Assembly: GCF_041415945.1 (NCBI RefSeq)
Contig: NZ_JBGCUS010000001.1
Location: forward strand, 1,922,001 to 1,986,000
Length of the DNA: 64,000 nt
Direction of reading: 5' to 3'
Source of the DNA: Ancylobacter sp. IITR112
GTDB taxonomy: Bacteria; Pseudomonadota; Alphaproteobacteria; Rhizobiales; Xanthobacteraceae
Below, one piece after another: positions 1 through 64,000 of the stretch. A program made the position numbers and the translations under genes. How positions within the stretch are numbered: the first letter of the stretch is position 1; each line of letters starts with the position of its first letter. Under the pieces are notes generated by a model that worked only from the letters and a program-made list of their open reading frames with translations, did not search any database and was not told the DNA's origin.

Positions 1-2
1 CC

Positions 3-1370
<1,368 letters not shown>

Positions 1371-1460
1371 GGATATCCACATGGCGCGGGACGGGAGGGG
1401 TTCACAAACCCGTCGTGCATTGCTATATCGCCGGCCTCCGAGACGCCACGGCGTCCCCGG

Positions 1461-1536
1461 TCCCTGATAGCTCAGTTGGTAGAGCGTTCGACTGTTAATC
1501 GAATGGTCGCAGGTTCGAGTCCTGCTCAGGGAGCCA
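1461..1536 (+). tRNA. tRNA-Asn (GTT)
   Basis: A 76-nt cloverleaf with acceptor stem TCCCTGA/TCAGGGA, discriminator G and encoded CCA. The D arm contains AGCTCAGTTGGTAGAGC and the T arm GGTTCGAGTCC. The anticodon loop CTGTTAA reads GTT, asparagine. The 3' end serves as the insertion site of the element that follows. Confidence 0.97.
1523..1536 (+). repeat. attL: tRNA-Asn 3' end
   Basis: The 14-mer TGCTCAGGGAGCCA at the 3' end of tRNA-Asn recurs exactly at 11168-11181 in the same orientation. Tyrosine integrases of the P4 type normally recombine within tRNA 3' ends and leave such a repeat. The integrase gene lies directly inside this end. Confidence 0.9.
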
Positions 1537-1737
1537 CTCCCCCGTTTCCGGGGCGGCTCAGCTTTTCCCAGATTGCCTTGCTAGCCGTTGAATTCGCTGG
1601 ATAATTTCTTCTCCAGCCTCCGCTCGCTGTCCCAGCCTGGATCGGCCAGAGCCACCTCATCCCGCGAATTTGTTGGCCTTGTTGTTGGCCTGCAGCCCGT
1701 GTTTTCGTGATCCCAGCGATCAGCAGGGAGGGCGAAC

Positions 1738-3012
1738 ATGGCCTTGTCAGATGCAGCGTGCCGGACGGCCAAAGGCCGGGAAGGCGAATACAAACTTTCC
1801 GACGGTGGCGGGCTCTATCTTTTCGTGAAGCCCAACGGCGCCCGGGTCTGGCAGCAGGCCTACAGATTCGCGGGCAAACAGAAGAAACTCACCCATGGGC
1901 CCTATCCACTCATTTCGCTGGCCGATGCCCGGCGGCTGCGCGACGAAGCCAAGAGGTTGTTGACCTCGGGAGTAGACCCTGGAGCCAACAAACGAGCCAA
2001 CAAAGCCGCCGTCGCGGCGTCTGTCGCGGCCGCAACGAGCACCTTCGGGGTCATTGCGACGGAGTTCATCGATAAGATGACCAAGGAAGGGCGAGCCGAG
2101 GCCACCCTCCTGAAGGCGCACTGGCTGCTGGAGGATATCGCAGCCCCTCTTCGCAACCGCCCCATCGCCGAGATCACACCGCCAGAGATCCTTGCCGTCC
2201 TGCGGGCGGTGGAGGTCAAAGGGCACTACGAGACTGCGCGCCGCTCCCGCAGCATCATCGGTCAGGTCTTCCGTTATGCGATCGCAACCAGTCGCGCCGA
2301 CCGGGATGTGACGGCCGATCTGCGAGGCGCACTTATCGCACCCACGACCAAGCACCGCGCCGCCATCACACGCCCGAAGCGGCTTGGCGAGCTTATGGCG
2401 GCCATCTATCGCTGGACGAAGGGTCAGGAAACGACGGTCGCAGGCCTGAAGCTGCTCGCCCTGCTTGCGCTCCGTCCCGGCGAACTCCGTGCCGCCACAT
2501 GGGACGAGATTGACCTTGAAGCTGGGGTCTGGACCGTTCCAGCCAGCCGAACCAAGATGCGCCGACCACACCGCACGCCCCTGCCCTTACAGGCCGTGGC
2601 CACCTTGCAGGAGTTGCGCGACGCCACCCGAAGCGGGATCAGTTCCTTCGTGTTTCCGGCGACCGTCTCGGTTAGGAAGCCGATGAGCGAGAACACTCTG
2701 AACTTCGCGCTACGCCGCTTGGATATAGGGGCGGAGGAAATGACCGCCCACGGTTTTCGGGCCGCGTTTGCCACACTCGCCAATGAGAGCCGGCGCTGGC
2801 ATCCCGATGCGATTGAGCGGCAGCTCGCCCACGTTGAGGGCAATAATGTGCGTCGGGCATATACCCGCGGCGAGCATTGGGACGAACGCGTGTTGATGAT
2901 GCAGTGGTGGGCAGACGAGTTGGATCGGCTTCGAGAGTTGGCCATCGCGGAAGCCCGCACCCAAGCCGATCCCCAGCGCAGGCCCGCAAAGTTTCAATCA
3001 GTTCGCCAGTGA
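1738..3012 (+). CDS. Tyrosine recombinase / P4-type integrase
   Basis: A 424-residue phage-type integrase that would insert and excise the surrounding element at tRNA-Asn. Residues 1-90 form the DUF4102 arm-binding domain typical of P4-like integrases (KLSDGGGLYLFVKPNG). The core-binding domain follows. The catalytic domain shows the expected residues: R in LALRPGELR, K in SRTKMRRPH, the box HGFRAAFATLANE, H in QLAHVEG and the nucleophile Tyr in RRAYTRGEHW. The start at 1738 has a good ribosome site (GGGAGGG, 6 bases upstream). The gene sits 200 bp inside the attL end and points into the element, the standard arrangement. It appears intact. Confidence 0.95.
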   Translation: MALSDAACRTAKGREGEYKLSDGGGLYLFVKPNGARVWQQAYRFAGKQKKLTHGPYPLISLADARRLRDEAKRLLTSGVDPGANKRANKAAVAASVAAATSTFGVIATEFIDKMTKEGRAEATLLKAHWLLEDIAAPLRNRPIAEITPPEILAVLRAVEVKGHYETARRSRSIIGQVFRYAIATSRADRDVTADLRGALIAPTTKHRAAITRPKRLGELMAAIYRWTKGQETTVAGLKLLALLALRPGELRAATWDEIDLEAGVWTVPASRTKMRRPHRTPLPLQAVATLQELRDATRSGISSFVFPATVSVRKPMSENTLNFALRRLDIGAEEMTAHGFRAAFATLANESRRWHPDAIERQLAHVEGNNVRRAYTRGEHWDERVLMMQWWADELDRLRELAIAEARTQADPQRRPAKFQSVRQ

Positions 3013-3217
3013 CGGCCGTGGACGGAGCTTCCCCTCATTGGTGGGGGAGGCTTGGGTGCGGCTATCCTGCGGCGCCTCTACCGCGCCTGTCGGACGACGT
3101 GAAAGCTGTCGATCCGGGGCGCCGCTCGAAGCTACCGGTCTTGAGTGCGCCGAGAACTGCCAGTCGCTCGCCGCGCGCCTAGGCGGAAGAAATCAGATCA
3201 GATGGGCCTCCGTTATC

Positions 3218-3348
3218 ATTTTTCATGGATGGTTACGATTTTTCAGGATAGTTTGAGCCACGCTATCCGCGACGCACCAGAATGCTTTTTCATGAACGAC
3301 GGCACGACATCCAATTTTTCAGGGCCAGTTACGGTTTTTCAGGACCAG
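3218..3348 (+). repeat. T-tract direct repeats before and inside the fic start
   Basis: The decamer TTTTTCAKGR occurs five times, at 3219, 3239, 3286, 3315 and 3335. Two of these pairs form a larger unit, TTTTTCA-N5-7-GTTACG-TTTTTCAGGA, whose copies at 3218 and 3314 are exactly 96 bp apart; within each unit the decamers are 20 bp apart. Because 96 is a multiple of three, both copies also encode a similar peptide in the fic frame (FSWMVTIFQD and FSGPVTVFQD). The repeats could be an operator, an iteron-like protein-binding site or a duplicated N-terminal coding segment. Confidence 0.75.
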
Positions 3349-4851
3349 TCACTCCCTGAAGAAGCGACCCCCGCCGGCTACGCCGCACTCATCGACGCGT
3401 TCGGCCTTGCCGTGCCGCTGCCGCGCACACTCTGCGCCATCGGAGCTCATCACCGTCTCTATGAACGGGATGGCTGGCGCATATACACGCCGCGCCATGC
3501 GCCAGATGCCAGTCTCGAAGGCCACCTCACCTTCGCCCTGAAATATGAGGGGCTCGATCTCCTCGTCCTCAAGAGAATTTTTCGCGCCACGGGTCCGGCG
3601 CCAATCGAAGCGCTGGTGCGCTCAACGCCAACCGGCTCTTACGCAAGGCGCGTCTGGTTTCTGTATGAATGGCTGCTTGGCGAGACACTCGATCTTCCAG
3701 CCGCCGAAAAGGGAGCCTATGCCCTCGTCGTCGATCCCGACCTGCAATGGGCTGCGTCTGGGACCGCATCGACCCGCCATCGGGTCAAGAACAACCTGCC
3801 TGGCACGCCGACCTTCTGCCCCATGGTGTTTGCGACGAAAGCCCTGAAGGCCTTCCACGACAGCAATCTCGCCGAACAGGCGCGCACCGCGATTGCTGAC
3901 GTGCCGCGCGACCTGCTGGCCCGCACCGCGGCTTTCCTGCTGCTGAAGGATTCCCGCTCCAGCTTTGCCATCGAGGGAGAGCATCCGCCGCAGGATCGTA
4001 TCCAGCGCTGGGGCCGGGCCATCGGCGAGGCAGGCCGACGTTCCATCGACCTTGACGAGCTCTTGAGGCTTCAGCGCATCGTCGTCGGAGATGCGCGCTT
4101 CGTCCAGCTTGGACTACGCACGGAGGGCGGGTTCGTCGGCGAGCATGACCGCTATACCCGTATGCCACTGCCCGATCATATCAGTGCCCGACACGAGGAC
4201 CTGCGTGATCTCATCGACGGATTGGTGGCCTTCGACCGCACGGCAGCGGAGCGCCAACTTGATCCGGTGATCGCAGCTGCCGCACTAGCCTTCGGCTTCG
4301 TCTACATCCATCCCTTCGAGGATGGGAACGGGCGCCTGCACCGCTACCTGATCCATCACGTCCTTGCTGAACGCGGGTTCAATCCGCCGGGAGTTGTTTT
4401 TCCCATCTCCGCGGCGATCCTCGATCGCATCGATGATTATCGGCAGACGCTGGAAATCTGGTCTGCGCGCCTCCTCCCCTTCATCCAATGGGAGCCGACG
4501 CCGACCGGTAACGTCCGGGTGCTGAATGATACGGCGGATTTCTACCGCTATTTCGACGCGACGCCTCACGCAGAATTCCTCTACGCATGCGTGGAGCGCA
4601 CGATCGAGATCGACATGCCGGCCGAGACGCGCTTCCTGCGGGCGTATGACGCGTTCCGCGTCGCGATCGGACAGATCGTCGACATGCCGGATCGCACCGT
4701 TGATCTCCTCTTCCGCTTCCTGCGCCAGAATGAAGGAGTTCTCTCAAAGCGTGCCCGAGAGCAGGAATTCCGCGAGCTCAGGGCCAAGGAGATCGAGCGG
4801 GTCGAGGGCGCCTACGCGGCTGCGTTTTCCTCTGATTGCGATGGGGAGTAG
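3292..4851 (+). CDS. Fic domain protein, class II (autoinhibited)
   Basis: A 519-residue protein from the chosen ATG. The Fic core motif HPFEDGNGRLHR starts at about residue 340; its histidine is the general base for transferring AMP (or another nucleotide part) to a target hydroxyl. About 110 residues earlier lies SFAIEG (residues 224-229), matching the inhibitory (S/T)xxxE(G/N) motif. The inhibitory helix is therefore within the same chain and before the Fic core, which defines class II. The target is unknown; such genes are often accessory cargo. The start is uncertain: the frame is open back to 3145, with other ATGs at 3202 and 3229, and T-tract repeats cover the region. No clear ribosome site precedes any of them. 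Confidence 0.9.
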   Translation: MNDGTTSNFSGPVTVFQDQSLPEEATPAGYAALIDAFGLAVPLPRTLCAIGAHHRLYERDGWRIYTPRHAPDASLEGHLTFALKYEGLDLLVLKRIFRATGPAPIEALVRSTPTGSYARRVWFLYEWLLGETLDLPAAEKGAYALVVDPDLQWAASGTASTRHRVKNNLPGTPTFCPMVFATKALKAFHDSNLAEQARTAIADVPRDLLARTAAFLLLKDSRSSFAIEGEHPPQDRIQRWGRAIGEAGRRSIDLDELLRLQRIVVGDARFVQLGLRTEGGFVGEHDRYTRMPLPDHISARHEDLRDLIDGLVAFDRTAAERQLDPVIAAAALAFGFVYIHPFEDGNGRLHRYLIHHVLAERGFNPPGVVFPISAAILDRIDDYRQTLEIWSARLLPFIQWEPTPTGNVRVLNDTADFYRYFDATPHAEFLYACVERTIEIDMPAETRFLRAYDAFRVAIGQIVDMPDRTVDLLFRFLRQNEGVLSKRAREQEFRELRAKEIERVEGAYAAAFSSDCDGE

Positions 4852-4960
4852 AGGCGGCCGCGCACAGCGATCGGCCTTCAATCGATGAAAACGAGCCGCC
4901 CCATCGGAAGCTTGGCAAGCGACAACATCGGCGCTGTTTCGCCAAATGGTCGGCCCGCTA

Positions 4961-5179
4961 TCAAAGCCTATCGACTGCGGTCTCGTCCGGTGCCCGCCAC
5001 CGGGGCGGATCCGCGACCCAACGGTTGATGTCGGATTCCCGCCAACCGGCACCGTTGGTGCTGATCCTGAGCTGGGCAGGGAAGGTCCCCTCGGCGATCT
5101 TGCGATAGATGGTGGAGCGAGATAGGCCGGTGCGGGCAAGGACGGTCTTGAGGCGGATGATGCGCTCTGGTGTCTGCAT
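4961..5179 (-). CDS. AlpA-family regulator (excisionase-like)
   Basis: A 72-residue protein starting MQTPERIIRL. It carries a MerR-type winged helix-turn-helix (TGLSRSTIYRKIAEGTFP) followed by WRESDINRWV, the classic layout of AlpA/phage excisionase-like regulators. In P4-type elements AlpA activates integrase expression or aids excision. Here it lies between fic and the relaxase gene, transcribed towards fic. The frame extends upstream to 5296 in low-quality sequence, so the internal ATG at 5179 is preferred. Confidence 0.88.
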   Translation of the reverse strand: MQTPERIIRLKTVLARTGLSRSTIYRKIAEGTFPAQLRISTNGAGWRESDINRWVADPPRWRAPDETAVDRL

Positions 5180-5307
5180 GGCGGTGCTGCCTCCTGCTGG
5201 GTACGCCGATGGCGCCTGCTTCAGACAAGGCATGGAGCCGTCGACCGGCAAGAGGATGAACGGCGCCGGTGGGGCGTGGCGAAGCGGCGGCGGCACATCG
5301 GATGGGT

Positions 5308-8264
5308 CTAGATTCCAAGACCACGGCTCCGGTCGAAGTCGATGCCGTGGCTGTGGGCCAGTTCCCGACCAAGACTGCGGCCTGTGTTGAGGCTGATGCC
5401 GAGTTCCTTCCGGCGAGCCGCGAGCAAGGATTCGAGTTGCGGGTCGCGCTCCAGGCTCCGTGCCATGTCGCCCATCTGGACGCGGGTGGCCTTGTAGCCG
5501 GAGTAATCGCCGTCGCTGTACTGGCGTTGACGCTGCTGGTCGAGCTTCTTCCAGCGCTCGACAAATTGACCGGCGCGGCGCTCCGGATCGGTCCGGATTT
5601 CCGTTTCAAGCCGGAGGGCGCGAATGGTGCGATTGAGCTTGCCGCCGGCCGCCTCGTGTACCAGCTCCGGATTCTTTTCATAGGCGGCTTCCGCATCGCG
5701 CCAGCCATGGGGCCTCACCTCCTCGAACGCATTGCGCGCATCAGTGAGCTCGCGCAACTGCTCGGGCGTACCCTGGCCGATCGCATCGGCCGTGGTGAGG
5801 ATCGCGTCCCACGCGCGGGCATGCCGGACGAGCGCGCGGGTTCGCGCCCGGCGCAACACCGCCTCCGGATCCTCGGGAGGCTCCTGGGCGAGCGGCTCGG
5901 CTTTGTTCCCGAGCTCTTCACGCAGGGCTGGCGCTTCCCGTGCAACTTCCACGGATGGCTGTAGCCCGTCGACGAGGTCGCGCAGTTTCTCCGGAACCTT
6001 GCGCACGATCTCCACGACGCGCTGGCGGAAGGTGATGCCGCGCCGCTCGGCATAGTCCTGCGCCGGATCGGAGCGCGCATAGTCCGACGCCATGTCCTTG
6101 GCCCGGTCACGCGAAAGGGTGCGCACCAGCCGGTCCCTATCCGCGAAGTCGTCGCGGCCAAAGTGCAGCTCCATCCCGTCGCGGTGGCGCGATAGCGCGA
6201 CATAGCTGGAATGGGCATCCATGCCAGGCGTGGCCAGCACATGGGTGCGGTCCACCGTCATGCCCTGCGCCTTGTGGATGGTGGCGGCATAGCCGTGGTC
6301 AATGCGGTCATAGTTTTTCAGGTCGAAAGAGATGGATCGGCCATCATCCGTGCGCACGGACATGGACTGCGCGCTGACCTGCTCGAGGGTGCCGAGCGTG
6401 CCATTCTTTACCCCGAGGCCGCGCTCGTTCTGTAGGAACATCACGCGGTCGCCACGGGCGAAGGAACGCGCGCCGCGCTCAACGGTGACGCGCACCTCCT
6501 CGCCGAGATCGCGGCCTCCCGCATCCGCGCGCGGACGGCCTGGTTGAGGGCGCGCACCTCGTCATTGGTGTGGGTGAGAATGATGCGGCTACGGTCTGGT
6601 GCGGCCTGCCGGTCGCGGTCCCAACGCTCGATCAGGTCGCCCCGCGCCTGCTTCCGCGTCTGCGCGGCATGGACCATGCCGCCCCTGTCATAAGCCTGGA
6701 TCGCCTCGCCGATCCGGCCGGTCGCCAGATCGCGCGTGGCGTCGCGCTGCCAGTCCGCGCGCTGGCGGCGGACCTCGCTGATCTCCGCACCGCCATGACG
6801 CTCAACGAGGGACCTGAAGGCGGCGCCCGCCTCGATCGATTGCAGTTGCTGCGGATCGCCGACCAGCACGACCTTGGCGCCCGCATCTGCCGCATGGGAG
6901 AGCACGCGCTCCAACTGGCGCGTGCCGACCATGCCGGCCTCATCGATCACCAGAACATCGCGTGAGGTGAGCAGATCCCGGCCTTGCCCCCAGCCATGTT
7001 CAAGGCTGGCGATCGTTCGGGACATGATGCCCGATCCGCTCTCCAGATTTTCCGCCGCGATGCCGGACAGCGCGACGCCTCGAACCTCCAGGCCGGCCGC
7101 CTGCCAAGCCTCACGTGCGACACCCAGCATGGCGCTCTTCCCCGTCCCGGCATAACCGACGACGATGCCGAGATCGCGGGTGCCGGTGATGTGCGAGAGC
7201 ACATCAGACTGCTCACCGGAGAGAACAAGGCCACGCTGCTCAGCACGCTGAAGAGCCGCCTCCCTCTCTGTATCCTTTACGGCATGGCGCTCGCGTTCCG
7301 CCATGAGACCGGCAGCCCTGTGCAGACGCTGCTCGGCCTCGATCATCGGGCGGGTGGTGAAGCGGTCCTCGCCGCGTCCGTCCTTGCCGAGCTCGACGAG
7401 ATCGGGCGCGCGGCCCATCGCGGCCATCACCTCGTTGAACTGCTCGATGCCGTCGCTGTGGCGGTGTGCAAACCGCGCCATGTCGCGCCGGGTGAAAGTC
7501 GATTGCTGTTGCGTGATGGCGTCCAATGCCAAAGACGGATCGGCGATGATGCGCGCGCCATTGCCGCGCGCAATCTCCCGGTGAACCTCCGCCCGATCAG
7601 CAGCCTCGATCCCCTCTTCTTCGATGCGTTGCGCAGGCGCGCCGATCTGGCACTGTGGCTCCAGCGCGATGCCCTGCGCCTCCAGGCTGCGATGATCAAT
7701 GCGCGCTTCGATATCGAGTTCAGCAAGCCGCTCATTGGCGAGATCGGCCCAGCGCTCGCGCCAGCGCTCGACCATCTGGGTCGCATTCCACTCGCGCACC
7801 TTCGGGCCGAAGCCGTCCTCATCGACCGAGCGCATGGTGAGCATGACGTGGCCATGGGGCTTGGCCATGCCGTCCTCGCCAACATCCCAATGCACATTGA
7901 GATCGGCGACCATCCCGAGATCGACGAATTCTGATTGGACAAAGTCACGGGCGAGCGCGATCCCCTGCGCCGGGCTCATCTCCCGCGGCAAAGCGAATTC
8001 GACCTCCCGGGCGAGCTGGGCGTCCTTCCTCAGCTCGAAGGCTTCGACATCGTTCCACAGCCGCTCGCGGTCGCTCCACATCTCGGGCGCCCCGTCCGGC
8101 AGCAGCACCTCGGAATGGACGACGCCACGCTTGCCGGAGAAGTCTTGGACACGATCGATCCGCACGTCGCGCAGCCTTGAGGCCGAGCGGTAGGCGGCCG
8201 ACGCCACCGCGCTGGAGCCAGCCTTGCGGCCGATGACCTTGACGTGAAGATGATAGATCGCCAT
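5308..8264 (-). pseudogene. traA: Ti-type relaxase-helicase TraA, frameshifted
   Basis: The N-terminal part (8264 down to about 6515, starting MAIYHLHVKVIGRK) has the MobA/MobL relaxase domain with the metal-binding KPHGHVMLT, then a TraI-like helicase with Walker A GYAGTGKSAM and Walker B VLVIDEAGMV. The frame then shifts: after RMREAAI it runs into SARRCASPL and stops near 6441. The expected continuation EEVRVTVERGARSFARGD lies in another frame and runs to 5308, including the late helicase motif TIHKAQGMTVDRTHV. One missing base near 6515-6525 explains both parts. It is either a true inactivating mutation or a sequencing error. The intact protein would be close to 985 residues. It nicks oriT and unwinds the strand for conjugation. 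Confidence 0.92.
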
Positions 8265-8294
8265 CGCGATCCGAACATCACCACGGCAAAGCGC

Positions 8295-8324
8295 ACGTTG
8301 GAACGACGTATAAGCGCGCCCTCC
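8295..8324. other. Candidate oriT (MOBQ / RSF1010-Ti type nic region)
   Basis: In the gap between the divergent traA and traC, where Ti plasmids carry oriT, an imperfect hairpin ACGTTG-gaa-CGACGT (8295-8309) is followed one base later by TAAGCGCGCCCTCC (8311-8324). The MOBQ nic core is, from general knowledge, close to TAAGTGCGCCCT with a hairpin just before it. One base differs within the core. The exact nick position is not shown. Confidence 0.75.
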
Positions 8325-8435
8325 CTCGAAAAAATCTCGGGAGCGACGAGCCCATCCCAGTCTGTCCCGACGACATTAAAGCCACCGCTGACACGCTCAA
8401 CTATCATCCTTCCATCGACTGCTATGGAGAGGACA

Positions 8436-8762
8436 ATGCGCAAGCCACGGGACTTCGATGCCGAACTGAAGGCACTCGAAGACAAGGCACGAGAGCTCAA
8501 GGCCCGCAAGGTGCAGCAGCTTGGCGATCTGGTGATCGCCACCGGCGCGGACACGCTCACGGCGGAGGAGCTTGCCGGCGCCCTGCTGGTGCTCGCCGAG
8601 ACCAAAGACGCCGGACGGAAGGAGGCGTGGGCGCGACGGGGAGCGGCGTTCTTTCAAGGACGGGCACGCCGAACTGCACCGGCATCTGAACGCGACCCGG
8701 TCAGCCCTCCGCCGCAATCAGACAGCGCGCACTCGCCATCAGGCAGCTCGGGCCCGGCATGA
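8436..8762 (+). CDS. traC: Conjugal transfer protein TraC-like
   Basis: A 108-residue protein beginning MRKPRDFDAELKAL. The N-terminal 40 residues are a charged helix (ELKALEDKARELKARK), followed by QLGDLVIATGADTLTAEELAGALL, the pattern of small TraC accessory proteins encoded opposite traA in Ti-type systems. The C-terminal tail is rich in Ser, Pro and Arg. The position (divergent from traA, with oriT between) supports a relaxosome role. The ATG at 8436 follows GGAGAGGACA. The longer frame from 8244 would run through oriT and is not credible. Confidence 0.75.
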   Translation: MRKPRDFDAELKALEDKARELKARKVQQLGDLVIATGADTLTAEELAGALLVLAETKDAGRKEAWARRGAAFFQGRARRTAPASERDPVSPPPQSDSAHSPSGSSGPA

Positions 8763-8763
8763 C

Positions 8764-8905
8764 ATGCGCACCTGGCAGGTCGAGCGTCGCAGGCGGACGC
8801 GGCATCTGATCGAACTCGGCGGCCTCGTGGTTAAGGCCGGGATCGTGGACCTCACCGGCGATGATCGCGCCATGATCTACGGCGCACTGCTCTGGATGGC
8901 CGAAA
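8764..8905 (+). pseudogene. traD: TraD-like protein, truncated by IS insertion
   Basis: It starts MRTWQVERRRRTRHLIELGG one base after the traC stop. The core GGLVVKAGIVDLTGDDRAM is the characteristic TraD signature of Ti-type accessory proteins. After LLWMAEM the sequence enters the left end of the insertion element at 8906, so the natural C-terminus is lost and translation would run on into IS sequence to 9057. The coupling gene traG, which usually follows, is absent. Confidence 0.8.
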
Positions 8906-8930
8906 TGAGGTGGTCCCCATTCGCCGGACA
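8906..8930. repeat. Left terminal inverted repeat of the IS
   Basis: TGAGGTGGTCCCC, five unmatched bases, then CCGGACA. It pairs with the right end at 10144-10168 over the first 13 and last 7 positions. Confidence 0.9.
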
Positions 8931-8966
8931 TTTTGGCGGCTTCGCTAAGCTTGGTTCTGGTGTGTG

Positions 8967-9845
8967 TCACGCCGCCTTGTTGATGCCGTCGCAGGCCATG
9001 TGGACCTCCTCCGGCGTTCTGCCGCCGAGAGCCGAGTGGGGCCTCGTGCGGTTGTAGTAGGTGATCCATCGGCCGATCCCGGCGCGGGCCTCGGACCCGG
9101 TCTCGAAGGCGTTGAGGTAGATGCACTCGTATTTCAGGGACCGCCAGAGGCGCTCGATGAACACGTTGTCCATCCACCGGCCGCGGCCATCCATGGAGAT
9201 CCGCACGCCAGCGTCCAGCAGCACCTTTGCGAAGCGCGGGCTGGTGAACTGGCTTCCCTGGTCGGTGTTGAAGATGCTCGGCCGCCCGAACCGGGACAAG
9301 GCCTCCTCCAGTGCCTCGATGCAGAAGTCGGCCTCCATGGTGTTGGAGAGCCGCCAGGAGAGAACCCTGCGGCTGTGCCAGTCCATGATGGCGACCAGAT
9401 ACAGGAATCCGCGCCGCATCGGGATGTAAGTGATGTCGGCGCACCAGACCTGGTCGGGCTCCTCGATCGCCATGGTGCGCAAGAGATAGGGGAAGATGCG
9501 GTGCTGCGGGTGGCGCACCGTGGTCTTCGGCCGCTGGTAGATGGTGGCCAGCCCCATGCGGGCCATGAGGCGCCGCACACGCTTGCGCCCAACCTCGTGC
9601 CCCTGCCGGCGCAGATGGCGCACCATTTGCCGCGAGCCGTACCACGGCGTCTCGAGAAACTGGCCGTCGATCGCCCGCATAATGGCAAGAGTCTCGGGGC
9701 TTTCGATCCGCGGCCCGCCGTAGAAAGCCGACCGGCTGATGCCGACCAGGGCGCACTGGCGCGTGATCGGTAGTCGGGGGTGATCCGGTTCGATCATGTC
9801 GCGTTTTGCCCCCACGCTCATCGCCCGGAGGCCCGACGCAAAAAA
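8967..9845 (-). CDS. IS3-family transposase OrfB (frameshift product)
   Basis: An integrase-type DDE transposase domain. After an HTH_21-like segment (LPITRQCALVGISRSAFYGG) come the acidic residues of the rve domain: D in VWCADITYIP, D in FNTDQGSQFT, and E in NVFIERLWRSLKYE. The gene has no good start of its own. It is expected to be read as an OrfAB fusion by -1 slippage on the TTTTTTG at 9840-9845, after VVERDF of OrfA. The frame is complete, so the enzyme may be active. Confidence 0.93.
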   Translation of the reverse strand, partial: FFASGLRAMSVGAKRDMIEPDHPRLPITRQCALVGISRSAFYGGPRIESPETLAIMRAIDGQFLETPWYGSRQMVRHLRRQGHEVGRKRVRRLMARMGLATIYQRPKTTVRHPQHRIFPYLLRTMAIEEPDQVWCADITYIPMRRGFLYLVAIMDWHSRRVLSWRLSNTMEADFCIEALEEALSRFGRPSIFNTDQGSQFTSPRFAKVLLDAGVRISMDGRGRWMDNVFIERLWRSLKYECIYLNAFETGSEARAGIGRWITYYNRTRPHSALGGRTPEEVHMACDGINKAA

Positions 9846-10102
9846 TCCCGTTCCACCACCAGTTGGCCGATCTTGGCATGGAGCTGGTCGATCTCGCTCT
9901 CGCGGGCGGCGTCGGCCGCTTCCGCCTTGCCGGAGAACACTGCGGCCATCCCCTCGATGGCCTGCTTCTTCCAAGCGTTGATCATGGTCTGGTGGAGACC
10001 ATGCTTCGCCGCCAACTGGGCCACCGTCTGTTCCCCGCGCAGTGCCTCCAGGGCCACCTTCGCCTTGAAATCCGATGAATATCGCTTCCTCTTCCCGGTC
10101 AT
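9818..10102 (-). CDS. IS3-family transposase OrfA
   Basis: A 94-residue protein starting MTGKRKRYSSDFKAKVALEA, with the helix-turn-helix QLAAKHGLHQTMINAWKKQA and a leucine-zipper-like helix (ESEIDQLHAKIGQLVVERDF) used for multimerization. It binds the terminal repeats and supplies the N-terminus of OrfAB. It overlaps OrfB at a slippery T6G tract. Confidence 0.93.
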   Translation of the reverse strand: MTGKRKRYSSDFKAKVALEALRGEQTVAQLAAKHGLHQTMINAWKKQAIEGMAAVFSGKAEAADAARESEIDQLHAKIGQLVVERDFLRRASGR

Positions 10103-10143
10103 CGGGCTCGTCCTTCCGTCAGGCCGAACCAAGCTTAACTCCC

Positions 10144-10168
10144 TGTCCGGATTTCGGGGACCACCTCA
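10144..10168. repeat. Right terminal inverted repeat of the IS
   Basis: Reverse complement reads TGAGGTGGTCCCC, five unmatched bases, CCGGACA, mirroring 8906-8930. Confidence 0.9.
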
Positions 10169-10550
10169 GTGCGCGCAGCGCGGCAGCGACTTCTTCGCGC
10201 TGTGAGCAGAGCGACGGCAGATCGGCTGCAAGCTCATCGAACTGCCACAGCGAGCCGATGCGCATTGGTGACGGCAGCTCGGCTGCAGCAAGAACCACCT
10301 GCGGAAAACCGATCATCCGCGCAAGTTCGGACTCAAGGCGTTGCTGTTTCCGGCATAGAGCGAGCGTGCGCCGATGCGCGGTGCGCCAGGCTTTCCATGC
10401 AATGATAGCGGCATCTGTCGTGCCGCCATCACGCGGCGCGGCCGCAGACGAACTGTTGAAGGAAGCGCCGCCGACCGTCAGCAGAGCGGCGGAGATGACG
10501 TCCCTCCGGGATGGCCGGGACAGAGTCGTGCTAATCTCAGAATCAGCCAT
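10169..10550 (-). pseudogene. Hypothetical protein, 3' end cut by the IS
   Basis: It begins MADSEISTTLSRPSRRDVIS at 10550. The N-terminus resembles a weak twin-arginine leader (SRRDVISAALLTVGG), followed by a helical region rich in Trp, Arg and Gln (AWKAWRTAHRRTLALCRKQQ). At about residue 127 the frame enters the IS right end and stops at 10119 within it, so the natural C-terminus is missing. I do not recognise the family. It is divergent from the Xre gene and shares its control region. Confidence 0.6.
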
Positions 10551-10630
10551 GATCCGAGCTCCAGACAGCTTGGGTTGTGGTCAGGCCGTTCTGAGCGGGC
10601 CAACGCTCTGAACGGCCGCCTAAACAATAA

Positions 10631-10647
10631 TCGTAACCTTGGTACGA
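10631..10647. promoter_or_regulatory. Operator 1, TCGTA-N7-TACGA
   Basis: A perfect palindrome TCGTA-ACCTTGG-TACGA in the gap between the truncated gene and the Xre gene. The same half-sites recur 49 bp away. It is a probable binding site of the adjacent Xre regulator. Confidence 0.75.
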
Positions 10648-10679
10648 TAACTCTCGCGACGGCAGCCTTCAATGAATAA

Positions 10680-10696
10680 TCGTATCACCGTTACGA
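10680..10696. promoter_or_regulatory. Operator 2, TCGTA-N7-TACGA
   Basis: TCGTA-TCACCGT-TACGA ends one base before the ATG at 10698, so a bound protein would block translation initiation or transcription of the Xre gene. It has the same half-sites and spacing as operator 1. Confidence 0.78.
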
Positions 10697-10697
10697 A

Positions 10698-10934
10698 ATG
10701 ACACCCATCCAGTCGAAAATGGCACGTGTTGCGCTCGGCTGGGGTACCCGCGACTTGGCGCAAAAAGCGAACGTTTCGCCTGACACCATCGCGCGTTTGG
10801 AGCGCGGTGAGCGTCTTCGGGCTGGTACGATGGAAAACATCCGTGCCGCCTTTGAGGCCGCCGGCATCGAGTTTATTCCGGAGAATGGGGGCGGCGCTGG
10901 CGTGCGCTTCCGGAAGCCCTCCGAGTCGAACTGA
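10698..10934 (+). CDS. Xre-family transcriptional regulator
   Basis: A 78-residue single-domain repressor-like protein. The helix-turn-helix covers residues 10-45 (RDLAQKANVSPDTIARLERG), followed by TMENIRAAFEAAGIEFIPEN, common in small Xre proteins of rhizobia. Two identical-type palindromes lie directly upstream, the second touching the start codon, so negative autoregulation is likely. It would also control the divergent truncated gene. It is the last gene before the right end of the element. Confidence 0.88.
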   Translation: MTPIQSKMARVALGWGTRDLAQKANVSPDTIARLERGERLRAGTMENIRAAFEAAGIEFIPENGGGAGVRFRKPSESN

Positions 10935-11406
10935 CTGCGCCTTCGCCGTGCCAGTGGGCCGACGGGGTCATCATTACGCCGAAGCCGAATAACGGGCCGG
11001 CAGTCCGAATTAATCCTTGCACTCCGCTCAGGATCGCATAGCGCCTCACTGGGACCCAGCGCAACCCATGTAGAAATTTTAAAGTGTTGGCATATTTGTT
11101 GGCTCGACGCATTCTCTGAGAATACTTATCATATACATTTGAATGCTCTGCTTAAGGTATTTTGGCTTGCTCAGGGAGCCATTTCTTCTTCTCACAAGCC
11201 CCGCCTTGTCGATCGCAGCGCCGCCGCGGCTTGCCATTCCCAGTCCCGTCTTTTCTAATCATTCCTCCCATCGTCGCCCCGCCCCTGACGCCTCGTGCAA
11301 GCGTCTGGCAAGCTTGCCTCGTCACACATGTCGCGCGCTCCTCCAGCGGTAAGCGCTTGCGCCCGGGCCCGCGTCCCGCGCATTCTATGTGAACGTGGAG
11401 TACGGC
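10935..11406. other. Gene-poor stretch holding the right element boundary
   Basis: No convincing gene is seen in these 472 bases. The first part is island sequence of lower GC, including the AT-rich stretch 11070-11150. The attR repeat follows at 11168. From 11182 on is backbone sequence that would originally have followed tRNA-Asn. Confidence 0.6.
11168..11181 (+). repeat. attR: duplicated tRNA-Asn 3' end
   Basis: An exact copy of TGCTCAGGGAGCCA, the last 14 bases of tRNA-Asn, in the same orientation 9645 bp downstream. It is followed by backbone sequence. Confidence 0.9.
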
Positions 11407-11751
11407 ATGCGGCTCAAGCGACGCCATGGTCTTGTTCTCATCGCCACCGTCGCGAGCGGCTGGTGGCTGCTCGGCGACGAGGACACCGCCGATGCGGCAC
11501 GCCTGAAGTGCCAGCAGCATCTGCGCGACATGGCCGGCCATGAGCTGAGCGACGAGGAAGTCGCCTTCATGAAGGTCTCCGGCGACGCGCAGAACGGCCG
11601 GGTTCAGGGCGCGGTTCTGCGCGACAACCAGGTTCACTACGTCGTCTGCCAGTTCGAGAACGGCGCGGCCAAGCGCGCCGAGCTCAACCAAAGCTCCTGG
11701 CCGGAAACCGACCACGCGACCATCGCCCGCGCCCGGGCCCCCTCCATCTAA
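11407..11751 (+). CDS. Conserved hypothetical protein with N-terminal signal or anchor
   Basis: A 114-residue protein starting MRLKRRHGLVLIATVASGWW, a positively charged N-terminus followed by a short hydrophobic stretch, so it is probably exported or anchored. The mature part is polar, with cysteines in LKCQQHLRDM and HYVVCQFENG. I do not recognise a family. A GTG at 11389 is an alternative start. It converges with hypE, 39 bases apart. Confidence 0.6.
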   Translation: MRLKRRHGLVLIATVASGWWLLGDEDTADAARLKCQQHLRDMAGHELSDEEVAFMKVSGDAQNGRVQGAVLRDNQVHYVVCQFENGAAKRAELNQSSWPETDHATIARARAPSI

Positions 11752-11790
11752 ACGGCCGAATCGGTGTGGCGCCGGCGTACCGGCGCCGGG

Positions 11791-12852
11791 TCAGCAGATG
11801 CGCGGCAACTGGTCGCCCACCAGCATGTCGACGACGCGCTCGCCGCCAAGGCGCGTCTCCATCACCACCCGCCCGGGCCGGGCCTCGGTGACGCGGCCTA
11901 TGGCGGCGGCCCCCTGCCCCAGCGGATGCGCGCGCAAGGCCCGCAGCGCCGCCGGCGCCTCCTCGGACGGCACCACCGCGACGATCTTGCCCTCATTGGC
12001 GAGGTAGAGCGGATCGAGGCCGAGAATCTCGCAGAAGCCCTGCACCTCGGCGCGGATCGGGGTGTCGGCCTCACGGATTCGCACGCCGACGCCGCTGGCC
12101 GCGGCGAGTTCGTTGAGCACGGCGGCGATGCCGCCGCGGGTCGCGTCCCGCATCATCCGCACCCCCGGCGCCGCCGCGATGAGATGGTCGATCAGCCCGT
12201 GCAGCGCCGCGCAGTCGCTTTCGATGTCCGTCTCCAGCGCGAGATCGCCGCGCGCGTTGAGGATCGCCGCGCCATGGTCGCCCAGCAAGCCGTTGACCAG
12301 CACGACATCGCCCGGCCGCGCCCGGCCGATGCCGACCTCGATGCCGGCACGGACTACGCCGATGCCGGTCGTGGTGATGAACAGCTTGTCGCAGGCACCG
12401 CGCGCGACCACCTTGGTGTCGCCGGTGACGATGGGCACGCCCGCCGCCCGCGCCGTTTGCGCCATGGAAAGCGCCACCGCCCGCAGCGTGTCGAGCGCCA
12501 GCCCCTCCTCGATGATCACGGCGCAGGACAGCGCCACCGGACGCGCCGCGCCCACGGCAAGATCGTTGATGGTCCCGCAGACGGCGAGCGTGCCGATGTC
12601 GCCGCCGGGAAAGAACAGCGGGTCGACGACGAACCCGTCGGTGGTGAAGGCGAGCCGGTCGCCCTGCGCCATCAACGCGGCGAGATCGAAGCGGGCCTGG
12701 TCCTCGGGTGCACCAGCCGTGCCCTTGAACGTGTCGATGAACACCTCGTCGATCAGGTCGCGCATGGCGCTGCCGCCGCCGCCATGGGCGAGGGTGACCG
12801 CCTTGGGCAATTGGCGCCGGGGGGCAGCAAGGACTGGAATGGGCGGGTTCAT
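11791..12852 (-). CDS. hypE: Hydrogenase maturation carbamoyl dehydratase HypE
   Basis: A 353-residue protein of the PurM/ThiL ATP-binding family. It dehydrates the carbamoyl group placed on its own C-terminal cysteine to give the cyanide ligand of the NiFe site. The C-terminus LPRIC matches the PRIC tail whose Cys carries the thiocarboxamide. The N-terminus LAHGGGGSAMRDLIDEVF and the ATP-site motifs TDGFVVDPLFFPGGD and DATRGGIAAVLNE are clear. The start overlaps the hypD stop by four bases. It is the last gene of the cluster; no hupE follows. Confidence 0.97.
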   Translation of the reverse strand: MNPPIPVLAAPRRQLPKAVTLAHGGGGSAMRDLIDEVFIDTFKGTAGAPEDQARFDLAALMAQGDRLAFTTDGFVVDPLFFPGGDIGTLAVCGTINDLAVGAARPVALSCAVIIEEGLALDTLRAVALSMAQTARAAGVPIVTGDTKVVARGACDKLFITTTGIGVVRAGIEVGIGRARPGDVVLVNGLLGDHGAAILNARGDLALETDIESDCAALHGLIDHLIAAAPGVRMMRDATRGGIAAVLNELAAASGVGVRIREADTPIRAEVQGFCEILGLDPLYLANEGKIVAVVPSEEAPAALRALRAHPLGQGAAAIGRVTEARPGRVVMETRLGGERVVDMLVGDQLPRIC

Positions 12853-13985
12853 GCCGCGCCCTCCAGCCGCGGCGGACGCAGGCCGCCATACTGGTAATAG
12901 GCGGCGCAGGCCCCCTCGGACGACACCATCAGCGCCCCCAGCGGCATCTCCGGTGTGCAGCCAGTGCCGAAGACCGGGCAGGCCCAGGGCTTCATCTGCC
13001 CGGTCAGCACCTCGCCACAACGGCAGGCGGCGGGGTCGGCCACCTGCACCTCCGGCACCGCGAAGCGCCGCTCGGCGTCGAAGCGGGCATAGGCCTCGCG
13101 CAGCCGCACGCCGGAATGGGCGATGGAGCCGAGGCCGCGCCATTCGAAGCTCGGCCGCACCTCGTATACGTCCTCCACCGCGCCCATGGCGCGCGCATTG
13201 CCGGCATCCGGCACCACGCGGGCATACTGGTTCTCGATTGTCGCGCGCCCCTCATCGAGCTGGCGCAGCACCATCAGCAGCGACTGCAGCAGGTCGATCG
13301 GCTCGAAGCCGGCCACCACCATGGGCTTGGCGAACTCCTCGGCGATGAAGCGATAGGGCGCGGTGCCGATCACCATCGAGACGTGCCCCGGTCCGATGAA
13401 GCCGTCTATGCCGAGATCGGGCATTTCCAGCAGCGCGCGCAGCGTCGGGATGATGGTGATGTGGTTGCAGAAAATCGAGAAATTCTCGATGCCCTCGCGC
13501 GCCGCGCGCAGCACGGTGAGCGCGGTGGACGGCATGGTGGTCTCGAAGCCGAGGCCGAAGAACACCACCTCGCGGTCGGGATGGCGGCGGGCCAGCGCCA
13601 GCGCGTCGAGCGGCGAATAGACCATGCGCACATCCGCGCCGTCCGCCTTGGCGGCGAGCAGGCTTTTCGCCGAGCCCGGCACGCGCATCGCGTCGCCGAA
13701 AGTGGCGAAGATCACCTCGGGACGCTCGGCGATGGCGACGCAGTCGTCCACCCGGCCCATGGGCAGCACGCAGACCGGGCAGCCGGGGCCGTGGACGAAC
13801 TCGATGATGTCCGGCAGCAACCCCTCCAGCCCATAACGGAAGATTGCATGGGTGTGCCCGCCGCACACTTCCATGATGGCGAAGGGCCGGTCGCGGCCAC
13901 GGCCCATCCGCGCGGCGAGCGTTTCGATCTCGCGGATCAGCCCGCGCGCCAGAGCGGGGTCGCGAAATTCATCGACATAGCGCAT
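12849..13985 (-). CDS. hypD: Hydrogenase formation protein HypD
   Basis: A 378-residue iron-sulfur scaffold that, with HypC, holds Fe(CN)2CO before insertion into the large subunit. Family motifs are visible: MEVCGGHTHAIFRYG, HGPGCPVCVLP and FGLGFETTMPSTA. The C-terminal cysteine cluster includes CRCGEVLTGQMKPWACPVFG and GTGCTPE. Length is typical. It overlaps hypE by four bases and follows hypC by 14. Confidence 0.97.
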   Translation of the reverse strand: MRYVDEFRDPALARGLIREIETLAARMGRGRDRPFAIMEVCGGHTHAIFRYGLEGLLPDIIEFVHGPGCPVCVLPMGRVDDCVAIAERPEVIFATFGDAMRVPGSAKSLLAAKADGADVRMVYSPLDALALARRHPDREVVFFGLGFETTMPSTALTVLRAAREGIENFSIFCNHITIIPTLRALLEMPDLGIDGFIGPGHVSMVIGTAPYRFIAEEFAKPMVVAGFEPIDLLQSLLMVLRQLDEGRATIENQYARVVPDAGNARAMGAVEDVYEVRPSFEWRGLGSIAHSGVRLREAYARFDAERRFAVPEVQVADPAACRCGEVLTGQMKPWACPVFGTGCTPEMPLGALMVSSEGACAAYYQYGGLRPPRLEGAA

Positions 13986-13999
13986 TTCGGGACTCCCGC

Positions 14000-14314
14000 T
14001 TAGTGCGCGCGCGGCGCGGCTGAGGGAAGGAAGGGTTCGACGCTGCCCGTCCGCATCGCCTCGATCTCACCCTCGGCCTCGCCGATCTCGGTGAGCACCT
14101 TCAGCGTGGCGGCGGCCTCTTCCTCGTCAATGACGCTCATGGCGAAGCCCACATGCACCAGTACCCAGGCGCCGATCAGCTCATCGAGCGGGCGGCCGGG
14201 CGCGGCGACGCAGACCACATCGACGGTGCGGCGCACGCCGGACACATCGACGCTGGCGAGCATGGCCTCTTCATCGACGATGGCGACGATGCGGCCGGGT
14301 ATGCCGAGACACAT
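14000..14314 (-). CDS. hypC: Hydrogenase assembly chaperone HypC
   Basis: A 104-residue HypC/HupF-family protein starting MCLGIPGRIV, with the essential Cys2 that binds iron and the precursor large subunit. The WVLVHVGFAMSVIDEEEA core is diagnostic. The tail is about 15 residues longer than in many HypC proteins. It pairs with HypD; the related HupF is encoded separately in the cluster. Confidence 0.96.
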   Translation of the reverse strand: MCLGIPGRIVAIVDEEAMLASVDVSGVRRTVDVVCVAAPGRPLDELIGAWVLVHVGFAMSVIDEEEAAATLKVLTEIGEAEGEIEAMRTGSVEPFLPSAAPRAH

Positions 14315-14326
14315 GGCGTTTTCTCC

Positions 14327-15799
14327 TCAATGGCTACTGCCGAACGTGCCGTCGCGAGCGATGCCGTAGCGGTCGAGCTTGGCGCGCAGACCGACGCGCG
14401 ACAGGCCGAGTTCCTCCGCCGCGCGGCTCTTGTTCCAGCGGCAGCGCAGCAGCGTTTCCATCAGGATCAGCGCTTCCATGCGCTCGATGCGGTCCTTGAG
14501 CGGGCCGGTATCCTTGACGGCGAGATCGGCCGCCGTCGCGTTGGCGCTGGAGGCGGCAGCCCCGCGCAGCACATGCGGCGACAGCAGGTCGGCGCCCAGC
14601 GGCCCGCCCCCGGCCAGCACCAGCATGCGCGTCAGTTCGTTCTGCAATTCGCGCACATTGCCCGGCCAGTCATAGGCCTCGATGCAGGCCAGCGCTTCCT
14701 CGGTGAAGCCCTGGGTGCGCTTGCCATGCGCGCTGGACAGGCTGTCGAGAATGCGCGGCGCCAGCACGCGCAGATCGCCCCGCCGCTCGCGCAGCGGCGG
14801 CAAGGTGAGCACCATCGCGGCGAGCCGGTAATACAGGTCCTCGCGGAAGCGGCCGGCCTTCACCTCGCCGGCGAGGTCGCGATGGGTGGCGGCGAGGATG
14901 CGCACATCCACCCGCCGCGTCTCATTGGCGCCCACCGGGCGGATCTCGCCCTCCTGCAGGAAGCGCAGCAGCTTGACCTGGAAGGCCGGCGACACATCGC
15001 CGATCTCATCGAGCAGGATGGTGCCGCCATCGGCCTGATCGAGCAGGCCGATCCGCGTCGTGTGGGCGCCGGTGAAGGCGCCCTTCTTGTGGCCGAACAG
15101 CTCGGATTCCAGCAACTCGTCCGGAATCGCCCCGCAATTGACCGCGAAGAAGGGCCGCTCCGAGCGCAGGCTGGAATAGTGGATGGCACGCGCCAGCAAT
15201 TCCTTGCCCGTGCCCGTCTCGCCCAGCACCAGAACGGGAATGTCGAAGGCGGCGACCTGCGCCGCGCGTCGGCAGACCTCGTTCAGCGGGCTGGCGGGGG
15301 TGCGCACCAGCGCGTCGAAATGGAAATTCCGCCGCACCCGCTCCTGCTGCTCGGCAAAGCGCATCTCGGCCGTCGGCGCGGCGAGCTTCAGTTCGAGCGA
15401 CAGCCGGTCATATTCGCGCTGAAGATGGTAGAGCCGCGCCGCCCCCTGCGCCGCCAGCAGAAGCTGGTCGGGGTGCCAGGGCTTGGTGATGAACTGGTAG
15501 ATGCCGGCTTCGTTGATGGCGCCGATCATGTCGCGCGGGTCGGTATAGCCGGTGACGATGATGCGCACGACATCCGGCCAGCGCCGGCGGACCTCGGTGA
15601 GCAGGTCGACGCCCGAACGGCCGGGCATGCGCTGGTCGCAGAACACGACCTGCACCCACTCATTTTCCAGAATCTCCAGCGCGCGCGTGGCGTCGAGCGC
15701 CGTGAACACCTCGAACTCCTCGCCGAGCACGCGGGCGATCACCTCGACCGAGCGTGGCTCGTCATCGACGATGAGGATGCCGGGTCGGGTCTGGCTCAC
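14327..15799 (-). CDS. hupR: NtrC-type response regulator HupR/HoxA
   Basis: A 490-residue sigma-54 activator. Residues 1-120 are a receiver with the phosphorylatable Asp in [10 protein letters not shown]. Residues about 165-400 are an AAA+ domain with Walker A GETGTGKE, the sigma-54 contact loop GAFTGA and arginine-finger region. The C-terminus has a Fis-type helix-turn-helix ([19 protein letters not shown]). In this family the unphosphorylated form activates hupSL and the HupT kinase turns it off. Position between hypB and hypC is characteristic. It overlaps hypB by four bases, and its target is probably the promoter at 25162. Confidence 0.95.
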
Positions 15800-16683
15800 G
15801 GCAATGCCTCCGCCGCCGCGCGCAGCGCCCGCGCCCGGTTCTCGGTGTCGGCGGCGAGTTCGGCGAGGCGCCGGCGTCGCACCTCGCCGAGCCAGCCGAG
15901 CCAGGCGCCGAGGCCGCCGGGCGACGTGGCGTTCACCTGCAGGATCGAAGCGACGGGGTTGATGCGGGCAATGTTGCGCTCGATCAGCGCCACATCGACA
16001 TGGAGATGCGGCAGCAAATCGGTCTTGGTGAGCAGAACGAGATCGGCGGCTTCGAAGATGTCGGGATATTTCAGCGGCTTGTCCTCGCCTTCCGTCACCG
16101 AGAGCAGCGTCACCCGCTGATCCTCGCCCAGGTCGAAGGCGGCGGGGCAGACGAGATTGCCGACATTCTCGATGAACAGCAGCCCGCCCGGCGGCAGCGG
16201 CAGTTCCTCCAGCGCATGGCCGACCATATGCGCGTCGAGATGACAGCCCTTGCCGGTGTTGATCTGCACGGCGGGGGTGCCGGTGGCGCGGATGCGCTCG
16301 GCGTCGTTGGCGGTCTGCTGGTCGCCCTCGATCACCGCCGCGGGCACCCGCGCGCCCAGCGCGCGCAGCGTCTCGACCAGCAGCGTGGTCTTGCCGGCAC
16401 CGGGTCCAGCGAGAAGATTGAAAGAGACGATGCCGCCCGCCTTCAGACGCGCGCGATTTTCAGCGGCAAAGGCGTCGTTCTTGGCGAGAATGCCGCGCTC
16501 GATCTCCACCATCCGGCTTTCCGCCGGGGCGGCCGGATGATGCTCGTGGTGATGGTCGTGGTCGTGATGGTGGTCATGCCCGTGGTGATGAGCGTGCCCG
16601 TGTTCATGCCCATGCCCGCGCGCCTCGCCCTGGGCGCCCGAGATGGTGACGTTGTCCGATCCGCAGCCGCAAGTCACGCACAT
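15796..16683 (-). CDS. hypB: Nickel-insertion GTPase HypB
   Basis: A 295-residue protein. The N-terminal [11 protein letters not shown] matches the high-affinity nickel motif. A His/Asp-rich tract follows (about residues 20-48), used for nickel storage in rhizobial HypB. The GTPase domain has the P-loop [10 protein letters not shown], the switch region [23 protein letters not shown] and the specificity motif TKTDL. It delivers nickel to the large subunit with HypA. The ATG at 16683 overlaps the hypA stop by one base. Confidence 0.97.
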
Positions 16684-17024
16684 CACACCACCTCCAGATC
16701 CTTGATACGCATCTCGGTGCCGCCATTGGGCCGCAGCCTCTCGCCACCGCATTGGGGGCATGGGGAAAGCCGGTCGGCGAGCGGTACGGTATCGGAGCAG
16801 TCGAAGCACCAGGCGGTGCCGGGCTCGGCGAGAATGTCGAGCTGGGCCGCTTCCGCCAACGAACCACGCATCACCACATCGAAGCCGAAGCGCAGCGCCT
16901 CCACCTCGACCCCGGCGAAGGGACCGACCACCAGCCGCACCTTCGTCACCTTGGCGAAGCCATGGGTGCGGGCGGCATCCTTCAGCGAGTCCAGAAGGCT
17001 CTCGCACAGCGCCATCTCATGCAT
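16683..17024 (-). CDS. hypA: Nickel metallochaperone HypA
   Basis: A 113-residue protein starting [11 protein letters not shown]; His2 is the nickel ligand. The zinc site is formed by CFDC and CPQC, 14 residues apart. It is of standard length. It overlaps hupK by eight bases and hypB by one, showing tight translational coupling. Confidence 0.97.
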
Positions 17025-18000
17025 GGGCCTTCTCCCGCGCGCCGAGCCGCAGCGTGACCTTGACGCACGGATTGACGCAGGAAATGACGAGGCGCGCCAG
17101 CATCGGCGTCTGATCGTTGAGCGGCAAGGCCGCCAGCATGCGGGCGAGCAACCCGTCCGGAGCGAGATTCCACGCGCTCGGCGACAGCACGCGATAGTCC
17201 GTGACGAGGCCGCCGGCGACGCGGGCGCGATGCGCCAGCACGCCGCGCGCGGCACGGGCGAGACCGATGCCCGGCCCGGCCGGCGGAAGGGCCTGCGGCG
17301 GCGCGCAGGGGGCGGGATCGAGGCAGGCGAGGAGATCGAGCAACCGGGCCAGCATGCGCAGGAACAGGCTCGCGCCTTCACGGGCGTGGAGGTCGCGCAG
17401 AAGCGGCACCGCGCGCCACTCGTCGGCAGCGGTGGTCTCGCGCGGAACCGTGGGCGCGCCGGCATCCAGCGCGGCGGCGATGTCGGCCGCGGCGGGCGCG
17501 GGCAGTTCGGCGCGGCCCCAGGCCGGATCGACGCGCGCACGGAGATCGGCAAGCCCGCAGGCGGTGGGACTGGGAGCCGCCGCCAGCCAGCGGTCGAGTT
17601 CGCCCAGCGTGCAGCCCGCCAGATCAAGGTCGCGGCCGAGCAGATGGCGGCGCAGCCACAGCGGCGCCTCCGCCGTGGCGAGACCGCGCAGCGCCGCATG
17701 GTCCGGCATCTGGCCAAGCAGCGACGGCCAGTCGGAGAGAATGGCGAGGGCGTGGTCGCGCAGCCGCTCCTGCCGGGCGAGCGCGGCGGCGCCGGCGGCT
17801 TCCGGCGGCAGGGCGAGCGCCTGACGCGACGCCTGCGCATGGGCGGCGCCGCACAGGTTGAAGACAAGCGGCATCAGCCCGGCGACTTCCTCCGCCGGCC
17901 GGCCGACGGCCCAGGTTGCTCCCATGCCACCGCCGGCTGCCGCCAGCCGCCAGGGCGACGCGCCGGCGGGGTCCAGCGCGATATCGAGCGCGCCGATCAT
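17017..18000 (-). CDS. hupK: Hydrogenase expression/maturation protein HupK
   Basis: A 327-residue protein resembling a degenerate hydrogenase large subunit. It ends with SCVNPCVKVTLRLG, a vestige of the DPCxxC active-site motif, and has LNLAPDGLLARM-like helices before it. HupK is thought to act as a scaffold during cofactor assembly in oxygen-tolerant expression. Alignment outside the C-terminus is weak, as usual for this family. The start at 18000 overlaps the hupJ stop by four bases. Confidence 0.88.
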   Translation of the reverse strand: MIGALDIALDPAGASPWRLAAAGGGMGATWAVGRPAEEVAGLMPLVFNLCGAAHAQASRQALALPPEAAGAAALARQERLRDHALAILSDWPSLLGQMPDHAALRGLATAEAPLWLRRHLLGRDLDLAGCTLGELDRWLAAAPSPTACGLADLRARVDPAWGRAELPAPAAADIAAALDAGAPTVPRETTAADEWRAVPLLRDLHAREGASLFLRMLARLLDLLACLDPAPCAPPQALPPAGPGIGLARAARGVLAHRARVAGGLVTDYRVLSPSAWNLAPDGLLARMLAALPLNDQTPMLARLVISCVNPCVKVTLRLGAREKAHA

Positions 18001-18878
18001 GCCCCGCTCCCCTGCCCGTTCTCGGGGCCGGCGGCAAGGCCGGCGCCGAAGATGAGGGCGCGGCGGGTCGGCGCGGCAGCGGCCGGGGCCCGCTCCTGCC
18101 GAGGCGGCGCCTCCTCGTCCTGCGCGGAGGCATGCTCCGCCTCCACCGCCGCAAGCCGCGCCCGGCGTATGTCGTCGGAACGGTCGCCTTCCTCGCGATG
18201 GGCGGGGTCGAACAGCGCGGCGAGCGCGGCACGTGCCGTCTCGCTCGCCTGCAGCATGGAGGTGAAATCGAACATGGGCGAAAACAGCGAGCACGCCTTG
18301 TAAGGCCCCGTCTCGGGGCGGTTGGCGCCGACGAATTCATACTCGCCGGAGGGGAAGGCGATGATTTCTTTCGCGCCCGGAACCAGTGCCGACCAGTCCT
18401 CGTCCGGTCCCGGCACCAGCACGAGGTTCATGAACCAGGGCGTGACCAGCATGCCGAGCACCCGCTCGCCATGTGGGCGGAAGCCGATGGCCTTCACCTC
18501 CAGGGTCTCATTGAGCAGCGGCACGCCGCGCATCTGGCCGACATGTATTTCCCGGAACGCCGCCTCGAAACGGGCTGGCATGGCCGCCGCCAGCGCCGTG
18601 AGGCGCGGATCGTCCGCCGGCGACGCGGATGACGGCGCGCGCACGGGTGCCTCCCCATCGGTGTCGATCACCATGAACTGGTCGCGGGCGCCGTCGCATT
18701 TCGGGCAGCGCCATTCCTCCGGCAGCGCCGCGAAGGGCGTGCCGGCCGGCACCTGCCAATAGTCGCAGCCCACGGCCGGATCATAGACATGCCAGCAGAT
18801 CTTGCATTCCAGCACGGCGTTTGGCGCCAGCCGGGCGGCGTCGCCCAGAAACGAACCTTCAAAGCGCTTGGTCAGCAT
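17997..18878 (-). CDS. hupJ: HupI-HupJ fusion: rubredoxin plus HybE-type chaperone
   Basis: A 293-residue protein. Residues 20-72 are a rubredoxin with two CxxC pairs (CKICWHVYDP and WRCPKCDGAR). Residues 85-230 are the HupJ/HybE domain (VLGMLVTPWFMNLVLVPGP, GEYEFVGANRPETGPYKACS). The tail is Ala/Arg-rich. In Rhizobium leguminosarum these are two genes, hupI and hupJ. The rubredoxin part is linked to hydrogenase assembly under oxygen; HybE-like proteins act on the small-subunit precursor. The fusion suggests they work at one site. Confidence 0.93.
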   Translation of the reverse strand: MLTKRFEGSFLGDAARLAPNAVLECKICWHVYDPAVGCDYWQVPAGTPFAALPEEWRCPKCDGARDQFMVIDTDGEAPVRAPSSASPADDPRLTALAAAMPARFEAAFREIHVGQMRGVPLLNETLEVKAIGFRPHGERVLGMLVTPWFMNLVLVPGPDEDWSALVPGAKEIIAFPSGEYEFVGANRPETGPYKACSLFSPMFDFTSMLQASETARAALAALFDPAHREEGDRSDDIRRARLAAVEAEHASAQDEEAPPRQERAPAAAAPTRRALIFGAGLAAGPENGQGSGA

Positions 18879-18887
18879 GGAGCGCTC

Positions 18888-19760
18888 CTAGCGGATCGCG
18901 GCGAGGATATCGGCCAGCCGCTCGGCGGAGTCGGCCATGTCCTCCGGCGCGGCACAGGCGACCTCGGGCACATCAGTCACCTCGATCGTGTCGAGGATCA
19001 GCGTGTCGGCGGAATTGTAGTACCGCACCCGCCAGACCCCCGCCGTCGCCGTGGCGTCGATGCGGCAATTGCCATAGCCGCGCGAGAGGATGGTGATCCC
19101 GCCCCGCCCCAGCCCGGCCTTGATGAGGGCGAGGTCCTCCGGCGTGTGCGGCAGCAGGCTGAGATTGATCACCTGCGGCAGGTCGCCGGGGCGGTGTTCG
19201 CGTGCCTTGTGCACGATCTCGGCGAGGATGGCGGGGCCGTTGACCACGCCCGGACGCGGCGTCGCGACAGAGGCGAGGTCGACCGGCCATTCGCGCGGAA
19301 ACGCCCGCAGCAACGCGCCGCGCGGGAAGGCCGCGATGTCGATCCGCTCGCGCGTGATCGGCGCCGCGCCAGGCGCGGTAGCGGTCGCCCGCAGCCGCCA
19401 CACGCCCGCGCAACTCGCCTCCTGTATCTCGATGCGTTCGCCCGGCACCTCGACCACGATCGCGACCTCGCCTTCGCCCAGCGTCTCGTCGACCAGCGCC
19501 CGGTTGTCCGCGTCCAGCGCATCCAGTGCGACGGTGGTGGAGCCGTTCGGCGTCCATTGCGCCAGCGCGGCGCGGATCGCCTCCAGCGTCGCCAACGCAG
19601 GGGCGAAGCGGGCGGGATCGTCCACCTCGGGCAGATGCGCCTCATAGACGCGCATGCCGGAGGGCATGGCGAGATAGGCGAGGCCATCGGCCTCCTCACC
19701 CGGCTGGCTGCCGGCGCCGTAGCCGATGGGGGGAACCGTCGCGAAGGGGATGGACGACAT
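18888..19760 (-). CDS. hupH: Hydrogenase assembly protein HupH
   Basis: A 290-residue protein with the HupH signature PPIGYGAGSQPGEEADGLAY at the N-terminus and LLPHTPEDLALIKAGLGRG, GYGNCRI and VRYYNSADTLILDTIEV near the C-terminus. It is needed for full hydrogenase activity in rhizobia, probably in small-subunit maturation. An alternative ATG four codons upstream (19772) would overlap hupG; the chosen one leaves an eight-base gap. Confidence 0.95.
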   Translation of the reverse strand: MSSIPFATVPPIGYGAGSQPGEEADGLAYLAMPSGMRVYEAHLPEVDDPARFAPALATLEAIRAALAQWTPNGSTTVALDALDADNRALVDETLGEGEVAIVVEVPGERIEIQEASCAGVWRLRATATAPGAAPITRERIDIAAFPRGALLRAFPREWPVDLASVATPRPGVVNGPAILAEIVHKAREHRPGDLPQVINLSLLPHTPEDLALIKAGLGRGGITILSRGYGNCRIDATATAGVWRVRYYNSADTLILDTIEVTDVPEVACAAPEDMADSAERLADILAAIR

Positions 19761-19768
19761 GGCGGGCC

Positions 19769-20167
19769 TCAATGGCTGGCGGCGGGACGGGCAAGGACGG
19801 CGGAGAGGCGCTCGAGGAATTCGTCCCAGTCGCGCATGCGCGAGAGCGAGCCGAGCGGCCGCCCGCCGCGCAGAACGACGATAGCCGGCAAAGCAATGCC
19901 GCCGAGCTGCTCGCGCAACTGCTTCTCATAGGCCGGCCCGGCCACCGCACCGCCCATGGCTGAGCCCGCGCCCAGCGCGCCGACCAGTTCCGGCAGCACC
20001 ACGGCGATATCGGGCGTCTCCATATGCGCCTTGCCGTGGGCGGGCAGGAACAGCAGGCTGTCGCCCGCCGGCAGCGTGGCGGCGGCCTCCTCCTCGCTGT
20101 CGACATAGGGATAGCCGAGCGCGGTGGTGAGGCGGGCGACGAGCGGATGGAGCGTGTCGGGGGTCAT
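19769..20167 (-). CDS. hupG: Hydrogenase-1 expression protein HupG (HyaE family)
   Basis: A 132-residue thioredoxin-fold protein lacking the CxxC pair, as in the HyaE/HupG family. It is thought to be a chaperone binding the Tat signal of the small-subunit precursor. Motifs SLLFLPAHGKAHMETPDIAV and ALPAIVVLRGGRPLGSLSR are characteristic. It overlaps hupF by four bases. Confidence 0.93.
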   Translation of the reverse strand: MTPDTLHPLVARLTTALGYPYVDSEEEAAATLPAGDSLLFLPAHGKAHMETPDIAVVLPELVGALGAGSAMGGAVAGPAYEKQLREQLGGIALPAIVVLRGGRPLGSLSRMRDWDEFLERLSAVLARPAASH

Positions 20168-20490
20168 GAAGTTGGCTCCAGGCGGGAAGCGGGCGGGGCG
20201 AGATGGGCTGGCAGGGTCGGCTCGCGGCCGACGAGATCGGCAAAGGCGTGGTCGATGGCCGCCGCGTCGCCGCTCAGTGCAGCCGCGACGGCGTCGAGCG
20301 CCTGCGCGATCAGGCGCGCCTCCTCGGCGTCGAGCAGGCGGCGGCCGGTGCCGAGAAAGGTCAACACATGGTCGCCCGGGCGCGCCTCCGGCAGCAGCGA
20401 CACGTCGATGAGCTGCATCTCCCCGCCCCGCCGACACTGGGCCGCATGGCCGTCGACGCTAAGGATTTGCATGGGGATGCCGAGGCACAT
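20164..20490 (-). CDS. hupF: HupF, HypC-like chaperone
   Basis: A 108-residue paralogue of HypC, starting MCLGIPMQIL with the family's Cys2, and carrying PGDHVLTFLGTGRRLLDAEE. HupF is reported to stabilise HupL under oxygen and to assist HupK. It lies ten bases after hupD and overlaps hupG. Confidence 0.95.
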   Translation of the reverse strand: MCLGIPMQILSVDGHAAQCRRGGEMQLIDVSLLPEARPGDHVLTFLGTGRRLLDAEEARLIAQALDAVAAALSGDAAAIDHAFADLVGREPTLPAHLAPPASRLEPTS

Positions 20491-20500
20491 GGGGCCGCTC

Positions 20501-21112
20501 CTAGCGCCAGCCGGCGAGCACGCGCGCATCGCCGATGCGGCAGGCATCCTCGGCAGCCGGGCGGCCGGCCTCATAGACCTCGCGGCTGATGGCGGGCGGG
20601 GTGAAGCCCTCTTCCGAGCGGCGCGGGGCCACGCGCACCCCGAACTCGTCAGCGAGCAGGCGCAGCACCTCGGCCAGCGCCGGCTCGACCTGCGCGGCGA
20701 TGGCGGGGGTGAGGCCGCCGCCATAATCGTCGAGCCGTTCCGGCTGAACGCCGACCAGCCGCAGTCGCGCCGGGGCGCAACCGCGCAGCTGCAACAGCGC
20801 CAGCACTTCCTGGAAGCCGGTCTGGTGCAGGCTCACCTTGCGGGCGCCGAGCACCGCCGGCACCTCGTCGTCGGCCAGCAGCTTCAGCGTCGCCGGCGGC
20901 AGGCCATAGTCGATGGCGTCGACAATGATGACCGCCTCCGCCTCTTCCAGATAGGGCAGCAGGTAGAGGCCCTGCGTGCCGCCATCGAGCGCGGTGACGT
21001 GTTCGGGCAGCTCGTAGCGCGCCTGCAATTCCTCGATGACGCGGACGCCGAAGCCCTCATCCGCCCATAGAATGTTGCCGATGCCGAGTATGAGAATGCG
21101 TTCGTCGGCCAT
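20501..21112 (-). CDS. hupD: Hydrogenase maturation endopeptidase HupD
   Basis: A 203-residue protease that removes the C-terminal peptide of HupL after nickel insertion. The nickel-sensing residues fit the family: E19 in ILWADEGFGVRV, D in VDAIDYG and His in VSLHQTGFQEVL. GIGNILWADEG is the family signature. It starts a second transcription block, 299 bases after hupC, separated from it by a terminator. Confidence 0.96.
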   Translation of the reverse strand: MADERILILGIGNILWADEGFGVRVIEELQARYELPEHVTALDGGTQGLYLLPYLEEAEAVIIVDAIDYGLPPATLKLLADDEVPAVLGARKVSLHQTGFQEVLALLQLRGCAPARLRLVGVQPERLDDYGGGLTPAIAAQVEPALAEVLRLLADEFGVRVAPRRSEEGFTPPAISREVYEAGRPAAEDACRIGDARVLAGWR

Positions 21113-21330
21113 AAGCGGCGTCTCCCCAAGCGACTTTTCCGTTCCCTAGGCGCGAGCGGTCTGATCGCCACTCTTTTGAATCTGTCTCAATTCAAACAGC
21201 ATGCCAATCGGGGGCACACCCATTAAGTCGTTGGCGATATTGTCGAATTCTACAGACCCGCAATTCCACTCGGGGGCAGATTGGAAGGATTATTTCCAGT
21301 ATTCGCCCCAAATGGAAATCAGTCATCCAG

Positions 21331-21363
21331 GCAAAAAGAAGGGCGCGGCCGAAACCGCGCCCT
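21331..21363 (-). terminator. Intrinsic terminator after hupSLC
   Basis: On the minus strand a 9-bp perfect stem (AGGGCGCGG/CCGCGCCCT, loop TTTCGG) at 21340-21363 is followed by TTCTTTTT. It lies 49 bases after the hupC stop. A second hairpin (GGCCTG/CAGGCC, 21371-21388) precedes it. It would stop most transcripts after hupC and set structural genes at a higher level than accessory genes. Confidence 0.88.
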
Positions 21364-21411
21364 CAAAGCCGGCCTGTCCCCGCAGGCCGTATTCCGGGAA
21401 GGACCGGAATC

Positions 21412-22158
21412 TCAGTCGGGATCGTCATCCTTGAAGGTGCGCACGCCCGAGACCATCGTGGAGACGATGGACTGGCGGGACATGATGTCCTCGCGGATCG
21501 CCGCATAGACGTGGACGATGATGAACAGCAGGATCGCCCACATGCCGAGACGGTGCCATGTGTGCACGTCGAGGCTGCCGCCGAGCAGCGGAATGACCCA
21601 GCCGAACAGATGGTCCTGCCAGCTTCCGGGCCCTGCCCCCTCGGAATAGAGCGCGAAGCCGGTGACGATCATGAACACCGAGCCCACGCCGATGGCCCAG
21701 AACATGGCGAACTGCGCCAGCGGGTTGTGGCCGACATATTTCTTCGGCTTGGCTTCGAGGAAGAAGTACCACCGCGCCTCCTCGAACAGGCCGCGCCAAT
21801 AGGCCCGGCTCCAGAATGGCAGGATGAAGAGCTGCCGCGCATGGTGATTGCCGACGAAGGCCCAGTAGATGCGGAACAGGAAGCCGACGGCGAAGATGTA
21901 GCCGGCGGAGAAGTGCAGGAAGCGGATGGTGCCCATCACGTAGTGCTGGCTCGCCTCTCCCGACAGCGTCGGGAGAGGCTGGCCGATGAGATAGCCGGTC
22001 AGCGCGAGCACGCTGATCGCCGCCGCATTGGTCCAGTGCCAGAGCCGCACCGGCGCCTCATAGACATAGACGGCGCTCACCCGCCCGACCGGCTCGCCGT
22101 CGATGGTGGCGGGCACGGCCGGCGCAGCGTGGAGGGAAGCGGGGTCGATGCTGGTCAT
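21412..22158 (-). CDS. hupC: Hydrogenase b-type cytochrome subunit HupC
   Basis: A 248-residue membrane protein that anchors the hydrogenase and passes electrons to quinone. Four hydrophobic helices are visible (about residues 42-60, 82-105, 146-168, 203-225). Heme-ligand histidines sit in RLWHWTNA, FLHFSAGY, TWHRLGMW and FIIVHVYA. It lies 12 bases after hupL, and the intrinsic terminator follows. Confidence 0.97.
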   Translation of the reverse strand: MTSIDPASLHAAPAVPATIDGEPVGRVSAVYVYEAPVRLWHWTNAAAISVLALTGYLIGQPLPTLSGEASQHYVMGTIRFLHFSAGYIFAVGFLFRIYWAFVGNHHARQLFILPFWSRAYWRGLFEEARWYFFLEAKPKKYVGHNPLAQFAMFWAIGVGSVFMIVTGFALYSEGAGPGSWQDHLFGWVIPLLGGSLDVHTWHRLGMWAILLFIIVHVYAAIREDIMSRQSIVSTMVSGVRTFKDDDPD

Positions 22159-22170
22159 CGCCGCCTCCCC

Positions 22171-23988
22171 TCAGCGCACCGTGACCCGCGCCATCTCCGC
22201 CCCATCGGGCGAGATGACGTGCGTCGAGCAGGCGAGGCACGGGTCGAAGGAGTGGAGCGTGCGCAGGATTTCCACCGGCTCCTCCGGCCGCTCCATCGGC
22301 GTGTTCATCAGCGAGGCCTCGAAGGCGCCGATATTGCCCTTGGGGTCGCGCGGCCCGCCATTCCAGGTGGTCGGCACGACGCATTGGTAGTTCTCGATCC
22401 GCCCGTCCTTGATCTTGATCCAGTGCCCGAGCCCGCCGCGCGGCGCGGCCACCGTGCCGACGCCCTTGGCCTCCTTCGGCCAGGTCGCGGGATCCCATTT
22501 CTCGACATTGGCGGTGGAGCTGTCGCCGGCCTTGATGTTGGCGATGAGGTGGTCGAAATCGTCCAGCATCATCTGCGCGCAGTAATGCGCCTCCAGCGCC
22601 CGCGCCAGCGTGCGGCCGATAGTGGTCGGCAGCGCCTGCTGCGGGGTGAGACTGGTGCCGGCGAGCGCGTTGAAGCGGCCGAGCGAGTCGTCCACCTGCC
22701 CCTTCACATAGTCGACGCCATGGGCATAGGCGAGGATGTAGCGGGCGAGTGGGCCCACCTCCACCGCATTGCCCTTCCAGCGCGGCGCCTTGATCCAGGA
22801 GTATTTCGCGCTTTCGTCGATCTCGCGAATGTCGGTTCGCGTGCCCTTCGCGTTGGGGCCGAGTTCGTATTTCGGCTGGGTGACGCCGTCCCAGGGATGC
22901 AGACCCTTGTCGGCATTGCCGTCGCCATAGCTGTACCAGCTATGGGTGACGAATTCCTGCACCTGCTCGGGGTCGCGCGGGTCGATGGGGTGCACCTCGT
23001 CCCACTTGCCGTTGAGGATGACGCCGCCCGGCAGCCGGTCGGTCTCCTTGCGGCCCTGCACGGCTTCATAGTCGCCATAATCCATGACGTTGAGCCCGGA
23101 GAGGCCGCCGCCATAGAGCCAGCCCTTGTAGAAGGAGGCGATGGCGATCACGTCGGGCACGTAGACGTTCTTGGAGAAGGCGAAGGCTTCCTGCAGCTTC
23201 AGCTTGACGAAGTTCAGCCGCTCCATGTTCAGCGGCGCGCCGGCCGCCATGTTGCCGTCCATGTTGATGGCGCAGGGCACGCCGCCCACCATGTAGTTCG
23301 GATGCGGATTCTTGCCGCCGAAAATGGTGTGGACCTTGACGATCTCCTTCTGGAAATCGAGCGCCTCCAGATAATGCGTCACCGCCATCAGGTCGGCCTC
23401 GGGCGGCAGCTTGTAGGCCGGGTTGTCCCAATAGCCGTTCTTGAAGATGCCGAGCTGGCCGCTTTCGACGAATTTCTTCAGCCGGTTCTGCACGTCGCGG
23501 AAATAGCCGGGGCTGGAATTGGGATGGTCGGGCCCGACCATCTGCTGTAGCTGCGAGGTCGCCTTCGGGTCGGCCTTCAGCGCATTTACCGGGTTGACCC
23601 AGTCGAGAGCGTGGAGGTGATAGAAATGCACGACATGGTCGTGCCATTGCAGCACCTTCGCCATGATCTCGCGGATCAGGAAGGCGTTGTTGGGAATGCG
23701 AATGTCCAGCGCATCCTCCACCGCGCGCACCGAGGTGAGCGCGTGGCAGCCGGTGCACACGCCGCAGATGCGCTCGACGAAGGCCCAGGCGTCGCGCGGG
23801 TCACGCCCCTTCAGGATCACCTCCAGCCCGCGCCACATGGTGCCGGTGGAGACCGCGTTGCGGATGACATTGTTGGAATCGACATTCACCTCGCAGCGCA
23901 TATGGCCTTCGATGCGGGTGACCGGATCGACGACGATGCGCTTGCCGGAAGTGTCGAGGCTGAAGCCGTTCGGGGTCTGGATGGTCAT
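22171..23988 (-). CDS. hupL: Uptake NiFe hydrogenase large subunit HupL
   Basis: A 605-residue group 1 large subunit. Nickel ligands are the N-terminal [14 protein letters not shown] (CxxC) and the C-terminal DPCLACSTH. The chain continues [15 protein letters not shown] after the His, the 15-residue peptide removed by HupD. The N-terminus [16 protein letters not shown] is standard. With HupS it oxidizes H2 on the periplasmic side. It overlaps hupS by four bases. Confidence 0.98.
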
Positions 23989-25100
23989 GCCGCGTCTCCC
24001 GTGTGGCTGGAGCCGTTCGAGCCATTGCCGTGCTTGTGCTGGGCACGCTTGAGCGCGCTCACCGCGGCGTGCAGCGCCACCGCGCCGCCCACCGCCGCCG
24101 CCGCGCCGAGGCCGACGCGGTCGGCGGTGGATTCGATGCCGAAGCCGACGCCCTGCAGGTCGGTGAGGCGCGCATACCACGAGCCCTTGTCCCAGAAGCC
24201 GTCTTCCGAGCAGCCGATGCAGCCATGGCCGGCCTGGATCGGGAAGGACGTGCCCTCGTTCCAGCGCACGGTGGAACAGGCATTGTAGGTGGTCGGGCCC
24301 TTGCAGCCGACCTTGTAGAGGCAATAGCCCTTGCGCGCGCCCTCATCGTCGAAGGACTCGACGAACTGGCCGGCGTCGAAATGCGGCCGGCGATAGCATT
24401 TGTCGTGGATGCGCTGGGAGTAGAACATCTTCGGTCGCCCCTGCCGGTCCAGCTCGGGCATGCGGTCGAAAGTGAGCATATAGGTGATGACCCCGGTCAT
24501 CACCTCGGCGATGGGCGGGCAGCCCGGCACCTTGATGATCGGCTTGTCGGTGATGACCTCGTGGACCGGCGTGGCGCGGGTCGGGTTCGGGCGCGCCGCC
24601 TGCACGCAGCCATGCGAGGCGCAGGAGCCCCAGGAGATCACCGCCTTGGCGTCCTTCGCCACCATGCGGAGCTGGTCGAGGAAGGGCTTGCCGCCGATGA
24701 TGCAGTACATCCCGTCTTCGTTGAGCGGCGGGTTGCCCTCCACGGCGAGGATGTAGTTGCCCTTGTACTTCTCCATCACCTCCTGAAGGATCGCCTCGGC
24801 CTGATGCCCGGCGGAGGCCATCAGCGTGTCGTCATAGTCGAGCGAGATCATCGACAGCACGACATCCTTGGCCAGCGGATGCGCCGAGCGGATGAAGCTC
24901 TCCGAGCAGCAGGTGCATTCCAGCCCGTGCAGCCACAGCACCGGGGTGCGCGGCTTGGTCTCCATGGCATGGGCGATCTGCGGCACGAATTCCGGGCCGA
25001 GACCGAGCGCGGCAGCGGTCAGCGAACAATATTTGAGGAAGGATCGGCGGGTGATGCCCTGCCGTCGCATCACCTCATAAAACGTCTCAAGCCCAGCCAT
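23985..25100 (-). CDS. hupS: Uptake NiFe hydrogenase small subunit HupS
   Basis: A 371-residue precursor. The twin-arginine signal ([20 protein letters not shown]) directs folded export with HupL. Cluster ligands include [27 protein letters not shown], and [12 protein letters not shown] through [12 protein letters not shown] and [26 protein letters not shown] has two adjacent cysteines near the proximal cluster, as in oxygen-sensitive or standard enzymes with Cys19 variants; the extra supernumerary cysteines of O2-tolerant forms should be checked by alignment. A C-terminal hydrophobic helix anchors it to HupC. The chosen ATG at 25100 follows the sigma-54 promoter. Confidence 0.97.
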
Positions 25101-25161
25101 GCGGCTCCCTCCGGTGTGCTTGTTGTCCGGCGCGTCGGCGCGCACCGATGCAAGGACAACA

Positions 25162-25176
25162 GCAACCCGTGTGCCA
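25162..25176 (-). promoter_or_regulatory. Sigma-54 (-24/-12) promoter of hupSLC
   Basis: On the minus strand the sequence TGGCACACGGGTTGC matches the consensus TGGCAC-N5-TTGC exactly. The TTGC end is 62 bases before the hupS ATG, so transcription would start near 25150. NtrC-type HupR encoded in the same cluster is the expected activator; its sites should lie in 25190-25272 or within the end of hypF. I could not identify them with confidence. Confidence 0.9.
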
Positions 25177-25260
25177 GGACGTTTTCTCTATACAACTCAA
25201 CGATTTGACGGAACCGACCCGCCGGTCGCCCGGAAGCGGCGGAACCGCTTTGCGCCCGAG

Positions 25261-25279
25261 GCGGTAAGACGCTTACCGC
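25261..25279 (-). terminator. Perfect hairpin across the hypF stop codon
   Basis: GCGGTAAG-ACG-CTTACCGC, an 8-bp stem with a 3-base loop, contains the hypF stop (25273-25275). There is no T-run after it on the minus strand, so it may be a weak terminator, an RNA-stability element or a protein-binding palindrome upstream of the hupS promoter. Confidence 0.5.
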
Positions 25280-27570
25280 TCGATCCGCCGCGCGGCGGCG
25301 ATGACGGCCTGCCCGAGGGCGAGGCCGCCATCATTGGCCGGAACCTCGCCGGGCAGCAGCAGGCTCAGGCCGGAAGGCTCCAGCCGCGCCACCAGCATCT
25401 CCAGCAGCAATGCGTTCTGGCAGACGCCGCCGGACAGCGCGATGGCGCTCGCCCCGTGCGCGGCGGCAAGCGAGAGAGCGTGACCGGCAAAGGCTTCCGC
25501 CACCCCCACATGGAAGCGCCTCGCGATGGGACCGGGCGGCACGCCCGCCGCTTGGTCGGCGCACGCCGCCCGCCACATCGGGGCGGGGTCGATCTCCATG
25601 AGATCGTCCATCTGTGCGCACCCGAAGGGATAGGACGGCGCATCTGCCGCCATTTCCGCCACCGCCTGCAACGCCAGCGCCGCCTCTCCCTCGAAGCTGA
25701 GGCGGAGCGGCGCGAGGCCGAGCAGCGCGGCCATAGCGTCGAACAGCCGCCCGGCGGAACTCGCCAGCGGCGCGTTCAGACCGCGCGCGATCATCGCCCG
25801 CAGCGTCGCGGCCGGAAGCCTCGTGAACAGCGCATCCGGCACCGCCGCCGGCCCCAGCGCGGCGTCGAGATGGGCGAGCAGCACCCGCCAGGGCTCGCGA
25901 TTGGCCGCGTCGCCGCCGGCGAGCGGGATCGGCCTCAGCCGCGCGAGCCGGCGGCTGGTGCGGTAGTCGCAGAGTAGGATTTCCGCGCCCCAGATGGTGC
26001 CGTCCGCGCCGAGCCCAAGCCCGTCAAGCGCGATGCCGATCACCGGCCCAGCCTCCAGCGGCCAACCGTGTTCGGCCATCACGGCGGCGATATGGGCGTG
26101 GTGGTGCTGCACCGTGACCAGCGGCAGGCCGCGCGCGACCGCGAGCGCGGCGCCGAAGCGGCTCGGCCGGTAGTCCGGATGCCTGTCGACCGCGATCGCG
26201 GCCGGGCGATGGTGGAACAGTGCGGAATAATCGCCGATGGCCCGCTCGAACGCCTCCTGCGTCGCCGGTTCGTCGAGATCGCCGAAATGGTGCGACAGCA
26301 GTGCCTTGCCACCGATCGTGAGGCAGATCGCGCTTTTGAGGTCGCCGCCGAGCGCCAGCACCGGCGGGGCGTGGGCGAAGCCGGCCGGCAGGTTGCGCGG
26401 CGCCGGGGCAAACCCGCGCCCGCGCCGCATCACCTGCACCTCCCCGGCGGCAAGCTGCACCACACTGTCATCGAGCCGGCGGGCAATGGGGCGGTCATGG
26501 GTGAGGAAGCCGTCAACAAGGCCGGCAAGCCCGGCCCGCGCCTCCTCGTCGCGAAATATCTGCGGCTCGCCGGAGCGGTTGCCGCTGGTCATCACCAGCG
26601 GGCGCCCCACCGCCTGCATCAGCAGATGATGCAGCGGCGTGTAGGGCAGCATCACCCCGAGCCGGTTCTGCCCGGGGGCGAGCGAGGCCGCGAGCGACTC
26701 TCCTGCGGAGACCGCCCCGGCGCGCAAGCGCAGCAGCACGATTGGCCCGGCGGGATGGGCCAGCGCCGCCTGTTCCGCCGCCCCCACCTCGCACAGCGCC
26801 GCGACCATGGCCGGATCGCGCAGCATCACCGCCAGCGGTTTGGTCGGGCGATGCTTGCGGGCGCGCAGCTCCGAAACCGCCGCCTCATCGGTCGCGTCGC
26901 AGGCGATGTGGAAGCCGCCGATCCCCTTGATGGCGAGGATGCGGCCCTCCCTCAGGCGTGCGGCGGCGGTCTCCAGCGGGTCGCCCTCGACCACCTCCCC
27001 GCCCGCCTCCAGCCACAGCTTCGGCCCGCACTCCGGGCAGGCGATGGGCTGGGCATGAAAGCGCCGGTCGGCGGGGTCGTCATATTCCGCCCGGCAGGCC
27101 GCACACATCGCAAAGCCACGCATGGTGGTGGTGGCGCGGTCATAGGGCAGGCCTTCGACGATGGAGAAGCGCGGCCCGCACTCGGTGCAGTTGGTGAAGG
27201 CATAGCGGTGGCGGCGGGCGGCGGGGTCGGCGATCTCGGCGCGGCAGGCCGGGCAGGTGGCGATGTCGGCGACGATGCCGACCGACACCGTGCCGGGGGC
27301 GCTGGCGGCGATGCTGAAGCCGCTGCGGGCGAGGACCGGCACCGCCCGGCGCTCGACCGCCTCCACGCGGGCGAGCGGCGGTGCCTCGGCGGTGAGCGCG
27401 GCGGCGAAGGCGTCGAGAGCGGGAGGCGGCCCGGAAGCGACGATGACCACCGCATCGCCGCGATTGCTCACCTCGCCGTCGAGCCCAAAGCGCTGCGCCA
27501 GCCGCCACACGAAAGGCCGGAAGCCGACGCCCTGCACGATGCCGCGAACGATGATCTCCTCGCTGGGCAT
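25273..27570 (-). CDS. hypF: Carbamoyltransferase HypF
   Basis: A 765-residue protein that makes the carbamoyl group for the cyanide ligands. Domains: acylphosphatase-like (residues 1-90, VRGIVQGVGFRPFVWRLAQR), two zinc fingers (CPAC...CTECGPRFS and CAAC...CPECGP), a YrdC-like domain (LAIKGIGGFHIACDA; NRLGVMLPYTPLHHLL; MTSGNRSGEP) and the Kae1-like C-terminus (VQHHHAHIAAVMAEH, ALSGGVCQNALL). Full length. Its location between hupV and hupS matches Azorhizobium rather than the hypABF order of Rhizobium. Confidence 0.97.
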   Translation of the reverse strand: MPSEEIIVRGIVQGVGFRPFVWRLAQRFGLDGEVSNRGDAVVIVASGPPPALDAFAAALTAEAPPLARVEAVERRAVPVLARSGFSIAASAPGTVSVGIVADIATCPACRAEIADPAARRHRYAFTNCTECGPRFSIVEGLPYDRATTTMRGFAMCAACRAEYDDPADRRFHAQPIACPECGPKLWLEAGGEVVEGDPLETAAARLREGRILAIKGIGGFHIACDATDEAAVSELRARKHRPTKPLAVMLRDPAMVAALCEVGAAEQAALAHPAGPIVLLRLRAGAVSAGESLAASLAPGQNRLGVMLPYTPLHHLLMQAVGRPLVMTSGNRSGEPQIFRDEEARAGLAGLVDGFLTHDRPIARRLDDSVVQLAAGEVQVMRRGRGFAPAPRNLPAGFAHAPPVLALGGDLKSAICLTIGGKALLSHHFGDLDEPATQEAFERAIGDYSALFHHRPAAIAVDRHPDYRPSRFGAALAVARGLPLVTVQHHHAHIAAVMAEHGWPLEAGPVIGIALDGLGLGADGTIWGAEILLCDYRTSRRLARLRPIPLAGGDAANREPWRVLLAHLDAALGPAAVPDALFTRLPAATLRAMIARGLNAPLASSAGRLFDAMAALLGLAPLRLSFEGEAALALQAVAEMAADAPSYPFGCAQMDDLMEIDPAPMWRAACADQAAGVPPGPIARRFHVGVAEAFAGHALSLAAAHGASAIALSGGVCQNALLLEMLVARLEPSGLSLLLPGEVPANDGGLALGQAVIAAARRIER

Positions 27571-27578
27571 GGCGCGGC

Positions 27579-29051
27579 TCAATGCACCGTGCAGACCATG
27601 CAAGGGTCGAAGGAGCGCACGATGTGCTGCACCGCCACCGGCGTCGTCTCGCCCTGGCGGACCGGCGCGCCGACCAGCGCCGCCTCCAGCGGGCCGGGCA
27701 TGCCGGCGCCATCGCGCGGCGAGAAATTCCAGGTGGTCGGCGCGATGATCTGATAGCCGGCGATGCGCCCGTTCTCCACCCGCAGCCAGTGGCCCAGCGC
27801 GCCGCGCGCCGCCTCCGTGAGCCCCGCCGCACGGCCATGGTTGGGGAAGCTGCCCTGCGCGCACCAGGGCGCGCCGGGGGTGAGTTCGTGCACCCAGCGC
27901 TCCATGGCGATGAGCGTGCGTGCGGTCTCCACCAGTCGCGCCACCACCCGGGCCAGCACGCTGCCGCCCTCGCGGAGCACGAGGTCGCGGATCAGTGGCT
28001 GACCGTCCACCATCTGCCGGGCGACGGCGCCGGTCTCGAACGGCAGGCCATTAAGGCGCGGCGCCTTGCACCAGCTATAGCCGGTCTCGTCCTCGGCATC
28101 CGGCAGGGTCGAGCCGTCAAAGGGATGGTGCGGGCGGGAGCGATGCTCCATCCGCGCATGTGTGTGGTCTTCCGCGATCGCCGCTGTATCCACCTCGCCC
28201 GGCCCGGCAGCGGTGAAGATGCCGCGCGCATAAAGCGGCATCTCCGCGCCGGGATAGGCGCCATAGCTGAGATAGCGGTCATAGGCACGGCCCATCCGGC
28301 CGAGGTCGAGATCGGCGGCGATGTCGAGGAAGAGGCGGAAATCACCTTCCGGGCCGGCGGCGCGCCAGCGGTCCAGCTCCTCGCGGGTGGAAAGTTCGGC
28401 CACGCGCTCCAGCTTGGCCCCGAACAATCCCTCTTCCAGCGCCCGCCGCACTGCGCCGAGCGTGGCGGCGAGGCGCACCTTGTCGCGCGCATCGGCGCCG
28501 CGCGTCACCCCGCCCGGCTGGATCGCCAGCGTGTGCGGCCAGCGCCCGGCGAGCAGGCCGAGCACATGCAGCAGCGTCGTGCGCGTCTCCAGCGCCTTGC
28601 GCACCGCGCTGCCCTGCGCCGCCTTGAAGCGCGCTTCGACACGCGGGAACCACGGCCGCTCCGCATAAAGGGCGCGGGCGAAGTCCGGCATGAAGAAGAC
28701 GTGGAAATGGGTGAGATGGTCGGCGACATTCTCGGTGGCGACGATGAGATTGGTCGCCACACGGCCATTGTCGGTCGGCACCAGCCCCTGCACCCCGGCG
28801 AGCGCCAGCGCGGCGGCGTGGGATTGCGACACCGAGCAGATGCCGCAGATGCGCGGCGCGATCACCAGCGCGTCGCGCGGATCGCGGCCTTCCAATATGC
28901 GCTCGAAGCCGCGGAACAGCGGCGACGACACGAAGGCCGCCTCCACCCGCCCCTGCGCCAGTTCCAGCCGCACTTCCAGGTCGCCCTCGACCCGGTTGAA
29001 CGGGCCGACGACGAGCCGCGTCGTGCCCTCGGATGCACCTGGGTCACTCAT
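27579..29051 (-). CDS. hupV: Regulatory (H2-sensing) hydrogenase large subunit HupV
   Basis: A 490-residue large subunit shorter than HupL. It has RICGICSVSQSHAAAL and ends exactly at DPCMVCTVH, with no C-terminal extension, so it needs no endopeptidase. This is the hallmark of HupV/HoxC sensors. It forms the cytoplasmic HupUV sensor that signals H2 to HupT. It overlaps hupU by four bases and is eight bases before hypF. Confidence 0.97.
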   Translation of the reverse strand: MSDPGASEGTTRLVVGPFNRVEGDLEVRLELAQGRVEAAFVSSPLFRGFERILEGRDPRDALVIAPRICGICSVSQSHAAALALAGVQGLVPTDNGRVATNLIVATENVADHLTHFHVFFMPDFARALYAERPWFPRVEARFKAAQGSAVRKALETRTTLLHVLGLLAGRWPHTLAIQPGGVTRGADARDKVRLAATLGAVRRALEEGLFGAKLERVAELSTREELDRWRAAGPEGDFRLFLDIAADLDLGRMGRAYDRYLSYGAYPGAEMPLYARGIFTAAGPGEVDTAAIAEDHTHARMEHRSRPHHPFDGSTLPDAEDETGYSWCKAPRLNGLPFETGAVARQMVDGQPLIRDLVLREGGSVLARVVARLVETARTLIAMERWVHELTPGAPWCAQGSFPNHGRAAGLTEAARGALGHWLRVENGRIAGYQIIAPTTWNFSPRDGAGMPGPLEAALVGAPVRQGETTPVAVQHIVRSFDPCMVCTVH

Positions 29052-30070
29052 CGGCGCTTGATGTCGCGCACGGCGGGCGGGCGCACCACATGGTCGCTGG
29101 TCGCGTTCAGCCGCAGCCGCTCCGGCGTCGCCGCCTTGGCGAGCGAGGACAGCGCCACGAACCAGGCTTTCGGCATGTCGGTGGGCAGGCCGACGGGGAA
29201 GCCGGCGATCTTCGGCGTCTCGACGAAGGCGTGGCCGGGCTCCTCGAATTCCGGCGCGGTGCAGTTGATGCAGGCATAGCCGCCGCGCGTGCAGGAGCCC
29301 TCCCCGTTCCACAGCCTTGTGTTGCAATCGGCATGCGCCTGCGTCCCGAGGCAGCCGAGATGCTCCATCATGCAGCCGAGATCGGACATCTTCTCCGCGC
29401 TGGCCTTGTACTCGTAATATTCATTGCGCGGGCAGCCATGATGCACAAGGTGGTCGGCATAGAAGCGCGGGCGGCGATACACATCGAGATCGTCCGCCCC
29501 CAGCAGCCCGGCCGCCAGCAGCATCAGCGTTTCCGTCACCCAGTTCGGGTGCGTCGGGCAGCCCGCGACATTGATGACCGGCAGGCCGGAACGGGAGCGG
29601 AAGGCCGCGCCCAGCGCCCCGCCCTCGCGGCGCCCGTCATATTGCAGGCCGCAGGCATCGGTGGGGTTGGCGCCGGCGGCGGTGACGCCGCCATAGGCGG
29701 CGCAAGTGCCGACCGCAACCACATTTTCCGCCACCGCCGCGAGCCGCCGCACCCAGTCGATGGTGGGCACACCCGTGCCGGCGAGGATGTGGAAGCGCCC
29801 GGTGTCCTTCGGCCCGCGCAGCATGGCGCCTTCCACGCAGAGCGCATCGAGCCGAAGCGTGCCGTCGAGCACCTGTTCGAACAGCGCCACCGCCTCCGCC
29901 CCGGTCTCCTCGGACAGGGTCGGGTGCCAGAGGAAGCGGATATTGGCGCTCTCCAGCGTGGTGGCGAGGTCCGGCGCCTCGGCGCACAGCATCGACATGG
30001 TGCAGCCGCCGCACCCGCCGGACTGGATCCACAGCACGTTGAAAGGCGTGGCTTCGGGGGGAACGGGCAC
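29048..30070 (-). CDS. hupU: Regulatory hydrogenase small subunit HupU
   Basis: A 340-residue small subunit lacking a Tat signal: it begins almost directly with VLWIQSGGCGGCTMSMLC, as in cytoplasmic HupU/HoxB sensors. Cluster ligands are visible in GTCAAYGG, CPTHPNW, HHGCPRNEYYEYKAS, LGCLGTQAHADCN and GYACINCTAPEFEE. It lies four bases after hupT. Confidence 0.96.
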   Translation of the reverse strand: MPVPPEATPFNVLWIQSGGCGGCTMSMLCAEAPDLATTLESANIRFLWHPTLSEETGAEAVALFEQVLDGTLRLDALCVEGAMLRGPKDTGRFHILAGTGVPTIDWVRRLAAVAENVVAVGTCAAYGGVTAAGANPTDACGLQYDGRREGGALGAAFRSRSGLPVINVAGCPTHPNWVTETLMLLAAGLLGADDLDVYRRPRFYADHLVHHGCPRNEYYEYKASAEKMSDLGCMMEHLGCLGTQAHADCNTRLWNGEGSCTRGGYACINCTAPEFEEPGHAFVETPKIAGFPVGLPTDMPKAWFVALSSLAKAATPERLRLNATSDHVVRPPAVRDIKRR

Positions 30071-30074
30071 CGGC

Positions 30075-31448
30075 TCAATCTCCGTTCGCGGCGCGGGCGG
30101 CCGGCAGGGTCAGCGTCATCACCGCTCCGCCCTCGGGGTGGTTGGCGGCTTCCAGCGTGCCGCCATGCTCCTGCACGATGCCATAGCTGATGGACAGGCC
30201 GAGCCCGGTGCCCTTGCCGATCGGCTTGGTGGTGAAGAACGGGTCGAAGATGCGCGAGGCGATCTCCGGCGCGATACCCGGCCCGGTGTCGCGCACGGCG
30301 AGCATGACCGCCTCTCCCGCCCGGCCGGTGATCTCCAGCCGCTGCACGCTCTGGCCCTCCATGGCGTCGAGCGCGTTCTGCACCAGATTCATCAGCACCT
30401 GATGGATATGGCCGGGATGGCCGATGACGGTGAGACCTTCGGCCATGTCGAAATGCGTCTCGATGGCCGGCCGCTGCGCCTTCGCCACCCAGTCCAACGC
30501 CGAGTGCACCAGCGGCGCCAGTTCGAAAGCCTCCCACGCCTCGCGCCGTTCCGAGGAGAAGTGGCGCAGATCGGCGACAATGTCGCGCACCCGCTCGGCG
30601 CCCTCCAGCATGCCGTCTAGCGTGCCGGCGATGTTGGCGAGCGTGGTGTCGATCTTCAGTTCCGCCTGCAGCCGGGCAAGCGCCGGGCCGCTCACCCCGC
30701 CATGCACCGCCTCAAGATAGGCGGTCAGCCGGGCACCATAGCGCTTCAGCGTGTGGGCATTGCCATAGACGAAGGAGATCGGGTTGTTCAGCTCATGCGC
30801 CACGCCGGCGACGAGACGGCCGAGCGAGGCCATCTTTTCGGAATGAACGAGCTGCTGCTGCGTCTGCTTCAGCCGCTCATGCGCGGCGGCAAGGTCGCTA
30901 TAGGCCTGGCGCAACTCGCCGATGGGCCGGCCGACCAGCACCATGCCGACCGATCGCCCGCGCGCATCGAATCGCACCGCGCCATTGACCGATACGGGCA
31001 GCGGGCCGGCGGGCGTGGCGAAGATGAGTTCGCGGTCGCTGATGCGCGCGCGCCGCTCAATAGCCGCACGCAGATCCTCGAAGCGGGTCGGGGATTCGGG
31101 TGCCAGAAGCTCGCGCAGCGGCCGCCGCTCCAATTCGCTCAGCGGCACCCCGAAAGCGCGCTCGGCGGCGCGGTTGACCTGCTCGATACGGCCGGAGGGG
31201 TCGCAGGCGATGAGCACGTCGGTCATCGACGACATCAGCCCGGCGATGAAGGTCTGCGCCTCCTCAAGCTCGGCGTTCTTCTGTTCGAGCGCGACCTGCT
31301 GGGCGACGAGCTCGGCATAGGTCTCGTCCATCTTGCGAATGACGGCGATCCAGGCATCGTCGGCCTGGCCGGCGAACGGGCTCAGCAGCTCCCCGGTCGG
31401 GAGAGCCTCCGGCGAGCCCTTCTGCGGCGCTTTCGGCGTGTGCGACAT
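30075..31448 (-). CDS. hupT: Sensor histidine kinase HupT/HoxJ
   Basis: A 457-residue soluble kinase. A coiled-coil (ELVAQQVALEQKNAELEEAQ) precedes a PAS domain (about 70-195). The dimerization/phosphoacceptor box is GVAHELNNPISFVYGNAHTL, and ATPase boxes follow: N (LVQNALDAM), G1 (DTGPGIAP), F (FDPFFTTKP) and G2 (GTGLGLS). In the HupTUV-HupR system it phosphorylates HupR without H2 to switch hup genes off, and is restrained by HupUV with H2. It is the first gene of the run. Confidence 0.94.
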   Translation of the reverse strand: MSHTPKAPQKGSPEALPTGELLSPFAGQADDAWIAVIRKMDETYAELVAQQVALEQKNAELEEAQTFIAGLMSSMTDVLIACDPSGRIEQVNRAAERAFGVPLSELERRPLRELLAPESPTRFEDLRAAIERRARISDRELIFATPAGPLPVSVNGAVRFDARGRSVGMVLVGRPIGELRQAYSDLAAAHERLKQTQQQLVHSEKMASLGRLVAGVAHELNNPISFVYGNAHTLKRYGARLTAYLEAVHGGVSGPALARLQAELKIDTTLANIAGTLDGMLEGAERVRDIVADLRHFSSERREAWEAFELAPLVHSALDWVAKAQRPAIETHFDMAEGLTVIGHPGHIHQVLMNLVQNALDAMEGQSVQRLEITGRAGEAVMLAVRDTGPGIAPEIASRIFDPFFTTKPIGKGTGLGLSISYGIVQEHGGTLEAANHPEGGAVMTLTLPAARAANGD

Positions 31449-31532
31449 GTCACCAGCACGGTCGGTTTTCCCGCACAGTAGAATGCGCGCACGGGGCCGG
31501 CAATGACACCCCGCCCCGACGGTCTCGCCGCG

Positions 31533-32315
31533 TCACTCCCGCCCGCCCGGCTCCGGCTCGAGGAGATACTCGATGTGGCGCCGGCCATGGGCCCCGGGGC
31601 GGATGGCCACCTCGACACCGAACACCTCGCGGATCAGCGCGGGGGTAAGCACCTCCTCCGGCGCCCCCGCCGCCACCAGCCGGCCGACGCAGAGCACGCC
31701 GATGCGGTCGCAGAACAGCGAGGCGAGGTTGAGGTCGTGCAGCGCCACGATGCAGGTCACCCCAAGCCGCCGCACCAGGCCGAGAATGGCGAGCTGGTGC
31801 TGGATGTCGAGATGGTTGGTTGGCTCGTCGAGAATGAGTTCGCGCGGCGCCTGCGCCAGCGCGCGGGCGATATGGACGCGCTGGCGCTCGCCGCCCGACA
31901 GCGTGTGCCAGTATTGGTCATGCCGCTCCATCAGCCCGACCCGCTCCAGCGCCGCATCCACCGCCGTCTCGTCCTCGCGGCTCCAGGAGGCGAAGGCGGC
32001 GCGGTGTGGCGTTCGCCCCAGCCGCACCACGTCGCAGACGGTGAGCGCGATCTCGGTCGTGGCCTGCTGCTCGACAAAGGCGAGGCGCCGGGCGAGATCA
32101 CGGCGGGCGACACCGGCGATGTCGTGCCCGTCCAGCGTCACCACGCCGCTCGCCACGTTTCGCAGCCGGCAAAGCAGGCGCAGCAGGCTCGACTTGCCCG
32201 AGCCATTGGGGCCGATGAGACCGAGCACCCGGTTGGGCTCGACCTCCAGCGTCACGCCGTCGACAATGAGCTTGCCGCCGGCACCCCAGCGCACATCATG
32301 GGTAGCGAGCGTCAT
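31533..32315 (-). CDS. btuD: ABC transporter ATP-binding protein (cobalamin/FecCD type)
   Basis: A 260-residue ATPase with Walker A GPNGSGKSSLL, Q-loop FVEQQATTE, signature LSGGERQRVHIARALA, Walker B LILDEPTNHLD and the switch His in VALHDLNLA. It is the FhuC/BtuD subtype. It overlaps the permease by four bases and is the third gene behind a B12 riboswitch, so cobalamin (or a corrinoid) is the best substrate guess. The longer frame to 32690 is antisense to nothing useful and was cut at the ATG at 32315. Confidence 0.9.
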   Translation of the reverse strand: MTLATHDVRWGAGGKLIVDGVTLEVEPNRVLGLIGPNGSGKSSLLRLLCRLRNVASGVVTLDGHDIAGVARRDLARRLAFVEQQATTEIALTVCDVVRLGRTPHRAAFASWSREDETAVDAALERVGLMERHDQYWHTLSGGERQRVHIARALAQAPRELILDEPTNHLDIQHQLAILGLVRRLGVTCIVALHDLNLASLFCDRIGVLCVGRLVAAGAPEEVLTPALIREVFGVEVAIRPGAHGRRHIEYLLEPEPGGRE

Positions 32316-33349
32316 GCCGGCCGCCGCGCGCGATAGAGGATAAGGGCGAAGGCCGGCGCGCCCACCAGCGCGGTGACGATGCCAATCGGCAGGATCTGCT
32401 GCGGCACCAAGATGCGCGAGAGCACATCGGCGAGGATCATGAACACCGCGCCGATGACGAGGCAGGCCGGCAGCAGCCGGGCATGGCCGGGGCCGACGAG
32501 GAAGCGCGCGGCATGCGGAATGACCAGCCCGACAAAGCCGACCGTGCCGACGATCGCCACCATGGTGGCGGTGAGCAGCGCGGTGGTCGCCAGCAGCACC
32601 AGCCGCACCCGCGTCACATGGATGCCGAGCGAGGCCGCCGCATCGGCGCCGAAGGCGAAGGCATCCAGCGCCTTGGCGTGGACCATGCACACAAGGAAGC
32701 CGAGCAGCGCCACTGGTGCCGCCACCGCGAGGTCGGGCCAGCGCACGCCGCCGAAATTGCCCAGCAGCCAGAACATCACGCCGCGCGCCTGTTCAGCGCT
32801 CGCCATGGTGGTGACGATGGTGGCGGTGGCCGCGTTGAACAATTGCGAGCCGGCGACTCCGGCGAGAATCACCCGGTCGCTGGCCCCGCCCGCCCCGGCG
32901 GCGAGCAGGCCGACCAGCACCAGCGCCGCCACCGAGCCGAGAAATGCCCCGCCGGAAAGCCCCAGCGTCGCCCCGCCAAAGCCGAGGATCATCACCGCCA
33001 CCGCGCCCGTCGAGGCGCCGGCGGAAACGCCGAGAATATACGGCTCCGCCAGCGGGTTGCGCAGCAGCGCCTGCAGGATGGCGCCGGAAAGCGCCAACGC
33101 GCCACCGCACAAGGCCGCCATCAGCGCCCGGCTCAGCCGGTACTCGAAGATCACCCCCTGCTGGATGGCGCTGACGGGATAACCAAGACCGAACAGCCCG
33201 TTGCCGAGCGCGCGGAAGGCGACGCCGAGCGGGATCGGCATCTCGCCCACCGTCACTGCCAGCGCGATGGCGACGACCAGCGCGGCGAGGGAAAGGCCGG
33301 CGAGGGCAAGCCGCGCCGGCCAGTTCGGCCCGATGGCGATGTGGCTCAA
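32312..33349 (-). CDS. btuC: ABC transporter permease, FecCD/BtuC family
   Basis: A 345-residue permease with about ten hydrophobic helices. Motifs typical of FecCD permeases include YRLSRALMAALCGGALALSG, NPLAEPYILGVSAGASTGAV and TVGFVGLVIPHAARFLVGPG. The start is probably TTG at 33349, overlapping the binding-protein stop (TTGA). No ATG is well placed. Confidence 0.9.
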   Translation of the reverse strand: MSHIAIGPNWPARLALAGLSLAALVVAIALAVTVGEMPIPLGVAFRALGNGLFGLGYPVSAIQQGVIFEYRLSRALMAALCGGALALSGAILQALLRNPLAEPYILGVSAGASTGAVAVMILGFGGATLGLSGGAFLGSVAALVLVGLLAAGAGGASDRVILAGVAGSQLFNAATATIVTTMASAEQARGVMFWLLGNFGGVRWPDLAVAAPVALLGFLVCMVHAKALDAFAFGADAAASLGIHVTRVRLVLLATTALLTATMVAIVGTVGFVGLVIPHAARFLVGPGHARLLPACLVIGAVFMILADVLSRILVPQQILPIGIVTALVGAPAFALILYRARRPA

Positions 33350-34392
33350 TGGACCAGACCGAAGCCCTGCACCGCCGTGGCGATGGCCTCCAGCCCGTCC
33401 ACCGTGTCCATGCCCGGCCGCGTGGCGGCGACATCGACGATGACGATGCGCCCGTTCTTCACGGCGGAGAGCTGGCTGGCCACCGGATCGGTCTTGAGGA
33501 AGGCGAGCTTGGCGTCGATGTCGTCGGCGGGAAAGCGGCGGCGGTCCATCTTCACCAGAACCAGCACGTCGGGATCGTTGGCGGCGATGGTCTCCCACCC
33601 CACCAGCGGCCATTCCTCCTGCGTGGTGATGATGTTGCGGATGCCGAGCTGTTCCATCACATAGGCCGGCACGCCGTTCTTGCCGGCGAGGAAGGCGTCG
33701 CCCTTGATCTCCTTGCTGGAGAACCACAGCGCCATCGACACGTCCTTGCCGTTCAGTGTCGCGACGGTGCGGGCGGCTTCCGCCTCGCGCGCCTTCAGGC
33801 GGGCGACCAGCGCCTCGGCGCGGTCCGACACGTCGAAGATGGCGCCATATTCAAGGATGTTCCGGTAGAGAAGTTCGGTCGAATACATCTGGGTACGCAC
33901 CCCGTCGCCGGCGCCGCTATTATCCTTGCCGACGCAGTCGGTGGGCGAGACATAGACCGGCACCTTCACCGCGTCGAAGCGCTCGCGCTTGCCGACGATG
34001 CCATTGGGCCCGATGTGCCACTCATACATGGCGACGACGAGGTCCGGCTCCTGCCCGACCACCGCCTCGAAGCTCGGGTCATTGTCGGCGAGCCGCTTCA
34101 CCCCGGCGTTCACCGTCTCGTAAGGCTTGGCCACGGGGCCGAACCACAGCGCGCTGGCGACCACCCGGTCGCCGAGGCCGAGCGCATAGAGGATTTCCGT
34201 CTGCGCCTGGCCGATGCTCACCACCCGCTTGGGCGCGTGGTCGATCACCACCTTGGAACCGCAATTCTCAAGGGTGAGCGGATAGGTCGTGCCGGCGAGG
34301 GCCTCGGTCAGGCCCGCGCTCGCGAGCAGGCCAAGCGCCACGGCGAGGCCTTGAGCCGAGCGACGGAGAAGATGAGAGGTCGTGTTGAGCAT
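33346..34392 (-). CDS. btuF: ABC transporter periplasmic binding protein, B12-riboswitch controlled
   Basis: A 348-residue class III binding protein (BtuF/FhuD fold). Signal peptide: MLNTTSHLLRRSAQGLAVAL up to about ALAG (residue 34). The mature part contains APKRVVSIGQAQTEILYALG and PDLVVAMYEWH, the first lobe of the fold. C-terminal lobe: PDVLVLVKMDRRR. ATG at 34392 has AGGAAG upstream; a GTG two codons earlier is less likely. The role in corrinoid uptake is inferred from the riboswitch. Confidence 0.88.
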   Translation of the reverse strand: MLNTTSHLLRRSAQGLAVALGLLASAGLTEALAGTTYPLTLENCGSKVVIDHAPKRVVSIGQAQTEILYALGLGDRVVASALWFGPVAKPYETVNAGVKRLADNDPSFEAVVGQEPDLVVAMYEWHIGPNGIVGKRERFDAVKVPVYVSPTDCVGKDNSGAGDGVRTQMYSTELLYRNILEYGAIFDVSDRAEALVARLKAREAEAARTVATLNGKDVSMALWFSSKEIKGDAFLAGKNGVPAYVMEQLGIRNIITTQEEWPLVGWETIAANDPDVLVLVKMDRRRFPADDIDAKLAFLKTDPVASQLSAVKNGRIVIVDVAATRPGMDTVDGLEAIATAVQGFGLVH

Positions 34393-34509
34393 TGTCACCG
34401 CTTCCTGAACAGGAAGACGGGAAGCGTAAAGGAAACCACCCGGGTGGGAGCGAATCGCACTCCCGCGCGGCCGGCAACCTTCGGAGCACCCCGCCCGAAA
34501 GATTGTGTG

Positions 34510-34712
34510 CGATCAGGGCAGGTCTCCTGGCTCGCGGGTCGACGCTGGCTCCGCCCGGCCTTCCCGGCGCGCGGCCGAGGCCGGTGACGCCAGTGGACGA
34601 TGGGCAGAGGGCTCGCCGCTTACAGTTGCGGGGGCAGCCTCGGCTTCGGCGCGGGGCGCCTCACCGAATTCCCTCTTAGCTTCGGGCAGGGCGCCCGAAG
34701 AACCGTGATCGG
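34510..34712 (-). ncRNA. Cobalamin riboswitch
   Basis: On the minus strand it has the B12-box AGCCAGGAGACCTGCC (34517-34532) at its 3' end, CTGCCCCCGCAACTGTAAGC in the core (about 34614-34634) and the 5' element GGAATTCGGTG with paired arms GCCCTGCCCGAAGC. This is the consensus adenosylcobalamin aptamer. Between it and btuF a hairpin (34446-34464) followed by a weak T-rich stretch (GTTTCCTTT) may act as the expression platform. Repression of btuFCD by cobalamin is expected. Confidence 0.95.
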
Positions 34713-35034
34713 CGGCGACCGTAACGGCTGGGGCTGCCCCGTCAAGAGCGCCGACCGGCACCAGCCTTTCGCCTTGAATGATACATTGTATCGTTTAGCC
34801 GCACAAGAGTGAGGCGGTCGCTCCCCGCCTCTCGCAGGTCGCCCACGTGGTGGCGCAGGGGCGACCGGGCCGGCCGAAACTTGGCCGAGTGGCGATCTTG
34901 CCGGGCTCCGAGCGAAACATCATAGTCGATCGTGCAGATTCCCCCGTCGCCGGCAGCGACGGAGGGGAGCCTCCCTTCCAGTTCCAGACGGGCGCGGCGA
35001 TGGCGCCTCCGTCCTCTCCCCCAGGGGCCCGCCC
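34713..35034. other. Divergent control region between btuF riboswitch and the NCS2 permease
   Basis: No gene is supported. It must contain the promoter of the riboswitch leader (minus) and that of the permease gene (plus). An AT-rich patch at 34775-34800 (ATGATACATTGTATCG) includes a near-palindrome CGATACAATGTATC. A stem CCGTCGC/GCGACGG lies at 34944-34962. Confidence 0.5.
34941..34967 (+). other. Structured 5' leader hairpin of the NCS2 permease gene
   Basis: A perfect 7-bp stem CCGTCGC-CGGCA-GCGACGG, extended by CCC/GGG across a one-base bulge, about 70 bases before the ATG. It is followed by pyrimidine-rich sequence. It may be part of a regulatory leader but matches no riboswitch class that I know. 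Confidence 0.4.
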
Positions 35035-36741
35035 ATGCCGCGCAAGCCGACGAACATCATCTATTCGTCCCAGGAGAAGCCGCCGGCCGGCACCGTGCTC
35101 ATTCTCGGGGTCCAGCATGCGACGCTGGCCCTGCTGTTCATCGTCTACCCGCTTGTCGCGGCGGCGGAGGCCGGGCTGTCCTTCGACGACACCCAGCTCT
35201 TCATCACCAGTTGCATCATCTTCATGGGCATCGCGACGCTACTGGAATGCCTGCCGCGTTACGGCGCGGGCATGCTGCTGGTGCAGATTCCGAACATGGC
35301 GCACATGCCGCTGGCGGTGCAGTCGCTTGCCGCCGGCGGGCCGGCGCTTTATGCCGGCATGAGCCTCGTCGCCGCCGTGTCGCAACTGACGCTCTCCCGC
35401 TTCATGGGCGCGCTCCGGGCGGTGTTTCCGCCGGAGGTGTGCGGCGTCGCCGTGACCATGCTCGGCGTGGCGCTGGCTGATCCGGCGCTGCGGCGCGTCT
35501 TCGGCATTTCAGGCGAGATCACACCGGATCTCGACATGCGCTATGCCATTGTCAGCTCGGTGACGCTGGTCATCATCATCGGCCTCGCCATCTTCTCGCG
35601 CGGCATGCTGCGCCTGTTCGCCGTGGCGATCGGCGCGGCGGTGGGCTGGGGGCTGGCGGCCTATCTAGGCGTGGCGCCGGAGCCCAATGCCAGCTTCGCC
35701 ACCCTGCCCTATATCGACCTGCCGCATCTCGGCCTGCCGGGCCTCAGCTTCTTTTCCTGGGCGCTCATTCCGGCGGCGGTCATCACCGGCGTGCTCTCGG
35801 CGGTGGACATGGTCGGCACCGTCGTGTCCATGCAGCGCATGGACGATGCCGACTGGCGCCGCGCCGATCTCGATCAGGCCGGCCGCGCCATTCAGGCGAA
35901 CTGCATCGGCGATATCGGCACGGCGGTGACCGGCGGCTTCGCCAGCGCCTCCTCCTCGGCCGCCGTCGGCGTCGCCTTCGCCACCGGCACGACGGCGTGG
36001 CGGGTCGGCGCCGTCTCCGGCATCCTCATCATCCTTTCCGCCTTCTCGCCCCGCCTCATCGGCGTGCTGACCATCATCCCCTCCCCGGTCATCGGCGCCA
36101 TTCTCATCTATGCCGCCGCCTTCCTCACCGTGGCGGGCATGGAACTGATCCTGTCGCGCCGGCTGAGCGACCGGCGCATCTTCACCGTGGGCCTCGCCAT
36201 CCTCACCGGCCTCGCCGTGGCCATCCTTCCCGGCCTCGTCACCCTCACCCCGGAATGGGCGCAGCCCATCGTCGAATCGCCGCTTTCCATCGCCACCGCC
36301 GTCGCCATCGTGCTGAACCTGGTGTTCCGCATCGGCATCCGTCAGGAAGCCTCGCGCGAGGTGACGGCGGACGAGAACTCCTTCACCGTCGCCACCGAGT
36401 TCCTGGAGCATCAGGGCGATTTGTGGGGCGCGCGCCGCGATGTCATCGCCCTCGCGATCCCCGTCGTGGCGGAAGGTGTGGAAATGCTGCTCGACACCGG
36501 GGTCGCCCCCGGCAAGCTGGAGGTCCGGGCACATTTCGACGAGGAGAATTTCGATGTGGCCCTGCTTTATGACGGCGAGCCCATCACCATTCCCGACCAC
36601 CGCCCCTCGCCGGAAGACCTGCTGGGCGACGCCCATGCGGTGGCCCGCTTCGTCGGTTACATGCTGAGCAAGCGCGCCGACAAGCTGGTGCTCGGCACCG
36701 ATGGCGCCCGCCAGAAGCTCACCCTGCGCTTCGAGCACTGA
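35035..36741 (+). CDS. NCS2 (SLC23) nucleobase permease with C-terminal ATPase-like domain
   Basis: A 568-residue protein. Residues 1-430 form the NCS2 transporter with about 12-14 hydrophobic segments; the helix-1 HATLALLFIVYPLV and helix-10 AGGFASASSSAAV-type region resemble xanthine/uracil permeases, though the family signature is weakly kept. Residues 437-568 are an added soluble domain: ALAIPVVAEGVEMLLDTGVA, KLEVRAHFDEENFDVALLYD and a late helix VARFVGYMLSKRADKL. This follows the order of anti-sigma-type HATPase domains, as in the protein at 37270, but lacks the N- and G-box residues, so it is probably catalytically dead. STAS and ATPase genes follow. The domain call is inference. Confidence 0.85.
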   Translation: MPRKPTNIIYSSQEKPPAGTVLILGVQHATLALLFIVYPLVAAAEAGLSFDDTQLFITSCIIFMGIATLLECLPRYGAGMLLVQIPNMAHMPLAVQSLAAGGPALYAGMSLVAAVSQLTLSRFMGALRAVFPPEVCGVAVTMLGVALADPALRRVFGISGEITPDLDMRYAIVSSVTLVIIIGLAIFSRGMLRLFAVAIGAAVGWGLAAYLGVAPEPNASFATLPYIDLPHLGLPGLSFFSWALIPAAVITGVLSAVDMVGTVVSMQRMDDADWRRADLDQAGRAIQANCIGDIGTAVTGGFASASSSAAVGVAFATGTTAWRVGAVSGILIILSAFSPRLIGVLTIIPSPVIGAILIYAAAFLTVAGMELILSRRLSDRRIFTVGLAILTGLAVAILPGLVTLTPEWAQPIVESPLSIATAVAIVLNLVFRIGIRQEASREVTADENSFTVATEFLEHQGDLWGARRDVIALAIPVVAEGVEMLLDTGVAPGKLEVRAHFDEENFDVALLYDGEPITIPDHRPSPEDLLGDAHAVARFVGYMLSKRADKLVLGTDGARQKLTLRFEH

Positions 36742-36907
36742 GCCCGCCCCGCGCGGCCCTGCGCCGCCGGGCCGTTGCTTGCAAGGGTTTGACTTTGCCG
36801 GTACGTCTCGGGTGAAGGGCGGATCGGCGCCCGGCAGCACGACCCCGGTCGCCCCGCCAGGACAAACGCCGCGTCTTCGCCGCCAAGCTGCATTCGGGAG
36901 CCGAGCC

Positions 36908-37240
36908 TTGATACATATCGACCGCATCGTCGAGGGCGCCATCCTCGTCACCGCCGTCAAGGGACGGCTGGACAGCAGTTCCTCGCCCAAGCTGGAGGAG
37001 TTCCTCGCCGACGCCCCGGCGGACGGAACGGTGCTGCTCGATTTCGCCGAGCTCACCTATATCAGCTCCGCCGGCCTGCGCGTGGTGCTGAAGGCGACCA
37101 AGCTGATCCGCGGCGCCGGCGGCACGCTGGCGGTGTGCGGCCTGATCCCGCAGGTGCATGAGGTGTTCGATGTCAGCGGGTTCTCCTCGCTGATCCCGAT
37201 CCATCCCAGCCGCGAGGCCGCGCTCGCCACACTGGGCTGA
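36908..37240 (+). CDS. STAS-domain anti-sigma factor antagonist
   Basis: A 110-residue SpoIIAA/RsbV-like protein. The phosphorylatable Ser region is LDFAELTYISSAGLRVVLKA, with S at about residue 55-56 in the DxSxxGxR-type loop (here ISSAGLR). The start is TTG at 36908, preceded by GGGAG; no ATG fits. It is followed 29 bases later by an RsbW-like ATPase, its expected kinase and partner. When dephosphorylated by the PP2C protein at 42121 it should sequester that partner. Confidence 0.88.
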   Translation: MIHIDRIVEGAILVTAVKGRLDSSSSPKLEEFLADAPADGTVLLDFAELTYISSAGLRVVLKATKLIRGAGGTLAVCGLIPQVHEVFDVSGFSSLIPIHPSREAALATLG

Positions 37241-37269
37241 CGAACCCGCTACACGCGGCGGAGGGGGCG

Positions 37270-37689
37270 ATGACCGACAGGGGGCTCGATCTGCGCCTGC
37301 CCAACAAGCTGGGCGAGCTCGACGCGCTCAGCACACGGATCGAAGGCTTTGCGCATGAGGCCGGCGTGCCGCCGACCCCGGCCTATCGGCTGCAATTGGC
37401 GATCGACGAGTTCTTCAACAATGCCGTCGATTACGGCTATCCCGACGGCCGCCCCGGCGAGATCGCCATCGAGGTGCGGCGCAGCGGCGATACGCTGCTT
37501 CTGGTCTTCAGTGACGATGGCGACCCGTTCGATCCCTTCGCCGCCCCGCCGCCCGATCTCGACGGCACGCTGGAGGCGCGGCGTATCGGCGGGCTGGGGG
37601 TGCATCTCGTGCGAACCCTGTGCGACAGCTTCGCCTATGCGCGCGAGAACGGGCGCAATGTGAAGCGCGTCACCTTCCTGCTCGGCTGA
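37270..37689 (+). CDS. RsbW/SpoIIAB-like ATPase (anti-sigma kinase)
   Basis: A 139-residue HATPase_c_2 protein. The N-box is RLQLAIDEFFNNAVDYGYPD (two Asn), the G1-box FSDDGDPFDP and the G2-like segment RIGGLGVHLVRTLCD. It should bind and phosphorylate the STAS protein encoded just upstream. Its downstream target (sigma factor or other) is not visible here. The gene converges on the Na/Pi cotransporter gene with a 12-base gap. Confidence 0.9.
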   Translation: MTDRGLDLRLPNKLGELDALSTRIEGFAHEAGVPPTPAYRLQLAIDEFFNNAVDYGYPDGRPGEIAIEVRRSGDTLLLVFSDDGDPFDPFAAPPPDLDGTLEARRIGGLGVHLVRTLCDSFAYARENGRNVKRVTFLLG

Positions 37690-37701
37690 TCGGATAAGGT
37701 G

Positions 37702-39294
37702 CTAGGACGCGCTATGGGCGCGGCGCACCTGCGTCAGGCCATTGACCAGCCGGCGCGACAGCCAGACGATACGCTCGAACAGCACGGTCATGCGGAACAG
37801 CGCGTTCTGCTGCTCGGCGGCAAGCTCGCCCTCGGCGGACAGCTTCTGGCGCAGATCCTCCATCAGCCGGTCGCGATGGCCGAGCAGCGCCAACACCAAT
37901 TCCGGCTCTTCGGCACCAAGGCTCTCGGCATGGTCGGCCACCGCGCCGAGCAGCAGGTGCAGCGCCTCGTTCAGCCGCTGCGCGGTCGGCACGGCGCGCG
38001 CGACGGCGGCCTCGTGGGCATAGTCCGCCAAGGCTTCGTGCAGGGCGCCGGCATTATTGGCGGCGTCGTCCAGCAGCAGCGCCACCGCGACCTGGTCGCG
38101 GGCGAGCGGCGCGTCGAGGAGCGCGGCGAGATAGGCGCGGATGGCCTCGGTCAGGCTCATGCCGGCGGCCCGCAGCACGGTAGCGGACGGGGCGGCGAGA
38201 TCGCCTTCCTCGCGCACATGCTCGATCATCTGCGGCAGCCGGGCGCTGAGCCGCGCCACTTCGCGGGTGGCGAGGTCGAGCGCCGCCTCGGTGTCGCCCA
38301 GCGCCTCGCGCAGCAGGAAGGCGGGCTGGGACAGCGTCTCAACCGCGTTCATCGGCAGCAACCGCGCCAGGACCTGCCGGGTCGGCGCTTCCAGCACCGC
38401 CGAGCCGAGCGAGCCGACGATCTGCGCCGCGAGGAAGATCAGCGCGAGAATGGCGCCGACTTCGCCATCCGCCGGCAGCAACGCCGCCATCGCCTCCGGG
38501 CGCAGGGCGGCGAAGACGGCGAGCCCCACCAGCAGCAGCGAACCGACGGCCTTCTGCACCACCTGAAGCGCGAACACCACGCGGCCGGGCCGCGTCTCGC
38601 CGGGGATCAGCACGGCATTATTGATAACGGCCGCCGCATTGGCACCGGCGATCAGCGGCAGCGCGGTGCCGAATTCGAGCAGCCCGCCGGCCACCGCCGC
38701 CACCGCCAGCGCCGCCGCGACCGAGGAAGACTGCGCCGCCAGCGAGAAGCCGGCGCCGATGGCCGCCAGCAGAAACGGATTCTCGACCGCCAGTTCCCAC
38801 AGCGGATGCCCCAGCAGCGCTTCGCGCATCGGCGCGACGGCGATGGACACCAGATGCATGCCGAACAGCAGCAGGCCGGCGCCAAGCGCGGCTTCCAGCG
38901 CGTTGCGCATGCGGTCGCCGCGCACCAGCCGGAAATAGGTGATGAAGCCGACAATGCCGATGACGATGCCGGCGCCGGTGGAGGTGTCGACGGCGACGAT
39001 CAGCGGCAGCAGCGAGGTGCCGACATTCGACCAGCTCGGCGCCAGCAGCGCCGGCCCGTCGGTCAGCACGCCGCCGCGCACGAAGGACACGACGATCCAC
39101 GACACGGCAGTGGAGCTCTGGGTGATCATCCCCGCCAGCGTGCCGCTGATGGCGGCGCTGACATTGCCGCGCAGCGCCCGGGCGAAGGCGGCGCGGGTGC
39201 GCCGGCCGACCAGCGGCACGAGATTAGCGGAAAGCCCTCGCACGCCGATGAAGAAAAGCCCCAGCCCGCTGAACAGAAGCGCGATGGTCGCCAT
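37702..39294 (-). CDS. Na/Pi cotransporter family protein
   Basis: A 530-residue NptA/PNaS-type transporter. The two repeated QSST motifs are visible: MITQSSTAVSW and SLAAQSSSVAAAL, within the duplicated Na/Pi cotransporter domains (residues 1-300). The C-terminal 200 residues form a helical PhoU-like domain (LPQMIEHVREEGDL onwards). It would import phosphate with sodium. It lies between the two halves of the signalling block but has no clear link to it. Confidence 0.92.
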   Translation of the reverse strand: MATIALLFSGLGLFFIGVRGLSANLVPLVGRRTRAAFARALRGNVSAAISGTLAGMITQSSTAVSWIVVSFVRGGVLTDGPALLAPSWSNVGTSLLPLIVAVDTSTGAGIVIGIVGFITYFRLVRGDRMRNALEAALGAGLLLFGMHLVSIAVAPMREALLGHPLWELAVENPFLLAAIGAGFSLAAQSSSVAAALAVAAVAGGLLEFGTALPLIAGANAAAVINNAVLIPGETRPGRVVFALQVVQKAVGSLLLVGLAVFAALRPEAMAALLPADGEVGAILALIFLAAQIVGSLGSAVLEAPTRQVLARLLPMNAVETLSQPAFLLREALGDTEAALDLATREVARLSARLPQMIEHVREEGDLAAPSATVLRAAGMSLTEAIRAYLAALLDAPLARDQVAVALLLDDAANNAGALHEALADYAHEAAVARAVPTAQRLNEALHLLLGAVADHAESLGAEEPELVLALLGHRDRLMEDLRQKLSAEGELAAEQQNALFRMTVLFERIVWLSRRLVNGLTQVRRAHSAS

Positions 39295-39430
39295 GGCCTG
39301 CCTTGTCGTTGGTGATTAGCGGATAGGCGCCCATGGACCCGTTCCATCGCCACCGGGAGGTGGCAGGGGCGCAAGGCGCGGGCCGTTATGAAAGTTTCGC
39401 ATGACAGAACGGTGACGCCCGGACGCCGGC

Positions 39431-39802
39431 TCAGCCCGGCAGGCCCAGCCGGGCGCGGATCTTCTCCAGCAGGCGGGGCAGCTCCACCGGCTTGGTGTCG
39501 AAATCATCGCATCCCGCCGCCATCGCCTGCTCCCGGTCCGACGCCATGGCGTGGGCGGTGAGCGCGATGACGGGGATGGCCGCCGTTTCCGGATTGGCCT
39601 TGACCTGCCGCGTCGCCTCCCAGCCGTCGAGCACTGGCAGGCTCATGTCCATCAGGATAAGCGCCGGCTTCTCCGACAGGGCGAGGTCGACGCCTTCCTG
39701 CCCGTTGACCGCGATCAGCACCTCGAAGCCGTTGCGCGACAGGCGCCGGGAGAGCATGTCGCGGTTCATCTCATTGTCCTCGACGAGGAGAATTTTCGTC
39801 AT
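39431..39802 (-). CDS. Single-domain response regulator (CheY/DivK-like)
   Basis: A 123-residue receiver. Acidic pocket VEDNEMNRD, phosphoacceptor Asp in LILMDMSLPVLDGWEATR, Thr in IALTAHAM and Lys in FDTKPVELP. It has no output domain and may serve as the diffusible partner of the hybrid kinase encoded nine bases upstream. Resembles receivers associated with hybrid kinases. Confidence 0.94.
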   Translation of the reverse strand: MTKILLVEDNEMNRDMLSRRLSRNGFEVLIAVNGQEGVDLALSEKPALILMDMSLPVLDGWEATRQVKANPETAAIPVIALTAHAMASDREQAMAAGCDDFDTKPVELPRLLEKIRARLGLPG

Positions 39803-39811
39803 CGCGCCCTC

Positions 39812-42124
39812 TCAATGGCCGTGGCTGGCGATGGTGCCGAGCGCGGCGCCCAGCGAGCCGATCGGCTGCGCGCCCTTGTTGAGGATCAGCAGCGTGTTAC
39901 GGGCCAGAAACTCTCGCTCGTCCTCGGTGAGTTCCTTGGCGGTGAGCACGACAATGGGCAGTTCGGCATAGGCCGGCTCAGCCCGCACCCGGGTCAGGAA
40001 GGCGAAGCCGTCCATTTTCGGCATCATCAGATCGAGCAGCACCAGCGCCGGCAGCGGGTTGGCGACGAGCCATTCCAGCGCCTCCTCGCCATTGGTGGCC
40101 TCGGCCACCGGCAGGCCGGCGCCCTCGATGGTGGCGCGCATGATGGCGCGCACCTCGGCGTCGTCATCGACCACAAGCACCACGCCATCGGCATTGCCCG
40201 GCGCGAATTTATGCACCAGTGCGATAAGCCGCTGCCGGTCGATCGGCTTGGTCATGTATTCCGAGGCGCCGAGCGAATAGCCGAGATTGCGGTCGTCGAC
40301 GATGGTCAGCATGATGACCGGAATATGCGCCAGCGCCGGCTCCGACTTCATGATGCCGAGCACCGACCAGCCGTCGATCTTCGGCATCATCACGTCGAGC
40401 GTGACGATATCGGGCGGCTCCTTGCGCATGATGTTGAGCGCCTCCACCCCGTCGCGGGCGTGGCGCAGCACATAGCCTTCCTTGCCGAGCGTGGCGGTTA
40501 GCACGTCATGCACCGCCGGGTCGTCATCGACCACCAGCACGGTGATGGCGCCGGGCGTCGTCGGCGCGCCGGGATCGACGATCTCGTCCTCGTCGCCATG
40601 CGCGCCGGCCAGATGCGCCTCGACTGGCAGCTCGATGGTGAAGGTGGACCCCTGTCCCGGCTCGCTCGCCACCGAAATGGTGCCGCCGAGCATGGCGGCG
40701 AAATGCTTGGTGATGGTGAGCCCGAGGCCGGTGCCGCCGAAATTGCGCGTGGTGGAGGAATCCGCCTGGGTGAAGGCCTGGAACAGCCGGCCCATCTGTT
40801 CCTCGCTCATGCCGATGCCGCTGTCGCGGACATCGAAGCGCACCGCCGCGCTGCCATCGGGCAGGGTGTCGCGGGCGATGGCCAGCGTCACCGTGCCGTC
40901 CTTGGTGAACTTGGCGGCGTTGCTGAGCAGGTTGATCAGGCTCTGCTTGAGCTTGGTGACATCGGTGCGCAGCGTGCCGATATCGACGGGGCAGTCGATG
41001 ACGAAGCGGTTGGCGTTCTTCTGCATCATCGGCCCGACAATGGTCTTCACCTCCTCGACCATGCGGGTCAGGAACACCTGTTCCAGATAGACATCCATCC
41101 GACCCGCCTCGATCTTGGACAGGTCGAGAATGTCGTTGATGAGGCCGAGCAGGTGCTTGCCGGCCGCCTGGATCTTGTCGAGATCGGCGACCATGGCGCT
41201 GTCGCCGGCGTCCGCCGCGTCCTCGGAGAGGATTTCGCTGTAGCCGATGATGGCGTTGAGCGGGGTGCGCAGCTCATGGCTCATATTGGCGAGGAAGGCG
41301 GACTTCACCCGGCTCGCCGATTCCGCCGCCTCCTTGGCCTCGCGGAGCTGCTGCTCCATGCGCACGCGGTCGCTGATATCGACGAAGGTGGCGATGACCG
41401 CCGGCTTGCCGCGGAAGTCCAGCCGCTCATGCGAAACCATGGTGCAGATGGTCGAGCCGTCAGTGTGGGGCAGGTTGAACTCCTGCCGCTCGCTGGTCGG
41501 CGTGGCGAGGATGTCTTCCAGCTCCCGCCCCGGCGCGGGATCGGCGAACAGGTCGCGCAGCTTCAGGCCGACCAGCGTGTCCGCCTCGCGGCCGATCAGC
41601 CGGCCGAGGCAGCCATTGCAGTGGCGGATCACCCGCTCTGCCACATCCATGATGACAAGGCCGATCGGCGCGGCGGCGTCGATGGCACGCAGTTGCTCCT
41701 CATCCTCGCGCAGCTTCATCTCCGCCAGCTTGCGCTCGGTGATGTCGGTGTAGATGGCGATGAAGCCGCCGCCCGGCACCGGATCGCGCCGCACTTCGAG
41801 AATGGTGCCGTCGGGCCGCGTGCGCTCGAAGCGGTGGGGCTTCTCCAGTTGCGCCAGACGCTGGGCCAGCGCGGTCTCGATATCGACCTCGCCGAATTCG
41901 CCGCGGGCGCCGAGATAACGGATATAGTCGGAGAAGGTGTGCTCGGTGCCGAGAAATTCCGGCGGCATGTCGAGATAGTCGACAAAAAGCTGGTTCCAGG
42001 TCACCAGCCTGTGCCGGTCGTCATACATGGCGACGCCCTGCGACATGTTCTCCAGCGTCGCCCGCAGCAGCGTCGCCTCGCTCACCCACTCGGCCTCAGT
42101 CATCCCCTTCCCCTCGTTCTTCAT
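39812..42124 (-). CDS. Hybrid sensor histidine kinase, PAS-PAS-HK-REC-REC
   Basis: A 770-residue cytoplasmic kinase. PAS domains lie at about 10-130 (MSQGVAMYDDRHRLVTWNQL, a PAS_7-type sensor) and 140-255. HisKA: NMSHELRTPLNAIIGYSEIL (phospho-His). ATPase boxes include NLLSNAAKFT, DSGIGMSEEQ and GTGLGLTITKHF. Two receivers follow: LVVDDDPAVHDVL with Asp in TLDVMMPKIDG, and LVVDDDAEVRAIM with Asp in LLDLMMPKMDG. It overlaps the phosphatase gene by four bases (ATGA), so the two are cotranslated and probably signal to one another. Confidence 0.95.
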   Translation of the reverse strand: MKNEGKGMTEAEWVSEATLLRATLENMSQGVAMYDDRHRLVTWNQLFVDYLDMPPEFLGTEHTFSDYIRYLGARGEFGEVDIETALAQRLAQLEKPHRFERTRPDGTILEVRRDPVPGGGFIAIYTDITERKLAEMKLREDEEQLRAIDAAAPIGLVIMDVAERVIRHCNGCLGRLIGREADTLVGLKLRDLFADPAPGRELEDILATPTSERQEFNLPHTDGSTICTMVSHERLDFRGKPAVIATFVDISDRVRMEQQLREAKEAAESASRVKSAFLANMSHELRTPLNAIIGYSEILSEDAADAGDSAMVADLDKIQAAGKHLLGLINDILDLSKIEAGRMDVYLEQVFLTRMVEEVKTIVGPMMQKNANRFVIDCPVDIGTLRTDVTKLKQSLINLLSNAAKFTKDGTVTLAIARDTLPDGSAAVRFDVRDSGIGMSEEQMGRLFQAFTQADSSTTRNFGGTGLGLTITKHFAAMLGGTISVASEPGQGSTFTIELPVEAHLAGAHGDEDEIVDPGAPTTPGAITVLVVDDDPAVHDVLTATLGKEGYVLRHARDGVEALNIMRKEPPDIVTLDVMMPKIDGWSVLGIMKSEPALAHIPVIMLTIVDDRNLGYSLGASEYMTKPIDRQRLIALVHKFAPGNADGVVLVVDDDAEVRAIMRATIEGAGLPVAEATNGEEALEWLVANPLPALVLLDLMMPKMDGFAFLTRVRAEPAYAELPIVVLTAKELTEDEREFLARNTLLILNKGAQPIGSLGAALGTIASHGH

Positions 42125-43299
42125 GGCGCCCCCGGCGGATCAAGCGTGAGCAGCAGCGCGGCCATGTCGTCAAAGGCCGGCAGTCCCGCCTCGAAGGCCC
42201 GCACGGCGGCGGCCAGATGCGGCAGCGGCGACGGCTCATGGCCAAGCGCGGCGAGGAAATCTCCCACCCGCTCCTCACCATAGAGCGCGCCGGCATGATC
42301 ATGCGCTTCGGTGAGGCCGTCCGTCACCACCATCAGCCGCTCCCCGGCGCCGAGCGGCACGGTGGCGGCGCGGTAGGGGAATTCTTCCATCACCCCCAGC
42401 GCCGGCCCGCCGGCGGCGGTCAGCCGCGTCACCGTGCCGTCGCGCGCGCGCAGATAGGGCGGCACATGGCCGGCCCGCACATAGGTCAGCGTCCCGGCCG
42501 GCGCGTCGAGCACCGCCAGCAGCAGGGTGACGAACATGCAGGAGGCGTTGCCCCGCGCCAGCGCGTCATTCACCAGCCCCGCCGCCTGCGCCGGATCAGC
42601 GAACAGTTCGCCCGCATCGGGCCGGGTGCCGAGGGCGCGGAACATGGAATGGGTGCGCGCCATCATCAGCGCCGCGCCGGCGCCCTTGTCGGAAACGTCG
42701 CCGATGATCGCGACCATCCGCCCCTCGCCGAGGGGAAAATAGTCGACGAGGTCGCCTCCCACTTCCTTCGCCGGCTCCAGCAGCACGTCGATGGTGAGGT
42801 TCCGCCCGCCGAACGGCCCGGCGAAAGGCGGCGGCACGAGGGCGAGTTGCAGCGTACGCGCCTCGGTGAGTTCGGCCTGCTTGCGCCTCAGCTCGTCGCG
42901 GGTGCGGTCGCGCAGCGCCTTCTTCTCCAGCGTGGCGAGCACCCGGGCACGCAGCAGCGTCGGATTGAACGGCTTGAAGATGAAATCGTCGGCGCCAAGC
43001 TCGATGCAGCGCACCACCGGCTCGATCTCGTTCAGCGCCGAAACGACAATGACCGGAAGATCATTGATCCGCCCGTCGGTCCGCAGCCGGTCGAGTACGC
43101 CGAAGCCGTCGAGTTCCGGCATCATGATGTCGAGCAGGACGAGATCGTAGGGCTTCTGGTCGATGGCGGCGAGCGCCTCGACACCATTGGCGGCCTCGTC
43201 AATATGGGAGAAGCCGAGGCGCTTGAGCCGGCGCAGCAGCAGATCGCGGTTCTCGGCGACATCGTCGACCACCAGAATCGCCGCGTTCTGGTCCGTCAT
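42121..43299 (-). CDS. REC-PP2C phosphatase (RsbU-type response regulator)
   Basis: A 392-residue protein. Residues 1-125: receiver with Asp in LVLLDIMMPELDGFGVLD. A short coiled linker (LRDRTRDELRRKQAELTEAR) leads to a SpoIIE/PP2C domain with the metal-binding EVGGDLVDYFPLG, IGDVSDKGAGAAL and VTDGLTEAHD. It should dephosphorylate a STAS antagonist; the one at 36908 is the obvious candidate. First gene of a phosphatase-kinase-receiver operon. Start at 43299 chosen because the receiver begins four residues later. Confidence 0.94.
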   Translation of the reverse strand: MTDQNAAILVVDDVAENRDLLLRRLKRLGFSHIDEAANGVEALAAIDQKPYDLVLLDIMMPELDGFGVLDRLRTDGRINDLPVIVVSALNEIEPVVRCIELGADDFIFKPFNPTLLRARVLATLEKKALRDRTRDELRRKQAELTEARTLQLALVPPPFAGPFGGRNLTIDVLLEPAKEVGGDLVDYFPLGEGRMVAIIGDVSDKGAGAALMMARTHSMFRALGTRPDAGELFADPAQAAGLVNDALARGNASCMFVTLLLAVLDAPAGTLTYVRAGHVPPYLRARDGTVTRLTAAGGPALGVMEEFPYRAATVPLGAGERLMVVTDGLTEAHDHAGALYGEERVGDFLAALGHEPSPLPHLAAAVRAFEAGLPAFDDMAALLLTLDPPGAP

Positions 43300-43556
43300 G
43301 AGTGCGCTTCCACCGACTTGCTTGATTGCCCCGCCCGGACGCGGGCAAGCGCGGACTATCCACACAATGGGCGGGCTTAGCAACGCTGCCCAAGCGGCCA
43401 TCCGGCCCTAAAAGCTGCATGTTTTCAGTCTCACGCAGCGTAACCCCTATTGGGGTATGGCATGGGCGCGAGGCGTTGCGCGGATGCTGGCGCGAAACCA
43501 TGGCGCAGCCGCCCGCGCCGCCCTACATAGACCTGAGGGAGGCGCGACAGACAGCG

Positions 43557-43844
43557 ATGCAGATGTTCCGAGCGTGCCTTCTGATGGCGGCACTGGTCGT
43601 TTCGGCCGGGCCCGCCTTGGCCCAGATGACCAGCAAGCCGAGCCCCTACATGCCCCAGCGACGCGATTCGGTCCGGCCCAACAGCCAGAACCTGATGCGG
43701 GGCCCGTCCTATTGGACGCCGCAGCAGCGCCGGCTCAACGTGCCCGGCGCCACCGCCAATCCCAGCCTGCGGCGTGAGACGGAGCCCTACCCGCCGCCGC
43801 CGCTGCCGCCCCCGGTGCGACCGGCCGAAACGCCGGACAAGTAG
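43557..43844 (+). CDS. Small secreted proline-rich protein, unknown function
   Basis: A 95-residue protein with signal peptide MQMFRACLLMAALVVSAGPA (cleavage after ALA, about residue 22). The mature part is polar with many Arg, Asn, Pro residues (MTSKPSPYMPQRRDSVRPN) and a Pro-rich tail. I know no function. The frame is open back to 43326, but the signal peptide fixes the start. Confidence 0.65.
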   Translation: MQMFRACLLMAALVVSAGPALAQMTSKPSPYMPQRRDSVRPNSQNLMRGPSYWTPQQRRLNVPGATANPSLRRETEPYPPPPLPPPVRPAETPDK

Positions 43845-43888
43845 CGGACGGCGGCAATTCCTTGCCGCCGCCGTCATGCCAATGTGAC

Positions 43889-43973
43889 GTCATCCCGGCC
43901 GAGCGCAGCGAGAGCCGGGATCGCTCTCCATCTGGTCGCGCTCCCGGATCGGCCTGCGGCCGTCCGGGATGAC
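43889..43973. repeat. Intergenic palindromic repeat, copy 1
   Basis: An 85-bp unit beginning GTCATCCCGGCC and ending GTCCGGGATGAC. The right arm folds as CCCGGA-GGCC-loop-GGCC-TCCGGG. It lies between the convergent ends of the secreted protein gene and thrS. Related copies are at 48845 and 58843. Confidence 0.85.
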
Positions 43974-43990
43974 ACTTCGGGGCGGGCGAC

Positions 43991-45952
43991 TCAATCCCGC
44001 TGCAGGTCCGGCGGGCTCGCCTCGGCCACCAGGCTCGCCAGCGCCTCGTCCAGCGTCAGCGTGGTCTGGTTCGGCGAGCCGAGCCGGCGGATGGAGACGG
44101 TGCGCTCCGCCGCTTCCTTGCGCCCGACGACCACGAGCGCCGGCACCTTGGCCAGCGAGTGCTCGCGCACCTTGTAGTTGATCTTCTCGTTGCGCAGGTC
44201 GAGTTCGACCCTGAGCCCCATCTTCTTCGCCGCCGTCACGATTTCGCGGGCATAGTCGTCGCCCTCGGAGGTGATGGTCGCCACCACCGCCTGCACCGGC
44301 GCCAGCCAGAGCGGGAAATGGCCGGCATGGTGCTCGATCAGAATGCCGGTGAAGCGCTCCATCGAGCCGCAAATGGCGCGGTGGATCATGACAGGCGTCT
44401 TCTTCGAGCCGTCGGCATCGACATAGAACGCGCCGAAGCGCTCCGGCAGGTTGAAATCGACCTGCGTCGTGCCGCACTGCCATTCGCGGCCAATGGCGTC
44501 GCGCAGCGTGTACTCGAATTTCGGGCCGTAGAAGGCGCCCTCGCCCGGCAATATGCCGGTCTTGATCTTGCCGCCGGATTCCGCCTCGATCTGGGTGAGC
44601 ACGCGGCCCATCACATCCTCGGCGTGGTCCCACACCGCATCCGAGCCGACGCGCTTTTCCGGCCGGGTGGAGAGCTTGACCACGATCTCCTCGAAGCCGA
44701 AATCGGCATAGGTGGAGAGGATCAGCTCGTTGATCTTCAGGCACTCCGCCGCCATCTGCTCCTCGGTGCAGAAGATATGCGCGTCGTCCTGGGTGAAGCC
44801 GCGCACGCGCATCAGCCCGTGCAGCGCGCCCGAGGGCTCGTAGCGATGCACCGCCCCAAACTCCGCGAGGCGCATGGGCAGGTCGCGATAGGATTTCAGC
44901 CCGTGCTTGAAGATCTGCACATGGCCGGGGCAGTTCATCGGCTTGAGGGCGTAGACGCGGTCATTGTCCTCGGTGTCGCCGGCCGGCTGCACCTTGAACA
45001 TGTTGTCCTTGTACCAGCCCCAATGGCCCGAGGTCTCCCACAGCGACTTGTCGAGCACCTGCGGGGCGTTGACCTCGCTATAGTCGGCGGCGAGGCGTCG
45101 GCGCATATAGGCGACGAGGTTCTGGAACAGGTTCCAGCCCTTGGGATGCCAGAACACGACGCCCGGCCCCTCCTCCTGGAAGTGGAACAGGTCCATCTCC
45201 CGGCCGAGTCGGCGGTGATCGCGCTTCTCGGCCTCCTCCAGTTGCAGGATATAGGCGTCGAGTTCTTCCTTGGTCCGCCATGCCGTGCCGTAGATGCGGG
45301 TCAGCATCGGGTTGTTGGCGTCGCCGCGCCAATAGGCGCCGGCCACCTTCATCAGCTTGAAGGCGTCGCCCACCTTGCCCACGCTCGGCATGTGCGGGCC
45401 GCGGCAGAGGTCGAACCACTCGCCCTGCTTGTAGATCTTGATCGTCTGGTCGGCGGGGATGGCGTCCACCAGCTCGACCTTGAACGCCTCGCCCTTCTCC
45501 TTGAACACGGCCTTGGTCGTGTCGCGGTCCCACACCTCCTTGGTGAAGGGTGCGTCGCGGGCGATGATCTCGCGCATCTTCTTCTCGATGGCGGCGAAAT
45601 CGTCCGGGGTGAACGGCTCGTTGCGGAAGAAGTCGTAATAGAAGCCGTTCTCGATCACCGGGCCGATGGTCACCTGGGTGCCCGGCCACAGCGTCTGCAC
45701 CGCTTCCGCCAGCACATGGGCGGCGTCGTGGCGGATGAGTTCCAGCGCTTCCGGGCTCTCGCGGGTGACGAGCTCGAACCGAGCGTCCGCGGAAATGGGA
45801 TCGGAAAGGTCCGTCAGCACCCCGTCAAGCTTCATCGCCAGCGACTTCTTGGCGAGCGACTTGGCGATGGAGGCGGCGACCTCGGTGCCGGTGGTGCCGG
45901 AGGCATAGGCTCGGACGGCGCCATCGGGGAAGGTAAGGTTGATCTCAGACAT
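43991..45952 (-). CDS. thrS: Threonyl-tRNA synthetase
   Basis: A 653-residue class II synthetase. TGS domain at 1-64, editing domain with the metal motif ([29 protein letters not shown]), then the catalytic core with motif 2 ([20 protein letters not shown]) and motif 3 region ([20 protein letters not shown]), and an anticodon-binding domain. ATG at 45952 (MSEINLTF) is the typical start; a frame six codons longer exists. Confidence 0.97.
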
Positions 45953-46003
45953 GTCGTTTCTCCTGCCCACTCCTGCGAACCACGCAGGTAGGCGCGTTCA
46001 AGG

Positions 46004-46345
46004 TCACGGCTCGCGCGCGCCCTCCGCCTTGGGGGTCCGCGCGTAGCGCCACGGCATATACCACGCGCCGTCCCCGGGCAATTCAGCCGGCACCGGCTCG
46101 AACCCCGAGCCGCCCCAGGGCTGGCAGCGGCAGAGGCGCCCGGCCGCCATCCACCCGCCGGCCCAGGCGCCATGGCGGTCGATCGCCTGCTCGGCGAATT
46201 CCGAGCAGGTGGGCAGATAGCGGCACTGGCGCCCCATGAAGGCGGAGAAGCTGTAGCGATAGACGAGGATCGGCGCGCGCAGCATCAGCCGCGGCAGCCG
46301 CGCCGCCAGGGCTGCGACACTCGCCTGCGACCTCTGTTCCGTCAT
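46004..46345 (-). CDS. yidD: Membrane protein insertion efficiency factor YidD
   Basis: A 113-residue protein with the YidD core: YRYSFSAFMGRQCRYLPTCS and YAEQAI-type helix (EFAEQAIDRHGAWAGGWMA), then RLCRCQPWGGSGFEPVP. Family members are membrane-associated, with an amphipathic N-terminal helix. It lies just upstream of thrS on the same strand. Confidence 0.95.
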   Translation of the reverse strand: MTEQRSQASVAALAARLPRLMLRAPILVYRYSFSAFMGRQCRYLPTCSEFAEQAIDRHGAWAGGWMAAGRLCRCQPWGGSGFEPVPAELPGDGAWYMPWRYARTPKAEGAREP

Positions 46346-46437
46346 CGCCCGCCCCTAACCCGGAACCGGCGCGACTCCGCCGCGTTGCCCCCGTGACACG
46401 CCGGCGCGCAAGCCGGCCGGCAGCCCGGGAGCAGACG

Positions 46438-46899
46438 ATGACCAACACCCGATTCTGGACGATGGCGGCGCTCGCGGCGTGCGCTTTCCTGACCGTCCCG
46501 GCCCTCGCCCAGCAGCCCCTGGCAAGTCCCCCGGCCAGCGCCCCGGCGAAGCCGCCGGTGGAGGAGCATGTGCCGCCCGGCCCGGCCGGCGGCACCCAGC
46601 CCGCGCCCTCCGCCGCGACTTCGCCCGAAGTTGACCCGGACATGCAGCGCGTCGCCGCCTGCAAGGCGGATGCGCTGGCGAAACTGAAGCAGCGCTCGCC
46701 CTCGGTGGAGGACATCTATATCGACGTGGACGGCCTCACCATCGCCGAGGCCGCGAGCACGCTGGGCGACACGCCGGTCAAGGGCGTGATCATGGGCGAG
46801 GCCTATATTCAACGCGACCGCTCCGACACCGCCAACCGCTTCCTCTGCCTCACCGGCGCAAAGGGCGAGGTGCTGTTCACCTTCTTCACCGAGCGCTGA
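46438..46899 (+). CDS. Secreted protein of unknown function
   Basis: A 153-residue protein. Signal peptide MTNTRFWTMAALAACAFLTV ending at PALA (about residue 25). A Pro-rich linker (residues 27-62) precedes a compact domain with one cysteine pair (VAACKADALAKLKQRSP ... RFLCLTGAKGEVLFTFFTER). Good ribosome site GGGAGCAGACG before ATG 46438. Family not recognised; similar genes occur in related genomes as far as I recall, but this is unchecked. Confidence 0.65.
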   Translation: MTNTRFWTMAALAACAFLTVPALAQQPLASPPASAPAKPPVEEHVPPGPAGGTQPAPSAATSPEVDPDMQRVAACKADALAKLKQRSPSVEDIYIDVDGLTIAEAASTLGDTPVKGVIMGEAYIQRDRSDTANRFLCLTGAKGEVLFTFFTER

Positions 46900-46952
46900 G
46901 GCGCCCGATCCGTGCCCACGGCCGCAGCCAAACCGTCGCGCCGGGATTCCCG

Positions 46953-47405
46953 CTACTCCGCCGCCTTTGCCGCCGCCGCGCGCGCGTCGATCTGATCGAG
47001 CGCGTCGACCACTGCGTCGAAGGTGAGCAAGGTCGAGGCGTGGCGCGCCTTGTAGTCGCGCACCGGCTCCAGCACCTTCAACTCGGCCCAGCGGCCCTCC
47101 GGCGGCGCCCCGTTCTCCTTCAGCATGCGCCGCATCGCCTCGCGCACCGCGCGCAGTTCCTCCGGCGTCGAGCCGATAGCCAGCTCTCCCATCACCGAGG
47201 ATGACGCCTGCCCCAGCGCGCAGGCGCGCACCTCCTGGGCGAAGTCCACCACCACCCCGTCGCGCAGCGCGAGGTCGACGGTGACGGTGGACCCGCAAAG
47301 TTTGGAATGCGCTGTTGCCGTCGCATCGGGCGCCGCCAGCCGGCCGAGCCGTGGTATGTCGGCGGCCAGTTCCAATATCCGGCGATTATAGACGTCGTTC
47401 AGCAT
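46953..47405 (-). CDS. NifU/IscU-like Fe-S cluster scaffold
   Basis: A 150-residue NifU_N-type protein. Ligand residues appear in HSKLCGSTVTVDLAL (Cys) and EVRACALGQASSSVMGELA (Cys), with the third Cys position of IscU not obvious. It begins MLNDVYNRRILELAADIPRL. Standard neighbour of folE in Rhizobiales, where it is annotated as an iron-sulfur cluster assembly scaffold. Confidence 0.85.
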   Translation of the reverse strand: MLNDVYNRRILELAADIPRLGRLAAPDATATAHSKLCGSTVTVDLALRDGVVVDFAQEVRACALGQASSSVMGELAIGSTPEELRAVREAMRRMLKENGAPPEGRWAELKVLEPVRDYKARHASTLLTFDAVVDALDQIDARAAAAKAAE

Positions 47406-47663
47406 AACGGCTCGATCCGTCTGGATAAGGCAGCGAGGCTCCCCGCCCGGCCCGTGCCGCCCGATTGCGGCCGGCCCTGCCTCGCCTATATAGGTGCCGT
47501 GGCCGCTTCGCGAAAGCGACGCGCGCGATCTGACTTCCGGCAGCGACGCGGGGCGGCTATGGTCGGTATGATGCTGATCCGTGGCGGGTATTGGCACGTA
47601 GGACCGATTTGACCGGCACGCCGTCGCGCCCGGCCGCAAATGCGTCGTCGAACGGAGTTCGTC

Positions 47664-48302
47664 ATGGATGCCGTGCTTAAATCGCTGATGCGCAGCGCCC
47701 AGAGCGAGATGGAGGCGTCCGCCGCGCGCCGCCCCTCCCGCGAGGAGGCCGAGGCTGCCGTGCGTACGCTCATCGCCTGGGCAGGCGACGATCCGGCCCG
47801 TGAGGGCCTGCTCGACACGCCCAAGCGCGTGGTGCGTGCCTATGAGGAACTCTACAGCGGCTATCGCGTCGACCCGGAGGCGATCCTCGACCGCACCTTC
47901 GGCGAGATCGGCAATTTCGATGACATGGTGATGGTGCGCGATATCGAGTTCCACTCGCATTGCGAACACCACATGGTGCCGTTCATCGGCAAGGCGCACA
48001 TCGCCTATTTCCCGGTGGAGCGCGTGGTCGGCCTGTCGAAGATCGCCCGCATCGTCGACATCTATGCCCGCCGCCTGCAGACGCAGGAGCACCTGACCTC
48101 GCAGATCATCACCGCGATGGACGAGATTCTTAAGCCGCGCGGCGTCGCCGTGCTGGTGGAGGCCGAGCATATGTGCATGGCGATGCGCGGCGTGCGCAAG
48201 CAGGGCGCGTCCACCGTCACCACCCAGTTCACCGGCGTGTTCCGCGACGATCCGCAGGAGCAGGTTCGCTTCATGAGCCTGCTGCGCGGCCTGCGTCCGT
48301 GA
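47664..48302 (+). CDS. folE: GTP cyclohydrolase I
   Basis: A 212-residue enzyme converting GTP to dihydroneopterin triphosphate for folate/tetrahydrobiopterin-type cofactors. The zinc ligands are in [20 protein letters not shown] (Cys, His) and the later Cys in [32 protein letters not shown] is the family signature. ATG at 47664 follows GGAG; an upstream start at 47640 is weaker. Followed 22 bases later by hisI. Confidence 0.96.
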
Positions 48303-48324
48303 GCGCGGCCCACAGAAAGCTTGC

Positions 48325-48825
48325 ATGACCGATATTTCCTTCGCACCGCGCGGCAGCAAGGCGGACATCGAGGAGGGTGATCGCCTCTCTCCGAAATTTG
48401 ACGCGGATGGGCTCGTCACCGCCGTGACCGTCGATGCCGATGACGGCACGGTGCTGATGGTTGCGCATATGAACGCGCAAGCGCTGGCGCTGACCATCGA
48501 GACCGGCGTCGCCCATTATTTCAGCCGTTCGCGCGGGCGGCTGTGGAAGAAGGGCGAGGAAAGCGGCCATCTCCAGCATGTGGTGGAATTGCGCGTCGAT
48601 TGCGACCAGGACGCGGTGGTGCTGCGCGTGCGCATGCCCCCGCTCGGTCCCGGCGTGCCGGGCGCGGCCTGCCATACCGGGCACCGCTCCTGCTTCTTCC
48701 GCTCCGTGCCGCTGGGGGCTGCGCCGACGCCGGACCTCTCGCTGACCGTCAATGACGACGGCAAGCTGTTCGACCCCGCAACCGTCTATGGCCTCGCCAG
48801 CAAGACGGAAACGCCGCGCTTCTAG
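48325..48825 (+). CDS. hisI: Phosphoribosyl-AMP cyclohydrolase
   Basis: A 166-residue histidine-biosynthesis enzyme opening the purine ring of PR-AMP. Core motif [20 protein letters not shown], metal ligands in RVDCDQDAV and [11 protein letters not shown]. There is no HisE fusion. A C-terminal extension of about 35 residues follows the core. Confidence 0.95.
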
Positions 48826-48844
48826 AGGCTCCGCCCCTTCAGCC

Positions 48845-48971
48845 GTCATCCCGGCCGAAGGCCAAGCCGTATAGAGCCGGGATCGCCATCCCCTCCCCCA
48901 GGCACAGCAAGAGCCGGCATCGCTCCATACCGCCCAAGATCCCGGATCGGCCTGCGGCCGTCCGGGATGAC
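48845..48971. repeat. Intergenic palindromic repeat, copy 2
   Basis: A 127-bp version of the repeat with an internal extra segment (about 48885-48930). It begins GTCATCCCGGCC and ends GTCCGGGATGAC; the right arm is identical to copy 1 over more than 25 bases. It lies between the convergent hisI and CBS-domain genes. Confidence 0.85.
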
Positions 48972-48989
48972 GCCCTGTGGCGCGGGGGC

Positions 48990-49421
48990 TCACGCCGAGA
49001 GAATGTATTCCCGCATGGCGTGGCTCTCGCGTTCCATCTCGGCGAGGCGCTCCTTCACCACGTCACCGATGGAGATGATGCCGATCAGCTTGCCGCCCTG
49101 CACAACGGGCAGATGGCGGAAGCGCCCGGCGGTCATGTGCTCCATGATCTGGTGCACGGTCTCGTTGCCCTCGCAGGTCACGACGCGCGAGGTCATCACC
49201 GAGGCGACGCTGTCGTCCAGCCGGCCGGGGCCGTCGAGCCCGACCACGCGCACCACGTCGCGCTCCGACAGGATGCCGATCACCCGCCGCTCCGGGTCCG
49301 TCACCACGATGGCGCCGATGCGCTTGCTCGCCAGCAGCTCCGTCGCCTCGCGCAGCGTCGCCTCCGGGGCGATCGTCTGAACGTCAAAGCCCTTTTCCTC
49401 AAGAATGGTCCGAACCGTCAT
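48990..49421 (-). CDS. CBS-domain protein
   Basis: A 143-residue protein consisting of two CBS motifs: ATLREATELLASKRIGAIVV with GILSERDVVR, and NETVHQIMEHMTAGRFRHLP with IISIGDVVK. Such stand-alone pairs bind adenine nucleotides and act as sensors; the partner is unknown. ATG at 49421 with a GGAG-type site (GGAAGGAGG). Confidence 0.92.
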   Translation of the reverse strand: MTVRTILEEKGFDVQTIAPEATLREATELLASKRIGAIVVTDPERRVIGILSERDVVRVVGLDGPGRLDDSVASVMTSRVVTCEGNETVHQIMEHMTAGRFRHLPVVQGGKLIGIISIGDVVKERLAEMERESHAMREYILSA

Positions 49422-49577
49422 GCAAGCCTCCTTCCCGGAATGCGGCACGGCCGGAACGCGCTCGGTCCGCCGCCCGCTCATTCGGCTTCTTCCCGCGGAA
49501 GCGGGCGAGCCATCGGGCAATGATCCGCTTTAACCCTGCGGCAGGCAAGGGGCGGCAGGCCAATCGCTGCGGCGGAC

Positions 49578-50378
49578 TCAGAAGGTTGAGGTGCGAGAAT
49601 AGCCGCCGCCGCCCGGACGGCGCCGGACCGGGTCGAACAGCGGGAAAGCCAGCAGGCCGGCGAGAAAGCCACCCATATGCGCCTGCCAGGCGATGCTGCC
49701 CTCGACGAGGCCGGCCGGCTCGCCAAGGCCGAAGGCGAGATTGATGACGAACCACACGACCACGAAGCCGATCACCCGGCGGTCGCGCAGCACCTGCATC
49801 AGCGGCGGGGCCGGCATGTGCAGCGCCGGGTCCATCACCCCCGGGCGCCAGGCGCCGCGCCCGCCATCGGCGAACATGAAGCGCAGCGCCGCCGCCATGC
49901 AGCCCGACACCGCGGCCGAGGCGCCGATCATCGGCACCAGTTCGCCCTCATGGGTGAGAAGATGCAGCCCTGCCCCCGCCGCCGCCGTAGCGGCGAAGAA
50001 GGCGAGGAAGCGCGCCATGCCGAAGCGGCGCGCCACCGGCGTGCCGAAAGCCAGCATCCACAAAAGGTTCAGGCCGACATGGGCCCAGCCGCCATGCAGG
50101 AAGGCATAGCTGACGAAGGTCCATATATCCGCCGCCATCCCGCCCGGCAGCACGCCCTCCGCCAGCACGGAGGGGTCGTAGCGGGCGGGAATGAAGGCGA
50201 ACAGCGCGAGAATCTCGATGCCGGTCTCCACATCCACCCAGTCGCGGACAAGCTGGATGAGCAGCATCGCCGCCGCCAGCACGGTAATCACCGGCGGCAC
50301 GTTGAGAATGGGTTCGCGTCTATGGGCGGCAAGGCGGGGCGGTTCGAGCACACCGCTCACATAGGCGTCCGCGCGCAT
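49578..50378 (-). CDS. Rhomboid family intramembrane serine protease
   Basis: A 266-residue membrane protein with six hydrophobic helices. The catalytic Ser is in MIGASAAVSGCMAAAL and the His in IAWQAHMGGFLAG. The usual GxSG reads GASA here, with the second glycine replaced, a variant also seen in other alphaproteobacterial rhomboids. HGGWAHVGLNLLWMLAFG is the loop-1 family motif. The substrate is unknown. Confidence 0.93.
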   Translation of the reverse strand: MRADAYVSGVLEPPRLAAHRREPILNVPPVITVLAAAMLLIQLVRDWVDVETGIEILALFAFIPARYDPSVLAEGVLPGGMAADIWTFVSYAFLHGGWAHVGLNLLWMLAFGTPVARRFGMARFLAFFAATAAAGAGLHLLTHEGELVPMIGASAAVSGCMAAALRFMFADGGRGAWRPGVMDPALHMPAPPLMQVLRDRRVIGFVVVWFVINLAFGLGEPAGLVEGSIAWQAHMGGFLAGLLAFPLFDPVRRRPGGGGYSRTSTF

Positions 50379-50591
50379 GGCGGCAAGGCCGCGCGACGCG
50401 GCGCCGGCGGGAAAGCCGTTTCCACCGGCTTAAACGGCGTGATGAACAGTTTGCCTATTGCGATGGTTAACGCCAATAAAAAACCTATTAACAGTCTCTG
50501 TCCAGCGTAGTGATGAATCGTCGTCATCGCTTAGACGGGTATAAAATCCTTGGCGCTAAGCTCTCCCTCAGTGACAGGGATGAGGTACGCG

Positions 50592-51248
50592 ATGAAAAAG
50601 AGGCTCGAACGGGCCCTTCTCGCGGCGGGTCAGGCGGTTCTTGCCGCCGCAATGGCGGCGGTGCTGACGCCCGCCGAGCCCGCGCAGGCGGAGAAGACGG
50701 TGGCGATGCTGTCCAGCCTCGCCGCCAATATGGTGGCGGGCGCGCAGACCAGCGTGCCGATGGGCTATTTCCAGTTCTGCGCCGAGCACCCCGCCGAGTG
50801 CGGATCGAAGGGCGGAACGGGCGGCAAGGTGGCGCTCACCGAAGCCAATTTCGCTCAGTTGCGGGAGGTCAACGACTCCATTAACGGCCGAATCCAGCCG
50901 ATGACCGATCTCGAACATTATGGCGAGATCGAACGCTGGACCTATCCGGAGGACGGATTCGGCGATTGCGAGGACTATGTCCTGCTCAAGCGCCGCACGC
51001 TGGTCGAACTCGGCTGGCCGGCCGACACGCTGCTCGTCACCGTGGTGCGCGACCGCAAGGGCGACGGTCACGCCGTGCTCACCGTTGTGACCGACCGCGG
51101 CGACCTCGTCCTCGACAATCAGGAAGCGGCTATCGTGCTGTGGCATGAAACCGGCTACCGCTTCGTCAAGCGGCAGGCGCAGGCGGACACGGACAGTTGG
51201 GTCTCGCTCGGCGACGTGCTAGCGCCGCTCTCGGTCGGGCGGAACTGA
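50592..51248 (+). CDS. Transglutaminase-like cysteine peptidase (DUF920, LapG-like)
   Basis: A 218-residue secreted protein. Signal peptide: MKKRLERALLAAGQAVLAAA to about AQA (residue 34). The catalytic triad fits: Cys in GFGDCEDYVLLKRR, His in GDGHAVLTVVT and Asp in LVLDNQ. LapG-type members cleave large adhesins in the periplasm; no lap adhesin gene is near. ATG at 50592 was chosen for the signal peptide; the frame is open to 50550. Confidence 0.9.
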   Translation: MKKRLERALLAAGQAVLAAAMAAVLTPAEPAQAEKTVAMLSSLAANMVAGAQTSVPMGYFQFCAEHPAECGSKGGTGGKVALTEANFAQLREVNDSINGRIQPMTDLEHYGEIERWTYPEDGFGDCEDYVLLKRRTLVELGWPADTLLVTVVRDRKGDGHAVLTVVTDRGDLVLDNQEAAIVLWHETGYRFVKRQAQADTDSWVSLGDVLAPLSVGRN

Positions 51249-51275
51249 TCCCTCGGCGGCGGCGCAGCGGGCGGA

Positions 51276-51806
51276 TCAGTCCACCCGCTTCAACCCGTCG
51301 GCAAAGCGCCGCCAGTTGCGCACATAATGCGCGGCGGTGCCGTGGATGCGCTTTTCCATCGCCGCGTCGAGCGTGCGGATCACCTTGCCCGGCGCCCCGA
51401 CGATCAGGGAATTGTCGGGATATTCCTTGCCCTCGGTGATGAGGGCGCCCGCCCCCACCAGGCAGTTGCGGCCGATCTTGGCGCCGTTGAGAATCGTCGC
51501 CCCCATGCCGACCAGACTGTTGGCGCCGATGCTGCAGCCATGCAGCATCGCCTTGTGGCCGATGGTGCAGTCTTCGCCGATCGTCATGGGGAAGCCGGGG
51601 TCGGTGTGCAGCACGCACAGTTCCTGGATATTCACCCGGGCGCCGAGCGTGATCCGCTCATTGTCGCCGCGGATGACCGAGCCGAACCACACGCTTGCCT
51701 CGTCGCCCACAAAGATATTGCCGATGAGTTCGGCGGTGGGGGCGATCCAGAAGCGGCCGAGCGCCGGGAGTTCCGGCGCCACCCCGTCAAGCGCGTAGAC
51801 CGGCAT
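51276..51806 (-). CDS. Gamma carbonic anhydrase-like protein
   Basis: A 176-residue left-handed beta-helix protein (hexapeptide repeats: [39 protein letters not shown]). Metal-binding His residues would be in VLHTDPG and IGHKAMLHG. YrdA/CaiE-like proteins share this fold, so enzyme activity is not certain. It is transcribed with the DUF3126 gene upstream (5-base gap). Confidence 0.9.
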
Positions 51807-51811
51807 CGCCG

Positions 51812-52066
51812 TCAGTCCTCGAGATCGGTGTCGAGAATGGCCATCTGGAAATTATAGGAGAGATCGCCGTCCTCCTTGTCCTCGAACAGGACGCCGATGA
51901 ACTCGTCGCCGAGATAGACCTCGGCCGAATCCTTCTTCTTCGGCCGCGCGACGACGCGAAGCTGGGTGTTGGTGAACAGGCGCCGCATATAGGTCTGGAC
52001 GCGCTCCAGGTCCTTCTTTTCCAAGTCCGTGCTCCCAGAGGGTTGATCGGGCGGCAGGCTTGCCAT
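51812..52066 (-). CDS. DUF3126 family protein
   Basis: An 84-residue protein typical of Alphaproteobacteria. Core: [20 protein letters not shown], then [20 protein letters not shown] and [14 protein letters not shown]. Function unknown. Family members are often shorter (about 70 residues); the first 14 residues here may not be coding. Confidence 0.85.
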
Positions 52067-52137
52067 GCCGCGACGGCCGGCGCAACCGTCGCCGGCACAA
52101 TCGGCTGTTCACACCGGCGCGGGGCGAGGCGCGCGGC

Positions 52138-52998
52138 TCAGATCGCCTCGCCGAGAAAGGTCGGCATGTCGGCGAACTGGTCGAACATCTGGTCCATGCT
52201 GCGCGAGGGCTCGGCACAGCCGGCCTCCCCGACCACCTTGGCCGGCACCCCCGCCACGGTTGTGCGCGCCGGCACGGGCTTCAGCACCACCGAGCCGGCG
52301 GCGACGCGGGCGCAATGGCCGACTTCGATATTGCCGAGCACCTTGGCCCCCGCGCCCAGCAGCACGCCATGGCGGATCTTCGGGTGCCGGTCGCCATGCT
52401 CCTTGCCGGTGCCCCCGAGCGTCACGCCCTGCAGCACCGAGACATTGTCCTCGATCACCGCCGTCTCGCCCACCACGATGCCGGTGGCATGGTCAAAGAA
52501 GATGCCGCGCCCGAACGGTGCCGCCGGGTTGATGTCGACCTGGTTCACCGCCGAGGAGCGGCTCTGCAGATAGAGCGCGAAATCGGTGCGCCCGTTCTTC
52601 CACAGCCAATGAGCCAGACGGTGGGTCTGGATGGCGTGAAAGCCCTTGTAATAGAGCAAGGGCTGGATCGCCCGGTCGGTGGCCGGGTCGCGGTCGAGCA
52701 CGGCAACGATGTCGGCGCGGATGGCGACGCCAAGCCCCGGATCGTCGGCCGCCGCTTCCTCGAAAGCCTGGCGGATGATGTCCGCCGGCACATCGCCGTG
52801 GTCGAGCCGCTGGGCGATGCGGTGCGCCACCGCCCGCTCCAGCGAGGTGTGATAGAGCACGGTGGAATAGACGAAGCTCGCCAGCGCCGGCTCGCGCTGG
52901 GTGATGGCCTCGGCCTCTGCGCGGATGCGGGCCCAGACCGGATCGACCTTGTCGAGCGCGCGCGGCGCCTCGGTGCGCTGGAGAGAGTTCACTGCCAT
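52138..52998 (-). CDS. cysE: Serine O-acetyltransferase
   Basis: A 286-residue enzyme making O-acetylserine for cysteine synthesis. N-terminal helical SATase domain (EAITQREPALASFVYSTVLY, LARL-type helices) and C-terminal hexapeptide helix with DHATGIVVGETAVIEDNVSV and GVTLGGTGKEHGDRHPKI, where the catalytic His/Asp lie. The tail beyond residue 245 is longer than in E. coli and lacks a clear terminal Ile for CysK docking. The next upstream gene is the toxin-antitoxin pair. Confidence 0.96.
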   Translation of the reverse strand: MAVNSLQRTEAPRALDKVDPVWARIRAEAEAITQREPALASFVYSTVLYHTSLERAVAHRIAQRLDHGDVPADIIRQAFEEAAADDPGLGVAIRADIVAVLDRDPATDRAIQPLLYYKGFHAIQTHRLAHWLWKNGRTDFALYLQSRSSAVNQVDINPAAPFGRGIFFDHATGIVVGETAVIEDNVSVLQGVTLGGTGKEHGDRHPKIRHGVLLGAGAKVLGNIEVGHCARVAAGSVVLKPVPARTTVAGVPAKVVGEAGCAEPSRSMDQMFDQFADMPTFLGEAI

Positions 52999-53154
52999 GT
53001 TTCAATCCTCGCCTGCCGCCCGCGGGCGGCGGCCAGATGTCCCAAGTTGGGGTGAGCCTAGCACAGGCACCCGCGCCGGCCTACGTCGCCGGGATTGCAG
53101 GAATGCATTGTCGCGCGCAGTCACTGGGAGCGTCACCAGCGGAGCCGACACGGC

Positions 53155-53207
53155 CGGAATCGAGATATCAGCTTTCCCACGCAAGCGATTCATCCGACTC
53201 CGATTAT
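53155..53207 (+). repeat. Degenerate direct repeat, copy A
   Basis: Begins CGGAATCGAGAT and contains ATCCGACTCCGATT. About three quarters identical to copy B, 119 bp downstream, with one gap. Confidence 0.6.
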
Positions 53208-53273
53208 TCCGTCAGAGCGACCTCACGCCGCCGGCGCCGGCGCCGGGAAGGGCACTATGGCATCGACGCGCGG

Positions 53274-53326
53274 CGGAATCGAAATGTGAGCATTGCCCGA
53301 TAAACCGCTTATACGACTCTGATTTT
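53274..53326 (+). repeat. Degenerate direct repeat, copy B
   Basis: Begins CGGAATCGAAAT and contains ATACGACTCTGATT. The preceding bases (CGACGCGCGG) also resemble those before copy A (CGACACGG). Confidence 0.6.
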
Positions 53327-53342
53327 GGCCAACCCAACGCGC

Positions 53343-53642
53343 TCACGCCGCGCTTTTGGGCGTCACCGTGAGGGTGAGCCCGAGCGCCCGAACCACACCG
53401 AGCAGCGTGGAAAGACGCGGATCCCCCTCCGCGCTCAGCGCCTTGTACAGCGCCTCGCGGGTCACGCCGGCCTCCCTCGCCACCTTGGTCATGCCCTTGG
53501 AGCGGGCAATCGCGCCGAGCATCGTGGCGATCACCACCGGATCACCATCTTCGAACGCTGCCTCCAGATAGGCGGCCACATCTTCGGCCGTCTCGATATG
53601 GTCCGCAGGATCCCACTTGGTCGTCTCCAACGCCATGGTCAT
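53343..53642 (-). CDS. Addiction-module antidote (HTH), partner of the toxin upstream
   Basis: A 99-residue helix-turn-helix antitoxin: IARSKGMTKVAREAGVTREA then LYKALSAEGDPRLSTLLGVV and ALGLTLTVTP, the pattern of the TIGR02684 antidote family. The ATG at 53642 overlaps the toxin stop (ATGA). The toxin-first order is HigBA-like. It should bind both the toxin and the operators before the toxin gene. Confidence 0.92.
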   Translation of the reverse strand: MTMALETTKWDPADHIETAEDVAAYLEAAFEDGDPVVIATMLGAIARSKGMTKVAREAGVTREALYKALSAEGDPRLSTLLGVVRALGLTLTVTPKSAA

Positions 53643-53932
53643 TCCTCCCATTCGGCCGCGAGGCGGGTGGCGAACGATATGTCGCGGGCCTGCGTGCGCT
53701 TGTCGCCGCCCGCGAGCAGGATCACCAATTCCGTCCCGCGCCAGGTGAAGTACAGCCGGTAACCCGGCCCGTAGTCGATCCGAAGTTCGCTGATGCTTCC
53801 TACACGCTTGGCATCGCCGACATTGCCGCCGGCAAGACGGACGATGCGCGTGTCGATCCGCGCCCGGGCCTGCCTGTCCCTGAGGCCACGGAACCAGGCA
53901 ACAAACTCCGCCGTCTGCCGCACCTCGATCAT
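53639..53932 (-). CDS. RelE/ParE-superfamily toxin (TIGR02683 killer protein)
   Basis: A 97-residue toxin: MIEVRQTAEFVAWFRGLRD, then RIVRLAGGNVGDAKRVG, ELRIDYGPGYRLYFTWRG and LLAGGDKRTQARDI. These match the conserved core of the killer-protein family, and the C-terminal basic and acidic pattern is kept. By family it is an mRNA interferase or gyrase inhibitor; which cannot be decided from sequence. Two near-identical operators lie directly upstream. Confidence 0.92.
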   Translation of the reverse strand: MIEVRQTAEFVAWFRGLRDRQARARIDTRIVRLAGGNVGDAKRVGSISELRIDYGPGYRLYFTWRGTELVILLAGGDKRTQARDISFATRLAAEWEE

Positions 53933-53936
53933 GAAT

Positions 53937-53952
53937 GTGAACTATAGTTTAC
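53937..53952. promoter_or_regulatory. Toxin-antitoxin operator A
   Basis: GTGAACTATAGTTTAC, a 16-base near-palindrome (14 of 16 symmetric), 4 bases before the toxin start. Half-sites GTRAAC match operator B. Confidence 0.75.
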
Positions 53953-53964
53953 ATAGCGAGTCCT

Positions 53965-53980
53965 GTAAACGCGAGTTCAC
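53965..53980. promoter_or_regulatory. Toxin-antitoxin operator B
   Basis: GTAAACGCGAGTTCAC, with the same GTRAAC arms as operator A and a centre-to-centre distance of 28 bp (near three helical turns). It overlaps the stop codon of the hydrolase gene. Confidence 0.75.
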
Positions 53981-54729
53981 CCCTGCTCGCTCAAAAACGC
54001 CAGCACCGCCTCCTTGAACACCTTGTCGCCCACCGCGCGCATGTGATCGCGGTCAGGGATATCGACCGCCCGGGCGCCTGATATCAGCGCGGCGAGTGGG
54101 GCGGCGGCACCGGACACCTCGTCGCGGGTGCCGACCGCGATCAGCGTCGGCACGGCGATCCGCATCACTTCCTCGCGGCTCAGCGTGCGGCGGGAGCCGA
54201 CGATGCAGGCGGCGAGCGCCTCGCGGTCGCTCTTGGTCTGGTCGGCGAAGGCACGGAACATGCGGCCCATCGGGTCGGTCACGTCGTCGAGGCTGGGAGC
54301 GCGTAGTGCATCGGCGATGGTGATGGGCAGGCCGGCGCCAGCGATGAGGTGAATGCCGATGCCGCCCAGCACCAGCGCGCGCACCCGCTCCGGCGCGGTC
54401 AGCGCGGCGCAGGCGCTGATGCGCCCGCCCATCGAATAGCCCATGAGGTCGACCCGGCCGAGGCCGAGATGCTGGATCAGCGCCAGCACGTCACGCGCCA
54501 TCAGCCAGGGATCGTACAGCTCGGGCTGATAGAGCTTGGCGGAGGCGCCGTGGCCGCGATTGTCGAGCGCGATCACCCGCCGCCCGGCCCCGGTCAGGGT
54601 CGAGACCCAGCCCGGCCCGACCCAGTTGATCTCCTTGGTCGAGCCGAAGCCGTGCACCAGCACGATCGGCTCGCCCTCTCCCTCGTCGAGATAGGCGAAT
54701 TCGATACCGTCATGGGAGAAGGTCGGCAT
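53977..54729 (-). CDS. Alpha/beta-fold hydrolase
   Basis: A 250-residue hydrolase. Oxyanion region VHGFGSTKEINW, nucleophile elbow GYSMGGR (Ser), Asp in VGTRDEVSG and His in IPDRDHMRAVGD. Substrate unknown. It ends only 44 bases before the toxin gene, on the same strand, with the operators inside that gap. Confidence 0.92.
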   Translation of the reverse strand: MPTFSHDGIEFAYLDEGEGEPIVLVHGFGSTKEINWVGPGWVSTLTGAGRRVIALDNRGHGASAKLYQPELYDPWLMARDVLALIQHLGLGRVDLMGYSMGGRISACAALTAPERVRALVLGGIGIHLIAGAGLPITIADALRAPSLDDVTDPMGRMFRAFADQTKSDREALAACIVGSRRTLSREEVMRIAVPTLIAVGTRDEVSGAAAPLAALISGARAVDIPDRDHMRAVGDKVFKEAVLAFLSEQG

Positions 54730-54797
54730 GGCGCGCTCCGTTCAGGGAGCGCGCACGCTAATCAGCCCGCCCCGCCCTGCCAACCCGCCGCAACGGG

Positions 54798-55166
54798 TCA
54801 GCCCGGCTTCTTCAGCGCCTTGTCGTTGCGGCAGCGCGACAGCGGCAGGATCGTGCCGGAATAGATGCGTGTGATGTTCATCGCCGCCTTGTCGGTATCG
54901 ACGCTGAGGCAGGCGCAGCCATAGCCGTAGCCGTTGGGCTGCAGCTTCACATATTGCTTGGCGTCGAAATCAGGGGCGTTGTCGAAGCCTTCCGCCTCCA
55001 TGCCGGCCTGCGAGCGCATCCACCAGTCGCCGTCGCGGTCGGAGAGATACCAGTTGCCCGGCGTCGGGTTCACATACCAGCCGCAGCGGTTTTCCGCCGC
55101 GCCGGCTGGGAGGGCGATGGCCGCGAGCGCGGCCAGCGAACTCAGCGTCAGCAGGAAACGGCGCAT
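54798..55166 (-). CDS. Secreted DUF4087-like protein
   Basis: A 122-residue protein with signal peptide MRRFLLTLSSLAALAAIALP (cleavage after AGA, residue 23). The mature part starts ENRCGWYVNPTPGNWYLSDR, with GWWMRSQ-like aromatic residues, and a CAC pair in YGYGCACLSVDTD. Matches the DUF4087 pattern as I recall it; no function is known. Confidence 0.8.
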   Translation of the reverse strand: MRRFLLTLSSLAALAAIALPAGAAENRCGWYVNPTPGNWYLSDRDGDWWMRSQAGMEAEGFDNAPDFDAKQYVKLQPNGYGYGCACLSVDTDKAAMNITRIYSGTILPLSRCRNDKALKKPG

Positions 55167-55186
55167 CGGTATCTCCTCGGCAAGCC

Positions 55187-56173
55187 TCACGCCGGCAGGG
55201 GCTGCGGCCGGCGACGCTTTTTCTTCCACATCGGGCGCAGCATCGCCACCACCATGGAATTGAACGAAGCGATGAGGCCGAGCACGTTCAGCGCGGCGGC
55301 AATGATCCAATAGGCGAGCTTGGCCATCGCCTCGGTGAGGAACAGCGCCCCGCGTCCCAGCGTCTTCACCACCGCCAGCGTCTTGCCGCCCTTGGCCTGC
55401 GCCAGCGCGCTCAGCCGCGCCGCACCGGCGGCATCGTCGACATGGCGCAGCCCGGCGAAGGTAGCGCGCGTGCCGGCCTTGCTGCCGGCCGTGCCGAGAT
55501 CTCCGACCAGGGCGGCGAGCTGCGCCTTCGACCCGCTACGCACCGCCGCCGCGATATTGCCGGCGAAGCGCCCGCCGACCACGCCCGCGCGCCGCGCGCC
55601 CTTCAGCACGGAGAGCCCGGCGCGGAAGGTCAGCGGCGCGCCGAAGGCGGCGTAGGTCGCCCCCGTCGCGACGATGCCGACGCCCGCGAGACTCACCATG
55701 AACGGGTCCACCGGCTCGCCACGCGCCCAGTTCGCCGCCTCGCGGCCGAGATCGCGCACATCGCCCCACACGGTGAGATCACCGGCGGCGGCGCCCGCGA
55801 GCCCGGCCATGTCCTCGCTTTGCCCGGTGAGGAAACCATGGCCGAAGCTTCCCGCCCCGCGTGCGAAGCGCGCGCCCGTCGCATTGGCGAGGGCGACGCG
55901 GGCCCGACGCTCGGCCGTCACGGACACGCCACGTTCATCCGCCAGTTCGACAAAGCTCGCCGCCAGCTCGCCGTCGCCTTCCGCCAGCGCCGCGTCGATC
56001 TCGCCCGCCACCCGGGCCTCGGTCAACACGCCGGTGAGCTGCAGATCGGCGAGTCGCGCCGCGTCGTCCTGCGCGCTCACCAGCGCAAGCGCATGCCGCC
56101 CCGCCGGCACCAGCCAATGGGCGGCACCCGCGAAAGCGAGCAGAAAGCCGAAGGCGGCGAAGAAGCGATACAT
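55187..56173 (-). CDS. Hypothetical membrane protein
   Basis: A 328-residue protein starting MYRFFAAFGFLLAFAGAAHW, with further hydrophobic segments at about 165-190 (VSLAGVGIVATGATYAAF) and 290-315 (AYWIIAAALNVLGLIASF). A soluble Ala/Arg-rich region lies between. The C-terminus is basic (MWKKKRRR). No family recognised. It starts at the internal ATG because the frame above it has no good signal. Confidence 0.7.
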   Translation of the reverse strand: MYRFFAAFGFLLAFAGAAHWLVPAGRHALALVSAQDDAARLADLQLTGVLTEARVAGEIDAALAEGDGELAASFVELADERGVSVTAERRARVALANATGARFARGAGSFGHGFLTGQSEDMAGLAGAAAGDLTVWGDVRDLGREAANWARGEPVDPFMVSLAGVGIVATGATYAAFGAPLTFRAGLSVLKGARRAGVVGGRFAGNIAAAVRSGSKAQLAALVGDLGTAGSKAGTRATFAGLRHVDDAAGAARLSALAQAKGGKTLAVVKTLGRGALFLTEAMAKLAYWIIAAALNVLGLIASFNSMVVAMLRPMWKKKRRRPQPLPA

Positions 56174-56339
56174 GGCCGGGATATGGGGATCGCGCGGGAG
56201 AATGTCCCCCTCCTGCCACACCATTATGGCGGCGCGATGGGTGCGGCGTGCACAGGCGCGGCATCCGGCCCCTTGGACCGCGGCGCGCCAGCGGCTATGG
56301 TCGCGCCGATTTCAACGCGAGCGCGGACAGGCGGACATC

Positions 56340-56588
56340 ATGGCGGGCCACGTCGTTCCCCATTTCCACAATTCGGCCGGCGTGGCGAAGATCGCCATCG
56401 GCGCCCGGGAATTCATGTGCGTGGGCGCGCTGCCGCCCTATGACCACCCGCATGTGTTTCTCGACATGGGGTCGGATGACGAGATCATCTGCCCCTATTG
56501 CTCGACCCTCTACACCTACGATTCCCACCTGCACGGCACCGAGTCGAACCCGCCGGGCGCGCTGTTCGAGATTCCGGCCGCCGCCTGA
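56340..56588 (+). CDS. Zinc-finger domain protein (zf-CHCC, NDUFS6-like)
   Basis: An 82-residue protein with the C-H-C-C zinc site: FMCVGALPPYDHPHVFLDMG and IICPYCSTLY. The family includes the mitochondrial complex I subunit NDUFS6; bacterial copies accompany complex I-containing Alphaproteobacteria. Good length for the family. It is followed ten bases later by the FAD monooxygenase gene. Confidence 0.92.
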   Translation: MAGHVVPHFHNSAGVAKIAIGAREFMCVGALPPYDHPHVFLDMGSDDEIICPYCSTLYTYDSHLHGTESNPPGALFEIPAAA

Positions 56589-56597
56589 GCGGCGCCC

Positions 56598-57776
56598 TTG
56601 CCCACACGCTCCCTCGCCATAGCCGGCGCCGGCATAGGCGGCCTCACCGCCGCCCTTGCGCTGGCGCAGGCCGGCTTTGCCGTGACCCTGGCCGAACGCG
56701 CGCCGGTGCTGGAAGAAGCCGGCGCCGGCGTGCAACTCGCCGCCAATGCCACGCGCTGCCTGAAAGCGCTCGGCGTCTATGAGCGCGTGGCCGCCGAGGC
56801 CGTGCTGCCCACCGCCTTCGCCGTGCTGGACGGGCGGACCGGCACGCGGCTCGCCGGCGGACCGATGGGAGCGGAAGCCGAGGCCCGGTTCGGCGGACCC
56901 TTCCTCGTCATTCACCGCGCCGATTTGCAGGCCGCCCTGCTCGCTGCCGTGCGCGAGGTGCCGGCCATCACGTTGAAGCTCGGCCATGCGCTGGAAAGCT
57001 TCACGCCCGACGCCTCCGGCGTCACCTTGGGCCTGCGCCATGCCGGCGGCACGGAAACCCTGCGCGCCGACGCGCTGATCGGCGCCGATGGCCTGCGCTC
57101 CGTCGTCCGGCGGACCCTCCTTCCGCAGGCGACGCCCTCCTTCCGCCATCGCGCCGCCTGGCGCGCCACCGTGCCGGTTGACGCGCTGCCCCCCGCCCTC
57201 ACCGATCCGGTGACGCGGCTGTGGATCGGCCCCGGCGCCCATCTCGTCACCTATCCCGTCAAGGCCGGGCGGGCGATCAATCTGGTCGCCGTCACCCCGG
57301 ATGAGCGCGAGGCGCATGGCTGGAGCGAGGCCGCGGCGCGCGACGAGCTTCTGGCGCATTATCGCGGCTGGTGCCCCCCGGCCCGCGCCTTGCTCGACGC
57401 GCCGGGGCGCTGGCTGCGCTGGGCGCTGTTCGATCTCGACCCGCTCACCAACTGGGGCGACGGCCCGGTGACGCTGCTGGGCGACGCCGCCCATGCCATG
57501 CCGCCCTTCCTCGCCCAGGGCGCTGCGCAGGCGATCGAGGATGCCGTGGTGCTGGCCCGCGAACTGTCCGGCGCGGCCAACATCCCCGCCGCCCTGCGCC
57601 GCTACGAGGCCGCGCGCCAGCCGCGCACCGCCCGTGTGCAGCGCGCCGCGCGCGGCATGGACCGCATCTACCATCTCACGGGCCCGGCCCGGATCGCCCG
57701 CGATCTGGTCATGCGGTTCCAGCCGGAAAGCGCGGTGCTGGACCGCTACCGCTGGATCTATGACTGGCGGGCGTGA
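56598..57776 (+). CDS. FAD-dependent monooxygenase (salicylate hydroxylase-like)
   Basis: A 392-residue class A flavoprotein hydroxylase. FAD-binding GxGxxG: IAGAGIGGLTAALALAQAG; the DG motif: LIGADGLRSVVRRTLLP; the second FAD motif: LLGDAAHAMPPFLAQGAAQA. Substrate unknown. The start is TTG at 56598 (MPTRSLAIAGAG), supported by the N-terminal Rossmann fold. Confidence 0.93.
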   Translation: MPTRSLAIAGAGIGGLTAALALAQAGFAVTLAERAPVLEEAGAGVQLAANATRCLKALGVYERVAAEAVLPTAFAVLDGRTGTRLAGGPMGAEAEARFGGPFLVIHRADLQAALLAAVREVPAITLKLGHALESFTPDASGVTLGLRHAGGTETLRADALIGADGLRSVVRRTLLPQATPSFRHRAAWRATVPVDALPPALTDPVTRLWIGPGAHLVTYPVKAGRAINLVAVTPDEREAHGWSEAAARDELLAHYRGWCPPARALLDAPGRWLRWALFDLDPLTNWGDGPVTLLGDAAHAMPPFLAQGAAQAIEDAVVLARELSGAANIPAALRRYEAARQPRTARVQRAARGMDRIYHLTGPARIARDLVMRFQPESAVLDRYRWIYDWRA

Positions 57777-57882
57777 CGACGCCCCCCTGTGATCGGCTTT
57801 CCTCATGGCTTCCATGAGAACATCTCGTTTTCCGATCCATCGCCCCATCCCTACTCTTCCCTGACCTGAGGGGAGACACGAC

Positions 57883-58827
57883 ATGCCCGCCGTATCGAAG
57901 GCGCCCGCCGCCACGCGCGTTTCGGCGCCGCCGACCTTTCTGCCGCTGCCGCTGCTGGTGGCGTTGTTCTGTGTGCTGTGGTCCTCCGCCTTCGCCGGGG
58001 CCAAGCTGGCACTGGCGGACTGTCCGCCGCTGATCCTGCTCACCCTGCGGCTGCTGCTCGCCGGCGCGATCATGCTCGCCCTCGCCCCGCTCTGGGACAA
58101 GGGCGCCCGGCGCCACGGCCTGCCGCCGATCCGCCGACGGGATATTGCCGCGCTCATCGGCATCGGCATCCTCAACAATGCCGTCTATCTCGGCCTCAAC
58201 TGGACGGCGCTGACCTTCACCTCCTCCGCCTACACCGCCGTGCTGACGAGCTGCCTGCCGCTGCTGGTGGCGCTTGGCGCCGGGCCGCTGCTGGGCGAGA
58301 AGATGAGTCCGGCGAAATGGGCGGGCATCGCGCTGGGGCTGATCGGCGTCGTCATCGTGCTGCGCTCGCGCCTCGCCGGCGCGCATGAAACAATGGCTGG
58401 TACGCTGCTCATCGGCGGCGGCGTCACCGCGCTGGCCGCCGGCACGCTGGCGTTCAAATATCTGGCGCCGCGCGGCGGCATCTGGAGCGGCAATGCCGTT
58501 CAGTGTCTGGCCGGCGGGCTGGCCCTGATTCCGGTCGCGCTCGCCACCGAGAGCACCGGCGACATCCGCCTCACCGCAAACCTCATCGGCGGCCTCGCCT
58601 TTCTGGTGATCGGCGTCTCCATCGGCGGCTATGGCCTCTGGTTCTATCTGCTCACCCGCGCTTCAGCGACGGCGGCCTCCAGCCTGCATTTTCTCATGCC
58701 GCCGCTCGGCCTGTTCTTCGGCTGGCTGCTGCTGGGCGAAGTGGTGCCGCCTCTCGACATTCTCGGCATCGTGCCGATCGCCCTCGGCATCTGGCTGGTG
58801 ACGCGGCCGACGAAAGGGACGGGGTGA
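57883..58827 (+). CDS. EamA/DMT-family transporter
   Basis: A 314-residue membrane protein with ten hydrophobic helices in two EamA repeats (residues about 20-155 and 165-305). Typical motifs: VLWSSAFAGAKLAL, TSSAYTAVLTSCLPLLVALG and the end-repeat LLLGEVVPPLDILGIVPIAL. Probably an exporter of amino acids or metabolites. Confidence 0.92.
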   Translation: MPAVSKAPAATRVSAPPTFLPLPLLVALFCVLWSSAFAGAKLALADCPPLILLTLRLLLAGAIMLALAPLWDKGARRHGLPPIRRRDIAALIGIGILNNAVYLGLNWTALTFTSSAYTAVLTSCLPLLVALGAGPLLGEKMSPAKWAGIALGLIGVVIVLRSRLAGAHETMAGTLLIGGGVTALAAGTLAFKYLAPRGGIWSGNAVQCLAGGLALIPVALATESTGDIRLTANLIGGLAFLVIGVSIGGYGLWFYLLTRASATAASSLHFLMPPLGLFFGWLLLGEVVPPLDILGIVPIALGIWLVTRPTKGTG

Positions 58828-58842
58828 GCCCCGCCTGGATGC

Positions 58843-58930
58843 CGTCCCGGCCGCAGCGCAGCGAAGCGGCGGGATCGTCAACGGACAGCGGCACGCGATC
58901 CCGGATCGGCCTCACGCCGTCCGGGATAAC
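58843..58930. repeat. Intergenic palindromic repeat, copy 3
   Basis: A diverged copy: begins CGTCCCGGCCGCAG and ends GTCCGGGATAAC. The left arm GATCCCGGATCGGCCT is shared with copies 1 and 2. It lies between the convergent EamA and luciferase-like genes. Confidence 0.8.
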
Positions 58931-58950
58931 GCTGTTTCAGTGATGCCGCC

Positions 58951-59979
58951 TCACGCCGCCGCCGACACCGCCTGCAGCGCCTTCACCAGCGTGTAGGAAC
59001 GCTTCTTCGCCGCCATGTCGGGAATGGCGGTGGTGATCATCACCTCGTCCGCCTGCGTGGTGTCGAGGAAGCGCTCCAGCCCTTCGGCGACCTTCTCCGG
59101 CCCGCCCACCAGCACCTTGTCGCGGTTGCGGCGGATGAAGACGCGATCCGCCTCGCTATAGGGATAGGCGGCCGCCTCCTCGGCGGTCGGGATCGGGCCG
59201 TAATGCCCGCGCGCGCGGCGCAAATGGGCGAGATCGACGCTGCCGGCGAGATATTCCGCCTCCTCGTCGGTCGGCGCGCACACCACCGCCAGAGCGAGGA
59301 TGGCATGCGGCGCCGCCAGCCGCTCCGAGGGCTGGAAGCCGGCGCGGTAGCTCAGCATCGCGTCCAGCACGTCATGCTGGGCGAAATGATGGGCATAGGC
59401 ATAGCCCACCCCGATCTGCGCCGAGAGGCGGGCGCTGTAGCCGGAGGAGCCCAGCAGAAAGATCGGCGGCAGTTTTACATCCACCGGCATCACCTGGATG
59501 TTGCGGTAGGGATGGTCCGCCGGCCAAGCGCCGGTATCCCACAGCATCAGCTCTTTCAGCCGGTCGAGGAAATCGTCGCCGGGATCGACATCCTGCCGGC
59601 GCCGCAGCGCGTGCGAGGTGAGATGGTCTGTGCCCGGTGCCCGGCCGAGGCCGAGATCGACCCGGCCGGGATACAGCGCCTCCAGCACCTTGAAACGCTC
59701 CGCCACCATCAGCGGCGCGTGATTGGGCAGCATCACCCCGCCGGAGCCGACGCGGATGCGCTCGGTCGCCGCCAGGATTTGCCCCGCCATCACATCGGGG
59801 GCGCCCGACGCGACGGAGGCGAGGTTGTGATGTTCGGCGACCCAGAAGCGGGTGAAGCCGAGGCCATCGACATGGCGCGCCAGTTCCAGCGTGCCACGCA
59901 GCGCCTCCGGCCCGCTGGAGCCGGAAGCGACGAAGGAGAGGTCGAGGACGGAAAGGGGGGTATGGGTGAGACGGGTCAT
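58951..59979 (-). CDS. Luciferase-like monooxygenase (LLM class, FMN-dependent)
   Basis: A 342-residue TIM-barrel protein of the bacterial luciferase superfamily (YhbW-like subgroup). Motifs: PLSVLDLSFVASG, FTRFWVAEHHNLASVASGAP, IRVGSGGVMLPNHAPLMVAE and YPGRVDLGLGRAPGTD. It probably uses FMNH2 or F420-like cofactor; the substrate is unknown. ATG at 59979 chosen; the frame above is antisense to the putA promoter. Confidence 0.94.
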   Translation of the reverse strand: MTRLTHTPLSVLDLSFVASGSSGPEALRGTLELARHVDGLGFTRFWVAEHHNLASVASGAPDVMAGQILAATERIRVGSGGVMLPNHAPLMVAERFKVLEALYPGRVDLGLGRAPGTDHLTSHALRRRQDVDPGDDFLDRLKELMLWDTGAWPADHPYRNIQVMPVDVKLPPIFLLGSSGYSARLSAQIGVGYAYAHHFAQHDVLDAMLSYRAGFQPSERLAAPHAILALAVVCAPTDEEAEYLAGSVDLAHLRRARGHYGPIPTAEEAAAYPYSEADRVFIRRNRDKVLVGGPEKVAEGLERFLDTTQADEVMITTAIPDMAAKKRSYTLVKALQAVSAAA

Positions 59980-60124
59980 GGCGAAGAGGTGGGGATCGGC
60001 CGCCCGCCTGCCAAGGAGTATCCTCGATGTGACCTTGCCGCCCCCAGAACGGAGTCCGCCCGCTGGTGGCGGATCGCCGAAACCGGCGATGAACGCGACC
60101 ACATCTGCGACGTGGACGTTTTGA

Positions 60125-60152
60125 GTTGCACCCCTCCGCAGCTTTGGTTACA
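60125..60152. promoter_or_regulatory. Candidate PutA operator sites
   Basis: GTTGCA at 60125-60130 and the close variant GTTACA at 60147-60152, 22 bp apart, 37-64 bases before putA. GTTGCA is the known E. coli put operator core. The encoded PutA has a ribbon-helix-helix domain, so autorepression is likely. A further GTTGCA lies inside the gene at 60269. Confidence 0.55.
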
Positions 60153-60188
60153 CCTCATCGCGCTACCAGACATATTTGGGGAACCGCG

Positions 60189-63100
60189 ATGTCCACCACG
60201 ACGATCGGCGTCAAGATCGACGAGGATCTCCGCACCCGTCTCCGGGCCGCCGCCGAGCGCGAGGGTTGCACCCCGCATGCGCTGGTAAAGGGCGCCCTCA
60301 CCGCAGCGATCGAACGCACCGAGCGCGGGCTGGAGGCGGTTCCGCCGGTGGAAGCCGCCGCCGAACCCGCGGCGCCGCTCGGCAATCTGCCGACGGAAAG
60401 CCCGTTCCTGCCCTTCGCCCGCGGCATCCAGCCCCAGAGTGTTCCGCGCGCCCGCATCACCTCCACCTACCGCATGCCGGAAACTGACGCAGTGCCGGTG
60501 CTCATCGGCCCCGCCACCTTGCCGGCGCCGAAGGCCGAGATGGCCCGCGCCCGCGCCCGGCAGTTGGTGGAGGCACTCCGTGCCAAGGGTCAGAAGGGTC
60601 CGGTCGAAGGGCTGATCCACGAATACTCGCTCTCCAGCCAGGAAGGCGTGGCGCTGATGTGCCTCGCCGAGGCGCTGCTGCGCATTCCCGACCGCGCCAC
60701 CCGCGACGCGCTGATCCGCGACAAGATCGGCCATGGCGACTGGCAGTCGCATCTCGGCCACAGCCCCTCGCTGTTCGTCAACGCCGCGACCTGGGGTCTC
60801 GTGCTGACCGGCAAACTGACCTCGACATCGAGCGAGACTGGTCTCACTGGCGCTCTCACTAGACTCATCGGTCGCGGCGGCGAACCGCTGATCCGGCGTG
60901 GCGTCGATGTCGCCATGCGGATGATGGGCGAGCAGTTCGTCACCGGTCAGACCATCTCCGAAGCGCTGGCCAACTCCCGCCGCATGGAGGCGAAGGGATT
61001 CCGCTATTCCTTTGATATGCTTGGTGAAGCCGCCACGACGGAAGCCGATGCCGCGCGCTATTACGCCGATTACGAACAGGCGATCCATGCCATCGGCAAG
61101 GCCTCGGCCGGGCGCGGCATTTATGAAGGGCCGGGCATCTCGATCAAGCTGTCGGCCCTGCACCCGCGCTACAGCCGTGCCCAATATTCACGTGTTATCA
61201 ATGAGTTGCTACCGCGTGTTACCGCGCTGGCCAAGCTGGCGCGCCATTATGACATCGGGCTCAACATTGATGCCGAAGAGGCCGACCGGCTGGAAATCTC
61301 GCTCGACCTGCTTGAATCACTTTGTTTCGATGAGTCACTAAGCGGCTGGAACGGCATTGGCTTTGTCATTCAGGCCTATCAGAAGCGCTGCCCCTATGTG
61401 GTCGATTTCCTCATCGACCTCGCCCGCCGCTCCGGCCACCGGCTGATGATCCGGCTGGTGAAGGGCGCCTATTGGGACAGCGAGATCAAGCGCGCGCAAG
61501 TGGATGGGCTGGAAGGCTTTCCGGTCTACACGCGCAAGATCCACACCGACGTCGCCTATCTCGCCTGCGCGCGCAAGCTGCTGGCGGCCCCCGACGCGGT
61601 ATTCCCGCAATTCGCCACCCACAACGCGCAGACGCTCGCCACCGTCATGGAGATGGCGGGGGCTAACTACTATGCCGGACAATATGAATTTCAATGCCTG
61701 CACGGCATGGGCGAACCGCTTTATGAAGAGGTGGTCGGCCGAGAGAAGCTCGGCCGCCCCTGCCGGATCTACGCGCCCGTCGGCACCCATGAGACGCTGC
61801 TGGCCTATCTCGTCCGCCGCCTGCTGGAGAACGGCGCCAACACCTCCTTCGTCAACCGCATCGCTGACCCCAATGTGCCGGTGGACGAACTGATTGAAAG
61901 CCCAGTCGAAGCGGCCCAGCGCATCGAGCCGGTGGGCGCGCCCCATCCCGGCATCAGCGCTCCGGCCGATATGTTCGGGGCAGAGCGGCGCAATTCGGCC
62001 GGACTGGACCTCTCCAACGAGCAGCGCCTCGCCTCCCTCGCCGCCGCCCTGCTCGCCAGCAGCGCCGCGCCGGTCGCCGCAAAGCCCCTGCTCGCCGGCC
62101 CCGTGACCCTGCCGGGGCCCGTGCGCACCGTGCTTAACCCCGCCGACCATCGCGACACGGTCGGCACGGTGGAGGAAGCGACGCCAGAGATGGTGAGCCG
62201 CGCCATGGCCTACGCCAATGCCGCCGCGCCGATCTGGCAGTCCACGCCGCCTGCCGAGCGCGCCGCCTGCCTGTTCCGCGCCGCCGAACTGATGGAAGCG
62301 CGCCTGCCCGCCCTCATCGGCCTCATCATCCGTGAAGCCGGAAAATCCTACCCCAACGCCGTCGGGGAAGTGCGGGAGGCGGTCGACTTCCTGCGCTATT
62401 ACGGCGCGCAGGTGCGGGATGGCTATTCCAGCGATACGCACCGCCCGCTCGGGCCCGTTGTGTGCATCAGCCCTTGGAACTTCCCCCTGGCCATCTTCAC
62501 CGGCCAGATCAGCGCGGCCCTGGCCGCCGGCAATGTCGTGGTTGCCAAACCCGCCGAGGAAACGCCGCTGATCGCCCTGACGGCCGTGGAGATTTTGCGC
62601 GAGGCCGGCGTGCCGGACGGCGCGCTGCAGCTTGTTCCCGGCGACGGCAAGGTGGGCGCCGCGCTCGTTGCGGACAGTCGCACGCGCGGCGTCATGTTCA
62701 CCGGCTCGACGGAGGTGGCCCGCCTTATCCAGCGCCAGCTTGCCACCCGCCTGAGCGATGAAGGCAGCAGCATCCCGCTGATCGCCGAAACCGGCGGTCA
62801 GAATGCGATGGTCGTCGATTCGTCGGCGCTGGCCGAGCAGGTGGTGGCGGACGTGCTCTCCTCCGCCTTCGATTCCGCCGGCCAGCGCTGTTCGGCGCTA
62901 CGGGTGCTGTGCCTGCAGGACGATGTGGCTGATCGGATGCTCGCCATGCTGCGCGGCGCGCTGAAGGAGCTCAGCGTTGGCAACCCCGTTCATCTGTCGA
63001 CCGACATCGGCCCCGTCATTTCCGCCGAGGCGAAGGCCAGCATCGAGGCCCATATCGAGCGCCTGCGCAAGGCAGGGTGTCGGGTGGAACAGCTTCCCCT

Positions 63101-64000
63101 CGGCGATGAGGCGGCGCATGGCACCTTCGTGCCGCCGACGCTGATCGAAATCGGCGAGATTGGCGATCTCGGCCGCGAGGTGTTCGGCCCCGTGCTGCAT
63201 GTCGTGCGCTACGCCCGCGAGGGACTCGACCAACTCATCAACGCCATCAACGCCACCGGTTACGGCCTGACCTTCGGGCTGCACACCCGCATTGACGAGA
63301 CCATTGCCGAAGTCGGCTCCCGCATCGCGGTCGGCAATGTCTATGTGAACCGCAACATTATCGGAGCCGTCGTCGGCGTGCAGCCCTTCGGAGGACACGG
63401 CCTGTCCGGAACCGGGCCGAAAGCGGGCGGGCCGCTCTATCTCGGGCGGCTGCTGTCGCGCCGCCCGGCGGCGCTGCTGCCGGCGCGTGAAGCCCCGCCC
63501 CCGGCCCGGCTGTGGGTGGATTTCCAGCCCGATACCGAGACGCGCACCCTCTGCGGCGCGGTGCTGGAGAACACGCCTTTCGGGCATCAGGCGGAACTCC
63601 CCGGCCCGGTCGGCGAGCGCAACCTCTATGCTCTCTCGCCGCGCGGCAGCGTCCTCTGCCTGGCGGCGACCACCAGAGGCCTCGCGGTACAGATCGCGTC
63701 GGCGCTGGCCACGGGAAATCGCGTGGTGCTCGAAGGCACGCAGATGCCGCTGCTGCCGAACGGGCTGGAAGAGTGGGTGCGGCTCACCGACAACTTCGCC
63801 GAAGCCGCCGTCGACGCCGTGCTGTTCGAAGGCGACAGCGATGCGCTGCGCCGGCTTAATGAGGCGATCGCGGCCCGCGAAGGGCCGATAGTTCTCGTTC
63901 ATGGCCTGGCGCCGGACGACATCACCCGCGGCGACACCTATCCGCTCGATCTCCTGATGCTGGAGCGTTCCACTAGCACCAACACCGCCGCGGCCGGCGG
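60189..64000 (+). CDS. putA: Trifunctional PutA (proline/P5C dehydrogenase and repressor), 3' truncated
   Basis: An open frame from ATG 60189 to the right edge without a stop (at least 1270 residues). Residues 1-45 form a ribbon-helix-helix domain ([20 protein letters not shown]). A proline dehydrogenase TIM barrel follows ([16 protein letters not shown] at about 421; [14 protein letters not shown]). The P5C dehydrogenase domain has [12 protein letters not shown], Glu867 in IAETGGQNA, and the catalytic Cys901 in [10 protein letters not shown]. The extra C-terminal ASLDH-like domain starts about residue 1100. It oxidizes proline to glutamate at the membrane and represses put genes without substrate. 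The end lies outside the window. Confidence 0.96.

Follow-up and report, generated by a model that had tools for sequence, protein, structure and literature searches.

The permease at the centre of this study lies in a window of 64,000 nucleotides from Ancylobacter sp. IITR112 and combines an NCS2/SLC23 membrane part with a C-terminal tail that reads as a degenerate RsbW-type domain. A SpoIIE-type phosphatase, a STAS protein and an RsbW-type kinase are encoded together in the same window (Table 1). We interpret the locus as a partner switch with the permease as its output, in which the STAS protein would shuttle between two partners, the active kinase and the ATP-dead tail, according to its phosphorylation state, and we give this interpretation slightly better than an even chance. 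The evidence comes from profile comparisons, from the residues lost and kept in the tail, and from the genes found beside tailed permeases in other genomes.

Table 1. Features of the permease locus (positions in the window) and of the transporter-kinase fusions in three other regions (positions in the region named)
Feature	Position	Strand	Basis
NCS2/SLC23 permease ORF	35035-36741	+	568 aa, translation free of internal stops
Permease membrane part, residues 1-436	35035-36342	+	Xan_ur_permease match, alignment to UraA structures
Degenerate RsbW-type (HATPase_c_2-like) domain, residues 437-568, and stop codon	36343-36741	+	hhalign with controls
Stand-alone STAS protein (RsbV/SpoIIAA-like), YISSAG motif	36908-37240	+	STAS 5.4e-16, STAS_2 3.1e-15
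RsbW-like HATPase_c_2 protein, predicted STAS kinase	37270-37689	+	HATPase_c_2 5.8e-23; N-box, G1 and G2 intact
Na/Pi-cotransporter, convergent with the kinase gene	37702-39294	-	Na_Pi_cotrans 3.4e-27
Single-domain response regulator	39431-39802	-	Response_reg 3.5e-24
PAS-PAS hybrid histidine kinase with two receivers, presumed input	39812-42124	-	Pfam
Response regulator-SpoIIE-type (PP2C, RsbU-like) phosphatase, presumed STAS phosphatase	42121-43401	-	SpoIIE 3.1e-42, Response_reg 4.4e-28
ABC-permease-like-HATPase_c_2 fusion, L078	~5000-6160	+	by eye
ABC-permease-like-HATPase_c_2 fusion, L080	13783-14937	-	HEQRo-type ABC permease domain 4.3e-4, below curated cut-off
ABC-permease-like-HATPase_c_2 fusion, L091	15191-16345	-	HEQRo-type ABC permease domain 6.4e-6, below curated cut-off

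Taken alone, the tail of the window permease had no family match in Pfam or NCBIfam. For a more sensitive comparison by hhalign, a profile of 44 tails was used, comprising 40 from outside Ancylobacter, the window tail and 3 of the 15 Ancylobacter-type loci (the other 12 were dropped as near-copies). Against a profile of 10 RsbW-like domains it gave a probability of 97.2%, a score of 65.6 and an E-value of 3.4e-11 (single template) over 129 collinear columns, whereas the best of 100 column shuffles scored 16.1, the reversed profile 16.4, and the unrelated STAS, PP2C and carbonic anhydrase profiles at most 12.7. The probability was 97.0% with the 40 non-Ancylobacter tails only, and 96.2% against 6 RsbW-like domains, after exclusion of the membrane-fused ones and that of the window. 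These values bear out the proposal of the first-pass annotation that the tail shares the fold order of an RsbW-like protein encoded about 500 bp downstream; the start codon of that gene lies 529 bp past the last base of the permease. Homology to HATPase_c_2 proteins of the RsbW/SpoIIAB type over the whole domain is well supported by the profiles, and a GHKL fold would accordingly be expected.

It is highly improbable that the tail is unrelated to RsbW and resembles it only through a general alpha/beta pattern. Such a coincidence would agree with the failure of the curated models on the window tail and with an early comparison of only 12 tails to the window kinase alone, which reached 47% and was later replaced by the 44-tail profile. 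It would also agree with a sequence search of the PDB by the tail profile, the sole output of which were HPr chains (E ≥0.4, about 50 residues), a likeness that we took as chance. However, the deeper profile far exceeds its shuffled, reversed and unrelated counterparts across the whole domain, and retrieval works in both directions: a search with the tail profile retrieves genuine RsbW-like proteins, from two genomes and one Ancylobacter locus, and Pfam HATPase_c_2 is the best match for three of ten diverse tails (E 0.016-0.084, all below the cut-off). A further likeness, of the tails to the NCS2 core (hhalign 86%, 12 columns), was rejected, because both alignments contain the same last transmembrane residues.

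Residues for nucleotide binding, which had been described as absent from the window tail, are lost throughout the 44 tails. None of the 44 tails has Asn at the N-box Asn position or Asp at the G1 Asp position (Y 27, W 9, H 5, F 2, P 1), and the three G2 glycine positions are occupied by Gly in 6, 8 and 1 of 44. The G1 Gly is kept in 43 tails and the N-box Glu position holds E in 31, Q in 12 and L in one; conserved among the tails are also Trp464 (39/44), Asp502 (37/44) and Asp549 (41/44). In the adjacent kinase, N-box, G1 and G2 are all intact in the alignment. Judged by these positions, the tail is a degenerate RsbW relative and not a kinase, and its ATP binding has probably been lost. Since the ATP site is lost across the whole sample and yet the domain has been retained, the tail looks like an adaptor.

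The membrane part is a clear member of the NCS2/SLC23 family, with a Pfam Xan_ur_permease match over residues 21-399 (8.9e-38; 130.4 bits against a curated cut-off of 27), and the protein is 94% identical to the permease of A. polymorphus. With regard to the substrate, the match to NCBIfam pbuX (5.6e-50) is under the curated cut-off of that model, as are the matches to all NCBIfam equivalogs for named substrates with respect to their own cut-offs. The two acidic positions that bind the substrate in UraA correspond, in an alignment to UraA, to Asp258 and Ala309. Of the earlier designation as a nucleobase permease, the family assignment therefore stands, and "nucleobase" is to be read as a family label. 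In three other regions a beta-type carbonic anhydrase gene adjoins the tailed permease (L091, 10266-10976, minus strand, Pro_CA 1.2e-43; L097, 10040-10915, minus strand; L115, 7896-8612, plus strand). These neighbours may point to a small anion such as bicarbonate as permease substrate and, together with neighbouring binding proteins, at solutes that are perhaps other than nucleobases.

For the STAS gene of the window we assigned a plausible TTG start at 36908. The serine of its motif was present in all 31 STAS rows compared, four of which come from type VI secretion clusters and one from a region that has no tailed permease, while two represent the same gene twice; by alignment to SpoIIAA, this serine is the expected phosphorylation site. 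A scan of the window genome revealed one SpoIIE domain, which is that of the phosphatase in Table 1, and at least 16 HATPase_c_2 matches, the strongest of which (2.2e-22) adjoins the permease, followed by one in a longer frame at 4.1e-8. STAS_2 had two matches, the STAS gene at 36908 and a frame of 405 aa, and STAS (PF01740) had three, namely the same gene and frames of 529 and 405 aa. Thus the permease has within 7 kb the one SpoIIE-type phosphatase of the genome, the one short STAS frame that the scan revealed and, among the matches listed, the sole strong RsbW-type kinase. The visible partner switch of this genome accordingly sits at the permease locus. A SigB/F/G-type sigma factor (TIGR02980) over the cut-off was found in none of 10 STAS-linked genomes, the window genome included, and in 1 of 14 controls; judged by the SigB/F/G model alone, a sigma-controlling (SigB/SigF) switch has no target here.

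A scan for promoters and terminators gave chance-level results only. The Na/Pi-cotransporter gene has relatives in 14 of the 15 other Ancylobacter-type loci, none being found in L006. Separate from the permease finding, a cobalamin riboswitch (34500-34722, minus strand, 100 bits) is located ahead of a gene at 33346-34398 that reads like a periplasmic binding protein for vitamin B12-type uptake. Further away, at 27579-31448 on the minus strand, genes like those for the large and small subunits of a NiFe hydrogenase are followed by one for a PAS histidine kinase, a set that we take to resemble hydrogen-sensing ones.

Complete modules are also present beside tailed permeases of other genomes. In L103, genes for a hybrid kinase, a response regulator-SpoIIE phosphatase, an RsbW-like kinase, a STAS protein and the tailed permease follow each other in series on one strand, and relatives of the window's hybrid kinase adjoin tailed permeases both there and in L079. 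L078, L080 and L091 combine solute-binding proteins, a membrane-HATPase_c_2 protein, a SpoIIE-type phosphatase, a STAS protein and the tailed permease, and L100 has the permease with a Peripla_BP protein and a HAMP-SpoIIE-HATPase_c_2 protein. From another class, L115 comprises an RsbW-like kinase, a carbonic anhydrase, the tailed permease, a STAS protein, a Peripla_BP protein and a chemoreceptor-like protein. A Thiodictyon plasmid carries two tailed permeases, a tail-only fragment, a STAS protein, a binding protein, a SpoIIE phosphatase and a kinase frame; the tail-only permease fragment (L121, 6061-6585, plus strand) is placed immediately ahead of the STAS gene.

A second kind of transporter-kinase fusion was observed in L078, L080 and L091, where an ABC-permease-like membrane protein ends in a HATPase_c_2 domain with N-box and G2 kept (Table 1). 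As no ABC ATPase gene was recognised by eye beside the fusion in L091, this protein may be a receptor. STAS, RsbW-like kinase and SpoIIE-type phosphatase genes were also seen within type VI secretion clusters (L122 and L124 by eye, L123 as annotated, the phosphatase match not being found in L123), which is perhaps another partner switch with a non-sigma output.

How regularly the tail is accompanied by a STAS gene was assessed in 39 regions around non-Ancylobacter matches of the tail profile. Tailed permeases (40 in number) are contained in 37 of these, L096 and L114 having RsbW-like matches only. A STAS gene is located within about 400 bp of the tailed permease in 8 of the 37 regions (L078, L080, L084, L091, L097, L101, L103 and L115), and STAS and kinase genes follow the tailed permease downstream in all 16 Ancylobacter-type regions, the STAS gene again within about 400 bp. 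The fusion that the first-pass annotation proposed to look for is thus found next to STAS genes elsewhere, in favour of its interpretation, including one of three named plasmid records, STAS being absent from the annotated flanks of the other two. The models used for neighbours (STAS, kinase, phosphatase, carbonic anhydrase) were seeded from the same loci, with seed members matching by construction, and gene calls in the regions were simple, composition-based ones with false genes in places, e.g. in L115 (corrected). The adjacent STAS genes were confirmed through Pfam scans of the genomes, which put STAS linkage at 10 of 28 among the tailed genomes and at 7 of 19 among their genera.

Chance was rejected as an explanation of this linkage. 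With 103 STAS_2 matches across the 28 tailed genomes, chance adjacency amounts to about 0.002 per permease or about 0.08 in 37, kinship being ignored, as against eight observed. In 20 tail-less NCS2 loci, neither STAS nor kinase was found in the flanks (at most 1.5 kb), and a Pfam STAS_2 scan of the same 20 genomes had no match near the tail-less permeases. The comparison of 8/37 with 0/20 gives p = 0.04 (Fisher), where the control consists of the 20 best other NCS2 matches, from one order and one tree branch, and kinship is ignored. Of the 28 tailed genomes, 25 contain short frames (≤250 aa) with STAS_2 over the cut-off, compared with 3 of the 20 tail-less ones (Fisher 4e-7, kinship being ignored and the samples differing in it). 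On the permease tree, the region-level STAS label, which includes second permeases further from STAS in L091, L097 and L118, changes at least five times.

In the other 29 of the 37 regions a STAS neighbour was not found by the models used, and two tailed genomes (G261 and G253, with tails L107 and L113) have no short STAS_2 frame over the cut-off and no strong RsbW-type protein among the matches listed. Both observations count against a switch and speak for a purely structural or ligand-binding tail, which would aid dimerisation or folding of the permease or hold a small ligand, the linkage then reflecting co-regulation with a switch whose target is elsewhere. RsbW-type domains are known to dimerise, and 43 of 44 tails have an aromatic residue at the G1 Asp position, which could contribute to the lining of a remodelled pocket. 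We nevertheless consider such a role unlikely, given that the linkage recurs on the tree and in several gene orders, that the linked proteins are the very partners of the parent RsbW fold and that no SigB/F/G sigma factor over the cut-off offers itself.

The permease-tail fusion is an old proteobacterial subfamily and is not peculiar to the window. The whole tailed protein was found at 15 Ancylobacter-type loci (one from a Xanthobacteraceae bacterium), and in an order sample of 199 genomes matches reached into the tail (query end ≥521) in 10. The tail profile matched in 19 of 387 genomes of a class sample, one of which (G262) has an RsbW-like protein and no permease, and in 6 of 397 genomes of a phylum sample, four of them already within the class sample. 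Among 72,556 plasmid records, three carry a tailed permease: those of Candidatus Thiodictyon syntrophicum (Gammaproteobacteria), Pseudoroseomonas cervicalis and Azospirillum thermophilum. All three plasmid relatives are annotated merely as "solute carrier family 23 protein" and the window tail is missed by Pfam and NCBIfam, so that current annotation does not reveal the family. In a tree of 67 permease cores, whose root is arbitrary and whose tail-less set is narrow, one branch (100/100) separates the 47 tailed from the 20 tail-less proteins, and one fusion origin therefore suffices. L084, L086 and L092 have longer open frames (974-1152 aa) that could suggest larger fusions; inspection by eye attributed the extra length to read-back ahead of the true start.

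In the partner switch that we favour, the ATP-dead tail would have been retained as the place where the STAS protein encoded beside it docks. The RsbW-like kinase would phosphorylate the serine of the YISSAG motif and in this way keep the STAS protein off the permease. The hybrid kinase presumably drives the response regulator-PP2C phosphatase, which would dephosphorylate the STAS protein at 36908 and allow it to dock on the tail, and docking would alter transport activity or stability, in either direction. Phosphorylation of the STAS protein, its binding to the tail and the effect on transport are thus all proposed from gene content and homology. Against this proposal also count the 166 bp between the permease and STAS genes in the window, which make their co-transcription less certain, and the position of the phosphatase and hybrid kinase genes, on the opposite strand and beyond the Na/Pi-cotransporter gene.

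The same anatomy and linkage would be expected if the permease acted as a sensor (transceptor), its substrate deciding whether the tail holds or frees the STAS protein for the kinase and a further target. The solute-binding and chemoreceptor-like proteins beside tailed permeases do show that these loci sense solutes. However, sensing inputs are already there in the form of the hybrid kinase and the HAMP-phosphatase, and the neighbour clusters contain no conserved output gene apart from the set itself, so a permease with this role appears rather improbable to us.

Partner switches including those with non-sigma outputs, NCS2 permeases and STAS-bearing transporters are all known, and it is the transporter output of the present form that appears to be new. 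In the Bacillus partner switch, a phosphatase and a STAS protein work with an RsbW-type kinase acting on a sigma factor. The window locus resembles this system, known as RsbU-RsbV-RsbW or SpoIIE-SpoIIAA-SpoIIAB and discussed in a review (PMC8256260), in its SpoIIE-type phosphatase, its STAS protein with the motif serine and its intact RsbW-type kinase; it differs in a genome without a SigB/F/G sigma factor over the cut-off and in a second, ATP-site-dead RsbW-like domain on a membrane permease. According to the summaries of SiaABC-SiaD from Pseudomonas aeruginosa (PMC8457831, PMC7647112), that partner switch likewise consists of a PP2C phosphatase, a kinase and an anti-sigma-antagonist-like protein with an output that is not a sigma factor. 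There, the output is a diguanylate cyclase bound via its stalk, whereas here it is presumably a permease contacted via a dead kinase domain. SulP/SLC26 transporters, as outlined in the same review (PMC8256260), likewise have a cytoplasmic C-terminal domain that is half of a partner switch, but theirs is the STAS half; the window permease bears the RsbW half, with STAS as a separate protein. With UraA and xanthine-type NCS2 permeases the window protein shares the membrane family; the extra tail, the separate branch and the Asp258/Ala309 pair set it apart. No description of an NCS2-RsbW fusion or of such a transporter output was found in the titles and abstract openings returned by full-text searches of open-licence literature, in agreement with the first-pass annotation, which knew of no described example.

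On a broader scale, there is an even chance, in our estimation, that the tailed permeases represent an old and as yet undescribed class of switch in Proteobacteria, in which the dead RsbW domain of an SLC23 permease and an active kinase compete for one STAS protein and a PP2C phosphatase sets the balance. The active kinase would in some loci be fused to an ABC-permease-like membrane protein, the phosphatase would be driven by sensors, and transport would be switched post-translationally. If this is true, the class is the mirror image of SulP/SLC26. The reason for the STAS domain on those transporters is a long-standing question, and a related family with the opposite half of the switch and a free STAS protein would mean that gating of transporters by STAS and RsbW could be tested with just two soluble proteins. 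Partner switching, which is mainly known from gene control, may here act directly on a transporter and would then reach beyond gene expression and enzymes into membrane transport.
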